Assembly (NCBI GenBank): GCA_000497125.2
Contig: CM035319.1
Span: 984,001 to 1,048,000 of the forward strand
Direction of reading: 5' to 3'
Length of the DNA stretch: 64,000 bases
Origin: Spironucleus salmonicida
Taxonomy: Eukaryota > Fornicata > Diplomonadida > Hexamitidae
Shown: positions 1 to 64,000 of the stretch, piece after piece
Numbering within the stretch: position 1 is the first letter of the stretch
Layout: every line of letters starts with the position of its first letter
Translations under genes and position numbers: made by a program
Notes under the pieces: generated by a model
Databases searched by the model: none
What the model was told of the DNA's origin: nothing
Seen by the model: only the letters and a program-made list of their open reading frames with translations

Positions 1-1102
1 AGCGCGCCTTGCAGTCCTTCCCCGTGAATTCTTGTCCGCAAATAGTGCAGCTGAACGCCGGAAACTCACCATCGCAAATCTCGCAATTTTTAATCAAATC
101 CTCACACTCCATTTCCGCACAGCCGGGCCCAACCAGCTTGAAATTCGGCCTGCAAACGCCGCAAACGCCTTCCGAAGCGCAGGACTCGCAGTTTTCGACC
201 TCGCAAGCCGGCCCGTTCAGCTCGCAATTCGCGCCCGCGAAGCCCGCCTCGCAGGTGCAGATCTGCCCTCCTGACGCCTCAACGCAGCTGCCGCGGCCGC
301 TGCATTTTGATGGCTATTAGCACGTCGCCGGCGCGCAGAAATCGACGTTGAACTGCGCGTAGCCCGGGCCGCACTCGGCGTCGCAGGACGCGCCCCGGAG
401 GCGGTCGCGGCAGCGCGTGCAGCGCGCGGGGCCGTTCCCGGGCTGCGCGCACAGCAGGCAGCCGTCGATCGCGTCCGCGCAGGCGATGCAGGCGCTGTTT
501 TTGAGCACCGGCCGCTCCGAATCCGCGTCGCAGGCGGTGCAGAGAGAGGGCGGGAATGGCGTTGCAGCCGAAAAGTCGCCCTGCGTGGCCGCGCAGGTCT
601 TGCAGCTGTTGTTGCAGCAGCCGGATGCTGGATTTGCGCTTTGCGTTCCCGGAATGCAGTCCGCGCAGCCTGTGCTGCTGCATTTGGCGCAGACGGGGAC
701 GATTCCGCCCTTGCATCTGAGGCCCAGCACGCGCCGGTCGCAGTTCGGGCCTGTAAAGTGCCGTGCAGCGGATTTGTCCGCGCGGCAGATGCAGGAAATG
801 TCGCCGTTTGCGTCCGGAACGCTCGGCTCGCCGTACTTTCCGCCGGAGCAGGCGAGCTTGAGGTCTTTCAGGTACGGGAAGGCTACCGAGAACGGCTGGC
901 AGTTGCTTTCGTTCAGCTGCACCATTTCCGGGCCGCAGTCTCGCTCGCACGTCGCACCCGTGAAGGGCGCTTTGCAGGTTATGCAGGCGATCGTTGTTGG
1001 GGTTGCCTGGGTGCAGGTACGGCAGTTGGGTATAACTTCCTAGCAGGCGACGCAGGTTCCCGCGTTGTTGAGGGGTTTAAGGGATGTGGGGTCGCAGGTC
1101 AT
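1..1102 (-). CDS. EGF-like cysteine-rich protein, 3' end beyond window
   Basis: Reading from ATG at 1102 with TAR as Gln gives an unbroken frame of about 367 codons running off the window edge. Cysteines occur every few residues in CXXC and CXC spacing (for example CVACQE, CRTCTQ, CKTC). Near the truncated end lies an EGF-like module, CSGRGSC followed by CTCEAGFAGANCE. In-frame TAG/TAA codons occur at the position encoding CQQPSKC (about 315-320) and near the start (TGC TAG GAA). Such EGF/CXXC ectodomains belong to the diplomonad secreted or surface cysteine-rich protein families. No hydrophobic signal peptide follows the first Met, so an upstream start or unconventional export is possible. 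The coding part is GC-rich and composition drops sharply to AT-rich just upstream of the ATG. Whether a C-terminal membrane anchor exists cannot be seen. Confidence 0.8.
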
Positions 1103-2029
1103 TTTTAAATTGAGAATCTGGGAAATTAGAGGTTTTAAGTTATGAATGATATGAATTTTAGGTTTTATTTTGGAAAGGTCAGATGTTGTAAATGTGGAAA
1201 ATTGTGGTTTTACTCTAAGAATGGCTAGGTGGTGGAGAATAGGTTTAATTAGAAAGTAATTGTCGCGGATAATTTTAATTGTAATTTTTTATGAAAGAAT
1301 ATCTAATTAAATATCTTAAAATACTTAAAAATGTGTAATCCTCGAGAGAAAGAATCTTGCTAAGAATTTATTTAAAATAAAATATTGCATATTGCATTAT
1401 TATATAAATAAAACACAAACTAAATTAGTTTTTTAATTGTAATAATGGTAAATATGTAATGTTAACATATAATGTGTTTTAAATACAATAAATTTTATTA
1501 TTGGTGTTATGGCAAATTGGTTTATACAAGATATATTTTGTTTTAAAAATTGAGTTATAAGTAATTATTATTCTGTAATAATTATATTGCAAAAATTGAT
1601 TATATAGTTCAATAGGTAACGTTGTGTAAAAATATTGATATGTCTTATATTGAGAAAATAGATAAACTATATATAGTATCTTACTTACTTTAGAAGTATA
1701 TGCTATTATTTTATTAGCATTGCTGATGTTTAATTCAGCGATATCTAATGTAAATCGTCTCTTTAGGTGATGAAGCAAGATAGCGTGCTTAATAATATTT
1801 AGTAAACATTTTACTGCAATTATTTCATCTAAAATAGGCCTCCTAGCGCGCTATAAGTTAATTTTTACGTTTACCTTATTAAACTAACCAGCAAGTTGAT
1901 ACTATATGGCCTTTAGGAGCAAATTTTATAATAAATAAAGTCTATGCAAAAATAGTGATAATAATAAATTATTATCTAAATGCAGTTTTGATTTTAATAA
2001 AGTAAATAATCCAGAATGTACCTCTTAAT
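1103..2029. other. AT-rich spacer
   Basis: This is sp. AT-rich DNA upstream of the minus-strand cysteine-rich gene. A TGA-free minus-strand frame crosses roughly 1170-1778, but it lacks an ATG in a sensible place and its composition is simply that of AT-rich spacer. I see no supported gene. Confidence 0.5.
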
Positions 2030-3060
2030 GGATCTAGAAATACAGATCTCTGGCAGGCATCGACAATAATTGGAAGTAATTTCATGCGGATGGTATTGGC
2101 TAAGAATCTGCAATTAGTATTAGCTATAGTTTCTTTATGAACTATTGAAATATCCCGTGTGTAATGAACACTTTACACTCGGTAAATTTTGTGTTTATTT
2201 TGAGATATATAAATAGAAACACCATTACTAGACTCTAGATTCATATTCTGTAGATGCTCAGGTCTTTGAATCTACTGAACACTTAAAAGTATGGCTATCT
2301 AGATTTAATAATTTCGAAGTTAATATAGTCAATAGAAATAAACCCTATGATGAGAATATGCGTAAAGAATTCTAATATTTACATTTGATCGCTGCATGAA
2401 TATAATACGATTGAATCTTCATTTAACCTACACCACTAAAGATTTATATTATATCGTATTAGGCAATATTTCTTAAATAAAAGACCTAAGATATTTAATA
2501 CAATATATTGATCTAGCCCAGAATATACTTCGTACTTATAAGTATAATAATTATTATGGTTTTGAAATATATAAGGCACTGATTTTTGGATTTAAATAAA
2601 GTATACGAAAAAGATGTCAACAATATAAATTGCCCAATAGAAGTAAGTACTTGACTGGTTAACACTCTTAAAAATAAAAATTTAACATATACTCATTATT
2701 AGCTGCTTTTATGATTTTAAGCAATCCAATAGAAACTATGAGAGTAATATCTATTTAGCTTTACAAAACAAGGCCTACCTATTTTAAAATGGGATACATT
2801 GCTTCATGAACTGTGATCTTTTATACATGCTAATTAATAAGGATAAATTTACTTAATTCTCACAGTGAATTATTACCGAAAATAATAAAACTAGATTTAT
2901 ACTAAGCTAAATTTTCGCTTTTGATAGGTCCTTATTGATTCAGATATCCTGATCAGCTATGAATCAATAATTTATAACGAATACAGTAATTATGCACAAA
3001 TAACTAACGGTGATAACATTTTATACACTAAGCACCACCTTTCTTGATTGGCCTAAATTT
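2030..3060 (+). pseudogene. Decayed coding sequence, unknown protein
   Basis: Several stretches on the plus strand translate into protein-like sequence but sit in different frames and are ended by TGA. Examples are the frame with NNPECTSQWIQKYRSLAG at about 2010-2150, VDAQVFESTEHLKVWLSRF at about 2255-2390, DLRYLIQYIDLAQNILRTY at about 2490-2580 and CFYDFKQSNRNYESNIYLAL at about 2705-2860. Composition is slightly less AT-rich than the flanks. The pattern is that of an old gene broken by several indels and stops. I do not recognise the family. Alternatively these are chance frames in AT-rich DNA. Confidence 0.3.
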
Positions 3061-3518
3061 GTCATATTTAGTCCAGGTCTATTTATGCTGTAATAGTATA
3101 TATAAATATTTATCTATACGATTCTATTTTAGTATAGTATTTATTTTATACTATTTCTAAACTAATAAATATTAATATTCTTGTTAATTAAATACTAATA
3201 TATCCTTTATATTGAATATCTCAAAAGTAAAAAAGTATTTTTATTTTCAAAATTGAAAAATATTAAATAATAATCGTATTAAAAAATTTTAGTAGAGATA
3301 CAATCACTATATTTATATAGATATCTCCATTATCATGGTTTTATTTAGTTTTTTCTATAACAATAAATGCTTAAATAATAATAATAAGACATAAATTATT
3401 AAAAATAAATCAATATTTTATGCCATATGAACTGAAAAACTTATATAACCATAAATAAATTTAACAGGTTTTGAAAGCTTAATTCATATATATTTAGTTT
3501 GTTTTTTAAACATCAAAA
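3061..3518. other. AT-rich upstream region of the left IR1 gene
   Basis: Strongly AT-rich DNA directly upstream of the start codon at 3519. It has no counterpart at the mirror position upstream of 13957, so it is unique to this copy and must hold its promoter. I see no conserved motif beyond the A run immediately before the ATG. Confidence 0.5.
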
Positions 3519-6500
3519 ATGTCTGGAAGCTGTGATTTAAATTTATCCAATAATGGTTGCAATAATAATTATTCATGTACATCTCCTACTGCTAATGCAC
3601 GTTGTACACCATGTGCTCAAATTACTGAAGGATTTTATTGTAAATATTCAAGAAATGGAAATGTACGAAACTGCAAAAACTGCAATAGCTATTCATGCAC
3701 ACAATGCTTAGAGTTCTACTTGTTAGATGACACCGGACAGAACTGCTTTCCCAACTTCTGTTCCACTTACGTGAGCCAGTGCGCGAACGGCCAGGTCTGC
3801 CCGGCAAACTCGATCGACAGGTCCGACTGCCAGGCCTGCACGCAGAGCCAGGCCACGCCCTGCAAGTGCGGGAAAAAGGCCAACTGCTCGATCTGCGACG
3901 GCACCGGAAAAAAGTGCGGGGCCTGCCTGAAGGGCTTCGTGCTGGACGACGGGAACTGCGTGCTGGAGAGCAACATCTGCAACCAGTTCCGGCAGAGCAT
4001 CCTGTGCGATGACGGCTCCTACTGCAACGGGGACTTCGGGGACACGTGCGAGCTCTGCGCTAAGCTCCAGCTCAACCAGTCCTGCAAGTGCGCGAACGGC
4101 GAGGTCAAGAACTGCGTCAAGTGCGGTGCCGATGGCTGCTCGGCGTGCCTGGATAAGTACGCGGTGCAGTTCGGCCGGTGCCAGCTGAACACCTGCGGGC
4201 AGATCCAGAACACGCTGAACTGCGCCTTCAACCACCTCTGCAAGGACGGCTCCTCCCCGAACCAGGTCTGCATCGCGTGCGACGAGACCCAGCAGTGCAA
4301 CTGCGGGACCATCCTCGGCTGCAAGACCTGCGGGGATGCTATTAACACCTGCGGCTCCTGCTTCGTCGGGTACCACATCAAGGACGGCAAGTGCGTGAGG
4401 GATACTAACAGCTGCGGCGAGAGCTTCGACTCGGCGCTCTGCGACACCGGTTCCTACTGCAACGGTACCTTCGGCGTGAAGTGCATTGTCTGCACGTTCA
4501 TCAACTACAACAGTGCCTGCCGCTGCGGGGAGAACCAAATTCAAAACTGCACCGCCTGCACCACCGGAGACTGCACCGCTTGCAAGTTGGGACTCTACCC
4601 GGTCAACAACATCTGCTCGCCCAACACGTGCGTTGGTGGTCAGAAGTCGACGCAGTGTGCGGTGAACAACTACTGTCCGGTTACTCCCGCGGGCCAGACC
4701 ACGAACTGCCTGCTGTGCTCCGAGAAGTCCACCGTGGCCTGCAATTGCGGGGCTGAGGACAACTGCGCTACCTGCGATGCCGGACTCACCAAATGCAACA
4801 AGTGCCTGCGGGGATTCGAGTCTACAACCGCGGGAAAATGCACGCAGATCCCTAATATCTGCGACCAGAACGGGTCTTCTTCGCTGTGTTAGTAGGACAA
4901 CTTCTGCAGCGGCTCTTTCCTGGAGACCTGCAAAAGCTGTGCGAACATCACCACGGACCTTTCCTGCAACTGCGGTGGCAACCTGCTGCAGAACTGCGTC
5001 AAGTGCGACGGTTCTCTCTGCAAGAAGTGCCTCACCGGCTACCACCCCATCAAGGGCGTGTGCCAGGTAAATATCTGCGACAGGCAACTCTCCAACACCC
5101 AGTGCGCGAGCGGCTTCTACTGCAAGAAAGACAGCAAGGAGAACGACCCCTGCACAGTCTGCGACAAAAACCAGACCCAGCCCTGCAAGTGCGGCGTCGC
5201 CTCCAACTGCGCAACCTGCGGTATCACCCCCAGTACGTGCCAGGACTGCCTGTCTGACCTCGTGCTGGACCCTAGCACGTTGTCCTGCATTACGCAGCAG
5301 ACGGGTAGCAACGTCTGCAACTCCGAGAAAACCTCAGCAGGATGCTTCAACAACTACTTCTGCGACGGCAAAGAGAACGAAGCGTGCCAGTCATGCGTAG
5401 TCCTCCAGCAGGGCCAGAAGTGCAAATGCGATACGGCCCTGGTCGAGAACTGCCAGTTCTGTATAGGAACGGTGTGTCAGGCCTGTGTCCGGGGCTACGA
5501 GGCCATCAACGGCATCTGCGTCCCCAACAAGTGCGGCGACGAAGGGAAAAGTTGCCTGCCCGGATTCTTCTGCCCCACGGATGCAACAAAGGATATGTCT
5601 TGCCGCCCCTGCTCGCTGGACAACCAGGAGCTCTGCAACTGCGGAGCCGCCGCGCACTGTCAGTCCTGCACTTCGCTCAACAACCAGTGCCAGACGTGCG
5701 TCAGCGGCTTCACCCTCATCAACGGCGTGTGCGCGGTACCGCCCAACTGCAACGCGATTCTGCCCTGCCCCATCGGCCAGTACTGCAACAACCTGACCTG
5801 CGAAACCTGCTTAGACCAGCAGATCGCCTGCTCCTGCGGCGAGGCCGTGAACTGCCAGAACTGCGGCCAGCAGGGCGCCTGCCTGAACTGCATAAACGGC
5901 TGGTTGCAGGACGCGAACGGCAACTGCAAGATCCCCATCTGTACCATTCCCCCAGGCCGCGACAAGTACTGCGCCGGGCCCGAGTCGCCCCAGGACTGCT
6001 CCACGAACCCGCTCGTCATCAGCAGCATGCAGCACTCCTGCAACTGCCTGAAGACGCCAGATGGCCAGATTGCAGCAAATTGCGCGAACTGCGAGCCTGA
6101 TATCAATCAGTGCAAGCAGTGCCTCAACGACCACACGCTCATGAGCGGAATCTGCGTTTTCACGCCCCCAGGCTACAAGGGCAGCTGCGACGACCTCGGT
6201 ACCTCCAAGTGGTGCGCAGAGGGCCTCGGCTGCAAGTAGTACGGTCAGTGCATCAACTGCGCGACGCTCGACGTCGGAATGTCCTGCAAGTGCGCCGCCG
6301 ACACGCTCCAGCTCAACTGCGCCGAGTGCGACGGGAGCGGCTGCAAACGCTGCGTCGAGGGCGCGACCATGATCGAGGGCGCCTGCCGGGTCAAGTGCAC
6401 GAACGTGGCCCAGTGCTCCGACGGCGAGCAGTGCGACCTGGCCTAGCAGGTATGCGTCACCTGCGACGGAATGCAGTTCTGCAAGTGCGCGGCGAACCAG

Positions 6501-6788
6501 AACTGCCTGGGCTGCACGGTCGACAAGAAGTGTAACGGCTGCCTCGACGGGTACGTCCAGAACGTCCAAGGCTCGTGCCAGAACTGCGACGCGGGCTACG
6601 AGCTCATCCACGAGTTCCCCTCCGTGTGCGAGATCCTCCAGCAGACCAGCACCGCGCTGGGCCCCTGGGACGTGGTGGGCTGCGTCGCCGCCGGAGCGAC
6701 CATCGTGGCGATCGTGGGCTACCTGATCTACTACTACACGCACCGCCCCAAGAAGTTCTACACCCAGCACAACATGTTTAGCAAGTGA
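3519..6788 (+). CDS. Cysteine-rich membrane protein (VSP/CRMP-like), IR1 copy A
   Basis: A continuous 1089-residue frame once TAG/TAA are Gln (for example TAG TAG at 4891-4896, TAG at 6237 and 6444), ending at TGA 6786-6788. The ectodomain is a long array of CXXC-rich units (for example CKCGKKANCSICDG, CNCGGNLLQNCVKC) in the style of Giardia VSPs and Spironucleus CRMPs, which are surface coat or secreted proteins. A single membrane segment lies at about residues 1050-1072 (around VGCVAAGATIVAIVGYLI), followed by a short tail with RPKKFYTQH. The N-terminus (MSGSCDLNLSNNGC) is Cys-rich at once, with no visible signal peptide. The first ~200 bp are AT-rich and the rest GC-rich, with the switch near 3720. 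A diverged same-length copy lies tail-to-tail at 10688-13957. Confidence 0.9.
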
Positions 6789-6855
6789 GCGGTTTGGTTA
6801 CTCATTGCACACGGTGCGGGATGTCGCCGCGAGCGGACCGGGAGGGTTTGCGGCT

Positions 6856-8056
6856 CTAGGAGAAATGTGTAGTAGACACCACGGGGCGCGGGACTGTGCT
6901 TGCACTCGGCAACTGCTGCAGCCGATGCGTCCTGGGCGTACAGTAGCCTCCCGGGGAGCACGCTGCAGGCTTACGCCAGACTAGTCCTTTCGCACCATAG
7001 ACGCGCCTCGCTGCCCTGCATTGGTCAGGGTGCGGTTATGAATAGTTTTCAATTTGCCAATTTACGCCGTCGGCGTGCCCAGACGGCCGGTATATTGCTG
7101 TTTTATTAAGTTCGAGGACAGCCTCGGTGCTTTGCAACACGTGGATGGTCGAAACTCAATTAAATCATTCCCTTTGGTAACTTACAACTGCTATGCCTAC
7201 ACATCATAAGTAATTTAGCAGAGTAAAAAGAAAAAGCTTTCATAACGATACTGGCGTGAGAAATCACATGGATTATATAGCTAATGTTTGATCTTTCTAT
7301 GAATTACAGCGATGATTGTAACTAGACTACAATCTTATTTGCAATTTGATTCAGTAACTTTCATTTAATATATATCTTTAAAACAGCTAGAAAAGAGAAT
7401 AGGCATTTTCTATCGAAATAACTAAATCCATCTGATGAACTGAATATACATGAACTGATCCGAAGCTTCCTCTAATACTACACGTACTTCCTTTACACAA
7501 AGATTTTGTAGGACCTAGTAAAAATATTAAGTGATTAGTATCAAATATATGATTTTATAAAAATTATGAGGTTTAGAAGTTGTCATGGTGGTATTAGTTA
7601 ATATGGATAATTTTTTAGGAGAGGCAATAAATAAGTGTGCGCCATTTTTGGACGGACAGCCTGAGCCAGCACCCTCGCTGGCATGACTCCTCACCCAGCT
7701 CCCGGCTGCCAGCTCCATAACCGCACGAGCGCTTTGCGGGACCGGGCATACGAACAGGGTGCCAGCATAGCAAGCAGCCGCATATTCCGAAGCCACCCCA
7801 GCGCAATCCCCTAGCCTGGCCAAAGCACGGAAGCACGTAACTATGGGCTAGCTGCACACCAGCATGGGCAAATAGAGTTGCCGTTGGTGGAATTTTGCTA
7901 CCTCCGGCGCGGCCAGAGAAGGTAATTCTTCCCTCCGACTCGCATGCCGGCCAAAGGCGCCGCGGCGGGACCCTCGGCCTGGCGCAGCGGTATAGGGAAC
8001 GGAACTTTGACGGGAAACCTCAAGATACTCACCAGCCAGCTGGCATCGGGCACTTT
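6856..8056 (-). pseudogene. Possible decayed LSU rRNA 3' half, left arm
   Basis: Reverse-complement mirror of the candidate at 9420-10620, almost identical in sequence. On the minus strand, in order, it carries a helix-71-like GGTAGCAAAATTCC (about 7902-7889), a PTC-like GTTACCAAAGGGAA (about 7184), a sarcin-ricin-loop-like GGTGCGAAAGGACTAG (about 6996-6981) and GAGGCTACTGTACGCC (about 6950). The universal bases are altered, so if rRNA-derived it is not functional. The AT-rich piece between the first two motifs (about 7105-7640) is not rRNA-like. It lies just downstream of the cysteine-rich gene, in opposite orientation. Confidence 0.4.
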
Positions 8057-8129
8057 GCATGCGGGTCTGCCCACCGCTCCCCGTTTTTTCTGCGGCCCGA
8101 GTAGAGCCCGGTCTACGCGGCCCGCTCCT

Positions 8130-9334
8130 CATGTTACGGGTTCTCGCGCACGCCGTGTTCGTCGCCGCCGCCCTGCTGCTCGCCGCGCCGGACGACCCGA
8201 TGCTGGAGTTGCTGGACGGCGTCTGCGCGCAGGTGGACTGCGGTCTGGAGGCGGCCTTCTGCGGAGGCATAAGCGTTTCGGAGAAGGTGTTGTTCGCGAC
8301 CAGCAGGGGGACTGCCGACAGGGACTCGATGATGACCATGTAGACGTTCGGCATCTCTCCCGGCTGCTCCCTGCCTTGGGGCGCCGGGCCTCGCACTGGT
8401 TGAACTGGCAGTAGCTCGCCTCGTCCCCCACCACGAACGGGAACTGGACGCTGTCGCGGTTGTCGATGTAGAACAGGCCCGGCGGCAGCTCAACGCTCTG
8501 GCGCTCGTCCCGGATCAACGCCTGCAGCCTCGCCTCCGGCAGGTGGTAGCGCGTCAGCGACTTGAGCATGTTCCAGTGCCCTGGCGCCGCCTCGGCCAGC
8601 TGCCCGTAGGGGAAGGCGATGAAGGAGGCGAATAGTGCGACCGCGACGAGGGAGAGCAGGGCCCCAACAGGGCCGGCCGCCCGTCGGACTCTCCGCGTTG
8701 CCGAGGATATCTTGGCGGTCTGCATGTCCATCTCGCTCCCGAGCCCGGCGCTGACGGCCTGCAGCACAAAGTTGTGCGGGGCAGCTGGCCGGACCAGAAA
8801 CGAGGATACTACGTGCTTCCGTCCGATCAGCACCAGCAGGAGCGCCAGCCCGACCGAGCCGATGACGATCGACGACAGCAGCACCCAGTGGATGATGTCC
8901 CTTCCGATGGCCAGCAGAAGCGTGGCGAGCGTGTTGGAGGAGGTCTTCTCGCCCGCGACTAGCAGCGTGCTGGGGAACAGGGTCGGCACGCCGAGGATGT
9001 AGCTCTTGAACAGCGAGAACCTGGCGATGCCCTGCATCTCGCGCCCCAGCTCGGTGTCGTAGATGCAGACCACCATGAAGAGCACCGCGAGGTAGAGCAC
9101 CACGCACGTCGGGACGGCTCTGGCGACCTTCGCCTTGGCGCCAAGCAACTGGAGCGCGGCGAGCACGGACGCCAGCAGGCACGCGTCCAGCACGTTCACG
9201 AGCACCGCGAGCAGGAAAAGCGCCCGCTGCGAGATCTGCTGGTTCTCGGCTGGCCCTAGCATGAAGCACTTCAGCCCTGCGATGAGGGAGGTGAAGACGG
9301 CATAGAGCACCAGCACAGACAGCGCCGCATGCAT
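8130..9334 (-). pseudogene. Truncated, frameshifted sulfatase/LTA-synthase-like membrane protein
   Basis: From ATG at 9334 the minus strand encodes a protein with about five to six hydrophobic segments (MHAALSVLVLYAVFTSLIAG, later ALLSLVAVALFASFIAFPYG) and a soluble part with LFYIDNRDSVQFPF. Near 8390 the frame breaks. One base over, the sequence continues as MPNVYMVIIESLSAVPLLV, which resembles the first metal-site segment of alkaline-phosphatase-superfamily enzymes such as LTA synthases and phosphoglycerol transferases (multi-pass N-terminus, then a P-N-(V/I)-x-x-(I/V)-x-x-E-S motif). The following catalytic domain is missing: coding quality fades near 8130 and the IR1 arm begins at 8071. 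So the gene is truncated and frameshifted inside the palindrome centre. GC-rich. The family call is by motif only. Confidence 0.5.
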
Positions 9335-9419
9335 ATTATGGAGCGTAGGGTGTAGACCCGGCGGCGGGCTAGAGCGGAGCGCTGGATGGTTGCCATGCAA
9401 ACCAGGCAGACCCGCATGC

Positions 9420-10620
9420 AAAGTGCCCGATGCCAGCTGGCTGGTGATTATCTTGAGGTTTCCCGTCCAAGTTCCGTTCCCTATGCCGCTGCGCCAAGCC
9501 GAGGGTCCCGCCGCGGTGCCTTTGGCCGGCATGCGAGTCGGAGGGAAGAATTACCTTCTCTGGCCGCGCCGGAGGTAGCAAAATTCCACCAACGGCAACT
9601 CTATTTGCCCATGCTGGTGTGCAGCTAGCCCATAGTTACGTGCTTCCGTGCTTTGGCCAGGCTAGGGGATTGCGCTGGGGTGGCTTCGGAATATGCGGCT
9701 GCTTGCTATGCTGGCACCCTGTTCGTATGCCCGGTCCCGCAAAGCGCTCGTGCGGTTATGGAGCTGGCAGCCGGGAGCTGGGTGAGGAGTCATGCCAGCG
9801 AGGGTGCTGGCTCAGGCTGTCCGTCCAAAAATGGCGCACACTTATTTATTGCCTCTCCTAAAAAATTATCCATATTAACTAATACCACCATGACAACTTC
9901 TAAACCTCATAATTTTTATAAAATCATATATTTGATACTAATCACTTAATATTTTTACTAGGTCCTACAAAATCTTTGTGTAAAGGAAGTACGTGTAGTA
10001 TTAGAGGAAGCTTCGGATCAGTTCATGTATATTCAGTTCATCAGATGGATTTAGTTATTTCGATAGAAAATGCCTATTCTCTTTTCTAGCTGTTTTAAAG
10101 ATATATATTAAATGAAAGTTACTGAATCAAATTGCAAATAAGATTGTAGTCTAGTTACAATCATCGCTGTAATTCATAGAAAGATCAAACATTAGCTATA
10201 TAATCCATGTGATTTCTCACGCCAGTATCGTTATGAAAGCTTTTTCTTTTTACTCTGCTAAATTACTTATGATGTGTAGGCATAGCAGTTGTAAGTTACC
10301 AAAGGGAATGATTTAATTGAGTTTCGACCATCCACGTGTTGCAAAGCACCGAGGCTGTCCTCGAACTTAATAAAACAGCAATATACCGGCCGTCTGGGCA
10401 CGCCGACGGCGTAAATTGGCAAATTGAAAACTATTCATAACCGCACCCTGACCAATGCAGGGCAGCGAGGCGCGTCTATGGTGCGAAAGGACTAGTCTGG
10501 CGTAAGCCTGCAGCGTGCTCCCCGGGAGGCTACTGTACGCCCAGGACGCATCGGCTGCAGCAGTTGCCGAGTGCAAGCACAGTCCCGCGCCCCGTGGTGT
10601 CTACTACACATTTCTCCTAG
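9420..10620 (+). pseudogene. Possible decayed LSU rRNA 3' half, right arm
   Basis: Four stretches resemble conserved LSU rRNA landmarks in the right order. They are GGTAGCAAAATTCC at 9574 (helix 71, bacterial GGTAGCGAAATTCC), GTTACCAAAGGGAA at about 10292 (peptidyl-transferase region, GTTACC..GGGATAAC), GGTGCGAAAGGACTAG at 10480 (sarcin-ricin loop, AGTACGAGAGGACC) and GAGGCTACTGTACGCC at 10526 (3' end, GAAGCTACCGTGCGC). The 188-nt spacing between the second and third is close to that in real LSU. Differences in otherwise universal bases and an AT-rich segment at 9860-10290 argue for a pseudogene. I recalled the landmarks from memory, so this needs a covariance-model search. Confidence 0.42.
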
Positions 10621-10687
10621 AGCCGCAAACCCTCCCGGTCCGCTCGCGGCGACATCCCGCACCGTGTGCAATGAGTAACCAAACCGC

Positions 10688-13600
10688 TCACTTGCTAAAC
10701 ATGTTGTGCTGGGTGTAGAACTTCTTGGGGCGGTGCGTGTAGTAGTAGATCAGGTAGCCCACGATCGCCACGATGGTCGCTCCGGCGGCGACGCAGCCCA
10801 CCACGTCCCAGGGGCCCAGCGCGGTGCTGGTCTGCTGGAGGATCTCGCACACGGAGGGGAACTCGTGGATGAGCTCGTAGCCCGCGTCGCAGTTCTGGCA
10901 CGAGCCTTGGACGTTCTGCACGTAGCTATCCAGGCAGCCGTTGCACTTCTTGTCGACCGTGCAGCCCAGGCAGTTCTGGCTAGTCCCGCATTTGCACTAT
11001 GCCTCCCCGTTGCAGGCCGAGCAGACCTCTGTAAGAACGTCACAATATTACCCGTCCTCGCACGCGTCCAGACTGCTGCATTTAACGACGCAAAGCCCGT
11101 CGGCGAACGTCGCGCCGGGGACGCAAATCGCGCATTTCGCGCCATCGCATTTCGCGCAGTTCAGCACCAGGCGGTCATTAGCGCATTTGCAGGACATCCC
11201 CAGGCTCAAATTCGTGCACTCCACGCACTGCCCAAAGACCTTGCAGCCGAGGTGCTCAGCGCACCACTTGGAGGTACCTAGGTCGTCGCAATTTCCGGTG
11301 TAGCCTGGGGGCGTGAAAACGCAGATTCCGCTCATGAGCGTGTGGTCGTTGAGGCACTGCTTGCACTGGTCGATTTCAGGCTCGCAGTTCGCGCAATTTG
11401 CTGCAATCTGGCCATCTGGCGTCTTCAGGCAGTTGCAGGAGTGCTGCATGCTGCTGATGACGAGCGGGTTCGTGGAGCAGTCCTGGGGCGAGTTGGGCGC
11501 TGCGCAGTACTTGTCCCGGTCTGCGGGAATGGTGCAGATGGGGATCTTGCAGTTGCCGTTCGCGTCCTGCAACCAGCCGTTTATGCAGTTTAGGCACGCG
11601 CCCTGTTGGCCGCAGTTCTGGCAGTTCACGGCCTCGCCGCAGGAGCAGGCGATCTGCTGGTCTAAGCAGGTTTCGCAGGTCAGGTTGTTGCAGTACTGGC
11701 CGATGGGGCAGGGCAGAATCGCGTTGCAGTTGGGTGGAATTACGCACATTCCGTTGATGAGGGCGAAGCCGCTGATGCACGTTTGGCATTAAGTGTTTAG
11801 GGGAGTGCAGGACTGGCAGTGTGCGGCATCTCCGCAGTTGCAGAGCTCCTGGTTGTCCAGCGAGCAGGGGCGGCACGTTGTGAGCGTGGAGCCGCCGTCC
11901 GGACAGAAGAATCCGGGCAGGCAGCTTTTCCCGTCGTCGCCGCACTTGTTGGGGACGCAGATGCCGTTAATGGCCTCGTAGCCCCGGACGCATGCCTGAC
12001 AGTAGATTCCAGCGCAGAACTGGCAGTTCTCGATCAGCTGGGAATCGCACTTGCAGCTTTTCGCCTCCGGTAGGAATACGCAGGATAGGCACGTGTCGCT
12101 CTTGTTTCCGTCACAAAAGTAGTTGTTGAAGCACTCTGCGGACGACTAGGCAGCGTCGCAGATGTTGCTTCCGGTCTCCGGAATTACGCAGGAGAGCGTG
12201 CTGGGGTCCAGCACGAGGCCAGACAGGCAGTCCTGGCATGTATTTGGGGTGAGGCCGCAGGTGGCGCAGTTGGATGCGCCGCCGCACTTGCAGGGCTGGG
12301 TCTGGTTTTTGGCGCAGATCGTGCAGGGGTCGTTCTCCTTGCTGTCTTTCTTGCAGTAGAAGCCGCTCGCGCACTGGGTGTTGGAGAGCTGCTTATCACA
12401 TACGTTGACTTGGCACACGCCCTTGATGGGGTGGTAGCCGGTGAGGCACTTCTTGCAGAGAGAACCGTCGCACTTGACGCAGTTCTGCAGCAGGTTGCCA
12501 CCGCAGTTGCAGGAAAGGTCCGTGGTGATGTTCGCGCAGGTTTTACACTTGTCTAGGAAAGAGCCGCTGCAGAAATTCTCCTGAGTACAGAGCGAAGATG
12601 ACCCGCTCTAATCGCATATGTTGGGGATCTGCGTGCATTTTCCCGCAGTAGCCTGCTCAAAGCCCCGCAGGCATGTCGCGCACTTGGCAAAATTGTCATC
12701 ACAAGTAGCGCAGTTGTCCTCGACCCCGCAGTTGCAGGCCACAACCGACTGCTCAAAACACAGCAGGCAGTTCGTGGTCTGTCCCGCGGGAGTCACCGGA
12801 CAGTAGTTGTTCAGCGCGCACTACGTCGATTTCTGCCCGCCAAGACACGTATTTGGTGTACAAATGTTATTTAGCGGATACAAACCAGTCCTGCAAGCGC
12901 TGCAATTTGAATCGGTGCACCGAGTACAGTTTTAAATCTAATTTTGACCACATTTGCACGCACTATTGTAAGTTATCGCCGAGCAGGAAACGCACGAAAC
13001 GCCGAACGCGCCGTTGCAGTAATAGCCAGTATTACAGAGCGCCGAGTCGAAGCTCTCGCCGCAGCTGTTAGTATCCCTCACGCACTTGCCGTCCTTGATG
13101 TGGTACCCGACGAAGCAGGAGCCGCAGGTGTTAATAGCATCCCCGCAGGTCTTGCAGCCGAGGATGGTCCCGCAGTTGCACTGCTGGGTCTCGTCGCACG
13201 CGATGCAGACCTGGTTCGGGGAGGAGCCGTCCTTGCAGAGGTGGTTGAAGGCGCAGTTCAGCGTGTTCTGGATCTGCCCGCAGGTGTTCAGCTGGCACCG
13301 GCCGAACTGCACCGCGTACTTATCCAGGCACTCCGAGCAGCCATTGGAACCGCACTTGACGCAGTTCTTGACCTCGCCGTTCGCGCACTTGCAGGACTGG
13401 TTGAGCTGGAGCTTAGCGCAGAGCTCGCACGTGTCCCCGAAGTCCCCGTTGCAGTAGGAGCCGTCATCGCACAGGATGCTCTGCCGGAACTGGTTGCAGA
13501 TGTTGTTCTCCAGCACGCAGTTCCCGTCGTCCAGCACGAAGCCCTTCAGGCAGGCCCCGCACTGCTTCCCGCTGCCGTCGCAGATCGAGCAGTCGGCCTT

Positions 13601-13957
13601 TTTCCCGCACTTGCAGGGCGTGGTCTGGTTTCGTGTGCAGGCCTGGCAGTCGGACCTGTCGATCGCGTTTGCCGGGCAGACCTGACCGTTCGCGCACTGG
13701 CTCACGTAGGTCGAGCAGAAGTTGGGGAGGCAGGCGTCCGCGTTTGGGGATAGTAGGTAGAAATCGATGCACGTTCTGCAGACGTCGCCATTGCAGTTTT
13801 CGCAATTTCCGAAATGGAGCCGTCTGTTGCATTTGCAGCTGAATCCCTCCCTTAGATACCTGCACGGGGTGCATGTGGCGTACGGGTTTGGCGACATGCA
13901 GGAGTAGTTGTTTCTGCAGCCGTTATTGGACAGATTTAGGTCGCACTATCCTGCCAT
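10688..13957 (-). CDS. Cysteine-rich membrane protein (VSP/CRMP-like), IR1 copy B
   Basis: Mirror partner of the gene at 3519-6788, also 1089 residues, from ATG 13957 to TGA 10690-10688. The start MAGQCDLNLSNNGC matches copy A (Q is TAG). Long blocks are nearly identical (for example 13040-13720), others differ clearly (the N-terminal ~70 residues, the region around 12840-13010, and 10930-11280), and the last ~60 codons with membrane segment and RPKKFYTQHNMFSK tail are the same. Aligned positions exchange CAG with TAG or TAA, which supports the genetic code. No frame break remains once TAR is Gln. The mosaic of identical and diverged blocks suggests repeated gene conversion with copy A. GC-rich throughout, including its 5' end, unlike copy A. 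Confidence 0.9.
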
Positions 13958-14356
13958 TTTTTGTAAAATTGATAAATTAGCGATTATAGTAAATGGAGAC
14001 GATTTTTAGAGGTTTATTTAGCGATTTGTAGTGTAACTGAAAATTGCGATAAATTCAATTTAATACTTAATATTTTTTACACGTAGAACATGAATTTTCT
14101 TATATACTTTAATTATTTTTAGTAAAACCATGTTATAACGTGATAATAGATGCTATCTTTTTCGAACAAATATAAAAATTCATTATTTACTATTTATACT
14201 AACTTTATTTACTATTTGTACTCAATAGTAAATTTATATAAACGCATATATAACCAATTATATATCGATTTCCACTCCTTTTATACGGACTTTTACTTTA
14301 CTCAACTTAATGTTATATATTATTATACCCTTTTAATTCTTTTATAACCGACAGTT
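13958..14356. promoter_or_regulatory. AT-rich divergent intergenic region between two cysteine-rich genes
   Basis: A 399-bp, very AT-rich segment separates the start codons of the minus-strand copy B (13957) and the plus-strand third cysteine-rich gene (14357). It must contain both promoters. No shared motif is obvious beyond the A run before the ATG of copy B. It is flanked by sharp GC steps on both sides. Confidence 0.5.
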
Positions 14357-17300
14357 ATGACAGCGCCACCAAACTATTTCGGTAACTGCGCTAAGAACCT
14401 GAGCTTCGAACTCAACTCAAACGACTGCGCCCACAACTCGTTTTGCCCGATCCCGAACTTCAAGGACGACGTGATGTGCCGCCCCTGCGGCCTCGATATG
14501 CTCCCTGGCAAGAGCTGCAACTGCAGCGACAACCTGCGCTAAAACTGCGCCCAGTGCAACGGAATCCACTGCTAAAGCTGTATTAGAGGCTATTAGCTCA
14601 TTTAAAGCTCCTGCGAGCCCACCAAAGCGCCCTGCGAGGGCCGCTCCGAGAACTGCCCCCACGAGCATTTTTGCGACGGAGACGCCTGCAAGAAGTGCGC
14701 CCAAAACGGCCTCTACGCGACCTGCAACTGCGCCGGGCAGCAGGTCCAGGGCTGCGCAGCCTGCGAGGGCGATTTTTGCTCTAAGTGCCTCGGGAGCCTC
14801 ATTTTGGCGAACGGAAAGTGCCTGGAAACGGTCCCGGAACGGAAATGCAGCAATTCGATCGACTGCCCGGTCGGTTTTTCCTGTGAAAATTACAAGTGCC
14901 GCAGCTGCAGCATGTCGGAAAGCAAGACTGCGGTGTGCAATTGCGAGAATATGGAGCAAATTAAGGGGTGCTCCGTTTGCGACGTTGGCGGCTCCGGCTG
15001 CAGGCAGTGCGTCTCAAATTGGCTCTACGGCATCGTTTTCGGCACGAATTATCGAGAGTGCCAGGACCCTAAAACGTGCTTCGACAGAAACGGCACTGGG
15101 CCGACTAGCAGCTTCTGCTAGAAATAGTTTTACTGCGACGAGAGCGTTCCGATGTGCAGACCTTGCGAAACGATGTTTCTTGACGAGGGGTGTTTTTGCA
15201 ATCCTCATCGAAAACTGTACAATTGCATCAAATGCAGGGGTGCTTCATGTTAAGAATGCGGCTATGGGTACTTTTTGTCTTCAATTAGCACTGGAACAAA
15301 TTGCATTCCAAATTATTGTACAAACGATGCAATTTTGTGTTTGGACGGATATGCCTGTCCAAAATGGACCTAAGGAATGGCTGCATGTGAAGAGTGCGTA
15401 GTGGGCCAAACTGTACCATGTTAATGTTTTTATTTACAAAATTGTGAAACTTGTGATAAAGTTAATTAGCATTGTAAAGCTTGCTTACCAGGATTTGAAT
15501 TTAACTCAGAAACTCGTTGTGTTGCTAAATAAAATGTGTGTAGCCCTAATAAAGAGTCATTTACATGCAATAGTGGTAATATGTGTGCTGGAAATTCAGG
15601 AGATAATTGTTTACCATGTTCTGGGCTTATAGAAGGTTAGTTCTGTAATTGTAATATGACTCTTTAACAAAATTGTAAGGTGTGTGAAGGTACTGTTTGT
15701 AAAACATGTGTTGATAAATATTTACCTATTGGAGGAATTTGTGTTCCAAATATGTGCGGCGAGCCTTAAAATACATATAATTGTATTAATGGGTACTATT
15801 GTCCTAATACTGCTACATCAGGTGACTCTGTTTGTCAGGAATGTAATGATTAATAATAGGAATGTAAATGTGGTCTTGTTCCTAGTTGTTAAACATGTGG
15901 AAATGTATTAAATACTTGTGGAAAATGTTTCTCTGGTTATGACCTATTAGAGAGCACTTCTTTATGTGTTTTATAAGGTGATATATGTGATTTTGCTGAC
16001 GGATCGACTCTTTGCATCACTGGAAATTATTGCTAAGGAAAATTTGGGGATAAATGTTTATCTTGTACTTTGATCGTTAATGGAAAGTCCTGTAAATGTG
16101 GAAGTGTTTTGCTATAGAATTGTAAAGAATGTAATAGCGATGGTGTTGGATGCAAGTCTTGTTTAGATGGATATTATCCTTATAATAATATTTGTGTTAC
16201 AAATTCTTGCATTTCCGGAGGCCCTTCTAGTACTTGTGCAATTGGAAATTACTGTCCTGATGGCGATGGAAATAAATCTAATTGCTTGACTTGCACTAAT
16301 GTCTCACCAAATGCCTGCTAATGTGGAGCAAACTTTTGTTAAATTTGTGGCAGTACTAATAACACTTGTGGATCCTGCCTTTCTGGTTATGAATTAGATA
16401 GTTACAGTTAATGTATTATAAAATCAAATATTTGTGATGTCAATGATAGATCAACATTATGTAACGACGATTTCTTTTGCAATAGCACATTTGGCAAACT
16501 TTGTGTCACATGTAGATAAATTTAAATTAACGAATCATGCCATTGTAACGGATATAATATTCAAAATTGTAATAACTGTAATAACAAGAAATGCATTAAT
16601 TGCTTGACTGGTTTTGAATTAGTTCAAGGAGAATGCATCGAAAATAATTGTGGGGATGATCTAACACCTCTTAGATGCCTACCTGCACATCACTGCCCTC
16701 CAAACTCAAAAGTTAATGATAAATGTGAACCTTGCGCTGTTAATATTAATGCCGAATGTAATTGTGGAATAGCCAAAAATTGTAAAACATGCGGAGTTTT
16801 ATAAGGAACATGTTAAACGTGCTTAAATGGTTATTTTTTCAGCTAATCTACATTGTAGTGTATAAAAATAGATGATAATACGTAAAATATATGTGATAAG
16901 AACAATTAATCTTTGAGATGTAATAATTCTTTCTTTTGTAATGGGTATTTCGGTGATGTTTGCGTTCCATGCAATTTACTTACCAGTGGGAAACAATGCA
17001 ACTGTAACGGAAAATTAAGAGAGAATTGTCTTTTCTGCTAAGAATAATAATGCAAACTATGCATTACTGGCCTTCTTTTAATTGATGGTGCGTGCTAGCT
17101 TAATAAATGTGGTCCTACAGCAGCATGTTTCAATGGATTTTTCTGTCCATCAAAACTTGAAGAATCTGAGTGTTAACTCTGTACTACTCTTACTGAAGTC
17201 GAATGTAACTGCAGAGATGCCAAAAATTGTTAGACATGTTCAATTTACTAAGACAGCTGTTAAACTTGTTTGAATGGTTTCCTTCTAGTTAATGGTTTTT

Positions 17301-18307
17301 GTTAACCAAAACTTCCATGTATTTAAACGAACGACTGTCCATTAAACTAATATTGTGTAATAGAAAAAACAGAATGCGATATTTGCGGTACATAAAGTAC
17401 CCAATGTAATTGTGGTATTTCGATAAATTGCTTATCATGTAGCACTTCAGGCACATGTTCTAGCTGCCTACCTGGTTATGGCCCTGATGCTTATAACTCT
17501 TGTTCAGTACCAATTTGTAGCATTGAAGTTCCTTTAGGAAGTTATTGCAGTGGTCCAAATGAAGTTAAAGTATGTCCTGCAATTAAAAATTAATGCAATT
17601 GCGGCAACGCTTAAAATTGTTCCACATGCACACCAGATTTTAACGCTTGTGCAACTTGTATGGGAGGCTCTATTATGATTAACGCATAATGTCTTGTTAG
17701 CCCGCCTGGATTTACTGGCATCTGTGAAAGCACACCAGATTCATCCTTCTGTATTCCTGGACATTCTTGTATTTTAGTTCCCTCTTGCTCTCCCTGTAAA
17801 TACGTTTCCCCTGGCTATTTTTGTAATTGTGAAGGTAATTTGTACGATACGTGCACTAGCTGCAATCGCGATAAATGTGGTAGCTGTTTTATAGGTTACG
17901 TTCTTCTGAACCAAGCTTGTGAAATAAAATGTGAATCTGATAATGACTGCAAAATTGGTGAAATGTGCGCAACTACACAGACTTGTATGCCTTGTGACGG
18001 CGCTCAAACCTGCAATTGCAGTGGCATGAATAACTGTGTTAACTGCAATCACCAATAATGTATTACCTGTGCAGCTACTTGGCAGTTAGGCCTTCTAAAC
18101 TAATGTGACATGTGCCAATCCGGCTTTGAACTCATTGAAATGCAGTGCCTTCCGGTTTAGAAAGAACCTAATCAGGTCCTTATCGTTACCAATATCGTTG
18201 GAATGATTGTAGCCTGCATAACAGCGGTGGGATTCATCACTGGAGTGGTCGTATTTTACGCAAAGCGTCCTAAGAAATACACCTTCTAGCACGCCATAAC
18301 TCAATGA
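14357..18307 (+). CDS. Large cysteine-rich membrane protein (VSP/CRMP-like)
   Basis: Open from ATG 14357 to TGA 18305-18307, 1316 residues with TAR as Gln (dozens of TAA/TAG, mostly after 15200). The ectodomain repeats CXXC units such as CRPCGLDMLPGKSCNC and CKCGLVPSCQTCG. The C-terminal membrane segment is at about residues 1275-1302 (VGMIVACITAVGFITGVVVF), followed by the tail KRPKKYTFQHAITQ. This shares RPKK(F/Y)xxQH with the IR1 proteins, so this is the same family, probably surface-exposed. No N-terminal signal peptide is visible (MTAPPNYFGNCAKN). The first ~850 bp are GC-rich and use CAG for Gln. The rest is AT-rich and uses TAA/TAG, so composition changes within one continuous gene near 15200. 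Confidence 0.9.
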
Positions 18308-18400
18308 AAATTTATTTTTTACTATTCTAATCCAAAATTTACTAGGTTTTGCATGATGTGAAAGTCAATCATTCCCTACTTTATACATAATCAAAAGCGC

Positions 18401-19135
18401 TCACAAAACATAAATTTAGGCATCTGGGCACAGCGCGCATATCTCAGCCACGGCCTCGCCCTCCTCTTTGTGCTCGAAAATGCATCTATTTTTCTTGTCC
18501 AGGAAGCTCCAGTCTATAACTATCTTCTCCACCTTCTCATGCTCGATACAGCTCTTTTTTAGCAGCTCCGCCATTCTCCGAACGGTGCAGATCGCAACCT
18601 GGCAGTCTTTATATCCACCATATGCCATCATTCGCACGTGCTGCTCCAGCTTGTAGTGCACACCGAAAACGCTGCAAACGGCCAGATTCTCCGTGCTGTG
18701 CTCCAGATCCTGCACGCGCGTCACGCTTCCACAGAGCACCAAGACCTTGAACTGCTGCTTCTGAGGAGCAATCTCGTTATTAGCTTGTTTAGATAATTTT
18801 GCTTTCTTGATAATTCGCTGCTACTTGATTTTGTTGTTCATAGACGAAATTTGACACGTTCGAGCTATAAAACGGTGGAAAATCGACATGGATTCTGGGG
18901 TGGAAACAATGGGTTTGGGGGCGATGAAGTTTGGCGTCTGCTTAGTGATAAAAGTGACCGGTCTAAGCTGATTCATCGCCAGTTGAAGATGAGTAGAAAA
19001 ATTGAAATCTTCCGGAATTGGGGACGGTAAGCGCTTTCCCTGAGTTGTTAAGTTTGATATAAGCTTTTCTGTTTTATCGTGGCGTTCCTGTCTGCGCTGT
19101 TACTATTTCATCGATACTGGGGTTACTTCTGACAT
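18401..19135 (-). CDS. CMS1: CMS1-like 90S pre-ribosome (small-subunit processome) protein
   Basis: A 244-residue frame from ATG 19135 to TGA at 18403-18401. The central and C-terminal part carries the Cms1/CMSS1 signature: FKVLVLCGSVTRVQDLEH, then FGVHYKLEQHVRMM, CQVAICTVRRMAELL (where helicase-like relatives have GTPGRI) and KIVIDWSFLDKKNRC (a degenerate DEAD position). Cms1 proteins look like inactive DEAD-box folds and associate with the U3-containing 90S pre-ribosome in the nucleolus. The N-terminal ~110 residues are Gln/Lys-rich and poorly conserved. I took the ATG at 19135 rather than the internal one at 18841 because the frame is open, has coding composition and is preceded by an A run. 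The gene is convergent with the cysteine-rich gene ending at 18307. Confidence 0.75.
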
Positions 19136-19298
19136 TTTTGTGAAGTGGTGTGCGAAAAGAAGAGTTAATATTATATAAATAGAGAGGAAATATTCAGTAA
19201 AAGTTATTAAAATGTATAATTATATATAATATTACAATTTGAATATCATACATCTATTATAATATATAATATTATAAAAGTTATGTTGACTGTTTAAA

Positions 19299-20099
19299 AT
19301 GCCTCCTTACCCATCGCTGCATGACGTTGCAACATCACCAATTTTATCTTCCTAAATTCTGTATAATTTAAGAATGACATCTTTTATAGCGCATATAATG
19401 GTTATAGTGTTAGGTATTTACACTAGATTTCCAGTTTTCTTTGTTTAATTTACAAATTGGACTAATATGATGTCAACAGTTTATGCAACTTTTGCACTTC
19501 TATCTAGCTATTATTTTGCCAGACCTAAATTCTACAATGATGCTTCTTTGACCAAAGTTTTTGTACGCTCTCGGCCCTCCAAACTTGCGCATGCGACATA
19601 AATTCTTCTACAGTTAACCCTTCCGTTACATGGTATTGTTACTAGTGTTTTTTGGCCTTTAGTATTTCCAGAAGCAGATACTTCCCATGGAGGCTTCGAT
19701 TATACATACTTTTTGCTTTCCCATGGAACTACACTGTTTTTGCTTATATTGGAAACTTTATTTAATAAAGTGTAATTTGATAGAAAAATACTCAAATTTC
19801 ATGCGATTTATATATTTGTTTATGCCTTACTTGCTCTTTTTCTTTTGTATAGATATAACTTCGCTGTTTATTCATTTGTGGATTTTCGAACATCCAAATT
19901 AAATCGTATAATCTTAGCTTTCATACCACTATTAGTTATAATTTTTAATGAATTTGCTATTCTTCTTGCTCTTTTAAGAAATAAAGCCGTTAAAAGTGCA
20001 CTAGACATTGATATTCCTAAGATTCAAAAAAGATACAAACGATTTATTAGAGAAAGGAAAAGTTTTGCAAATGAAAGTGACGGTAGTAGTTTTGAGTGA
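19299..20099 (+). CDS. Multi-pass membrane protein, possibly AIG1/FAR-17a-like
   Basis: 266 residues from ATG 19299 to TGA 20097-20099. About six hydrophobic segments are visible, for example around MTSFIAHIMVIVLGIYT, MSTVYATFALLSSYYF, LPLHGIVTSVFWPLVF, FLLSHGTTLFLLILETLF, YIFVYALLALFLLY and IILAFIPLLVIIFNEFAIL. The tail is basic and Ser-rich. The order TN-(W)-TN near the second helix and a later SHGTT before LLILE recall the AIG1/FAR-17a family (membrane threonine hydrolases for branched fatty-acid esters, with a catalytic Thr and His). The similarity is weak and I would not assign the activity. AT-rich with TAA-coded Gln. Its start is divergent from CMS1 with 163 bp between. Confidence 0.7.
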
Positions 20100-20432
20100 A
20101 TGCTTTATGCAAGAACACAGTATTTTATATGATTAATGTGTTTATTTTATGTCTTATATTAACAATTACGTACAGACAATACTTATTTTCATGAAATTTT
20201 TTGAGTATTATTCATACAGACTATATAATGTTATTAAAAATAATGTTTTAACCAACGTATTTATACAGGAAATAACTCTTAAAATCAGCTTGCTAATTAA
20301 ACAATTAAATTAATAGTATTTTTAGAACATGGTTTATATTTAATATTAATATATTTACAATAAATAATAAGATACAAATTCTATATAATACTTATTACTA
20401 CGTAAATTTTTGTCCACTTCATAAAATTTGAA

Positions 20433-23400
20433 ATGAAAACTGAACTTGTGTGGACATAAAAACTAGGTTCAGCTCCCATATTCAAAGTGGCAACTTCCGA
20501 TTCTGAAAGAATATTTGCTGCATGTGGAACAGTAGTATAAGTTATGAATAAATCTGGTGAGATTACGAAAACTATTTAAACTTAGCATACTTAAAATATT
20601 ACTTACCTTGCAGTCAATAATGATGGTTAAAAAATAGTAACTGTAGGTTTAGATAATCAAGTTATATTCATCGATCCATCCGGTACCGCACTTTTCAAAT
20701 ATACCCATAATACTGAAATTCAATGCTGTGCTTTTTCTCCTAATAATGAATATTTCTTGACATGCGCTGATCAAGATATTGGTGTTTATGCATAGGGTGC
20801 TTAAAAAGTATAGAAATATAAAGTAGATGGGTTATCTAGAGCCTGCTGTTGGGCAGCCAATTCTGCCTGGTTTGCTGTTTCAAATCAAGCAGGCACTATC
20901 ATCATGATGGATATAGCTGGCGTGGAATTCAATAAAATTGAAATTGGTGCTCCTATTTGGTGTATGGAGATCAAGAAAGCAACAGAACTTTAAAATCAAA
21001 CAGTAAAAGATGACGACAGCGATGACGATGATGTCTAAATGAATGAAGTAGGTGTATTTAATGAAGGAGCCTCTAACAAATAATAGGTTAAAAAAGAAGA
21101 TGGTGATGACTTTATATCTAAAAATAAAATTTCTGAAGATCGTTTAATTATTCTTAGCTGGGATTAAAAATATAGAGTTCTTAACCCTTCTATTTCTGGT
21201 AATATCACTAAAGGAAAATAAAACAAAATGATTAAAAAACCATCAGAATAACTTATTCTTGCCGAGGCAAAATTACCGTTTATTCCTTTGACAATGTAAA
21301 TTATTTCTAATTATGTTATTGTTGCTGGTGTTGGTGGGAAAATAGTATTTTTAAATTCTGAAACTGGTGCTCATCTTATTGACCTAATTTAAATTAATGA
21401 GAATGACCCTTTCATTATTGGAGCTCCAAGGGGCGTTAAAAACCTTAAAAACGAAAACCTAGACTAAATAACTTAAAATTTAGGGAAAAATTAGTCGCTT
21501 AGTTGGTTTGGATTTAATTCAGTTTGGATTTACTCTATTACTCGTGTATCACCGAATTATCTTTTTATAGCATTGAACACTGGTGTGATTTGCTGCGTTT
21601 AATTTTAATTTAATGCAGTAGATGCATTATATAAGAATTTTTATGCAGTTCGTGAAGGTCTCACTTCGATTCATGTCAAGAACTTAACTACTATATCTGA
21701 AACAACTTTAGACACAGGCGTGTATATTTAAAAGCTAGCAATTTATCAAACAAAATTAGCAGTGCTATCTGGCTAAAAACTTTCACTTTACGATCTTTAA
21801 GATACATAAAGCAAGAAAAACATTGAATCAGTGCTTCGCAATGAAGGCAACAAGAAAATGTCTACACTCTTCCTGCAGTTCATCAAGTCTCACAAAATTT
21901 CGTTCAGTATCAAATTCCTTGCGCTTGCTTCTAATCACTTCCTCATTGCTGGAAATGATTATGTAACGGCTTTCGACTTCAACGGCGTTGCAACCACATC
22001 ATGGAAGTTCAAAAACTGTTAAATTAACAATTTGAAGATAATAGGTGGCATTTAAGGCCAAGAAAACCTCATTTTGTCCACACAAGACGGTCGCGTCCTC
22101 CTGCTCAAAATCGGTAATCGCTTCCCAGTCGAAGCTATCAAGCACAATTTCGCAATCATCAACTGCGACATTTCGGCCAATAGAGACCTCATCGCAATTC
22201 TTGACTCCCAACGCACACTTTCGGTTTTCGACTATTTTTCGACCACGAAAACTGCCAATACGCCCCTTTACCAGATCACAAGCGTCTCCTCGCTCTCATT
22301 CGACCTCGTTCTTCCCAACATCCTCTCATTTTCGTCTGACAACAAAATCAACATCTGCATAAACGGCACAATCGTCTACACCTACAACTCGCAGCAGCCG
22401 AACCCCACAATTCTGCTCCAAAACGGCTCAATCAATTTCAACTTTTCGCTCCAATCCGACTCGCTCGGATTCTCGATCAGCTCCGTGAATTTGACTGAAA
22501 TTCCGCTCACGCCGAACATCACGCACCACGTAAAGCGCTGCTACATTTCTTTAGCGAAATAAATCACATTTTTCGACTTCAAAAACGAGTTAAATCTCGC
22601 GATTTAGGCCGCAAATTTGGGCGCGCCGGCGAATTATTGGCAGGAAATCGCCGTTTGCGGCCTCTTTTGCGGCGAAATTGAACTCGCAAAAGAGGCGCTC
22701 AGCAGCGTCGGGAACGTTCGCGTTCTGAAGAATTTGAGCGAAATCGCGAAAGGCGCGAAAGGCGCCAAATTCCAGCACGTGGCGCTCGCGCTGAGCCTCA
22801 GCGGCCACTTCTAGGACGCTAGCATGCTCTTCGCGGCCAGCGGCGATATGGCGAAAGCCTGCGAATTGCTCTATTTCGTGCGTCAGGACGGCATTTTCGA
22901 GGTTGGGCCGAATTCCAGTCTGATTAGCTTAATCGTCTAAAACATGATATAAGAGTTTTTGTAGCCCGAAAATTCGGAAATTCAGACGCTCCCAAATCTC
23001 GCGATTTACTACAAATTGGGCACTTCTGACGAGGACATAATCCGCTACAAAACGCAGCTTTTGCAGGAGCAGAAAACGCAGCAAATCGACGCGAATCAGT
23101 ACGTCGATTTCCTGCAAATTTACGAGCAAAACGACGCGAATTCGACTGGAAATGGACAGAATTCGAGCTCATATTCGTACTCGTCAGACTACCGAATTCT
23201 GCTCAGGCGGCAGCTCCAGGCGCTCTGCAAGACGCCGTAAGAGCGCAACGAACTGCTCACGAAGCACGCGAGCTTTTTGCAGCAAATTCACGACTGGCAG
23301 GCCTCGTCTTCGTCGTATATGGACGCCCAGCAGCCCGAAAAGGCCGTTCAGGTGCTCATCAGCAACAACCAGACGCAGACGCTGCTAAAATTGGTCAGAA

Positions 23401-25037
23401 TTCTGCCGCCGCTGCAGCAAAAACAGCAAACTGAAAGCGACGAATTCGCGTCAGATTTCAATTTTGAGCCCGTGAAAACGAGCTCTCAGGAGACGCGAAT
23501 CCAGCTACAATCCGCGTTTTCGCTCGTTCTGGGCTACTTCGAGAAGATGCAGGATTTCGACTCCGCGCTGTTCATCGCGCAGCGGCTCAACGACGCGGCG
23601 TCGCTTTTGCGCATTTTGGCGGCTCAAAATCGCTGGGATTTGGTCGAAAATTTGGCCAAAATCTACCCAGAAATGGCCAGCGCGGTCCACGAGGCGCGCG
23701 CGAATCAGCTGCTGAAGGAGGGCCGCTTTATGGAGGCGCTGGAGCGGCTCAAAATGGCCGGAAATTCGGAGAAGGAAATCGCGATGATTCGGGCCCTCAC
23801 GGACGCGAGCATCGTCGAGTGCAAGTTCGAGATGGCCAGGAGCCTCGTTTGCGAGCTTTGCGAGCTGGTGGTCAAAATGCGCGGAAACGGCGTTTTTCAC
23901 GCCGTCAAGAGCCTCAGGAGCAAGATTCTGTGCTACAGCGGCTTCGGGCTGATCGAATAGTACGTTTTAGCGCATTTCGGGTCGCCTGACCCTCGGAATT
24001 TGAATTTGATGAAAATCGACGGCGGCAAGGCCCTGAGCGCCGAAATCGTGAGCGTTTGCACGTTTTTGACGTGTTTTGACGCCCAGCCGGTCGAATGTGC
24101 GAATTTCGACGTCCAGTTTTTGGTCAATTTCGAGAGTCTAGAAATGCAGGATTAGGACAGAAAAAACGTCGCGGAAACGACTTATATCAGTTCGTCGTCT
24201 AAGCCGTAATTGGGATCGCTCTCGTCGCTTGATTTGGGCGCTTCTGGCTCGAAATCGCTGCCTTCCGGCGTCCCGGAGAGCGTTATTTGGCTCAGTTTGA
24301 TCGCCGCGACGAGCGACCGCAAAACGTGCCAGAACGCTCTAAAACGGCTCATTTCGACCCGTTTGCCCCAGAAATTCGCCAGCTACGTCAGGCACGAGTT
24401 TCTGGCCTCCAAGGGCGGCAGCCAGCCCTCGATTATTAACCAGTGCCCGCGCTGCGGAAATCCGATCAATCCGCTGCCCCCGAGCAGCGTTTTGACGCAG
24501 CGCGACCTCGACATTTTGTCGATTCTGCCGATGTGCAGCCCGTCGATTTCCGACGTTTGCGGCTCCTGCGGAATTCCGATCGTCAGGAGCGCAATTTCGC
24601 TTCGCATTCTGCCCCTAATTCTGATCGAGCACTGCGAGGAGAGCAGCATTTTGGAGCTCATCGAGAGCGCCAGCAGCGTCCAAATCGGTAACGAGCGCGG
24701 CCAGATCATCCAGGTCGAGAGCGACAATTTGCAGCAAATCCTGAAGGAGGCGCCGGTCGTGAACGACGGCAGGGGCGTTCAGGTCGGCAAGGACTGCTAC
24801 GCGGAGCTCAATCCGGCGAAAATCTTCATCCTGGACGACCGCTACACGGACACCGCCGCGCTTCCAGACCTCAGCGTCGAGGGCGTCGTAAAACGCGTTT
24901 TCGTGCTGAACGACGAGGAGCTGGAGGTTCACTACTGCTACCGCTGCTGCTTCTTCTTCGAGAGCCAGGAGTTCGAAATGGCAGTTATCATGGGCGGGTA
25001 GTGCCCGATTTGTGGCTGCAAGGACGTCGTGCTCTGA
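20433..25037 (+). CDS. IFT122: Intraflagellar transport protein 122 (IFT-A complex)
   Basis: A 1534-residue frame from ATG 20433 to TGA 25035-25037. Residues ~1-650 form WD-type beta-propellers (for example IQCCAFSPNNEYFLTCADQD; CCWAANSAWFAVSNQAG), with an acidic insert DDDSDDDD near residue 195. Residues ~690-1250 are helical, solenoid-like repeats. The C-terminus has zinc-ligand pairs CPRCG (about 1338), CGSCGIPIVRS (about 1376), and CYRCC plus CPICG (about 1524), with SLRILPLILIEHCEE as in IFT122. IFT122 is a core IFT-A subunit for retrograde transport and ciliary membrane entry, which fits a flagellate. Composition shifts within the gene: AT-rich with many TAA/TAG up to about 21800, GC-rich after. 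WDR35/IFT140 are less likely because of the C-terminal motif. Confidence 0.8.
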
Positions 25038-25184
25038 GCTGATTTTTGGGTTTCACTTGGTGTTATATCAGTTGGGATTGAAAGGGGAGTTATAGTTATT
25101 GGAGGTTGGGAGGAACTCAAAATAGAGCTAAAAATTAACATGGGATGATAGCTAAAATGATTTTAAATTAACACTGCAAAATCC

Positions 25185-25757
25185 TCACAAATCGTCGATC
25201 CGCTGCTACAATTCCTTCTCCTCCTGCGTCATTCCCAGCCCCTGAAGCTTGTTCCCGGAGTCGATTCCCGCCTCTATTTCTAGCTGGACCATGATGTCCT
25301 GCACTTTGTTCACGCCTGCAGCGCCGTCCATGTTTTCCTGGAGAACGCCCTGCATTACATCTTATTTCATCGCCATTTCGCCGGAATTCTGCTGGTAGTC
25401 CTCCAGGAGCTTGGCTGCGCCAATGACGTCTTAGGCCTTCAACAGCTTCGAAAGCTGGTGATTTACTTGTTTTATGTTACCGGAAACCTGATTCCCAGCG
25501 GCCATAAGCTTCAGCTCTCCCACGTGGGCGGTCAGCTGAGTTGATAATTTCTGGAGAGAGATAGCTTGAGAATTCTTTACAGAAGAAAGCTGCGCCTGTT
25601 GTTGCGCAAGTTCGCGCTGGTTTTATACGAGAAGTTGCTTGGCCTTTTCTCTACATGCATTAGATTCACTTAGTGACTTATCTGCTTATTTTTACAACTA
25701 TTTTGCTTGAAAGTTCATATCGAAAATTATGTCTTGGAGTGACTGAGATCCTCCCAT
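25185..25757 (-). CDS. CHMP1: ESCRT-III subunit, CHMP1/Did2 (Vps46)-like
   Basis: 190 residues from ATG 25757 to TGA 25187-25185, a normal length for the Snf7/CHMP family. It is all-helical and Gln/Lys-rich. The N-terminal DIIFDMNFQAKQLQKQADK matches the CHMP1 helix (LFxLKFxAKxL). The middle helix SLQKLSTQLTAHVGELKLM and DVMQGVLQENMDGAAGV match the core, and the C-terminal LQQRIDDL is a MIT-interacting motif of the MIM1 kind (L..R...L). CHMP1 recruits Vps4 and remodels membranes at endosomes and during division. It is convergent with IFT122 (147 bp between stops). Mixed composition with several TAA/TAG Gln codons near the start. Confidence 0.75.
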
Positions 25758-25873
25758 TTTAAAGTTTGAAAGAGTAAATCAAAGTATATTAGAAAATAAG
25801 GATATAAAATTCAGGTAACTATATATTTTAAATATATCTATTAATAATATAATATATTATAACGCTTAGTAAA

Positions 25874-26332
25874 ATGGAACCTGAAGAGGCCCCAAAGCGA
25901 AGTAGAGCTATCACGATTGAAGATCTTAAGTCAGAAAATGGGATATCATTTTTTGTAGAAAAAATAAAAGAAAACATGATTACGGAGTTTGAACCAAGTG
26001 CCTACGTTTCTTTAATCACATAAACAGCATATGAATTCTGTTAAAATATCAAACCCAACTTGCCAGCACCATACGTATTGCATCGAATATAAAAGATGCC
26101 TAAAAAAGGTGAAATTTTTACTGAAGTTTCCCGCTGTGTACGTAAATATTATAACATTGATTCAATCAGTGAAGATCAGTACAAATATATGGATAATTTT
26201 GATGATCCATAATAATAAGACGTATATGAAGATTCACTGAATTCTTTGAACTCTAACTAAGAAGAACCTCCATAAAAGTAAGATATTCAAAGTGATGATG
26301 ATATCTGTTTATCTAATTTTTTTACATTATGA
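25874..26332 (+). CDS. Hypothetical acidic protein, 152 aa
   Basis: From ATG 25874 to TGA 26330-26332 with TAA-coded Gln at several places. The central part looks folded and mostly helical (YVSLITQTAYEFCQNIKPNL, GEIFTEVSRCVRKYYNIDS). The C-terminal third is Asp/Gln/Ser-rich and probably disordered. Its start is divergent from the CHMP1 gene, 116 bp apart. I do not recognise a family. AT-rich. Confidence 0.65.
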
Positions 26333-27072
26333 TTTTAAAATTATAAAAATGTCACGATTACTAACGTATATATAGTGATTATAAATGCAAGCAAATTATT
26401 TATTGTTTAATTAATTTATACTGTTTTAATGTTAAGTAATAGAAATTCATATGCGTTTTGAGAGTAATTATTATGGAGCTAAAATATAAAAATTATTTAT
26501 ATAATATGTTCTATTATTTCTTGTTATCACCATAGTATGTTAAGTGTTTTATGCAAGATTTTAGAATCGAATTTTCTATTAGCGCTTCATCTTTAAATAT
26601 TTAAGCTAACTCAATGCTTTATACATATTTAATTCGTGACTTAAATTAAAAAATCCAAAACATGTAAAGCCCCTATATTAATTGTTTAAGCACATCTAAA
26701 CATAGAGTTAAGATAAACGATTCAAACAATTTAGTGTATTTTGATAAACCAACCTGCATTCAAACCCAGAAACAACTTACCGTATTTTCGATGTTACGCT
26801 TCTATAAAAAATCCACGGACCACATTTCATTAATCGTCCCTGCAACTAACCCTAGTAGCCAGATTCTCCTATCCTTCCTGAACGCCCCTAAATCCAAAAT
26901 TATGCTACCAAAAAATTAGCTTAAAACACATTATTCTCCTTAAAATCAACCATAGCACGCAATTTCCTATAACCTACAGCCCCTCCGCCACAAATTTGTC
27001 AAAATGAACTTCCGTTAAATTCATTTCTTTCCACTATCATTATTATACACTTACTGCACATAATACTAAAAA
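26333..27072. other. AT-rich spacer with open frame upstream of the next gene
   Basis: AT-rich non-coding DNA. The last 340 bp are TGA-free in the frame of the downstream gene (an ATG at 26779 would extend it by about 98 residues), but this part lacks coding-like composition, and the A run before 27073 marks a more usual start. Nothing else is visible. Confidence 0.45.
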
Positions 27073-27876
27073 ATGGACTACTCGATTCTGCTGAGCTCCT
27101 CCTCGTCCGCAGTGGCCACGAAGACGCACGAAACCACTAAATCGCGCACGCTTCCAGCACTACCATCCATCGTGCGGTCCTTCTGCCTCGAATCCTCCGC
27201 GAGCATACCGCTCGAAACGGGACTCTTTCAGCACCAGCTCACGCCGATCGCCTCGCCGCACCTGTCACTTATTTTTGACATGGAACCGGACTCGCCGGTG
27301 CTGGCACAGATTGCAGAGGGCTCTCCGTTCTTCTCTGCGAAAGCCTTCGCGCTGCAGTACCGATTCGCAGTCGCGTTCCTGGTCGAGCACACACAGAGTT
27401 TCGTGGCACAGTCTCCCAGCTTCGTCCTCGTGCAGAACGGGCTTGAGGTGTCGATTTTCACGCAGGTCGCGAGCGTGGTAGCGGAGGCGCGCGCCTTCAC
27501 GGCAGAGGGCTTCCCGGGGCTCATCAGTGATGACGCTGGTTGCCTGACGGTCTCGCGCGCGTTCGCTGAGCATTTTCTGGCCCGTAACGCATTTTTCGGG
27601 GCCGTTGCGGGGCTTTTCAGCAGCGAAACGTTCCCGTTCGCGTAGTTTTATTGCGGTACCCTCGGTACGCGGCGTAGGTCCAACGGGGTATTCACGGTCG
27701 AGGTCGAGGGTGCGGTCCTGGGCACCGTTGCGGAGCGGTTCCTAAGAGGGCTTACCGCGCCGTACCAGGCTGACTTTGATACTTTTCCGAGCATCACGCA
27801 TGATGCCATATAACGCGTCCGCCACGAAAACGGCGAGTACGAGTGCACGAAGCGACTGAGTGATTTTGTAGTTTGA
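27073..27876 (+). CDS. Hypothetical protein, 267 aa, GC-rich
   Basis: ATG 27073 (context aaaaaATG) to TGA 27874-27876, with TAG-coded Gln at 27643 (FPFAQFYCG) and TAA at about 27811. The N-terminus is Ser/Thr-rich (ILLSSSSSAVATKTHETTKS). The body is Ala/Phe-rich with alternating hydrophobic residues (FALQYRFAVAFLVEHTQ, VSIFTQVASVVAEARAF). No membrane helix or known motif is recognised. GC-rich with sharp edges to AT-rich DNA on both sides. Confidence 0.65.
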
Positions 27877-27927
27877 AAAATAATAGTATTGTTATATTAC
27901 AACAATAGCATTCTTGGAATTCGGAAA

Positions 27928-28098
27928 ATGAAAAATGTTCTAGTTTAGAGCTCAGGGTAATACAATCCAGCGTCGAAGGTGATTGCTGAGTATTGTAAGT
28001 CATATGATACTGATACTAGTGCCGAAAATCAAAATTATATCATGCATAGGAAACATAAAAAAGTAATAAAGAAGAAGAAGATTGTACCGCGATATTGA
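27928..28098 (+). CDS. Possible small basic protein, 56 aa
   Basis: ATG 27928 (context gaaaATG) to TGA 28096-28098. The product starts MKNVLVQSSGQYNPASKVI and ends with a strongly basic segment, HRKHKKVIKKKKIVPRY. Two TAR codons fall in frame. It is 51 bp after the preceding gene. A short basic protein (ribosomal or nucleic-acid-binding type) is possible, but with 57 codons chance cannot be excluded. Confidence 0.4.
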
Positions 28099-28821
28099 TG
28101 CAAATGGTAGTATTCCTGCGTGACCTTACGTGTTGAATAGGATAATAGTGATGTATGTGGGTTTAAATCCATTTAATCAAGTTATTAGCTTATTTCTAAA
28201 TTAGATTATAATAAGCCATTTATTATTATGAGATTGTAATAAACTTATGAATAAAATTGGATAAAAGCCCATATTTTAAAATTATTTAATAAGCTTGCGA
28301 ATATACAAGTAAAGTATTTTTGTTATGAAACTACAAAGCTAACTTCAACAAATAATTATAGTTTCCTTGTTTTTTACATCTACGACAGTTTGTTAATTTA
28401 TATATATTATTAGTATTTCTATGTTTTTGAAGTTTCAAATCGCTTTTTAATAATATACGGTATATAATGTAAAAATCAATATATTGAAAAAATTAAGATC
28501 CCACTCCCTTAGCAAATGCCCTGATGCCCACACCCCGTTCAATAACCCCAGCAGCCTAAAAAGGATCCCAAAGATCCTAAGGATGCTAAGGCTGCTGACA
28601 AGAAATGATAATACTTAACAAATTCTGTGAACATATTGAGACAAGCGAGAGCACCTTAATGAGTGAGAGTTTATAATTTTACATTAATATTATAATATTA
28701 TGTACTGTTATACTTTTGTGTAACCTTTAGTAACTAAGCATAATTCCACTTTTAGGTATTTATATATAATATTATCATCAATTTTAAACTAATAATAAAT
28801 ATGAATTCAAATAATATTACA
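28099..28821. other. AT-rich spacer with a small Lys-rich open segment
   Basis: Mostly AT-rich. The exception is 28501-28608, which is GC-richer. In one frame it reads ATG-Pro-TGA-Cys-Pro and then a repetitive charged tail (KKDPKDPKDAKAADKK) ending at TGA 28606-28608. This is either a spliced or decayed gene end or a short recoded ORF. The segment 28621-28672 downstream can be drawn as a SECIS-like hairpin. The rest shows nothing. Confidence 0.35.
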
Positions 28822-31800
28822 TCATATCAAATTTTCTCTTAACAACCCAACAAATTCTACTAGCTTTTTAACTCTCAAACTGTCTGCATTTACTGAATTC
28901 AATCCAAAATGCATACAATTTCGCATCAGTCGAATCTACTAGTTCTAGCAAGCAGTCTCTTCGAAAATATTTTTAATATCAGAACAGTTTGAATTCATTT
29001 CAATTTTTCTCTTCAAATTTTCTAGTTGAGAACCTTGAAGGTGATTTTTCTTTTGCAATGATATCAGTTGATTTAGTGCAGCAAAAATGTCTTGTTATTT
29101 AGTCTATAGAAGCAATTACTTTGCCCTATCATGAACAGTTTAAAAATTAACTATTTATTATTATAACTGTTATATAGTTGCCATATTGTTTTAATTTTAT
29201 TGTTATAAGCTTGTAATCTAATGATTTAGTAAATTGATCTTTGTATCTTTCTTCTGCAAAAGTGAATGAACATTTGTAGAATTTGATGTATAAGATTACT
29301 ATTATGTTGATTAGTTTGTTGCAATTATCTATCTGAACAGATCATAAATTTAGTCAAAACTTGGTAGACTTATAGATTATGTTAGCTTCTACATATTTCT
29401 TAAAAATTCAGTGGTATCATGAGGACTGTCAAGCTAGATGCTATTTCCAACGGTACATAAAGATGAAAGAGTAGTTTACCTTTATTTTAATGTAGAAATA
29501 TGAATATTTGTGTCATGCTCTACCTATTAATTTTAAAGTTCGGAGATAACTTATTTTTACGTTTCATTAATTTATTTTAATGAATTAACTTATTCTACTA
29601 GTTTTTCAATATCATATTCGGTCTCTAATCCTTTTAATCGTATTACTTCTTTTATTAATACAGTGTCAGAGCAAGTTGAAGGTAAATTTAACTCTTCACA
29701 CACAGAATATTTCATATTTTCGTATTTTCTTTAAAAATTAGCATCAGTATCCTATTTTTGCTCGTTTTTATGTTGTAAATAACTAGCAATTTCTTATAAT
29801 TTAGACTGTTAATTAAATAATTTTGACAATTAAAAAGTGGAATTAACTGTTTAAACAAATGCTAATTTTTCTTATTTTAATACTTAAATTACTTCTCTTT
29901 ATACTTAGTTTTATCTTTAAAATTCTTCGATTTCTCGCTTTAATATATCAATTTCAAATAATTAGGTGTCCTTTTAAAGGGGAAATTTGCTTAAATTTAA
30001 CTAATTAACACATTCATTTACCTAAAACTCTTATTATTAGATAACTTAATGTAATGTATTTATTTCACGCTAATAATTTTTAGTATTTTATTAATGTTAA
30101 AACTCGTTTTTAGATGTTAATTGCTGCATTTAAAATACCATTTCTGAGATTTTATTCTGTTCCGCAAGATTTTACTCAAAATGATCTTGAATAAATGCCA
30201 AAGCAGTCTCAGTTGTACGAATTTCTTATTTTGATACTGTACTTAATAGTCCAAAAATTTGCGAAGACTATGTTAAAGTTGAGTCGCTGAAATTTAATGA
30301 ACCTTGATTATCATCTTAATTAATGAACAAAAATATATTATCAATTTATTCAATTAACGGCTAATGATTACTAAGTATCAATTAATTAAGACGTGTATTA
30401 AATGCATCAATAAATGCATGTTTATCATTCAAAAGGTCATTTATTTACCCTTGATCTTCATGCAATTCTTGCGTCGAATTAAAGCTATTTTATTTTACAT
30501 CAGTTAAAAGTGTTGATAATTACGCATTTTCAGATTCTTAAAATTCAATTTAAGCATTTTGTACATTAATCTTTTCTATTAATTGCTAATTAGCTTAGTT
30601 TAGCTTGATAAATTCTTATTATTACTCAAACAGTTCATGTGATAAATCTGGATATTATGGTATTACCACATCTTTTTATGATAGTTTCTAATTAAAGTCG
30701 ACATTTTACTCTATTAAAGTGCTATTTTAGGACTAAAGTTTAGTAATTTCTAATTATAGTGCATCTAACTTATTATAAATTTCTGTATTAAGTTCTTCAA
30801 TTATATCAATTTACTCTTATTTTAAATTGCAAGTTTATTTCAAACTTTTTTCTGAATCATATACTTCTTAAATCTTTTATATTAAATTCTCTAAGTCACA
30901 CTAGTCAATTATGATAAAAATATTTTTAATGCTTTGAATAAAATCTTACAATGTAGATTTATCTTATTTAATTAATTAAGTGGTTTTATATTCATTTTAA
31001 TATAATTCTTTAAACTAATTGAGTTAAACATTTAAATCTACGTTATCACACTATTGTAACTTATTTCTAATTGTAGTACCTACAACATTAAGGCAAGTAT
31101 TTGGATCAAATAATACATCAGAATCCATATGTTCATTAAGAAAATTAGTAAAATTAACTAAGTTACCAGTATGTTCAAACAGTTACATCCTGATTTAATT
31201 GGATTAAGTTTATAACTTACTATTCATTTTAGAAACTAAATGATAAGAAGTTCTATACATTTTTTTTTCCGCTGTAACAGTCTCTAACTCTAACCTCAGT
31301 TATTGTACATCCTTTTAATCAACGGTAGCTAACTGAGTACATTTCAATTATTTCATAGTAGATTCAGTAGACTATTTACTAGAATTGGATTAAGTTAGCA
31401 ACTTTACTTATTCTTATAACTATTTAATTTTGGATTAAAATTATTCATTTTTTATCTAAATTTATTATTATTGTGATTAAATATATGATACTTTTCGTAA
31501 TTATTCTTTGTAATCATCATTTTAATTTTGTAATTCGTAAACCGAAGTTTCAAGTTTTGGCACTTTTATTGATAATGCACGTACAGCTGCTAATGCAGCT
31601 TCTGAATTAGTTGTTTTTAATATTTTTAATACTTCAGAATGAAATATTGATGATTTTTCATCAGATTTTTATACATGATTTTCAACAACTTTAGCATTAT
31701 CTTGATTAAAAGATTTAATACCAGATAATTTACTATAGCTAACTTATGGGACCATATTAATTGGTGGTGGGGGAGGAAGCGCTTTGGTTGCTGTAAATGG

Positions 31801-31824
31801 TGGAGGTGGTGGAAGAGAATTCAT
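28822..31824 (-). CDS. Large coiled-coil protein with proline-rich N-terminus, 1000 aa
   Basis: ATG 31824 to TGA 28824-28822. I checked every in-frame triplet and found no earlier TGA over 1001 codons. The protein opens with two polyproline runs (NSLPPPPPF, KALPPPPPINM) like profilin or SH3/EVH1-binding sites. After ~60 residues it becomes a long Gln/Lys/Glu-rich coiled coil (for example NEQFQSKIKQLQEQVKLL, QKDVQQLRLELETVTAEKK) to the end. Very many Gln codons are TAA/TAG, so under the standard code the gene would be invisible. It is probably cytoskeletal. The polyPro-then-coil layout recalls actin-nucleation factors, but no FH2 or other catalytic domain is seen. Very AT-rich. Confidence 0.8.
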
Positions 31825-32381
31825 TTAAAATTTTGGATATTCTAATATTACTTCATTATTATATAATAAATATTATATTTTAAATATTAACAACATATAT
31901 TATAAAATATATTCATTATTAGTATTCTTCAGTTTTTCTAATATTAAGTTATATTCATAATAAACTACTAAGCGAACTATTTTGAATTGTAAGTAATAAT
32001 ATTATTCTCCTTATTAATTTTTACTTACTAGTTTTATAAAATACTCATATATAATTTTTTATTATTATAAAAGTAATAGTAAATCTTACTTGTATTAATA
32101 CTAGTATTTCTAAATTTATTAATTAAATAAAAAACACCTACCAGAGTGTCATTGTGTAGCCAAAAGTAGATGAATTTTATTATGCTTTAGTACTTCCTGC
32201 GGCAATGAATAATATTGTGAGTTTTTGTCTTGCTATACAGCATTTAAATAGATTAAATGTTATAGTATTGTTTGGTATCTTAATAGAAATTTTAAAAATT
32301 TAAAATATATTAATTTCTTTTGCAATTATTCCTGAGTGTGAACACGATTAAATAAACAAAATATTTGTTATATAAGTATGA
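31825..32381. other. AT-rich intergenic region
   Basis: Separates two minus-strand genes and should contain the promoter of the coiled-coil gene. A TGA-free plus-strand frame at about 32040-32375 gives a hydrophobic translation but has no ATG start. I do not call it. Confidence 0.45.
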
Positions 32382-34028
32382 TCACTCGCCCAACAATCTA
32401 TCATATTCTTCAATAACGCCCTATAATATTTCTCCTTCATTCGCAATTTCAATTTCTTGTATCTCCTCTTTTTTCACTTTATTACCTTATTTACTTCTCA
32501 TTTCTAGCGTCTTTTCTCTTTTACTTTCTCTTTCAAATAATAAATTTACCCATTATTTTTCATATCTTTCTTGAGCAGGATTAACACCTTAAACAAGTCC
32601 GTCAGAAAGTTAACATACACAGCACACACCATCATTGCCTCCGACAACAATGAATCTACCAGAAACATCAAAATCCATGCAATTTGCTTCTGAAGTATTG
32701 AAAATTTAAATTTAAACACTTGGGCCTGATAAGCTTCTAAACATATCATATACATCTAAGAAACCATTTCTACGAATTGCTGCAAATACAGCTGGTCTAG
32801 TCTAAGAGAGCTATAAATCAACATATTAACTATCAGAAACGAAAGAAATCAAAGGTGTTCTGCAATCATCTGCGAAAAATTTAACACACCAATCGCCACA
32901 AGTAGCGAAAAATTTCTAGTGGAAGAAATGGCGTTAAATCTATTTTACAGCACCATGATGGGCAAGGAGTTAGTCAATAGTTTTTGTTTTCTTATTAATA
33001 TTGAAAATATGACCACTTTGTGATCCAGCAAGCACTTTCATATCTAAGTTCAAAGAACAAAGAGGGTATTATAATTGTTCATCATTTTCAAAGTTCATGA
33101 CGTAATTTTCAACTGGTTTTTACATATTTCTATAGTCCCAGAATAATATTTAACCATCAGCACCTACTGTAGCAAATTCACTTCCAGATTTCGACTTCAT
33201 GATTTTAAGTTCAGAAACTTCGCTTTTATGCGAAAATTATATTTCTGATACTGAAATTGGGTAAGAACCTTTTCTTAAATCATACATAGCAACAACTCCA
33301 GTTTATAATCCGCACAATATAATATGCTGATCTTTTTATGAGAATTTTAAGCATGAAATAGGAAATTAAGAGTTAAGAGTAAATTCTGGTTCATTGGAAT
33401 TAGAAATATCAAAAATATAAGCGTTATTAGAAACAGTAAGTTTTTGATTAGATAATTTAGATTCAAGAGTATTGAGTTCCATTTAAGAAAGATTTTAACT
33501 ATAACAAACAGCAAACTTTCTTGGGTTTTTGTTCTATTCAGGCATAAATACTACCTAAGAAACTTGTCTCTTAACAATTTCTGGATCTTTAAAAGTAGCT
33601 AAAATTCTGCAAGTTTCAGAAGTATTCTAAAGTGTTTTTTTAGGCTTAAAATATTCTGATGTAGGATTTTATGCATTATTAAGAAGCAATGCAGGAGATG
33701 AAATAGTCACAGACTTCATGACTGTAGATGTGAAATTAGCCTCTCTTTCAATTTTTTTACGTAGTCTAAGAGTCTATTCAGCATCCTCGGTTTAAGAGCG
33801 TGATTAAGCTTCTGATGTTTTTAATTCTACGGTTACTGTATTGAAGTTGTGTTCGGATAAAAATTAAACATGCGACGAAGAACGATCTTAACGTGGTGCT
33901 TCTGTGAAATTTTAAAGGTCGGCAGGGTTAGGCATAATTTCCAATAATACCTAAGGTTCAAGTTTCTATACCGTACGACGAAGACCAAACTCTTTACGCT
34001 ATTTAGTATAAACTGAAGATATTTCCAT
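32382..34028 (-). CDS. DNAI2: Axonemal outer-arm dynein intermediate chain 2
   Basis: 548 residues from ATG 34028 to TGA 32384-32382. The start MEISSVYTKQRKEFGLRRTV and then LLEIMPNPADLQNF match the DNAI2/Chlamydomonas IC2 N-terminus (MEI..Y.K.R.EFG, IMPNP). The middle has TLRLRKKIEREANF, DPEIVKRQVSQVVFMP and a WD40 propeller with TGVVAMYDLRKGSYPIS, GQILFWDYRNMQKPVE, HHGAVKQIQRHFFH and FFATCGDWCVKFFADD. The C-terminal helix (LFERESKREKTLEMRSK) is also family-typical. It docks outer dynein arms on axonemal doublets. Length is near the usual ~600. AT-rich with numerous TAA-coded Gln. Its start is divergent from the MGC protein gene, 188 bp apart. Confidence 0.9.
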
Positions 34029-34216
34029 GAAATTGCGGAATGAATTGAAGTGGATAATTTTTAAGTTAATTACATATAATAATAATATATTAACTAAACT
34101 TTTAATTGATATATCTTAAATAATAATGTATACTCTATAAAATTTATCTAAGCTAATAGTAAATATAAATACTAATAATTATATAATAATAAGACTATTT
34201 AATCATTCCGATTTAA

Positions 34217-35281
34217 ATGGGATGTGGACCTATTGACTGTGTGATTAAAAAGAATCAGTCTCTAGTTTAATAACCAGTTGAATCAAATATCAATGATTCA
34301 CTAAATATTAATACTTTATTAACATCATAGGAACCATAAGGTTAATGTCAAAATAATGAATACCATTAGTAATAAAATTCTGATATTCCATAACCATTTA
34401 ATAATGACTTAGATAATACTAAAACTTGGATTAATACTCCAGAACCGCCAATAAACTTAGGAGATGAAGAGGAAGAAAATGAAATCTAAACAGTTAAATA
34501 ATTTTATTTTACCTTGTAGCCAGAACCTTTACCTCCTATTCATTTTGCTAGTACATTTTTAGTATAAAAACAGGAACTAAAACCATATAAAATTATCAAA
34601 ACTAAAAGTATGTTACTAAATGAACAATAATAGATAGCTAATATTGAATAAAACGAAGCAGATACGATGAAATAATAATTATAAGAAAACAACGAATCTA
34701 TTAATGGCAGTACTTCTTAATCAATGAACACTCCTTTGAAAAAGAAAAAGAAATTAACAAAAAGAGGTAGCAAACTTAATGTTTAGGTAAGTGAAATTTC
34801 GCACAAAGAAATTGAAAGCTCTGATAAAGAGGAAAAGGAAACTAGTATCTAGTCTATAGAAGTGTAAATTGAAACGTAACCTAATTAAAGACTAAAACTA
34901 TAAGAAGATGAAATCAAGCTAGCAGACTGTAATGATGCTGTTGATGTTTATGTTGAAGAAGCGAATGAAAGCGATGAAGAAGAACATATATAAGTTGTTC
35001 CTTTATCATAAGGCTATATTTTAGCTGTTATAGAGAAGAATGACCCAGTTGATGAATATATAGAGGATGAAAAATTATATGATGGATCCGAGCATTCAGA
35101 AATTATAGAACAACCATTAGTTTAAGGATAAAATCTAGCTGATATTGAACGTAACGATCCAGTTGATGAATATTTAAGTGAATTATCAATAAAATAGGAT
35201 AACGACAGCGAAAATTACGAGAAGGAACTAACCTAAGGTAAATAATTTTAATTATTAGATGAAAATTAAGAGCAAGAATGA
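34217..35281 (+). CDS. Acidic low-complexity protein with MGC acylation-type N-terminus
   Basis: 354 residues from ATG 34217 to TGA 35279-35281. It begins MGCGPIDC. Gly2 with Cys3 is the classic setting for myristoylation plus palmitoylation, which targets protist proteins to flagellar or plasma membrane. The rest is Gln/Glu/Ser/Asn-rich and probably disordered, with a basic patch (PLKKKKKLTKRGSKLN). Near the C-terminus are two repeats, SQGYILAVIEKNDPVDEYI and VQGQNLADIERNDPVDEYL, about 45 residues apart. No family is recognised. Most Gln are TAA/TAG. The stop is one base from the stop of the opposing gene at 35283. Confidence 0.7.
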
Positions 35282-35282
35282 C

Positions 35283-36065
35283 TCATTATATAGTTTGCTA
35301 TTAAATAATTATATTTTGAAGTTTTGTTATTTTGTTTTTATATTTTGTTTCCAATATAGCATATTATTTATCTTATTATGACTTTAAATATACACTCGTA
35401 TCATCATCAATGGTCTACTATTATTCAATTAAGTATTTTATGATAATAGTCTACTCTTAGTCTACCTTTTTCATTGATTGTAATTAGCATTCCTTGTCTG
35501 ATAGTTAAAGCATTGCTATTTAAACATCATTATCTGATTCAAATAACTATTCCAATAATGAATCTTTAATAATTTTATCGTTATATACAAATTCATTATT
35601 TCTAATAGATTAGTTCTCAACCACCAATCGATCTATAATATTAATCAAATCTTATTCTTACACTAATTTAGATTACAAACTCTATGATATATTAAGCAAT
35701 GAATTATCATCTATTTCCTATTCTAGTTATAATTATTTTATTTCTAATGATGATATTTGGTCTTATTTTTTAATCATTAAAAATTGATAAAGCTGTATTT
35801 ATTTTTACAATTGTTATAATGACTATAAAATATTTTGAGATGAATTTATATGATTCTATTACTATTCAACTAAATAATCAATAATTTTTTGTTACGTTTA
35901 AACTTAAGAATTTAGTTAAAAGTTATCTTGTTTTAAGGTATTAAGTATATCCATATTGTCAGTGCGATGAATAATACTTTCTTAATTACTTACTTATGTT
36001 GCAACGTTATTAGATAATAACTTACTTGTAAATAAATACTGTCTGAAGTAGTTTAAATATTTCAT
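35283..36065 (-). CDS. Coiled-coil protein, 260 aa
   Basis: ATG 36065 to TGA 35285-35283. It is a Gln/Leu/Ile/Lys-rich helical protein with heptad-like patterns (SSQNILQSLQQLQKQIQLY, KQLQLEQEIDD, KYKNKITKLQNIIIQQQ). At least twenty Gln are TAA/TAG. It is convergent with the MGC-protein gene with a single base between the two stop codons, so their 3' ends must overlap in mRNA. Function is unknown, and coiled coils of this type are common in flagellates. Confidence 0.65.
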
Positions 36066-36696
36066 TATATACTTACGTAAAGTATAAATGTATAATATTA
36101 TATATACCCAAACATCACTTATTATATAGATTCTCATTAACTATAATGTTTTGACTTAAATAATTAACGAATATACAGAGGCTGATAAAATAAATTTCAT
36201 TAAATTATGGTAAATATAATTATATATAATTTTTCTAAATACTTCTATCAAGCTACACACCTACTACTGATAAAATTATATAAAATTAAATATAGTCCTT
36301 AGTTTTTAAAAACCTAATGTTAATAATTGCTAATAATCTCATGCTATCATAGAATTAATCTCATTAATTTAAAAAAAAACTATTGAAATTAGTCATTTTA
36401 TTGTCAGTACCTTCGGTACCATTTAGTGCTAATTGACATATTAATATTACAATTTGGTATATACTAATGACGAACATAAAAAATACGCTTACTCGTAAAA
36501 ATACGAACTTTTAATACAATAAGATTAATAATTATAAAATATAAATGAAAATATAATTCCATTCTTAATGCAAATAAGAATTTTTGAACCTGTTGAAGTT
36601 GACTTATTTTAACGAAACCTTTACAATCATCAACGTTCAGAAGTGTTATAGTCAAAAGTTATTGATTAGCATTTTCTATTTCTAACAAAAGAACGA
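36066..36696. other. AT-rich divergent intergenic region
   Basis: Very AT-rich region between two divergent starts. Short open frames exist on both strands (for example plus 36467-36700, whose TGA overlaps the next ATG, and minus 36404-36655), but they lack support and are not called. Confidence 0.45.
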
Positions 36697-37551
36697 ATGA
36701 TTATTTATAATTATGAGTTTATTGTAACCCGTGAAATTGAGAGTGTAGAAGCATTTTATGCACTTACTAATTATGTAGTTGTTGTATAGCGGATAGATGA
36801 TTTCGTTATTATTTCTAGTCTTAATCTTGATGATTATTAACTAGATTCAAAAATTACAGTTCCATTGTCAGAACTAGTAGCCATCGAATTTCACGATATG
36901 CTTTTTGTTCTCTAAGATCGCCAGTACTATAGAGTATTTTAAAATTTTACATTAAAATTAAAATTTCTATCATCAAAGATTCGTATTTTAACGTTATATA
37001 AAAGTGGTGTTACAATTATTAACAATAAAAATATTTTAATTTAAATTGACACAAATTAAACAATTTTATATAAAATGTTACTTAAATTTTAAGTATTTAA
37101 TTAAATGTTCTCTACAACTACACATTGTGCTTTGGTTTGCCCTGATATCTTAATACTAAATTTTAACACTAAAAGTTGTATAAAAGTAGCCTTTTAGTCT
37201 GGTCCAATAAAATTCTATTCAACAAAGTTTCCTGACCATATATTTATACAATCTGGATATAATGTTTATCTTATATCGCTCATCTCATAAAAAGTAATTA
37301 AAAACCTATAAATTTCCTCACCAATTTAGTTATATAATAATTTTATTACATACTAGACTTTTTATGATTCAGAATATTGCTTATCATATATTTATCCGAC
37401 AAATTCAAAGATTAATATATTGCTTAAAATTGATAGACATCTGACACGTTTAATTCATATCGAAGATGACTATCTCATTATAGGCCGTTTTGATGGTGTT
37501 TGTCAAATTTACTCTTGCGTTAATTATGATTGTTAGCCATTTAAATTATGA
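36697..37551 (+). CDS. Hypothetical beta-rich (propeller-like) protein, 284 aa
   Basis: ATG 36697 to TGA 37549-37551. The sequence is built of alternating hydrophobic strands, such as YALTNYVVVQRIDDFVIISS, VAIEFHDMLFVLQDRQYYR, HIFIQSGYNVYLISLISQK and HIEDDYLIIGRFDGVCQIYS. This is the look of a divergent WD-like beta-propeller, though no canonical GH/WD motifs are present. AT-rich with TAA/TAG Gln. It is followed 58 bp downstream by POLR3C on the same strand. Function unknown. Confidence 0.6.
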
Positions 37552-37609
37552 TCTTAATTATTATTATATATTATAATATTTATTTTTCCCTCCACTCCTC
37601 ATTAACCAA

Positions 37610-38866
37610 ATGCGTCCAATTTTAAATTAAATTTTGCTTTAAAATTTCCCTCATCAGACACATACTGCCCTTTAATTACTTGAAAATCCACTGCAAACCC
37701 GTTCCCATTACAATACACCAGATTTTGACAAACACTTCGCATTCCTTTCAAATTTTGGAATTGCTACTATTATTAAAGTGCCAACTTCCAGAGGTTTGCT
37801 AGACGTATACTACCTGTCACAAGCCGAGCTGCTAGCCCTCATTTCGCGCTCCATGGCAGCCCCATTTTTACCAGAAATTTTCCTCCAGCTTTCGGCTAAA
37901 GGCAGCGGAATTCCGTCGGAATTCCTCAACAACTCCCGCTCAGGCACCCAACAGGCAATTAACAACGATTTTGCGATCCTGTCGCAGCTCTAAATTTTGC
38001 AGCAAAACAAGCTCTTTATCCTCCAAAAACAAGGCATCACGAGCTTCATAGAAGCGAATTCGATCTCCTATGACCCCCGTACGGACTCGTTTTTGAAGCA
38101 CCAGAGCAACAAAAAATCTGTCCTCTGCGCCGCCTCGACAGCCGCGAAATTCTTCAAAAACGAGGAATTTTTGACCGAAAGCTACTTCGTGAACTACCAA
38201 AACGTCCAGAAATTCGCGCAGCTGAAGCTCGCAATTCAGCAACTTTCAGTGAATTTCGACGAGCAATTCGCCAGAATTCTACAATTTGGAGCGGAAACGA
38301 CGCAGGCACACCTGAATTTGGGAAAGAAGTTCGCCATCAAGGACATAATAGATATGTGCCAGTACCAACAGCAGACGATTTCCGGCATTTTGCAGACCGC
38401 GTTCCAGCAGAATCTCGTCGTTTTGAGCGGCGAAAGCTACGAAATTAACGTCGAGGAGATGATATAACAACTGCAATTTGCGAGCTGTGCGAAGATGCTC
38501 AGCAACCGCAACGGGAGCGCCGGAGGGCGTATTTTTCGACTTCTGCTGAATAGGGGCTGTTTGGACGAAAATCAGATAGCGCAGGAAGCGATGATCTCGA
38601 CGAAAACGGCTAGTCAGACCGTCCAGGAGCTCTTCAAATAGGGGTTTTTGTCCTGCAGCAATTTGCAGCGCGGCGAGCTGAACGAAAATAGCATTGTTTT
38701 GTACAGCGTCGAGAGCCAGCAGATGCGCAAAAACTGCCTTGGGGCCTTTAGCAGCGTCCTAGCACGAATTATGGTCAACATGCGGGAGGAGCGCGATAGC
38801 TCGAAGCTGCAAAAACTCTAATATGCGTTTATGAGGGTTTTGCAGGGATATGTTGTATTTCTATGA
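37610..38866 (+). CDS. POLR3C: RNA polymerase III subunit RPC3 (RPC82)
   Basis: 418 residues from ATG 37610 to TGA 38864-38866. Family features are the early winged-helix-like region (MRPILNQILLQNFPHQTHTA), the central YDPRTDSFLKHQSN and the diagnostic C-terminal stretch GRIFRLLLNRGCLDENQIAQ, followed by MISTKTASQTVQELFKQGFL and a final helical domain. These match eukaryotic RPC3/RPC82, a subunit of the Pol III initiation subcomplex with RPC6 and RPC7. It is shorter than the typical ~530-650 residues, mainly through compact loops. The first ~160 bp are AT-rich with TAA codons and the rest is GC-richer. Confidence 0.7.
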
Positions 38867-39963
38867 GAATTGGATAGAGTGAGGTGTTTGTTAGAGTATA
38901 TGTAAAATTTAGATAGTTTGTTGATTTAGATTTATGTTTTAGGAGAAAATGAGGTTTCGGTAGAAAAGTTGTGAATGGTTAATAATTATTAATAAAAATC
39001 TGAAGCTTCTTTATGTGTTGTTAACTAGCGGTATTACTTGTTTTGGAAGTTGATAATTGACTAGTTTCATTTATTTATGGCATGTTGGTGAGTTTTGAAT
39101 ATTTTATGTAGGGGATATGGCTTGATATACTTGTTTATAGGATTAAAATTGAAAAGAAAAAATTATATGCAACTGAAGAAAACTGTGTTCTAAATGTTAA
39201 TTTATAGCATTCTTTATATAGATATAGTAAACCTATATATAATAAATTTCACTGATAAAAAATAAGATTGTATTATCTAAACTGAGGAGGCAAATCTCTA
39301 CTTTAGTCAAAAATATATTAATTAATTTTGTGGTAAACTTGATATTTTTAGTACATAATTATTATTCTTATATTTCAGCTGGATAAAATTTTATATTATT
39401 TACATACTAGATTATTTTTTAGTTAAAAATTCTTAAATCAATAAAAATCTATATGATAGTAATGATTTGATTATAAACAAAAGATGAAATAGTATGCTTA
39501 AACCACTATGATAATAACTACTAATTAATTATGTAAAGAAATTTTACTTATATTTCCTTCAGTAAAATTGAATTATAAACTGAAAACATTAAACCTGATA
39601 TACAATTAAATATCAGAAATAGAAAATGGAACAGCTTAAACTTATCAATAATGGATATTGTAAAAATTGTAAAATTATTAATTTTTCAGCGGTTTTTAGA
39701 GCAGAATTTAAGGTAAGGCGCTAATTAATATATAATTAATAACTATTTTATAGCTAAATATATTTTTAATATAGTAACTATTGTAATGCAAAAAATGATA
39801 TAATTGTTTTAAGTATTCTTAAATAAAGTAGTATATCATATAATGTACTAGCTCTGTAATATTATTTAAAAATTAACATAGTAGTTACTCTCTAAGATAA
39901 TTTTAGCAGATAGAATAAACTAATTTATAATATTATTATTTTAATATATACTTTCGGAAAAAT
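38867..39963. other. AT-rich spacer
   Basis: About 1.1 kb of AT-rich DNA. A TGA-free frame starts at ATG 39626 with MEQLKLINNGYCKNCKI but soon turns into spacer-like composition and runs into the next gene out of frame. I do not call it. No RNA gene is seen. Confidence 0.45.
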
Positions 39964-41604
39964 ATGTCTGATGATTCTAATAATAAGGAGCCAGGAAATA
40001 TAGAAGTTCTTAGTAGTTTAGTAACGTATAAACTTTTAAACTAGTCTGATTTAAAGAGGGTAATCATACCTTAAGATGTTTAAGTTTGTTTGATAAAAGA
40101 AGTTTTTATATAACAACTGAAATTTTCTACACCAGAACAACTAAAACATCTCACTTTATGTGGTTCAAGCAGGATGTCAAAATAAGAAATAGATTTTACT
40201 TTACCATAATGCCTCATTACTCTCACATTATAGAATATTTGTGTTGAATAATTGCTTATACCATAAAGTGTAGAAAATATGAATCTAATTAATGTTATAG
40301 CTAATCAAGTTTTTATCTTATAAGATGCTAATATTTCAAGATTAAATCTTATTGGTTTGTATCTAATCAAAGATAGTTCTTAAATAATTAATTTTATATA
40401 AAATGGAACAAGTTTAACATATTTAAACATATTTAGAGTTAATTTAAAGTATCTGGTTATTTCTTAGTCATTAATTTATGTTTATTTAAAAGAAGTAAAA
40501 GGTAATATTTTATTTTCAGAGTGTTCATAAATTTAATAATTATCACTTACTTCATGTTAAACTTAAAACTTGCTTATACCAAACTCTGTTAATACTTTAA
40601 TTTTATTAGATACTCTCCTTAATAATTTAATAATTTAATAATAGAATTCTATATATGATTTTACATTTGAATAAGCATATAATATTAATTCTCGAGGAAT
40701 AATAGAATAAATATAATTTTTTATGAGATTTAATACGAAGTTAAATAAAATTTGTTTATCTAATATAAAATTTACTGATTTATAAATCCCTAAATATATT
40801 TTTAAATGCTTTCTAAATAATTTAAGGTGTGAAATATTAAATATTCTATCAGAGAATTTAACTAATATTTCATTAGTGGAGGTTTATGTAGTTTATTTTT
40901 CAGATTATAATGAATAGTTAAGTTCATCTTTATGTTAATCTAACTAACTATCTTAACTATAAATAGGTTCAGTATAACCGGATAAAGATGAACTGGCAAC
41001 TAGATTCATTGCTAATAATTATAAATAAATATCATAATTAGAGCTTAATTTATAATAGTCTATTTAAGATACCGTTTGTCTCAAAGAATTGTACCTTTCA
41101 AATATTTCTGTGAACATGCTTATTATTTAATAATCTATTTAAATATTAGTTCTTGATAACGTAAAAATAAATTATCTTACACTCAATAATTATACAAGTT
41201 GTCAAAAGCTACATCTTAACACGAGTAATGTAATAATATGCAATTTTATGGAATTTTTATTTAACTCAAACTAGGATATAGAAATTGTTTTATAAAATTT
41301 TAGGGTTAACTAATTTTTACTACCAAGGAAATTAAAAACCATATTACTCATAAATTGTTTCACCAATTTTATTACCGTCGCGAGAGACGGTGGGTATTTC
41401 CAATACCGCGTCCTTGCCGATACCGCCACAGTCGACTTACAGAACGACATTACCAGAGCGGTAGAAAACGAAGTCCTCCAGCACCCAGTACGCCTTACGT
41501 TCCCCACCCATCTAGCCGCCTACGTAACCTTGCGCACCCAGAAGTAGCAGGCCGTCGCGCGTATCCAGAACTTTCTAGCCCAAAGCGAGTTTATCCCAGA
41601 CTGA
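39964..41604 (+). CDS. Leucine-rich-repeat-like protein with a compositionally different C-terminal tail
   Basis: 546 residues from ATG 39964 to TGA 41602-41604; every in-frame triplet was checked. Residues ~30-470 are Leu/Ile/Asn-rich irregular repeats resembling BspA-type LRRs (LKHLTLCGSSRMSKQE, LTLQNICVEQLLIPQS, LKELYLSNISVNMLIIQQSI, ILVLDNVKINYLTLNN). Nearly all Gln are TAA/TAG. At about 41380 the DNA becomes GC-rich and the last ~75 residues (ITVARDGGYFQYRVLADTAT onward) have a quite different, polar, helical character with CAG-coded Gln. The frame is unbroken across the junction. This is either a composition switch within one gene or a fusion with a neighbouring coding sequence. LRR proteins of this type act in protein-protein contacts, and the location is unknown. 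Confidence 0.65.
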
Positions 41605-41633
41605 GTATTTTATATATAGCACTTTCGCTCCAA

Positions 41634-42419
41634 ATGGAGTTCCTCAGGCACTTGCAATCCTCACCAGCCCCGCTGACGAAAACCGTTAAGTACACCAGGC
41701 ACGTACCAGAACTGGCCAAAATCCACTCACTGTCGCCCCTGATCTACTCGACCCCCACGCACTTCTGCAGCGGAGACGCGAGCCTCCCGCTGCCTAAAAG
41801 CACGATGGTCACGTTCGCAGCGCCCGGCATTCTGGCCAGAAGCGACAACACGCTCTTCCTCTACAGCCAGGAGGGCGCGCGGGTCAATGTCCGCGTCAGC
41901 TTCCGGCGCGTCCAGCACGCCGTGACGCAGGCGCAGCTCTACCAGGACTTCGTCTTCGCGCTCACGCGGAACACGATCTACGTCTCGGACCTCGCGAACA
42001 CTGCGAGCCGGGAAATCCACTTCGAGCACGACGTCCGGCAGTTCCAGATCGTGGACGGCCGGCTGCTCGTCCTGAGCAACAGGCTCTGCCTCTGCGCGCT
42101 GGACGGGACGGTATAGATGGAGTGGCTCCTGGAGGGGGCGGAGCGAATGGAGGCCACCCCGGAGGGCATTCTCGTCGGAGGCGGGGGCAGGGTGTGGCTC
42201 GTCCGGGAGGGCGGCGTGCGGAGCGTCGAGATCGCGGAGCCGGTTCGGTTCCTGAGGTTCCCGCTCGTGGTGTGCGCTGCGCGGGCGTTTGGCCTGAGCG
42301 TGGGGCCTGACGGCTCGCTGGGGGTAGCGAGCGTGTTCGAGGGCTCGCTGGAGCTCTGCGGTGACCTGTTCGCCCGAAACGGGGGCCTGGTGGAGGCCGT
42401 GACGCTGGCGTGCAAATGA
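41634..42419 (+). CDS. Hypothetical beta-propeller-like protein, 261 aa
   Basis: ATG 41634 to TGA 42417-42419, with one TAG-coded Gln (GTVQMEW). The body alternates short beta strands and Gly-rich turns (SDNTLFLYSQEGARVNVRVS, RNTIYVSDLANTASREIHF, EGILVGGGGRVWLVREGG, VGPDGSLGVASVFEGSLEL), as in a small propeller. No family was recognised. Very GC-rich, and it follows the LRR gene by 29 bp on the same strand. It is convergent with the next gene (13 bp between the stops). Confidence 0.6.
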
Positions 42420-42432
42420 ATAAAGTAGAAGC

Positions 42433-44013
42433 TCAGAGACGACTCGCCATGCAGAGGTATGCCATCAGCCCGATTCCGGTGAACACAAACACCAGTCCAG
42501 CGATCACCGCGAAGTGCGTGTAAATGTTGGAGAAGTCCGAGAGCAGCAGCACGCTTGGGAACGGAAATTCGTTTTCCGACTGGACGAAGTTGTAGAGGTT
42601 GGTGTGGTTCGCCACCATCTTCTCGTAAATCACAGCTCGCTCCGCCACGGTGCCGGGCATCGTAACCCCAAATGTATGGTCTTGATACGTTGATGTGCAC
42701 TGCAACTTGCCGTTGAACACGTAGTCGATGACGAAGCTGAACGCTATCTGCCGGGACTGGTACGACTCCGGCTAGACACCGAGGATGTAGTTCGCCACCG
42801 AGTGCCCTTGCGTCGAGCACTTTTCGGAGTCGTACGTCTAGATTTGCACGCAGAGCTCGTCGCGCCTAAAGAAGGCCTGAATGTTCTGGAAGCAGCTGAG
42901 CTTGGCCTCCAGGAGAACGGACTCCTCGTCCAGTATTACGTCGTTCTCGTCCCTGTAGGTCATGTAGCTGATGAGACTACCAGAACCGATAGCCTCGAAC
43001 CCTGGTATCGCGACATCGAGCCTCAATATGAACCCCACCTTATTGATGAACTGGTCCTTCGTGTTTATCTCCGGGGCGGACGAGTAGTTGAAGGCCTCCG
43101 TGATGACGCGCAGCTGGTTGTGCACGCTGACCGTGTTCTGGTTGCATTCTGTATGAGTAGAAAACATCACGTTGTTACTGAACGCCAGAATCTGTGTCGC
43201 GGAGATGTAGCCGACGGGCTTCAACTAGGAGTAGCACGGGCTGGCGATCGACAGGATGAGGTGCGGCTCAGCCAGAATAACTTGGTCCAGTTTGTTTATC
43301 TTCGTCACGAGGTGCAGCCGCGTCTGGATGGTCCGGTTCCGCTCGAAATGAACGAAAAATTCTTTGAAGGTGGCGACTTCGGCCGGGTCCGTCAGCGTGC
43401 TGAGCGGTTGTTTGAAATGCTTTGTGGCCTTCTGGTCGAACGCTTACGTGGAGTCGTAGTAGCCAGCCTCCCCGCTTACGCCCTGGACCCCGAAGGATCT
43501 CCACCGCTCCTCGGCGAAGTACTCGAATTTGACCACGGGTGCCGTGATCTGGCAGTCGAGCGGCGTGCCGTCCATCTGGAGGAACTCGTGGCCCGCCGAC
43601 CGGTTGTAGCGGAGCACCAGGTCGTCCCAGCAGTTGGTCGCGTTCATCTGCGTGTGCTGGATGGTCTGGACGGCCCCTGGGGACTCCAGGGAGCCCACCA
43701 GCTTCACCTGGTATGACAGCAGCGATTTCGCAGCGATGAGGGTGTATTTCGCTACATCTGAGGATAGGTCAAATACTATGATGTTTGGCACGCTCTGAAA
43801 GTACGTGAACTCTGAGTCTATGGTCTGGACCTTATTCGCTGAGTCAAGATACTCTAGCGAGCATGTTGACACGCGGCCATCAGCTGCTACGCAGAGCTCA
43901 TCGTTCTCAGGAGCCGGCGTCAACACCAATTTGAATATCTTCGATTACGTGTCACCTTCAAGTACTGCGTTGTCCTGGAAGCATCGTATTTCCTCTGCAA
44001 CAACCAGAAACAT
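42433..44013 (-). CDS. Type I membrane glycoprotein-like protein, IR3 copy A
   Basis: 526 residues from ATG 44013 to TGA 42435-42433 (Gln as TAA/TAG at several places, for example CYSQLKPVG and CVQIQTYD). The start MFLVVAEEIRC is a weak, short hydrophobic leader. The ectodomain of ~490 residues has spaced cysteines (CVAADGRVSTC, NCWDDLV, CFQNIQ, CVQIQTYDSEKC) and N-glycosylation sequons (NATN, NRSA, NYSS, NHTN). A single membrane helix (FAVIAGLVFVFTGIGLMAYL) ends with the tail CMASRL. No known domain is recognised. A near-identical gene of the same length lies inverted at 62415-63995. GC-rich. Confidence 0.75.
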
Positions 44014-44926
44014 TTTATTTAGTTTATACATTATCATTATAAATATAGATATTTACTCGTTATTTATCGAAGTTAAAATTATAATTTGTTTAAAAATAAT
44101 AAGTTGATAAAATATCATAAACTTTTTTATAGTTCATCTTATGATTGTTATTTAATTATTTAGTTAATAAATAAATAAAATTAGAATTCTAATATATTTT
44201 AAGATAAAGTTCATACTTATAAATTTAACTTTTAAAGATGTACTCGAAGCCTTTGTGATAAAATAATATTTAAATATTTTTGATTTTAAGAAAAGCTAAC
44301 TATTATAAAATACTTTATTCTTGAGATTTTAGAATTTTTGAGTATATAGCACAAGTAGTAATAATAATATATTTGTAAACTGATAATATTCTACAATTAT
44401 GCGATTCAAACTTCTCATAACAATAAAATTAAAGAAACATTCTACTATAGTTACAATAAAGTAATAATTCTAGTAAGCTTAACCAATATACTCGTAAATT
44501 ACTTATCCTATACTCGTAATACGCCTAATTAATGCAATAATTTAATTAATTTTTACCAGAGAACATTTTTAAGCAACAATAATGCTTATTTTATTTGAGT
44601 AAAGATATTCCTTAAAATATTAGGTTGAATTTAATAATTATATCTAATATTTATTCCCAAATGGTATAACGGTTAGCATTTCTGGTTTTCACCCAGGAGA
44701 TCCGGGTTCGATTCCCGGTTTGGGAGTAATTTTATTTTAGATCATTAAGACGTTATATTATTATTAACCAATAGTAATTTTTATATTGGTCATACGGGCG
44801 TACGTATTAATATTATTTAAATTTTAATTTGATTAACATTTATCACCCAATATTAACAATAAAGTCATATTAAATTAATTAATGTTTTACTTATTATTAT
44901 ATGTTGGTATGTATTATATAGTTAGA
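44014..44926. other. AT-rich spacer containing a tRNA gene
   Basis: Highly AT-rich DNA between two divergent genes. Apart from the tRNA-Glu at 44655-44726 no gene or clear motif is visible. Confidence 0.6.
44655..44726 (+). tRNA. tRNA-Glu (anticodon TTC)
   Basis: A 72-nt cloverleaf. Acceptor arm TCCCAAA pairs with TTTGGGA, with discriminator G. The anticodon arm TCTGG/CCAGG encloses TTTTCAC, so the anticodon at 44688-44690 is TTC. T arm CCGGG/CCCGG encloses TTCGATT, and the B box GGTTCGATTCC is canonical. The D arm has one A-C mismatch. No intron. It reads GAA codons and is not a suppressor for TAR. Confidence 0.93.
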
Positions 44927-47900
44927 ATGACATAAATTTGTAGCGCAGCCGCTGACTGCGGGTCCTCCCACTACAGTGTGTGCTATAGGACCACCAGTGG
45001 AACTATCCAGCTGGTTAATCTAAGATCTGAAAATGTAAGTTCTAAGTAACCATCGACTGCGTATGTCTCGATAGAATTCACTGACGTAAAGCAGCTCCCC
45101 CCAGACAGCATTTACTATGGATCATCACCACCAGATACGTTGAACTACGCATTCTTTCCTAACTGGAAGAACTACTTCTTCGATGCTGACGAGATAGTGT
45201 GCTATCCCAATGTTCCCTCAGTCCCTTCCAAGAACCACCGATCGATTCGGGTTACCTGCGCCAGTCTTTTTGAAGGGTTCATGTTCCAAGCAGTAAAAAG
45301 TGTTCGCTGCGCCTCCGGCTTGGACACCGTGGAACTAGCATTCTTAATACCAAGTGTGGCTCGCGCCCAGCACCTCGACTTCATTAAGCTTTGCGCGTAG
45401 TCGGTTGAGAAGAGAACTCCATGCAAAATAACATTGATATACGAAGGTAAAGCTGCACTGGGATCTGCTGAGGCAATAGGTGATTTTGGCGGATTTACAT
45501 TCGATAAAGCCACTAAGTAAAATCACGAATCATGCAACCTGGCAGCTAGTAATATTGACAATGTAGTTGATCAATTAGTACGTGCTGATTTTGTAGACTT
45601 GCGTTTCCACAATCGCCATCTACTTTACCAAAGAATCATGGAATTGAAAAATGATTATACTAGTGGTGATGTTTTCTTAGATCTTACTGGAATTTTTGAC
45701 CCGTTTCAATTCTATGGCCACTATGCCTTATATAGCTGGTTCAAAGAGCGTGGCACCACGGATGGATTTGAAAATGGAGCTAAATAATTCCTTTAAACAA
45801 TACCATTCTATGAAGACGGGGAACGCTGTTGCTCATAATATTTCCATTAAAGATAAATTTCGATGACATATGTTGATTTCAGATAATAAATGCTAGAATA
45901 TATTCGAAACTTTAATGATAGCTCTGAATTCAAGTTTATTAAGCCATGCCAGGAATTTAATAAACTGATAAAAATTGTATAAAACCGCAAAGTCCTTAAA
46001 AAAGTGCTAACATAGGCACTTTGTTTCGAAGACTTTAATAGTAATGAACGTATAGTGTGTATTTGTTAGCAACTAGTATCCAGCCATTCTTAATAATATC
46101 AGTCTTTATTATATAAAGCTGTCGCTGACATATCTTTATAATAATGGAAAAAACGACTTAACTCTAATTTTTTAATTATTATGGGCGAATTTCAAAGCTA
46201 AACAATTATAGAGAGTTATAAATTCAGTAATGATAAAATTGGAATAAGTTTACCTTCTGGTATTTACCAGCAAATATGTACAGCTGTCTGTGCTTAGCTA
46301 GCAAATAACTTTGGTTTATTTCTTCAATCAAATAAATGCAAAACATTTAAAATTACTGGAGGATTTTCTTAAAGTCCATTTTTACTAAACTAATTAGCTC
46401 AAAATTCATATATCTAACAAATTACCAAGAAAAGCAAGGATAGTTTGATATAACATATTAAAAAATCTCTCATTATTCCTCCTTATGAGATTGTTAAAAA
46501 TGCAATTGGTATGAAATAGTCTATGACAGATTCCGAAAATTTAATATATAAACACTACTATCTAAATATTGATAAAAGTGGTAATTTAAAGTATGAAGAG
46601 GTGAATGTTACTACTTCGCACAAGAATCGAGTCTGCATTGACGAGGGAACATCTGGATCACTGTTAAGCTATATACCAGCGGGTCATAAGTACACAGATG
46701 ATATGACTATCAATGATTTACCTGCATAACAGGATAGGATCCGTAAGATAGATGATGTTGAGTTTAAAGCTGGCACTAAAACTCCTTCATTTTGCGTGGT
46801 AGATATTCCAGCAGCCTATTAGCTAGCCACGTCTGGACTTTCGTTATAACATAGCGAAGATTTATCCAATTACCAATAAGTGTTCGATAAATATTTTACA
46901 TTATAGATGCTTCCAATTTCCGATATTCGTAGAATATTTCTTTTTGGAAATGTTAATAAAGATGCCTTATCTGAATAGTTATTATCTAATAATCATGATG
47001 ATGCAACACTGGTATAGAGTTCAAAGCCTATGAGTGCAAAGGAAAAGTTACTACGCAAAAAGTAAGAGGCACAAGCAAAATAAGAAGTTGAACCAGAACC
47101 AAAGTCAACCTCAGTCGAAGAGGTTGGGCAAAAGCTCACTGCAAAATAAAAGATGGCACTAGCAAAGTTATAAAAGACGTAACAATAGACTACGGATGTA
47201 TCACCGTCAACTAGTGGGGTCCATATTAATGAGTTCCTTATTGTAGATTATTGGAAGAGATATTTGTATCAAAACTAGCAAGTCTAATATCCATTAAACC
47301 CATAGATAGTGTAACGTTATACATTTAATGGTCAGTCTATAGAACTAAAATTACCAGTTGCATATTTCTATATTTCTCATCTTTCTCATTTTTATCATAC
47401 TTTTATATAGGACTAAGGTGATATGGTAAGTTATTACAATTAGCTTGGTCTTACGCTTACAGTTCCTTGCGCGGCAAAATAGTAGCATTTAACTTTTTTG
47501 CGAGAGTGTTGTAGAGTAGCGAATCTTCCTGATGATATAGTTTTTGTATATGAACCAAATTCAGCATTTTCTTTTATTTTTCATTAAGATCGACTTCGTG
47601 GTACCAATATATTTAAGGATGGATACGTTATTGTAGTTGATGTTGGCGGTGGAACTACAGATGTATCGCTGCTGAAGGTAGATACAGAAGGTGGTACATT
47701 TAATGTTATTAATTTTTATGAAATCAACTATGCAGGAAATAATGTCATAGACAAAGTTTTTGAGAACCTTGGTGTATAATCAGGACTGCTACAGTAACTT
47801 AGTTCAGGAACAAGATCACAATTTCGTGAGTCTGTGAAATCTTAAATTGAGCTTCTAACAGTATTAAACTCTTCTGATAGAAATGTTGAAGAGGTTATTA

Positions 47901-49015
47901 TCGTCATAGAAAGTAAGAAAAACAAAACTTCAGATGCTGAAAATTTGGCTTTAGAATAATTATATGCGATACTTGATGGCTTGTCATCATGTTATAATGA
48001 TTCAGAATAGAGATTAGTAAAAATTAGGGAGTATTAAATTAGCTCAAAGTTGTTTTATGATTCTATTGGTTTTGTTTAGTAATAGATTTAAGAAAGGACG
48101 TTAGATTTTTCTGATCTAAATAGAATACTTGAAACAAATTATAAGGTATAAATAGTCTGTGCTGGTGGAATGGGTTCATCTTTAAGCTTTAGATCCAGTT
48201 TTACGGAAAAAATTAAAACATTAAAATATAGTTACATAAAATTATAAGAGACTCCCAATTTCTAATCTGCTATTGCCAGAGGTGGATTATTCTTAAAGTC
48301 TGAAAAAGACTATGTTGATTTTGGTGCTCCGTTTATACAAAGGGGCAGTGAGGAAGAGGAAAAATTCATCGATAACAATGAAATTCTTATGAAATCTACT
48401 GTTCATATTCTTACTTTCAGATATATTTAACTAGCTCTCAGTATTCAAAAATCAACGTTTATAGAATCTGGTAAAAGATGGTCTTAAGGTGATGTTAATA
48501 TTACAGCTACTTCCTCATATAATGGAATTTCCTTTGCTGTTCATGTTGAACATAAATGGTCTGTCATAGGAACCACATCAAATTATTTTTATTTATGCCA
48601 AGTCCCTCTCGAATATATTAACTTGCTACACCCATAAGAAAATAGTACACCTGCTGGTTGGGTTTAGTATTTGTATGATATTAATATTACACTTTCAAAA
48701 CCTGATAATATATTAAACATTTTAACTGATATTGATAAAGACAAGAGACCTTTTGCTGCACTAACTGTAGATGTTAGTTTAAAAAACTCTTCGACTTGTA
48801 TAACTTCCAATTTTAACTTGTTTAGATATTTTCCTGTAGATTTATAATCATTATAGCTTGAAAAGGAAAAAGGGAAAATATTTATTTCATAATGTTGTGT
48901 ATATCATAATTTAGTACAGTATATAGATAATGTTAAAAAAAATTATGGTAAACATACAATACTATGTAAAAAATGTGTTTTAAAGTTACCTATATAGAAG
49001 TGGAAACTTAAGTGA
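44927..49015 (+). CDS. Hsp70/HSPA12-like double ATPase-domain protein, IR2 copy A
   Basis: 1362 residues from ATG 44927 to TGA 49013-49015. Two actin/Hsp70-type ATPase modules follow each other. Module 1 has a phosphate-1-like ADCGSSHYSVC near residues 8-18, a phosphate-2-like IGDFGGFTFD at ~184 and an adenosine-motif-like TGGFSQSPFL at ~477. Module 2 has LTVPCAAKQQHLTFLREC, the textbook VVDVGGGTTDVSLL at ~903-916 and VCAGGMGSSLSF at ~1077, without a clear phosphate-1 loop. Spacing fits the divergent HSPA12 branch rather than chaperone Hsp70. After residue ~1148 comes a C-terminal domain (SGKRWSQGDVNITATSS, INLLHPQENS, FNLFRYFPVD) that differs from copy B. Gln is mostly TAA/TAG. The first ~500 bp are GC-richer. 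Confidence 0.8.
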
Positions 49016-49035
49016 ATGAAAATAAATCATTAATC

Positions 49036-52000
49036 TCAAATAATTTTCCAATGTTATCCTGGTAATTAAACAACACATTTATTAAAAATAACAAGAGAGT
49101 TATCATGTTAGGCCTATAAATCAGAAATAAATTATGCTAACTTCGGGTAATAAATTGTGTCAGTAATAAATTTTTCCCCATTTTCAGAATCTAATTTAAA
49201 TCCTTTCATATCTAGTGGTATATATCTAAATAGATTAAAATTTTATGTTATTTTAAGTTTCGAATCACCAGCAATATTAACAGTGAAACAAATATTGCAA
49301 AATGGTTTTTTCATCGAATCTTCTCCTTATCCCACTAAAAGTGTAGTAAGAGGCTTTTATATATACGTTTCAATCGAATATACAAATTAAGGTACACCCA
49401 TTTATGTTATAGTTTCATTAGGATGTAATAGATTCACATCTTCTATAGGAATTCTGACTAAGTAAAAATAATGATCTGTTAATCCAAAAATTGAGTATGT
49501 ATGATTAACATGAATTATAAATTCAATGCCTTTATTCCAGCACTATACAAAATTATTAGCTGTTTATTAAGTCCATCGTTATCCACCTTAAATGATATCT
49601 GTTTTCTAATATTGTGACTATAAACCAGCATTTCTAAATGTTATAATTTGTAATTTACTTTCACATAAAATTTTGCTCTATTTAATGAATTTTTCCTCTT
49701 CCTCACTGCCCCTTTGTATAAACGGAGCACCAAAATCAACATAGTCTTTTTCAGACTTTAAGAATAATCCACCTCTGGCAATAGCAGATTAGAAATTGGG
49801 AGTCTCTTATAATTTTATGTAACTATATTTTAATGTTTTAATTTTTTCCGTAAAACTGGATCTAAAGCTTAAAGATGAACCCATTCCACCAGCACAGACT
49901 ATTTATACCTTATAATTTGTTTCAAGTATTCTATTTAGATCAGAAAAATCTAACGTCCTTTCTTAAATCTATTACTAAACAAAACCAATAGAATCATAAA
50001 ACAACTTTGAGCTAATTTAATACTCCCTAATTTTTACTAATCTCTATTCTGAATCATTATAACATGATGACAAGCCATCAAGTATCGCATATAATTATTC
50101 TAAAGCCAAATTTTCAGCATCTGAAGTTTTGTTTTTCTTACTTTCTATGACGATAATAACCTCTTCAACATTTCTATCAGAAGAGTTTAATACTGTTAGA
50201 AGCTCAATTTAAGATTTCACAGACTCACGAAATTGTGATCTTGTTCCTGAACTAAGTTACTGTAGCAGTCCTGATTATACACCAAGGTTCTCAAAAACTT
50301 TGTCTATGACATTATTTCCTGCATAGTTGATTTCATAAAAATTAATAACATTAAATGTACCACCTTCTGTATCTACCTTCAGCAGCGATACATCTGTAGT
50401 TCCACCGCCAACATCAACTACAATAACGTATCCATCCTTAAATATATTGGTACCACGAAGTCGATCTTAATGAAAAATAAAAGAAAATGCTGAATTTGGT
50501 TCATATACAAAAACTATATCATCAGGAAGATTCGCTACTCTACAACACTCTCGCAAAAAAGTTAAATGCTACTATTTTGCCGCGCAAGGAACTGTAAGCG
50601 TAAGACCAAGCTAATTGTAATAACTTACCATATCACCTTAGTCCTATATAAAAGTATGATAAAAATGAGAAAGATGAGAAATATAGAAATATGCAACTGG
50701 TAATTTTAGTTCTATAGACTGACCATTAAATGTATAACGTTACACTATCTATGGGTTTAATGGATATTAGACTTGCTAGTTTTGATACAAATATCTCTTC
50801 CAATAATCTACAATAAGGAACTCATTAATATGGACCCCACTAGTTGACGGTGATACATCCGTAGTCTATTGTTACGTCTTTTATAACTTTGCTAGTGCCA
50901 TCTTTTATTTTGCAGTGAGCTTTTGCCCAACCTCTTCGACTGAGGTTGACTTTGGTTCTGGTTCAACTTCTTATTTTGCTTGTGCCTCTTACTTTTTGCG
51001 TAGTAACTTTTCCTTTGCACTCATAGGCTTTGAACTCTATACCAGTGTTGCATCATCATGATTATTAGATAATAACTATTCAGATAAGGCATCTTTATTA
51101 ACATTTCCAAAAAGAAATATTCTACGAATATCGGAAATTGGAAGCATCTATAATGTAAAATATTTATCGAACACTTATTGGTAATTGGATAAATCTTCGC
51201 TATGTTATAACGAAAGTCCAGACGTGGCTAGCTAATAGGCTGCTGGAATATCTACCACGCAAAATGAAGGAGTTTTAGTGCCAGCTTTAAACTCAACATC
51301 ATCTATCTTACGGATCCTATCCTGTTATGCAGGTAAATCATTGATAGTCATATCATCTGTGTACTTATGACCCGCTGGTATATAGCTTAACAGTGATCCA
51401 GATGTTCCCTCGTCAATGCAGACTCGATTCTTGTGCGAAGTAGTAACATTCACCTCTTCATACTTTAAATTACCACTTTTATCAATATTTAGATAGTAGT
51501 GTTTATATATTAAATTTTCGGAATCTGTCATAGACTATTTCATACCAATTGCATTTTTAACAATCTCATAAGGAGGAATAATGAGAGATTTTTTAATATG
51601 TTATATCAAACTATCCTTGCTTTTCTTGGTAATTTGTTAGATATATGAATTTTGAGCTAATTAGTTTAGTAAAAATGGACTTTAAGAAAATCCTCCAGTA
51701 ATTTTAAATGTTTTGCATTTATTTGATTGAAGAAATAAACCAAAGTTATTTGCTAGCTAAGCACAGACAGCTGTACATATTTGCTGGTAAATACCAGAAG
51801 GTAAACTTATTCCAATTTTATCATTACTGAATTTATAACTCTCTATAATTGTTTAGCTTTGAAATTCGCCCATAATAATTAAAAAATTAGAGTTAAGTCG
51901 TTTTTTCCATTATTATAAAGATATGTCAGCGACAGCTTTATATAATAAAGACTGATATTATTAAGAATGGCTGGATACTAGTTGCTAACAAATACACACT

Positions 52001-53127
52001 ATACGTTCATTACTATTAAAGTCTTCGAAACAAAGTGCCTATGTTAGCACTTTTTTAAGGACTTTGCGGTTTTATACAATTTTTATCAGTTTATTAAATT
52101 CCTGGCATGGCTTAATAAACTTGAATTCAGAGCTATCATTAAAGTTTCGAATATATTCTAGCATTTATTATCTGAAATCAACATATGTCATCGAAATTTA
52201 TCTTTAATGGAAATATTATGAGCAACAGCGTTCCCCGTCTTCATAGAATGGTATTGTTTAAAGGAATTATTTAGCTCCATTTTCAAATCCATCCGTGGTG
52301 CCACGCTCTTTGAACCAGCTATATAAGGCATAGTGGCCATAGAATTGAAACGGGTCAAAAATTCCAGTAAGATCTAAGAAAACATCACCACTAGTATAAT
52401 CATTTTTCAATTCCATGATTCTTTGGTAAAGTAGATGGCGATTGTGGAAACGCAAGTCTACAAAATCAGCACGTACTAATTGATCAACTACATTGTCAAT
52501 ATTACTAGCTGCCAGGTTGCATGATTCGTGATTTTACTTAGTGGCTTTATCGAATGTAAATCCGCCAAAATCACCTATTGCCTCAGCAGATCCCAGTGCA
52601 GCTTTACCTTCGTATATCAATGTTATTTTGCATGGAGTTCTCTTCTCAACCGACTACGCGCAAAGCTTAATGAAGTCGAGGTGCTGGGCGCGAGCCACAC
52701 TTGGTATTAAGAATGCTAGTTCCACGGTGTCCAAGCCGGAGGCGCAGCGAACACTTTTTACTGCTTGGAACATGAACCCTTCAAAAAGACTGGCGCAGGT
52801 AACCCGAATCGATCGGTGGTTCTTGGAAGGGACTGAGGGAACATTGGGATAGCACACTATCTCGTCAGCATCGAAGAAGTAGTTCTTCCAGTTAGGAAAG
52901 AATGCGTAGTTCAACGTATCTGGTGGTGATGATCCATAGTAAATGCTGTCTGGGGGGAGCTGCTTTACGTCAGTGAATTCTATCGAGACATACGCAGTCG
53001 ATGGTTACTTAGAACTTACATTTTCAGATCTTAGATTAACCAGCTGGATAGTTCCACTGGTGGTCCTATAGCACACACTGTAGTGGGAGGACCCGCAGTC
53101 AGCGGCTGCGCTACAAATTTATTTCAT
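49036..53127 (-). CDS. Hsp70/HSPA12-like double ATPase-domain protein, IR2 copy B
   Basis: 1363 residues from ATG 53127 to TGA 49038-49036. Codons 1-1148 are practically identical to copy A (start MKQICSAA against MTQICSAA), including both ATPase modules and even synonymous sites. From 49684 downwards the sequence changes to a C-terminal domain only distantly related to that of copy A. Shared landmarks are GQRWTQ, HYFYLVRIPIEDVNLLHP, FNLFRYIPLD and KCVVQLPGQHWK, with roughly a third of residues matching by eye. In Hsp70-type proteins the part after the ATPase recognises the client. The gene is tail-to-tail with copy A, with 20 bp between the stops. Its promoter region differs from that of copy A. 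Confidence 0.8.
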
Positions 53128-53262
53128 TTTGAAAAGTGGAAGTTAATAATATGATAATATTATACGCTAATCAATCAAGTTATACCAAATTAAGATATAA
53201 TTTCAATTTATGTTTTATCACTCAATATTGTTAAATACTATTAAATAATGATAACCATCAAA

Positions 53263-54357
53263 TCATAAATTAATAAGCCTCGTAAGCTCTAGTAAGCTCT
53301 CTATCTATACACCTTCGACCTCGAGAGTTTGCAAGATATCTACAAAAATACGTTTATCCTTCCTCATAGCTCCATCAACCATAAAAATACAGCTTTAACA
53401 GCACGCCAGCCTTACCTCATCGTATCCTGATTTGGAGCATTGCCGCAATCCCTCTAAAAGCAGTTCTAAATTTGCACCGCTAAAGTTCTAAACAACTACA
53501 AATGGACAGAGATTTATCACACGTCCCAAAAACAAGCATGCCTGCACCTAAAACAGCGAATTATACTTTTTGAGCCCTGCAACTGCCTGATTAAGAATGT
53601 CACCTTATATATAAAAATTAGCGTTTTTAGGGTCCAAACTGAGCATATCGTTCAAATACTGAAAAGATACCGCTAATAATCCTGTATCCTGGTTAGCCTT
53701 AATGACATCTAGAAGCTCACGACTGATTTTTCCGCTTTCGCTGACTGTCTCGATGCTGATGCGCGCTATTAGGTAGCAGGCGTTTAGAACGTGCTGCAGC
53801 CCCTCGATTTTTGCGGCGCTGAACTCCTTGATGTACTACAGTGCCTTTTCGTAGAAAATTGACTTCTAGTCTTTGATCAAATTCACGTCCTCTGTGAGGA
53901 CTTGAAAACACTGTGAAAGGATCGGAAAGTCGTTGTAGAACTGCAGAATGAAGGTCGTGAAGTCGTCCAAAAGCTCCGAATTGGCGTTCTGAAGCGCCGA
54001 GAGTGAGCCGTAATTTTGCGTGAAATTGGCTATAATTTGGGCTATAACTACGCGGAATTCGGCGTTCGCCGGGTTCCTAAAAAAGGTGTTCAGGACATTA
54101 AAGTTCACCTGTGATGAGAAGAACTCGACGGTCGCCAGGGGAGATTTTGCGTGCGAATCGAGCTGGTTAAGCGCCTCATGTAGGGACTCCTTCGTGAGGT
54201 TTTTGGCATTATATTCGTTCAGATGATTATTGAATTTTTGGAAGAAAACGGGGTCGTGGGGGGATGAAAACGTAGTATTTGGTTGCGGGAGAGGGTTTTC
54301 CTTGATATCACGGAAATACAGGAACTGGTTAGTCGAAAATGCAGTATCGAGCGGCAT
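53263..54357 (-). CDS. Armadillo/HEAT-like helical protein, 364 aa
   Basis: ATG 54357 to TGA 53265-53263. It is all-helical with repeating hydrophobic patterns of ~40 residues (EFRVVIAQIIANFTQNYGSL, GLQHVLNACYLIARISIET, LLAVSFQYLNDMLSLDPKN, VQACLFLGRVINLCPFVVV, LLLEGLRQCSKSGYDEVRLA), like an ARM or HEAT solenoid such as importin-alpha-type or exchange-factor proteins. I cannot place it in a family. The 5' part is GC-richer with CAG, and the 3' part more AT-rich with TAA/TAG. Its stop lies 136 bp from the start codon of IR2 copy B, on the same strand, upstream of that gene's ATG. Confidence 0.65.
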
Positions 54358-54476
54358 TTTTTAAATTGCGGAAAGCTGTGCAAAAATATATAATAATAAA
54401 TAATATATATATATAATTCTAATGATTTTATAATATTATTATTCTATAATAATAAATACATAATTTTTAGTAGAAA

Positions 54477-57400
54477 ATGGATATTGCAGCCCTTTTTAAT
54501 AACATATCAGCATAATCTTTACTCATGTTAGAATCATTGTTTGTTTCTAAAGTAAATCCATAAGAATATATAAAATAGCAGACTTAATAAAAAGTTTAAG
54601 ATGATATTGATCCGTTTGTTTTATTGCGTTCTAATAATTTTACTACAAGATCTATTAAATCTACTAATATGCATTTAAGAACTCCAATTATGTTATAAAG
54701 ACCATTGAATAATAGATCAAAATCTGTTCCTACCAGGAATACTCTACTTAAAAAATCTCACTCATTAGACTTTCAGGAATTTGTTAGTGCTATGACATAG
54801 TGTCTTAATGCTCCAATATATGCATCATCTGCTGTATTTGGACAAGTATGTAAAGGTGATCCTCTCACATAAAATCCATTATATTAGAAAATTTGTTAAG
54901 GGTAATTAGATATCTTAAATGAATAAGCAATTTCAATTTTCAATGGATGCTAAATTTTTTGGTTAGATCTACTGAATTTTATTACTACTAAAACTACTAT
55001 TATTTAGGCAAATAATGATGTTCGATTAAAGGTTAAAAAAGTCCCTAATAATTTTTGTCATAGACTTACTATTGAAAATTGTTAATATGTGCCTTAGCTG
55101 GGAGTTTATTATACAGCTGGTAGAGATGGGTTGGCTTAGTTTTGGAGTTCCTAAAATTTAAATGATATAATGTAGTTTTAAAGTTTGGAGGAAATGACGT
55201 TTGGGATGAAAGATGAGGAAGTGGCGTGTCTTGTTAAAGACTGGACTGCTGCAAGTGATAATAAAGGACTTGAAAGAATTTAAAATATCTAGGTTCTCAC
55301 TGGTGTTGTAAATGGTTAAATTGGAATAAATAATATTAAAAATGAAAAATCTAGATAAAAAGATCAAATTAAATTGCCATTCTAACTTGTATTTTCTTTA
55401 ACTGATCCAAAACTAGATAAAGCAGCATTTCCTTTAAAATAAGATACTAGTAATTATTCCCATGACCTAGTTGTTGCTTGCAGAAAAGCAGATGCACCAC
55501 TGCCTTCAGGGAGACCTATGCCTGAAAAAGTATGGAGATCCATTAAATTTAATGGTGGGATATATAACTTTTCAAAGCCATAGGAGAGTAAATATGGATC
55601 TGGTGGTGGTTATACACTTTATAATGACTGTAAAGGATTTTAAAGATCTAAATCATAAAAAGTGAAAAGATTTAGAACTACAACGTCTAAAAAATCGCTT
55701 GATGATTTATTTTAATCTGCATTTTCAGATGAAGACAATAATTTTAACTTTTTTGGATAAGAACATCCAATTTATAAATAAAAGTAAGCTATAGTGGGAA
55801 AAATGGCTATAGAATAGGAAAATGAAGAAAAGGCTGATTCAGATATTGAAATGGATTTATAAAAACATCGAAAACTAGATCTTAATAATTTCAAAGTATC
55901 AGGTAAGGGAAATGCATGGGCAACAGCTATGTGTTATGATCATCATAGAAGAAAAATATTTATATCTTCTGCTGGAGGAAAAATATTAGTCTATCATCTT
56001 AAACTAAATGGTTTAGAATTAGCTGAAAAAATAAATGTTACTGCTGTAGGAGTTAAGAAAATATAAATTTGGGAAAGATAAATCACTAGATTGTAAATTA
56101 ATAGAATAATTGATTCCTTTGGTAGAGATAGAAATTTTAATATATTAGATTACGTACCCGGCTGTTAACTAGATGATATTCCAGGAACTGGAGAATCATT
56201 TAAAAAGATGAACTATGCTGTTGTAATGGCACCTGCGTCAATTTCTTTTATAAATCTTAAAAACAATGTTGTAGATCTAGATCTTGATGTTTCAGATATT
56301 ATTTCAGAATTTCCAGGTTAGTTTTTTAGTACTATGGGAATATTTTAAGAAAAGCTCCTGTTAGGTTTAACAAATGGATATATTATTTCATTGGATTAGT
56401 TCTCACTTAAAGTTGTAGAAAAACTCTAGGCATTTGAAACTGAAGTTTCTGATCTTACATTTTACTATTCTGCCAGTTTATTAATTGCTTCATGTCTAAA
56501 TGGTAAAATATCTATATATAACTATGAATCAAAGCCGCATTTATTATAAGAATTACATGACTCTGGTTGTATTTTAAATGTATTTGCTAGTGAAAAATAT
56601 GAGGTGTTTTTAAGTATTTGCAGTAATGGAGTTATTACAGTTTGGAGTAGTAAATAGTATAACCAACTTCATAAGGTATTTACGAATGAAAATTTAAGTG
56701 TATCCATGTGGGATGAATAAAATGGCTTGCTTATTGTAGGAAACGTATGGCTTAAAGTATTTTAAATTATTGGAGTTAAAAAAGAAATTAAAATAGAAGA
56801 GGTAATTTAAGAGAAAACTATACCATAAGCACACTATGTATAAGTTGTATCTATTATTAATTTATAACGACCTGGATTATCATTAAAATAACCTAGTTTT
56901 CTTCTAGAAGAATTGCAATCGCCCGAATAAACAGATACGCTTCTTCTTTCTTAAATAAGCTAAGATAATTCCCCCCAGGAAAATATATAACTTCCATAGA
57001 AACAGATTCAAAAGTTATTTATAAAATAAGAAGATAAAGATAAATATTATCATCCATTACCTTTAAATAGACTGGAACTAGAACATCGACCAAAATTTTT
57101 AGATGAAACAAATCCATGTTAACCACAAAAAAATATCACCGATTAAACACCATTTACTCTTGTTAATTAAGATAATGCAGTAGATCCATCAATAATGTCA
57201 CTAAATTACAATAAATTACCTCTATAACATAAGTTTGCTGAGATTATACAAAGAGAGAATTTTAACATGTTAAATTATAATTAATATATGAAAAAAGTAG
57301 AAACAGAACTTCGACATAACTAACAAAATGTTACATTTAAACGTAAACGAGTATTTTCTAGGAATTAACAAACTGGATAAGAAATAGTTTAATTTATTTA

Positions 57401-58796
57401 TTCAAAAACAGAAGCAATTCTTGAACCTGACTCTTAGATGTTAGGCTTTGTAACAGTTGATGTAGAAGGTAATCTTAGGCATTGGGTAAATACTACTTTA
57501 TTATCCACCTATTAAATTGAGCTTCCTGATAGAATCACTGTTGATTCTGCAGGATATGACTATCAAAAATAAATTCTAATTCTTAATCTATCTAATGCAC
57601 AAACTATGCTGTTCAAACTAGTGACATCTGAAATTTAAGATATTTTCAACATTTAAAATTGTGCTAAAGCAGCATTTATTTTAAGCTTTTAAGGGGTTAC
57701 GCAAACTAATGGTATTTAAACAGATGAATTTACAGAGTTTCTTAAAGATTACAAACCATAAAAATATGAAAGAATCAATACCGCCGTAAATTATTAAAAT
57801 TTAATAGCAATTTCTTGTGGAGAATTTATTCTTCTCTATTCGTACAACTCTAGAAGATTATCCTAAAATTTTGTTGAAAATCTTCTGCTTTCAGGTGCTA
57901 AAATTGCTAGATCACTCATTCCTGGTATGAATAATCCACCAAGTCTTATTTTAAAAGGTCACGAATCTCCAATTATAGCACTTTCAGCTGCTGGCAAAAA
58001 GTTAATTTCCTGCGATGAGCAAGGAGTTTGCTGCTTTTGGCTTGGTTAAGGAATCGCAAAATACATTATCCGACTCAAAAATGACTATATCTAGCAAGTT
58101 TTTGCCAGCTTTCGACCTGAACTTTGGGGCTATATTTTCTTTAAATCCGGAGAACTTATATAAATAGACATGAATAAAGGTCAATCTCCGCTATTAACTT
58201 TCTAAATTGACGGAAATACGACTGCAAATTTCGCTGTTGACGAACGTGAAAATGGAACAATTTATGCATTTTCAGACAAGAATTTAGGATTCATTTTCGT
58301 CAAAAACGAGATATATTGCACATTCAAACTGCCCTGTAATTGTAAAAATATTCAAAAAATTGAATTCTGCGATCAAAAACTAGTCGTAGGCTGCAACGGT
58401 GGTCATGTTTTCCTGAACGAAATCATTAGGAAAAGTGGAACAAAAGGTGTGTTTTTGCAAGGGAGCGACGGCATTATATAACGAAATATGGACTTTGATG
58501 ACGAATTTGACTCTGCCGAACTGCTATAACTTTCGCCTTTGTCGGTTAACATTATCGACTAGCAGTAGATTGGGAGCGAAATCAACGTCGAAACTGAGCA
58601 GTTTTTCGAGCGATTAGCGCAAAGTCAGATAAGGATCGAAAAAACACTAATATTAGAACAGAATAGCGACGTGCGGCTGCTGAGCAGCAAGGTTGTAGCA
58701 GACAGCGTTTAAATCAGCAATATGCTAGTTAACGAGGACACTATTGAAGTTGCAAGGCGAGAGTAGATGCTAAGCATGAGGGTTTAGTTCAAATGA
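54477..58796 (+). CDS. Large WD-repeat protein, possibly EF-hand/WD flagellar type
   Basis: 1439 residues from ATG 54477 to TGA 58794-58796. The N-terminal ~180 residues are helical and contain DFQEFVSAMTQCL, which resembles an EF-hand helix. Several WD-like blades follow (VYYTAGRDGLAQFWSSQ, YDHHRRKIFISSAGGKILVY, LLIASCLNGKISIYNYES, VFLSICSNGVITVWSSKQY, LILKGHESPIIALSAAGKKL, ISCDEQGVCCFWLGQG). A Gln-rich low-complexity stretch near residues 830-930 separates two propeller halves, and the C-terminus is helical. The layout recalls axonemal EF-hand/WD proteins (the CFAP337/WDR49 and WDR64 group), but this is only a suggestion. Hundreds of Gln codons are TAA/TAG. The last ~800 bp are less AT-rich. 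Confidence 0.7.
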
Positions 58797-60297
58797 AGTG
58801 AAATATTGTTTTTTCACTCTATGCTTAATTCTGCAAGCGATTTTAAAGACATTGTAGTAATTGAAAGTTGAAACGAATCTTTTTGAGATATTTCAACGGA
58901 AAGAGTATTTTATGGCTAGATATTTAACTATGGTTAAATTGGTGGCAAAGTGTAGTGTCTGCGTAGCTAGGTCTTGAAGTCTTTTAGTTTTAGTTTAATT
59001 CTCATTTTTGCTATGTGTTTTTAGTAAAATATTTAAATGATGAAAGTTACTTCCTAAAACAATTTAATGATGTTTAATAATTGTTTGAGGAATTTATTTA
59101 GTTTTTATTATTAATATTTTGTATAGTTTACTGATTCAAACATATGTTAATATAAGGAATTACTCTATAATAATAATTTAAATTAAGTTATTTAAATATA
59201 CTTCGAAAAGTTTTATTACTAATGTGAAATTTTTCAATGTATAGAAATAGAAAATTCTACTTACATTCAGTATTTATGTAATAGTTATATTTATGTAAAT
59301 CTAAGTAAATAAAAATATTATATGATAAATATGATTTAGTTTAAGGTTTCCAATGTATAATTTGTGAGAAAATTTAATGGCTAATTAATAAGTTTTACTG
59401 AAAAAGATTAATGTGAATAGCAATTTCAATTCCTAATTTATGATTAAATAGAAATTCTTCCAAATCGGTACTCGAACCCGGATCTCCTGGGCGGAACCAG
59501 AAATGCTAGCTGTTATACCATTTGGGATTACAGATATTTCATTTAATATTAGTTCATAATTCAATTTTAAAAGTTATGCGAATGTTTAATCAAAATTAAT
59601 TATATCATATATTACTCAATCACTTTAGCTTATAGAATCCAATGCATGCATAACGATATTAACCTGAGACAGTTAAAATGTATCGTGAGTCTTAAGCTTT
59701 CTTCGTGAGCAGGAATCATCCACATTAAACTATTCGATATGAACAGGTGGGAATGTGTAGTTCCTAAGTAGTTTTTTATACTGTGATTTAAAATTATGGA
59801 GCTTTAGTTTCATTTATAAACACGTATAAGTATAGTATTATTATTAAATGAAAATAATATATTAGTTAGTTTTGCAAATTTATAATTTGTCTATATTTTC
59901 AATAATAAATTATTCTATCATTTATTAAATATCACAATTCTTGTAAAATTTTATAAAAATATATTATATAGTGATATATATGTTCATTAAAACATACTTA
60001 TATTATTAAAAAATATTAAATAGTGTAGAAAGCAAAATAACATTAAATATATTATATTTAAACTCCCCTCTATTATTTAGCTAATCGTAAAAAATGCCAG
60101 TTTATCTTCATAATATTTGAGCATAAAATTTATTAAAACATGACTCAGCCTATACTATTCTAACTGCCCTACGTTATTAACCTTCAAAAACAGCAATATC
60201 TCTAGCAAAATCATCGGTGTAATATTCTCTTTATACATACATATAAATAATATTATTAACCATTCATTTCCCCATAATTTGCTTTAGAAACCTACTA
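58797..60297. other. AT-rich spacer with a decayed tRNA
   Basis: AT-rich DNA. The only recognisable item is the tRNA-Glu-derived sequence at 59458-59527. A slightly GC-richer, uninterpretable patch lies at 58860-59000. Confidence 0.55.
59458..59527 (-). pseudogene. tRNA-Glu pseudogene
   Basis: The minus strand matches the functional tRNA-Glu at 44655 over its whole length with decay. The anticodon loop TTTTCAC is shortened to TTCCGC (so no TTC anticodon), the T loop/stem TTCGATTCCCGG has become TTCGAGTACCGA, the 3' acceptor strand is TTTGGAA instead of TTTGGGA, and the D loop differs. The 5' acceptor and anticodon stem are preserved. It is a non-functional copy. Confidence 0.85.
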
Positions 60298-60930
60298 ATG
60301 CTATTTTTATTTTCTTATTCCAGCCACTTTCCTCGTCATTTTCCTCGTTTCTCCTCATAAAAAATCACTAAAAATAAAATTTCCACTAGTCATAAAATAA
60401 CCCCAATAACACTCCCTATCCTTATTTTACCTTATTTACATTCTATTTCCCCATTACTAAATTTCGGTAACGCGTTTAGCACATTCCAATTTCTAATATT
60501 CTCCGGATTTTTGCTCACGGAATCTTCAAAAAGTGACGCCCTGCACGCAAATGCCACAAATTTCACTTTTGCAGCGCTGGAAATTTTCAGAAAAACCGCA
60601 TTTGCGCGAATTCTGCTGGCCAGTAGTTCAGCATTCTGCCGCGTCCCGGAAGCACTTAATTCGTCATCGGCTAGACCTCAGAAAATCGATTTGCGGGCAT
60701 TTGTCGCCATCACCTCCCGCCCGATGGAAGTGGCTGCACGTTTCAGCGCAGTTTTGGCGACCATTTTAAGCGATAAAATTCCGCCATCGCAGGCGGCGCA
60801 GATTCAATTTTTGGCTCAATTCGCGCAGCCGTTCAAGTTCTCCCCAGGAACTTACTAATTCTATCCAGCGGCGTTCTAATAGTATTCTTGGCACTGGCGG
60901 CAGCGCAGTTTGGGGTCTGAAGAATTTTGA
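60298..60930 (+). CDS. Hypothetical protein, ~210 aa, start uncertain
   Basis: Frame open from ATG 60298 to TGA 60928-60930 with TAA/TAG-coded Gln. From about 60500 the DNA is GC-richer and the translation looks like a real helical protein (NFTFAALEIFRKTAFARILL, DLRAFVAITSRPMEVAARFS, LATILSDKIPPSQAAQIQFL). The first ~60 codons are low-complexity and may be untranslated. Another plus frame is also open here, but its translation is less protein-like. After the TGA the same frame goes on with protein-like segments broken by more TGA codons, so the gene could be truncated. No family is recognised. Confidence 0.45.
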
Positions 60931-61907
60931 ATTTTTTAAGTTTTAGGCAGAATCCGATAGGGCACGACGTGCGGCGGTTTTCAAATAGCAGAACTTTATG
61001 GGCGGTTGGCGAGAGTTTGCTTTGAAGCATACTTCCGTGCAGCGATTATTGGCATTTTTAAGCAGATTTGGATGTTCTTGCTAAACTGATTATCGTTGGA
61101 AGCAGTGGATTATTAGGATTTGGATTCAAATATTACGTCGTCAAAAATACAATTTGAGCAATTAGTGCTGCTTAAGTTCACATATTGTAGAACCAGTATC
61201 GCACGTAGTATAAAGCTGAGATTTTCAATCACAGAAATTCCTATATCTGCACTGGTCATTACTATAAGATGAAAATGTATATTTATCTAGCACGGTTTAA
61301 TGATGATCTTATTCGAATACTGCACATGTGAGTTGGTCACTAGTACAAAGTTCACAGTATCTTATCCTACAATATTCACGTTACCATCATATAAATATCC
61401 TCTGTCTTTACATTTAACACAGGTGTCTTGACATAACCATATGTTTAACATTCTTCTTTACAATGTTAAGTTGAGTTTCAACGATTCAGTGGCGTTGCTG
61501 TTATTTTGTAATTATTGTTTGATCTTTATATGATTTAAAACTTAATAAAATAGTAGCCAGTGTAAATTTTAATTTTTACTCAAATATAATATACTTGTTT
61601 ATATATAAGTAACTTTCAAATAGATTAGTATTAACATTTTATCTATAATGAACATAACAATAATACAATAGAGGAATTTCAATTATCATTAATATTTCTT
61701 CAGACTGTTAAACATTAGTATGTAAAATATTTGTTTATTGATACGTTCGTCTAATATCGTATAATAAGTATTTCATTAAATTATATTGCAAAAGCATCTA
61801 TAATATAACTAGAAATAACTTTCAACTTAGAGAGAATTAAAAATATGGAATTCATTTGATCAATCTGCTAAATAGCTTAATATAATATTGACTATGTGAT
61901 TTGTACT
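60931..61907. other. Spacer, possibly decayed coding sequence at its start
   Basis: The first ~350 bp continue the frame of the preceding gene with protein-like stretches (AELYGRLARVCFEAYFRAA, SSKIQFEQLVLLKFTY) but contain several TGA codons, roughly at the chance rate. The rest is AT-rich with nothing recognisable. Confidence 0.35.
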
Positions 61908-62249
61908 TCACTCTTTAACTTTATTAATCTTTTGTGATAATATCTCTAGTCGGCTTTCTAGAAGTTTAACTTATTCAGAAACGTCTAGTCCCACACAGTC
62001 ATCTGGACAATCATTGAGAGAAATATCACTAAAAATTGCAGCAGCCTTAGATCTCTCTTCTTCTGTCATCATAACAACATCATTTATCTAGCGTATTATC
62101 CCTGTAACTTCATTTATTGGTTCATTTGTATAAAAATAATGTGGTCTAGGCAGCTACTGAAAAAAATCATCAATAGATTCAGATATTGGTGTGGCATAGT
62201 TTTAGAACAAAGATAATTGTGTAAATGATTCAAGCTTTAAAGTTTGCAT
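61908..62249 (-). CDS. Hypothetical protein with C-terminal coiled coil, 113 aa
   Basis: ATG 62249 to TGA 61910-61908. It has a low-hydrophobicity helical middle (INDVVMMTEEERSKAAAIF), a DCPDDC motif and a C-terminal heptad segment (VSEQVKLLESRLEILSQKIN). Four Gln are TAA/TAG. Its start diverges from the type I membrane protein gene at 62415, 165 bp apart. Size and coil suggest a subunit of a larger complex. No family is recognised. Confidence 0.6.
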
Positions 62250-62414
62250 ATAATTTAGGAATGAAACGTTATTATTATTATCTTTATATTTTATAATAAG
62301 TAGTATTTTCAAATTAATATAATTATATAGAGGTTATAATCTTACAGTATAGTACTTTAATTTTTTTATCTAGTGAATTACCTGTAAACACAAGTATATA
62401 ATAATAATCCAAAA

Positions 62415-63995
62415 ATGTTATTGGTTTTATTAGACACAGTCAGGTGTTTCCAGGACAACGCAGTACTTGAAGGTGACACGTAATCGAAGATATTCAAATT
62501 GGTGTTGACACCGGCTCCTGAGAACGATGAGCTCTGCGTAGCAGCCGATGGCCGCGTGTCAAAATGCTCGCTAGAGTATCTCGACTCAGCGAATAAGGTC
62601 CAGACCATAGACTCAGAGTTCACGTACTTTCATAGAGTGCCAAATATCATAGTCTTCGATCTATCCTCAGACGCAGCGAAATACACCCTCATCGCTGCAA
62701 AATCGCTGCTGTCATACCAGGTGAAGCTGGTGGGCTCCCTGGAGTCCCCTGGGGCCGTCCAGACCATCCAGCACACGCAGATGAACGCGACCAACTGCTG
62801 GGACGACCTGGTGCTCCGCTACAACCGGTCGGCGGGCCACGAGTTCCTCCAGATGGACGGCACGCCGCTCGACTGCCAGATCGTGACCCCCGTGGTCAAA
62901 TTCGAGTACTTCGCCGAGGAGCGGTGGAGATCCTTCGGGGTCCAGGGCGTAAGCGGGGAGGCTGGCTACTACGACTCTACCAAGCCGTTCGACCAGAAGG
63001 CCACAAAGCACTTCAAACAACCGCTCAGCACGCTGACGGACCCGGCCGAAGTCGCCACCTTTAAAGAATTTTTCGTTCATTTCGAGCGGAACCGGACCAT
63101 CCAGACGCGGCTGCACCTCGTGACGAAGATAAACAAACTGGACCAAGTTATTCTGGCTGAGCCGCACCTCATCCTGTCGATCGCCAGCCCGTGCTACTCC
63201 TAGTTGAAGCCCGTCGGCTACATCTCCGCGACACAGATTCTGGCGTTCAGTAACAACGTGATGTTTTCTACTCATACAGAATGCAACCAGAACACGGTCA
63301 GCGTGCACAACCAGCTGCGCGTCATCACGGAGGCCTTCAACTACTCGTCCGCCCCGGAGATAAACACGAAGGACCAGTTCATCAATAAGGTGGGGTTCAT
63401 ATTGAGGCTCGATGTCGCGATACCAGGGTTCGAGGCGATCGGGTCTGGTAGTCTCATCAGCTACATGACCTACAGGGACGAGAACGACGTAATACTGGAC
63501 GAGGAGTCCGTTCTCCTGGAGGCCAAGCTCAGCTGCTTCCAGAACATCCAGGCCTTCTTTAGGCGCGACGAGCTCTGCGTGCAAATCTAGACATACGACT
63601 CCGAAAAGTGCTCGACGCAAGGGCACTCGGTGGCGAACTACATCCTCGGCGTCTAGCCGGAGTCGTACCAGTCCCGGCAGATAGCGTTCAGCTTCGTCAT
63701 CGACTACGTGTTCAACGGCAAGTTGCAGTGCACATCAACGTATCAAGACCATACATTTGGGGTTACGATGCCCGGCACCGTGGCGGAGCGAGCTGTGATT
63801 TACGAGAAGATGGTGGCGAACCACACCAACCTCTACAACTTCGTCCAGTCGGAAAACGAATTTCCGTTCCCAAGCGTGCTGCTGCTCTCGGACTTCTCCA
63901 ACATTTACACGCACTTCGCGGTGATCGCTGGACTGGTGTTTGTGTTCACCGGAATCGGGCTGATGGCATACCTCTGCATGGCGAGTCGTCTCTGA
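62415..63995 (+). CDS. Type I membrane glycoprotein-like protein, IR3 copy B
   Basis: 526 residues from ATG 62415 (context aaaaATG) to TGA 63993-63995. It is near-identical to 42433-44013 over codons ~12-526 but has a different leader (MLLVLLDTVRC instead of MFLVVAEEIRC), here more like a genuine short signal peptide. It has the same spaced cysteines, sequons and C-terminal membrane helix. Amino-acid changes are few and scattered, and no frame is disrupted. GC-rich inside, with AT-rich DNA directly upstream. A separate promoter is implied because the homology stops after the leader. Confidence 0.75.
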
Positions 63996-64000
63996 GCTTC

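Follow-up and report, generated by a model that had tools for sequence, protein, structure and literature searches.

Inverted gene pairs in other genomes

The palindrome P6 of the human Y chromosome is larger in scale than the inverted gene pair of Spironucleus salmonicida that we describe here (genes A and B). Like the arms of A/B, those of P6 are nearly identical (>99.9%, via gene conversion), with a mean conversion tract of about 2 kb and rare inversions; unlike the center of A/B, the P6 spacer is not described, in the part of the study cited here, as two diverged ends of arm genes (PMC3723533). Adjacent inverted genes with gene conversion are also found in Drosophila (hsp70) and Caenorhabditis (hsp70-7/hsp70-8). 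The Drosophila pairs are often tail to tail, and conversion was noted at least among transcribed sequence (PMC2871787 and PMC3966223, in the passages that cite Bettencourt and Feder 2002 and Nikolaidis and Nei 2004). Those pairs are canonical Hsp70s, whereas the A/B protein is no more than a distant relative, with a C terminus that appears to escape conversion.

In the flip/flop region of Saccharomyces chromosome XIV, 4.2-kb inverted repeats are homogenized, by conversion according to the authors, who propose inversion as a by-product of an occasional crossover and, in the portion cited here, do not identify the cause of homogenization (PMC9731477). That region resembles A/B in the near identity of its inverted pairs. 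However, its repeats contain complete genes, promoters included, and are separated by 24 kb, whereas the A/B arms end within the reading frame and the diverged ends are central; moreover, two orientations were shown there, whereas A/B is known here in the assembly orientation. Identical gene pairs also occur in another diplomonad genome: Giardia muris has seven identical VSP pairs (five arranged tail to tail, the other two head to head), at distances from 1.66 kb, which, in the section of that report drawn on here, differ from A/B in being surface antigens identical over whole genes, with genes or pseudogenes between them (PMC7641422). Yeast MAT flip/flop can be likened to A/B in that inverted-repeat recombination exchanges which gene is expressed, and in Ascoidea rubescens the repeat takes in the 5' end of MATa1; the inner genes, as that excerpt presents them, are alternative cell-type regulators, unlike those of A/B (PMC6692504). 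Switching by inversion is reported for MAT and called regulated (PMC9731477, same portion), whereas at A/B inversion is a prediction. The mechanism, i.e., gene conversion of an inverted pair, is already known, and the A/B locus and its protein appear undescribed in the literature searched.

Anatomy of the gene pair

The pair lies in a window of 64,000 nucleotides of S. salmonicida contig CM035319.1, and its features are collected in Table 1. The genes are tail to tail, and both frames are intact from ATG to TGA when TAA and TAG are read as glutamine (table 6); under table 11, the longest listed open reading frame (ORF) at the locus is 103 amino acids. Read-through over the short gap at the two stop codons could conceivably yield a putative hairpin RNA.

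Table 1. Positions, within the window, of the gene pair, its flanks, and a neighboring inverted repeat
Feature	Position	Strand	Description
Gene A	44927..49015	+	1,362-aa protein, code 6; start MTQICSAAADCGSS, end KLPIQKWKLK
Gene B	49036..53127	-	1,363-aa protein, code 6; start MKQICSAAADCGSS, end QLPGQHWKII
Left arm of inverted repeat	44927..48369	+	Codons 1-1147 of A plus initial bases of codon 1148
Right arm of inverted repeat	49685..53127	-	Codons 1-1147 of B plus initial bases of codon 1148
C-terminal part of A	48368..49012	+	215 codons
C-terminal part of B	49039..49686	-	216 codons
Gap separating stop codons of A and B	49016..49035	.	20 bp
5' flank of A	44728..44926	+	From tRNA-Glu (44654-44727) to ATG
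5' flank of B	53128..53262	-	From ORF 53263-54513 (-) to ATG; TTTTCAAA just before ATG
Second inverted repeat, left arm	3743..8071	+	Tail-to-tail genes of Cys-rich membrane protein type
Second inverted repeat, right arm	9405..13733	-	Mosaic identity with 3743-8071

Identical arms and old C-terminal parts

The left arm differs from the reverse complement of the right arm at 1 of 3,443 bp, and the mismatch, at 44931, falls in codon 2 (residue 2 is T in A and K in B). The initial annotation had described these arms as looking identical even at synonymous sites, and indeed none of the 1,147 third codon positions differs. The longest identical run is 3,438 nt, one uninterrupted tract with no older subtracts; when the alignment columns were shuffled 2,000 times, no run exceeded 271. 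With no difference along these 3,438 bp, divergence is placed at no more than 0.09% (95% upper bound), about the allelic heterozygosity of S. salmonicida (0.09%; PMC9509377). The identical stretch starts at both ATGs and ends abruptly at homologous, in-frame positions (48369/49685, codon 1148 in both genes), as had been noted earlier; this inner junction fits homologous recombination and not random template switching.

Beyond this junction, the two proteins are only distantly alike. Of 215 aligned residues, 80 are identical (37%), the alignment score is 404, whereas 500 shuffles gave no more than 38.5, and the landmarks LLHP, FNLFRY, and KCV.LP..W are present in both, as first described. At the nucleotide level, 303 of 645 positions differ (53% identity), distributed as 110, 79, and 114 over the three codon positions of the 215 codons, and 33 of 78 degenerate codons for the same residue differ. 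The last 215 codons are thus true but old homologues. Given that no arm third position differs, an old pair carries a young arm, the two arms being much too similar for duplicates of that age. We therefore concur that a simple recent duplication is ruled out and that the arms have been homogenized while the ends were kept different.

Where could the arm sequence have come from? A DNA search of the assembly with the arm returned its two copies and no third, and a protein search of the genome with the C-terminal part of A matched only A and B (E ≤ 10). Therefore, no outside donor is known, and the suggestion that further copies with other C termini might exist found no match in these searches. 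Between the 5' flanks, clear similarity is absent (local score of 54, top of 200 shuffles 56), with the qualification, a point against the conversion reading, that the comparison is slightly above the null (z of about 3.1).

Possible relationship of the protein to Hsp70

The genes had been named Hsp70/HSPA12-like, and this name is not confirmed. The Pfam match to PF00012 (Hsp70) is below the curated cutoff (E = 0.0057, 15.4 versus 20.6 bits) and covers residues 897 to 929 only; when the genome was searched with PF00012, A and B scored 17.6 bits each, and the other 13 of 15 matches were above the cutoff. B carries, in order, the motif-like strings DEGTS (572), VYEPNSA (874), DVGGGTTD (905), and VCAGGMGSS (1077), which may correspond to phosphate 1, connect 1, phosphate 2, and adenosine, respectively. 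A second, degenerate set lies at 10, 171, 186, and 476, and the two halves of B align weakly (score of 63, equaled in 7 of 300 shuffles). Based on these strings, the protein may possibly carry a tandem pair of Hsp70-type ATPase modules, and we regard its assignment to Hsp70 as weak.

Searches for relatives gave little more. With B 600-1363 as the query, the 7,999 candidates with the most shared words were scored and yielded nothing but gene A (in a cluster with 4 member sequences), and the same was true of the A/B alignment among 7,724 candidates. No solved structure resembled whole B at E ≤ 0.1. The second half matched only DnaK (39 residues, best E = 0.47), and the N-terminal half gave five matches up to E = 10, the best of them to a designed protein and to leucine-rich repeat proteins (best E = 0.0055), which we judged chance or compositional. 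Mean pLDDT was 28 for B 573-1363 (predicted from the two-sequence alignment) and 36 for B 1-599 (single sequence). In the protein searches made, the A/B protein is an orphan, found only in the S. salmonicida genome. We speculate that the C terminus might recognize clients, a role that would follow from a weakly supported family assignment.

Surrounding inverted repeats and base composition

The host of this locus is a fish parasite, and many inverted repeats lie near the pair. The surrounding 264 kb contain seven, A/B included, whose arms reach 1 kb or more and whose spacers are <5 kb. In the second inverted repeat of Table 1, 100-bp windows span 60 to 100% identity and six identical tracts exceed every tract in 2,000 shuffles, a conversion-like mosaic. 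The outer inverted repeat (42433-44118/62415-63995) has no significant mosaic (longest run equaled in 16 of 2,000 shuffles), and a HAP2-like identity considered for that pair was dropped, Pfam having given no match over a cutoff. Spacer ends were compared for nine inverted repeats among the 27 inverted alignments that reach 500 bp, and only those of A/B were strongly homologous; the other eight (z ≤ 3.4) thus look like plain inverted duplications, unlike A/B.

Can base composition reveal conversion? The GC3 of the A/B arm is mostly low (0.17 to 0.34) and raised only in the first ~600 bp (0.48 to 0.51), in contrast to the GC-rich arms of neighboring repeats. GC-biased conversion has thus left little trace over most of the arm, and we set it aside as a marker. 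In IFT122 (20433-25037), with no second copy in the window, GC3 changes more steeply (about 0.2 to 0.86), so GC is no clean conversion marker. The 264-kb stretch is GC rich (41.7%, versus a mean of 33.5% for the published genome; PMC9509377) and may therefore be unrepresentative.

Probable gene conversion and its alternatives

In total, we consider it probable, at roughly three chances in four, that A and B are an old inverted pair whose 5' 84% has been homogenized by ectopic gene conversion, with the 5' flanks and C termini kept distinct. In the proposed mechanism, a tail-to-tail duplicate pair would have arisen long ago from a gene with Hsp70-type ATPase motifs, and ectopic conversion between the inverted copies would overwrite everything between the start codon and codon 1147, probably on repeated occasions, such that the arm evolves as one sequence. 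The last 215 codons would be too diverged to be good conversion substrates, and selection probably holds them apart. Each gene would retain its own promoter and its own C terminus, and the common part may act as a single ATPase engine fitted with two distinct C-terminal ends. A crossover instead of conversion would invert the 1,315-bp center, presumably as an occasional, unregulated by-product that swaps only which 5' flank reads which C terminus (plus residue 2). We favor conversion because of the in-frame homologous junction, the conversion-like neighboring pair, and the seven short-spacer inverted repeats in 264 kb. Points against this reading are the scant GC trace in most of the arm, the absence of a significant mosaic in the outer repeat, and the plain-duplication look of the other eight repeats compared. 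That conversion was repeated is our inference, given that a pair that was still similar would look the same after one large, recent conversion.

Did the exchange occur only once? A single recent conversion or copy-and-replace event, in which the 5' 84% of one gene was replaced by that of the other and concerted evolution did not continue, is consistent with one uninterrupted tract lacking older subtracts and with the low GC3 retained across most of the arm. We think it unlikely, in that 5' parts at 53% nucleotide identity would hardly start homologous recombination and the exact register at both ends would argue for long-maintained similarity. Could the identity instead come from assembly, with two loci or haplotypes joined or the arms made identical by consensus and polishing? 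Long inverted repeats are difficult to assemble, and the published assembly was Illumina polished (PMC9509377). However, the flanks and C termini of A and B are all unique and distinct, and a fold-back would give symmetric flanks and no homologous pair of diverged ends; moreover, PacBio reads (N50 of 14.6 kb, 161x) can span the 8.2-kb structure, if this assembly is the published one, for which optical maps served as a chromosome-scale check on the contigs. We rate an artifact as very improbable. A recent duplication followed by very fast localized C-terminal diversification, by positive selection or targeted mutagenesis, would account for the sharp boundary inside the frame, but synonymous positions differ also, the changes spread across all codon positions as in old divergence, and a mutator limited to about 650 bp per gene would be required; this we hardly credit at all.

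The initial annotation had proposed a switchable recognition system. Its anatomical premise holds: inversion between the arms would swap the C terminus between two upstream regions. A functional two-state switch, in which arm recombination inverts the center at a useful rate and differently regulated 5' flanks exchange C termini, would have long, identical arms to work with and two unlike flanks, only one of which has a short run of As directly ahead of the ATG (As preceding the start codon probably act as an initiator element in S. salmonicida, according to the passage cited; PMC3916229), as well as the precedent of the yeast mating-type loci, once with a gene 5' end in the repeat (PMC6692504, in part). 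Nonetheless, the arms encode the same residues, so both proteins are the same after inversion (residue 2 and the flank aside), and we dismiss inversion as a source of altered protein specificity. Just two C termini were found in the assembly and thus no repertoire to switch among; cassette-type variation, with one expression site and many donors, is likewise set aside, the searches above having found no reservoir of further copies. Pfam named no recombinase or integrase family in the 20 window frames scanned, and one outer-repeat frame has a subthreshold match to an I-TevI DNA-binding domain (E = 0.15). Finally, the other eight inverted repeats, without strongly homologous spacer ends, indicate that repeats arise here without switching, and the short-spacer repeats and one clear conversion mosaic nearby imply that the architecture needs no switch. 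A regulated switch is therefore improbable in our judgment. The same holds for its fuller version, in which the 1.3-kb center flips, the C-terminal domains alternate promoters, conversion is kept high since the flip is useful, and the protein would represent a new branch of the Hsp70 superfamily, one with a double ATPase and ends that can be exchanged.

Implications

In the reading that we prefer, ectopic conversion of an old inverted pair, A/B is a clear case of conversion limited to part of a gene, with both tract ends readable in the sequence. If inversion were common, diplomonads would be a natural setting in which to test how frequently such repeats flip without a known dedicated recombinase.

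The A/B Gene Pair and Its Setting

The locus lies in a window (C4:984001-1048000) of an assembly of 37 contigs and 14.47 Mb, a genome that also holds long TAGG repeats (C3 comes first among the matches listed) and a 5S rRNA tandem array on C9 (at least 16 matches, with 47 of 290 candidates scored). Reading TAA and TAG as glutamine is the sole reading that gives long frames here. Genes A and B lie tail to tail, with their stop codons 20 bp apart, and share an inverted repeat, the arm, whose identity starts at the ATG and ends within codon 1148. The pair is as the initial annotation described it, and the shared 3,443 bp contain one mismatch (44931, codon 2, second base). Beyond the arm, the C-terminal parts, the last ~215 codons of each gene, keep 80 identities over 215 aligned protein positions and differ at 303 of 645 nucleotides. 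The 5' flanks have no clear similarity (local score of 54 versus a shuffle maximum of 56, n = 200; z ~3.1).

Features of the A/B locus and its surroundings (plain coordinates are window positions)
Feature	Coordinates	Strand	Remarks
Gene A	44927-49015	+	open frame, TAA/TAG as glutamine
Gene B	53127-49036	-	open frame, TAA/TAG as glutamine
Arm	44927-48369/49685-53127	+/-	A/B inverted repeat
Centre	48370-49684		1,315 bp between the arms
Mosaic pair	3743-8071/9405-13733	inverted	tail to tail; genes of Cys-rich membrane protein type
Outer inverted repeat	42428-43983/62445-64000 (C4:1025344-1027983 and 1046445-1049084)	inverted	98.6% identity over 2.6 kb
14.4-kb inverted repeat	C4:951567-965978/C4:972171-986581	inverted	99.3% identity; 6.2-kb spacer; second arm extends into the window by 2.6 kb
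tRNA-Glu	44654-44727		just 5' of gene A
tRNA-Glu, degenerate copy	59437-59551	inverted	about 83%; no tRNA call by ARAGORN
IFT122 homologue	20433-25037		no second copy in the window
Tandem array	C4:1117775-1129894		period ~1.85 kb; self-alignments overlap, with 99.4-99.8% identity
Hsp70 row	C2:1414739-1427793		six genes, equal family scores, ~2.24-kb spacing

What kind of protein does the pair encode? The Hsp70-like label of the initial annotation is weak: A and B fall below the PF00012 cut-off and are the only two of the 15 matches in this genome to do so, the other 13 lying above it. Motif-like strings occur twice and in the same order in B (10/171/186/476 and 572/874/905/1077). The sole Pfam match, to Hsp70, lies around a phosphate-2-like motif and is below threshold (E=0.0057), and a PDB search yields DnaK over 39 residues (E=0.47). 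The two halves of B align weakly, at a score reached in 7 of 300 shuffles. The Hsp70 motif names given to these strings and the likeness to HSPA12 are our assumptions, and AlphaFold models of the protein offered no usable structure. From sequence, we infer a tandem of two ATPase modules of the Hsp70 type, of which the first is degenerate, ahead of a C-terminal domain. The Hsp70 row on C2 is perhaps homogenised too.

Proposed Gene Conversion and Its Alternatives

Plain duplication as the sole history of A and B can be rejected, because it cannot account for both the arm, where 0 of 1,147 third codon positions differ, and the C-terminal part, where the two genes use different codons at 33 of the 78 identical residues with a degenerate code; the initial annotation had reasoned correctly on this point. 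The longest identical run in the arm is 3,438 nt, against at most 271 when the alignment columns were shuffled 2,000 times. The inner junction falls at a homologous, in-frame position in both genes and therefore fits homologous recombination. We posit, with a probability of roughly three in four, that A and B are an inverted gene pair undergoing ectopic gene conversion, which would end within the reading frame and leave two different C-terminal ends. Searches of the genome with the arm DNA, the whole protein, and the C-terminal part alone (E <= 10) returned only A and B. Thus, the initial annotation's proposed search for copies with the same ATPase part and other C-termini ended with the pair itself, and the DNA and protein searches found neither a third paralogue as C-terminus donor nor a reservoir of further C-termini.

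Two observations in the surroundings also favor conversion: the inverted repeats nearby and the mosaic pair. Self-comparison of 264 kb around the pair gave 27 inverted alignments of at least 500 bp. Seven of them, A/B being one, combine arms of 1 kb or longer with spacers below 5 kb. Identity is at least 99.6% in six of these seven and 90.6% in the mosaic pair, where it varies from 60 to 100% in 100-bp windows and where six identical tracts are each longer than any in 2,000 shuffles. A 1.4-kb identical tract of the mosaic pair (6558-7958) extends beyond the end of the left gene (6788). Arm GC exceeds spacer GC in six of the seven, in a stretch that may misrepresent the genome because it is GC-rich (41.7%, versus a mean of 33.5% given in the excerpted text of PMC9509377).

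Do the neighbors share the history of A and B? Spacer ends (up to 700 bp each) were compared in nine of the 27 alignments, namely those seven plus two whose spacers are larger. Strong homology was confined to A/B (protein z=59, DNA z=18.7), no z exceeding 3.4 in the other eight; two of those eight have similarity beyond their arms (DNA z of 15 and 25). Because their spacer ends lack strong homology, unlike those of A/B, most neighboring inverted repeats appear to be plain inverted duplications. The outer inverted repeat is not a significant mosaic, its longest run being matched in 16 of 2,000 shuffles. GC is no clear evidence of biased conversion over a long time at A/B, since GC3 in the arm is raised only in the first ~600 bp (0.48-0.51) and low deeper in (0.17-0.34), and since the IFT122 homologue has a steeper gradient, rising along the gene from about 0.2 to 0.86. 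A single, one-off conversion of a still-similar pair is a less probable alternative.

Could the centre also invert, as in the switchable recognition system suggested by the initial annotation? A crossover between the arms would flip the centre, leaving both proteins as before with their 5' flanks exchanged, residue 2 (T or K) staying with its flank. Such an inversion is plausible by analogy, because inversions do occur at human palindrome P6, if rarely compared with conversions (3 versus 56 in the same chromosome set; excerpted text of PMC3723533), and inversion was proposed as a by-product of conversion at a Saccharomyces flip/flop region (excerpt of PMC9731477). Directly 5' of the ATG, the B flank ends TTTTCAAA and the A flank ends TAGTTAGA; As 5' of the start codon are reported to be a probable initiator element in S. 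salmonicida (PMC3916229, in part). Since the flanks differ, including in the As near the start codon, a promoter swap between A and B would be testable rather than likely, and we regard a switch as a quite improbable alternative to conversion. The outer inverted repeat surrounds the pair and about 18.5 kb, so nested inversions could occur; its genes (GC3 of 0.73-0.78) have no Pfam match above the cut-off.

Relation to Known Inverted Gene Pairs

The A/B locus does not appear in the listed titles and abstract openings on gene conversion in Spironucleus or diplomonad inverted repeats, nor is it described in the excerpted text of PMC9509377. Within the main text of PMC3916229, "hsp70," "heat shock," "inverted," "palindrom," and "gene conversion" are absent, and "hsp" occurs once. 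Drosophila and Caenorhabditis are known to carry adjacent hsp70 genes in inverted pairs that undergo gene conversion (PMC2871787 and PMC3966223, in excerpt), and Giardia muris has identical VSP pairs, tail to tail (PMC7641422, in excerpt). Inverted gene pairs under ectopic gene conversion are thus already known, and A/B would add one more case. Its useful twist among converted inverted pairs would be a conversion that ends within the frame, giving two distinct ends.
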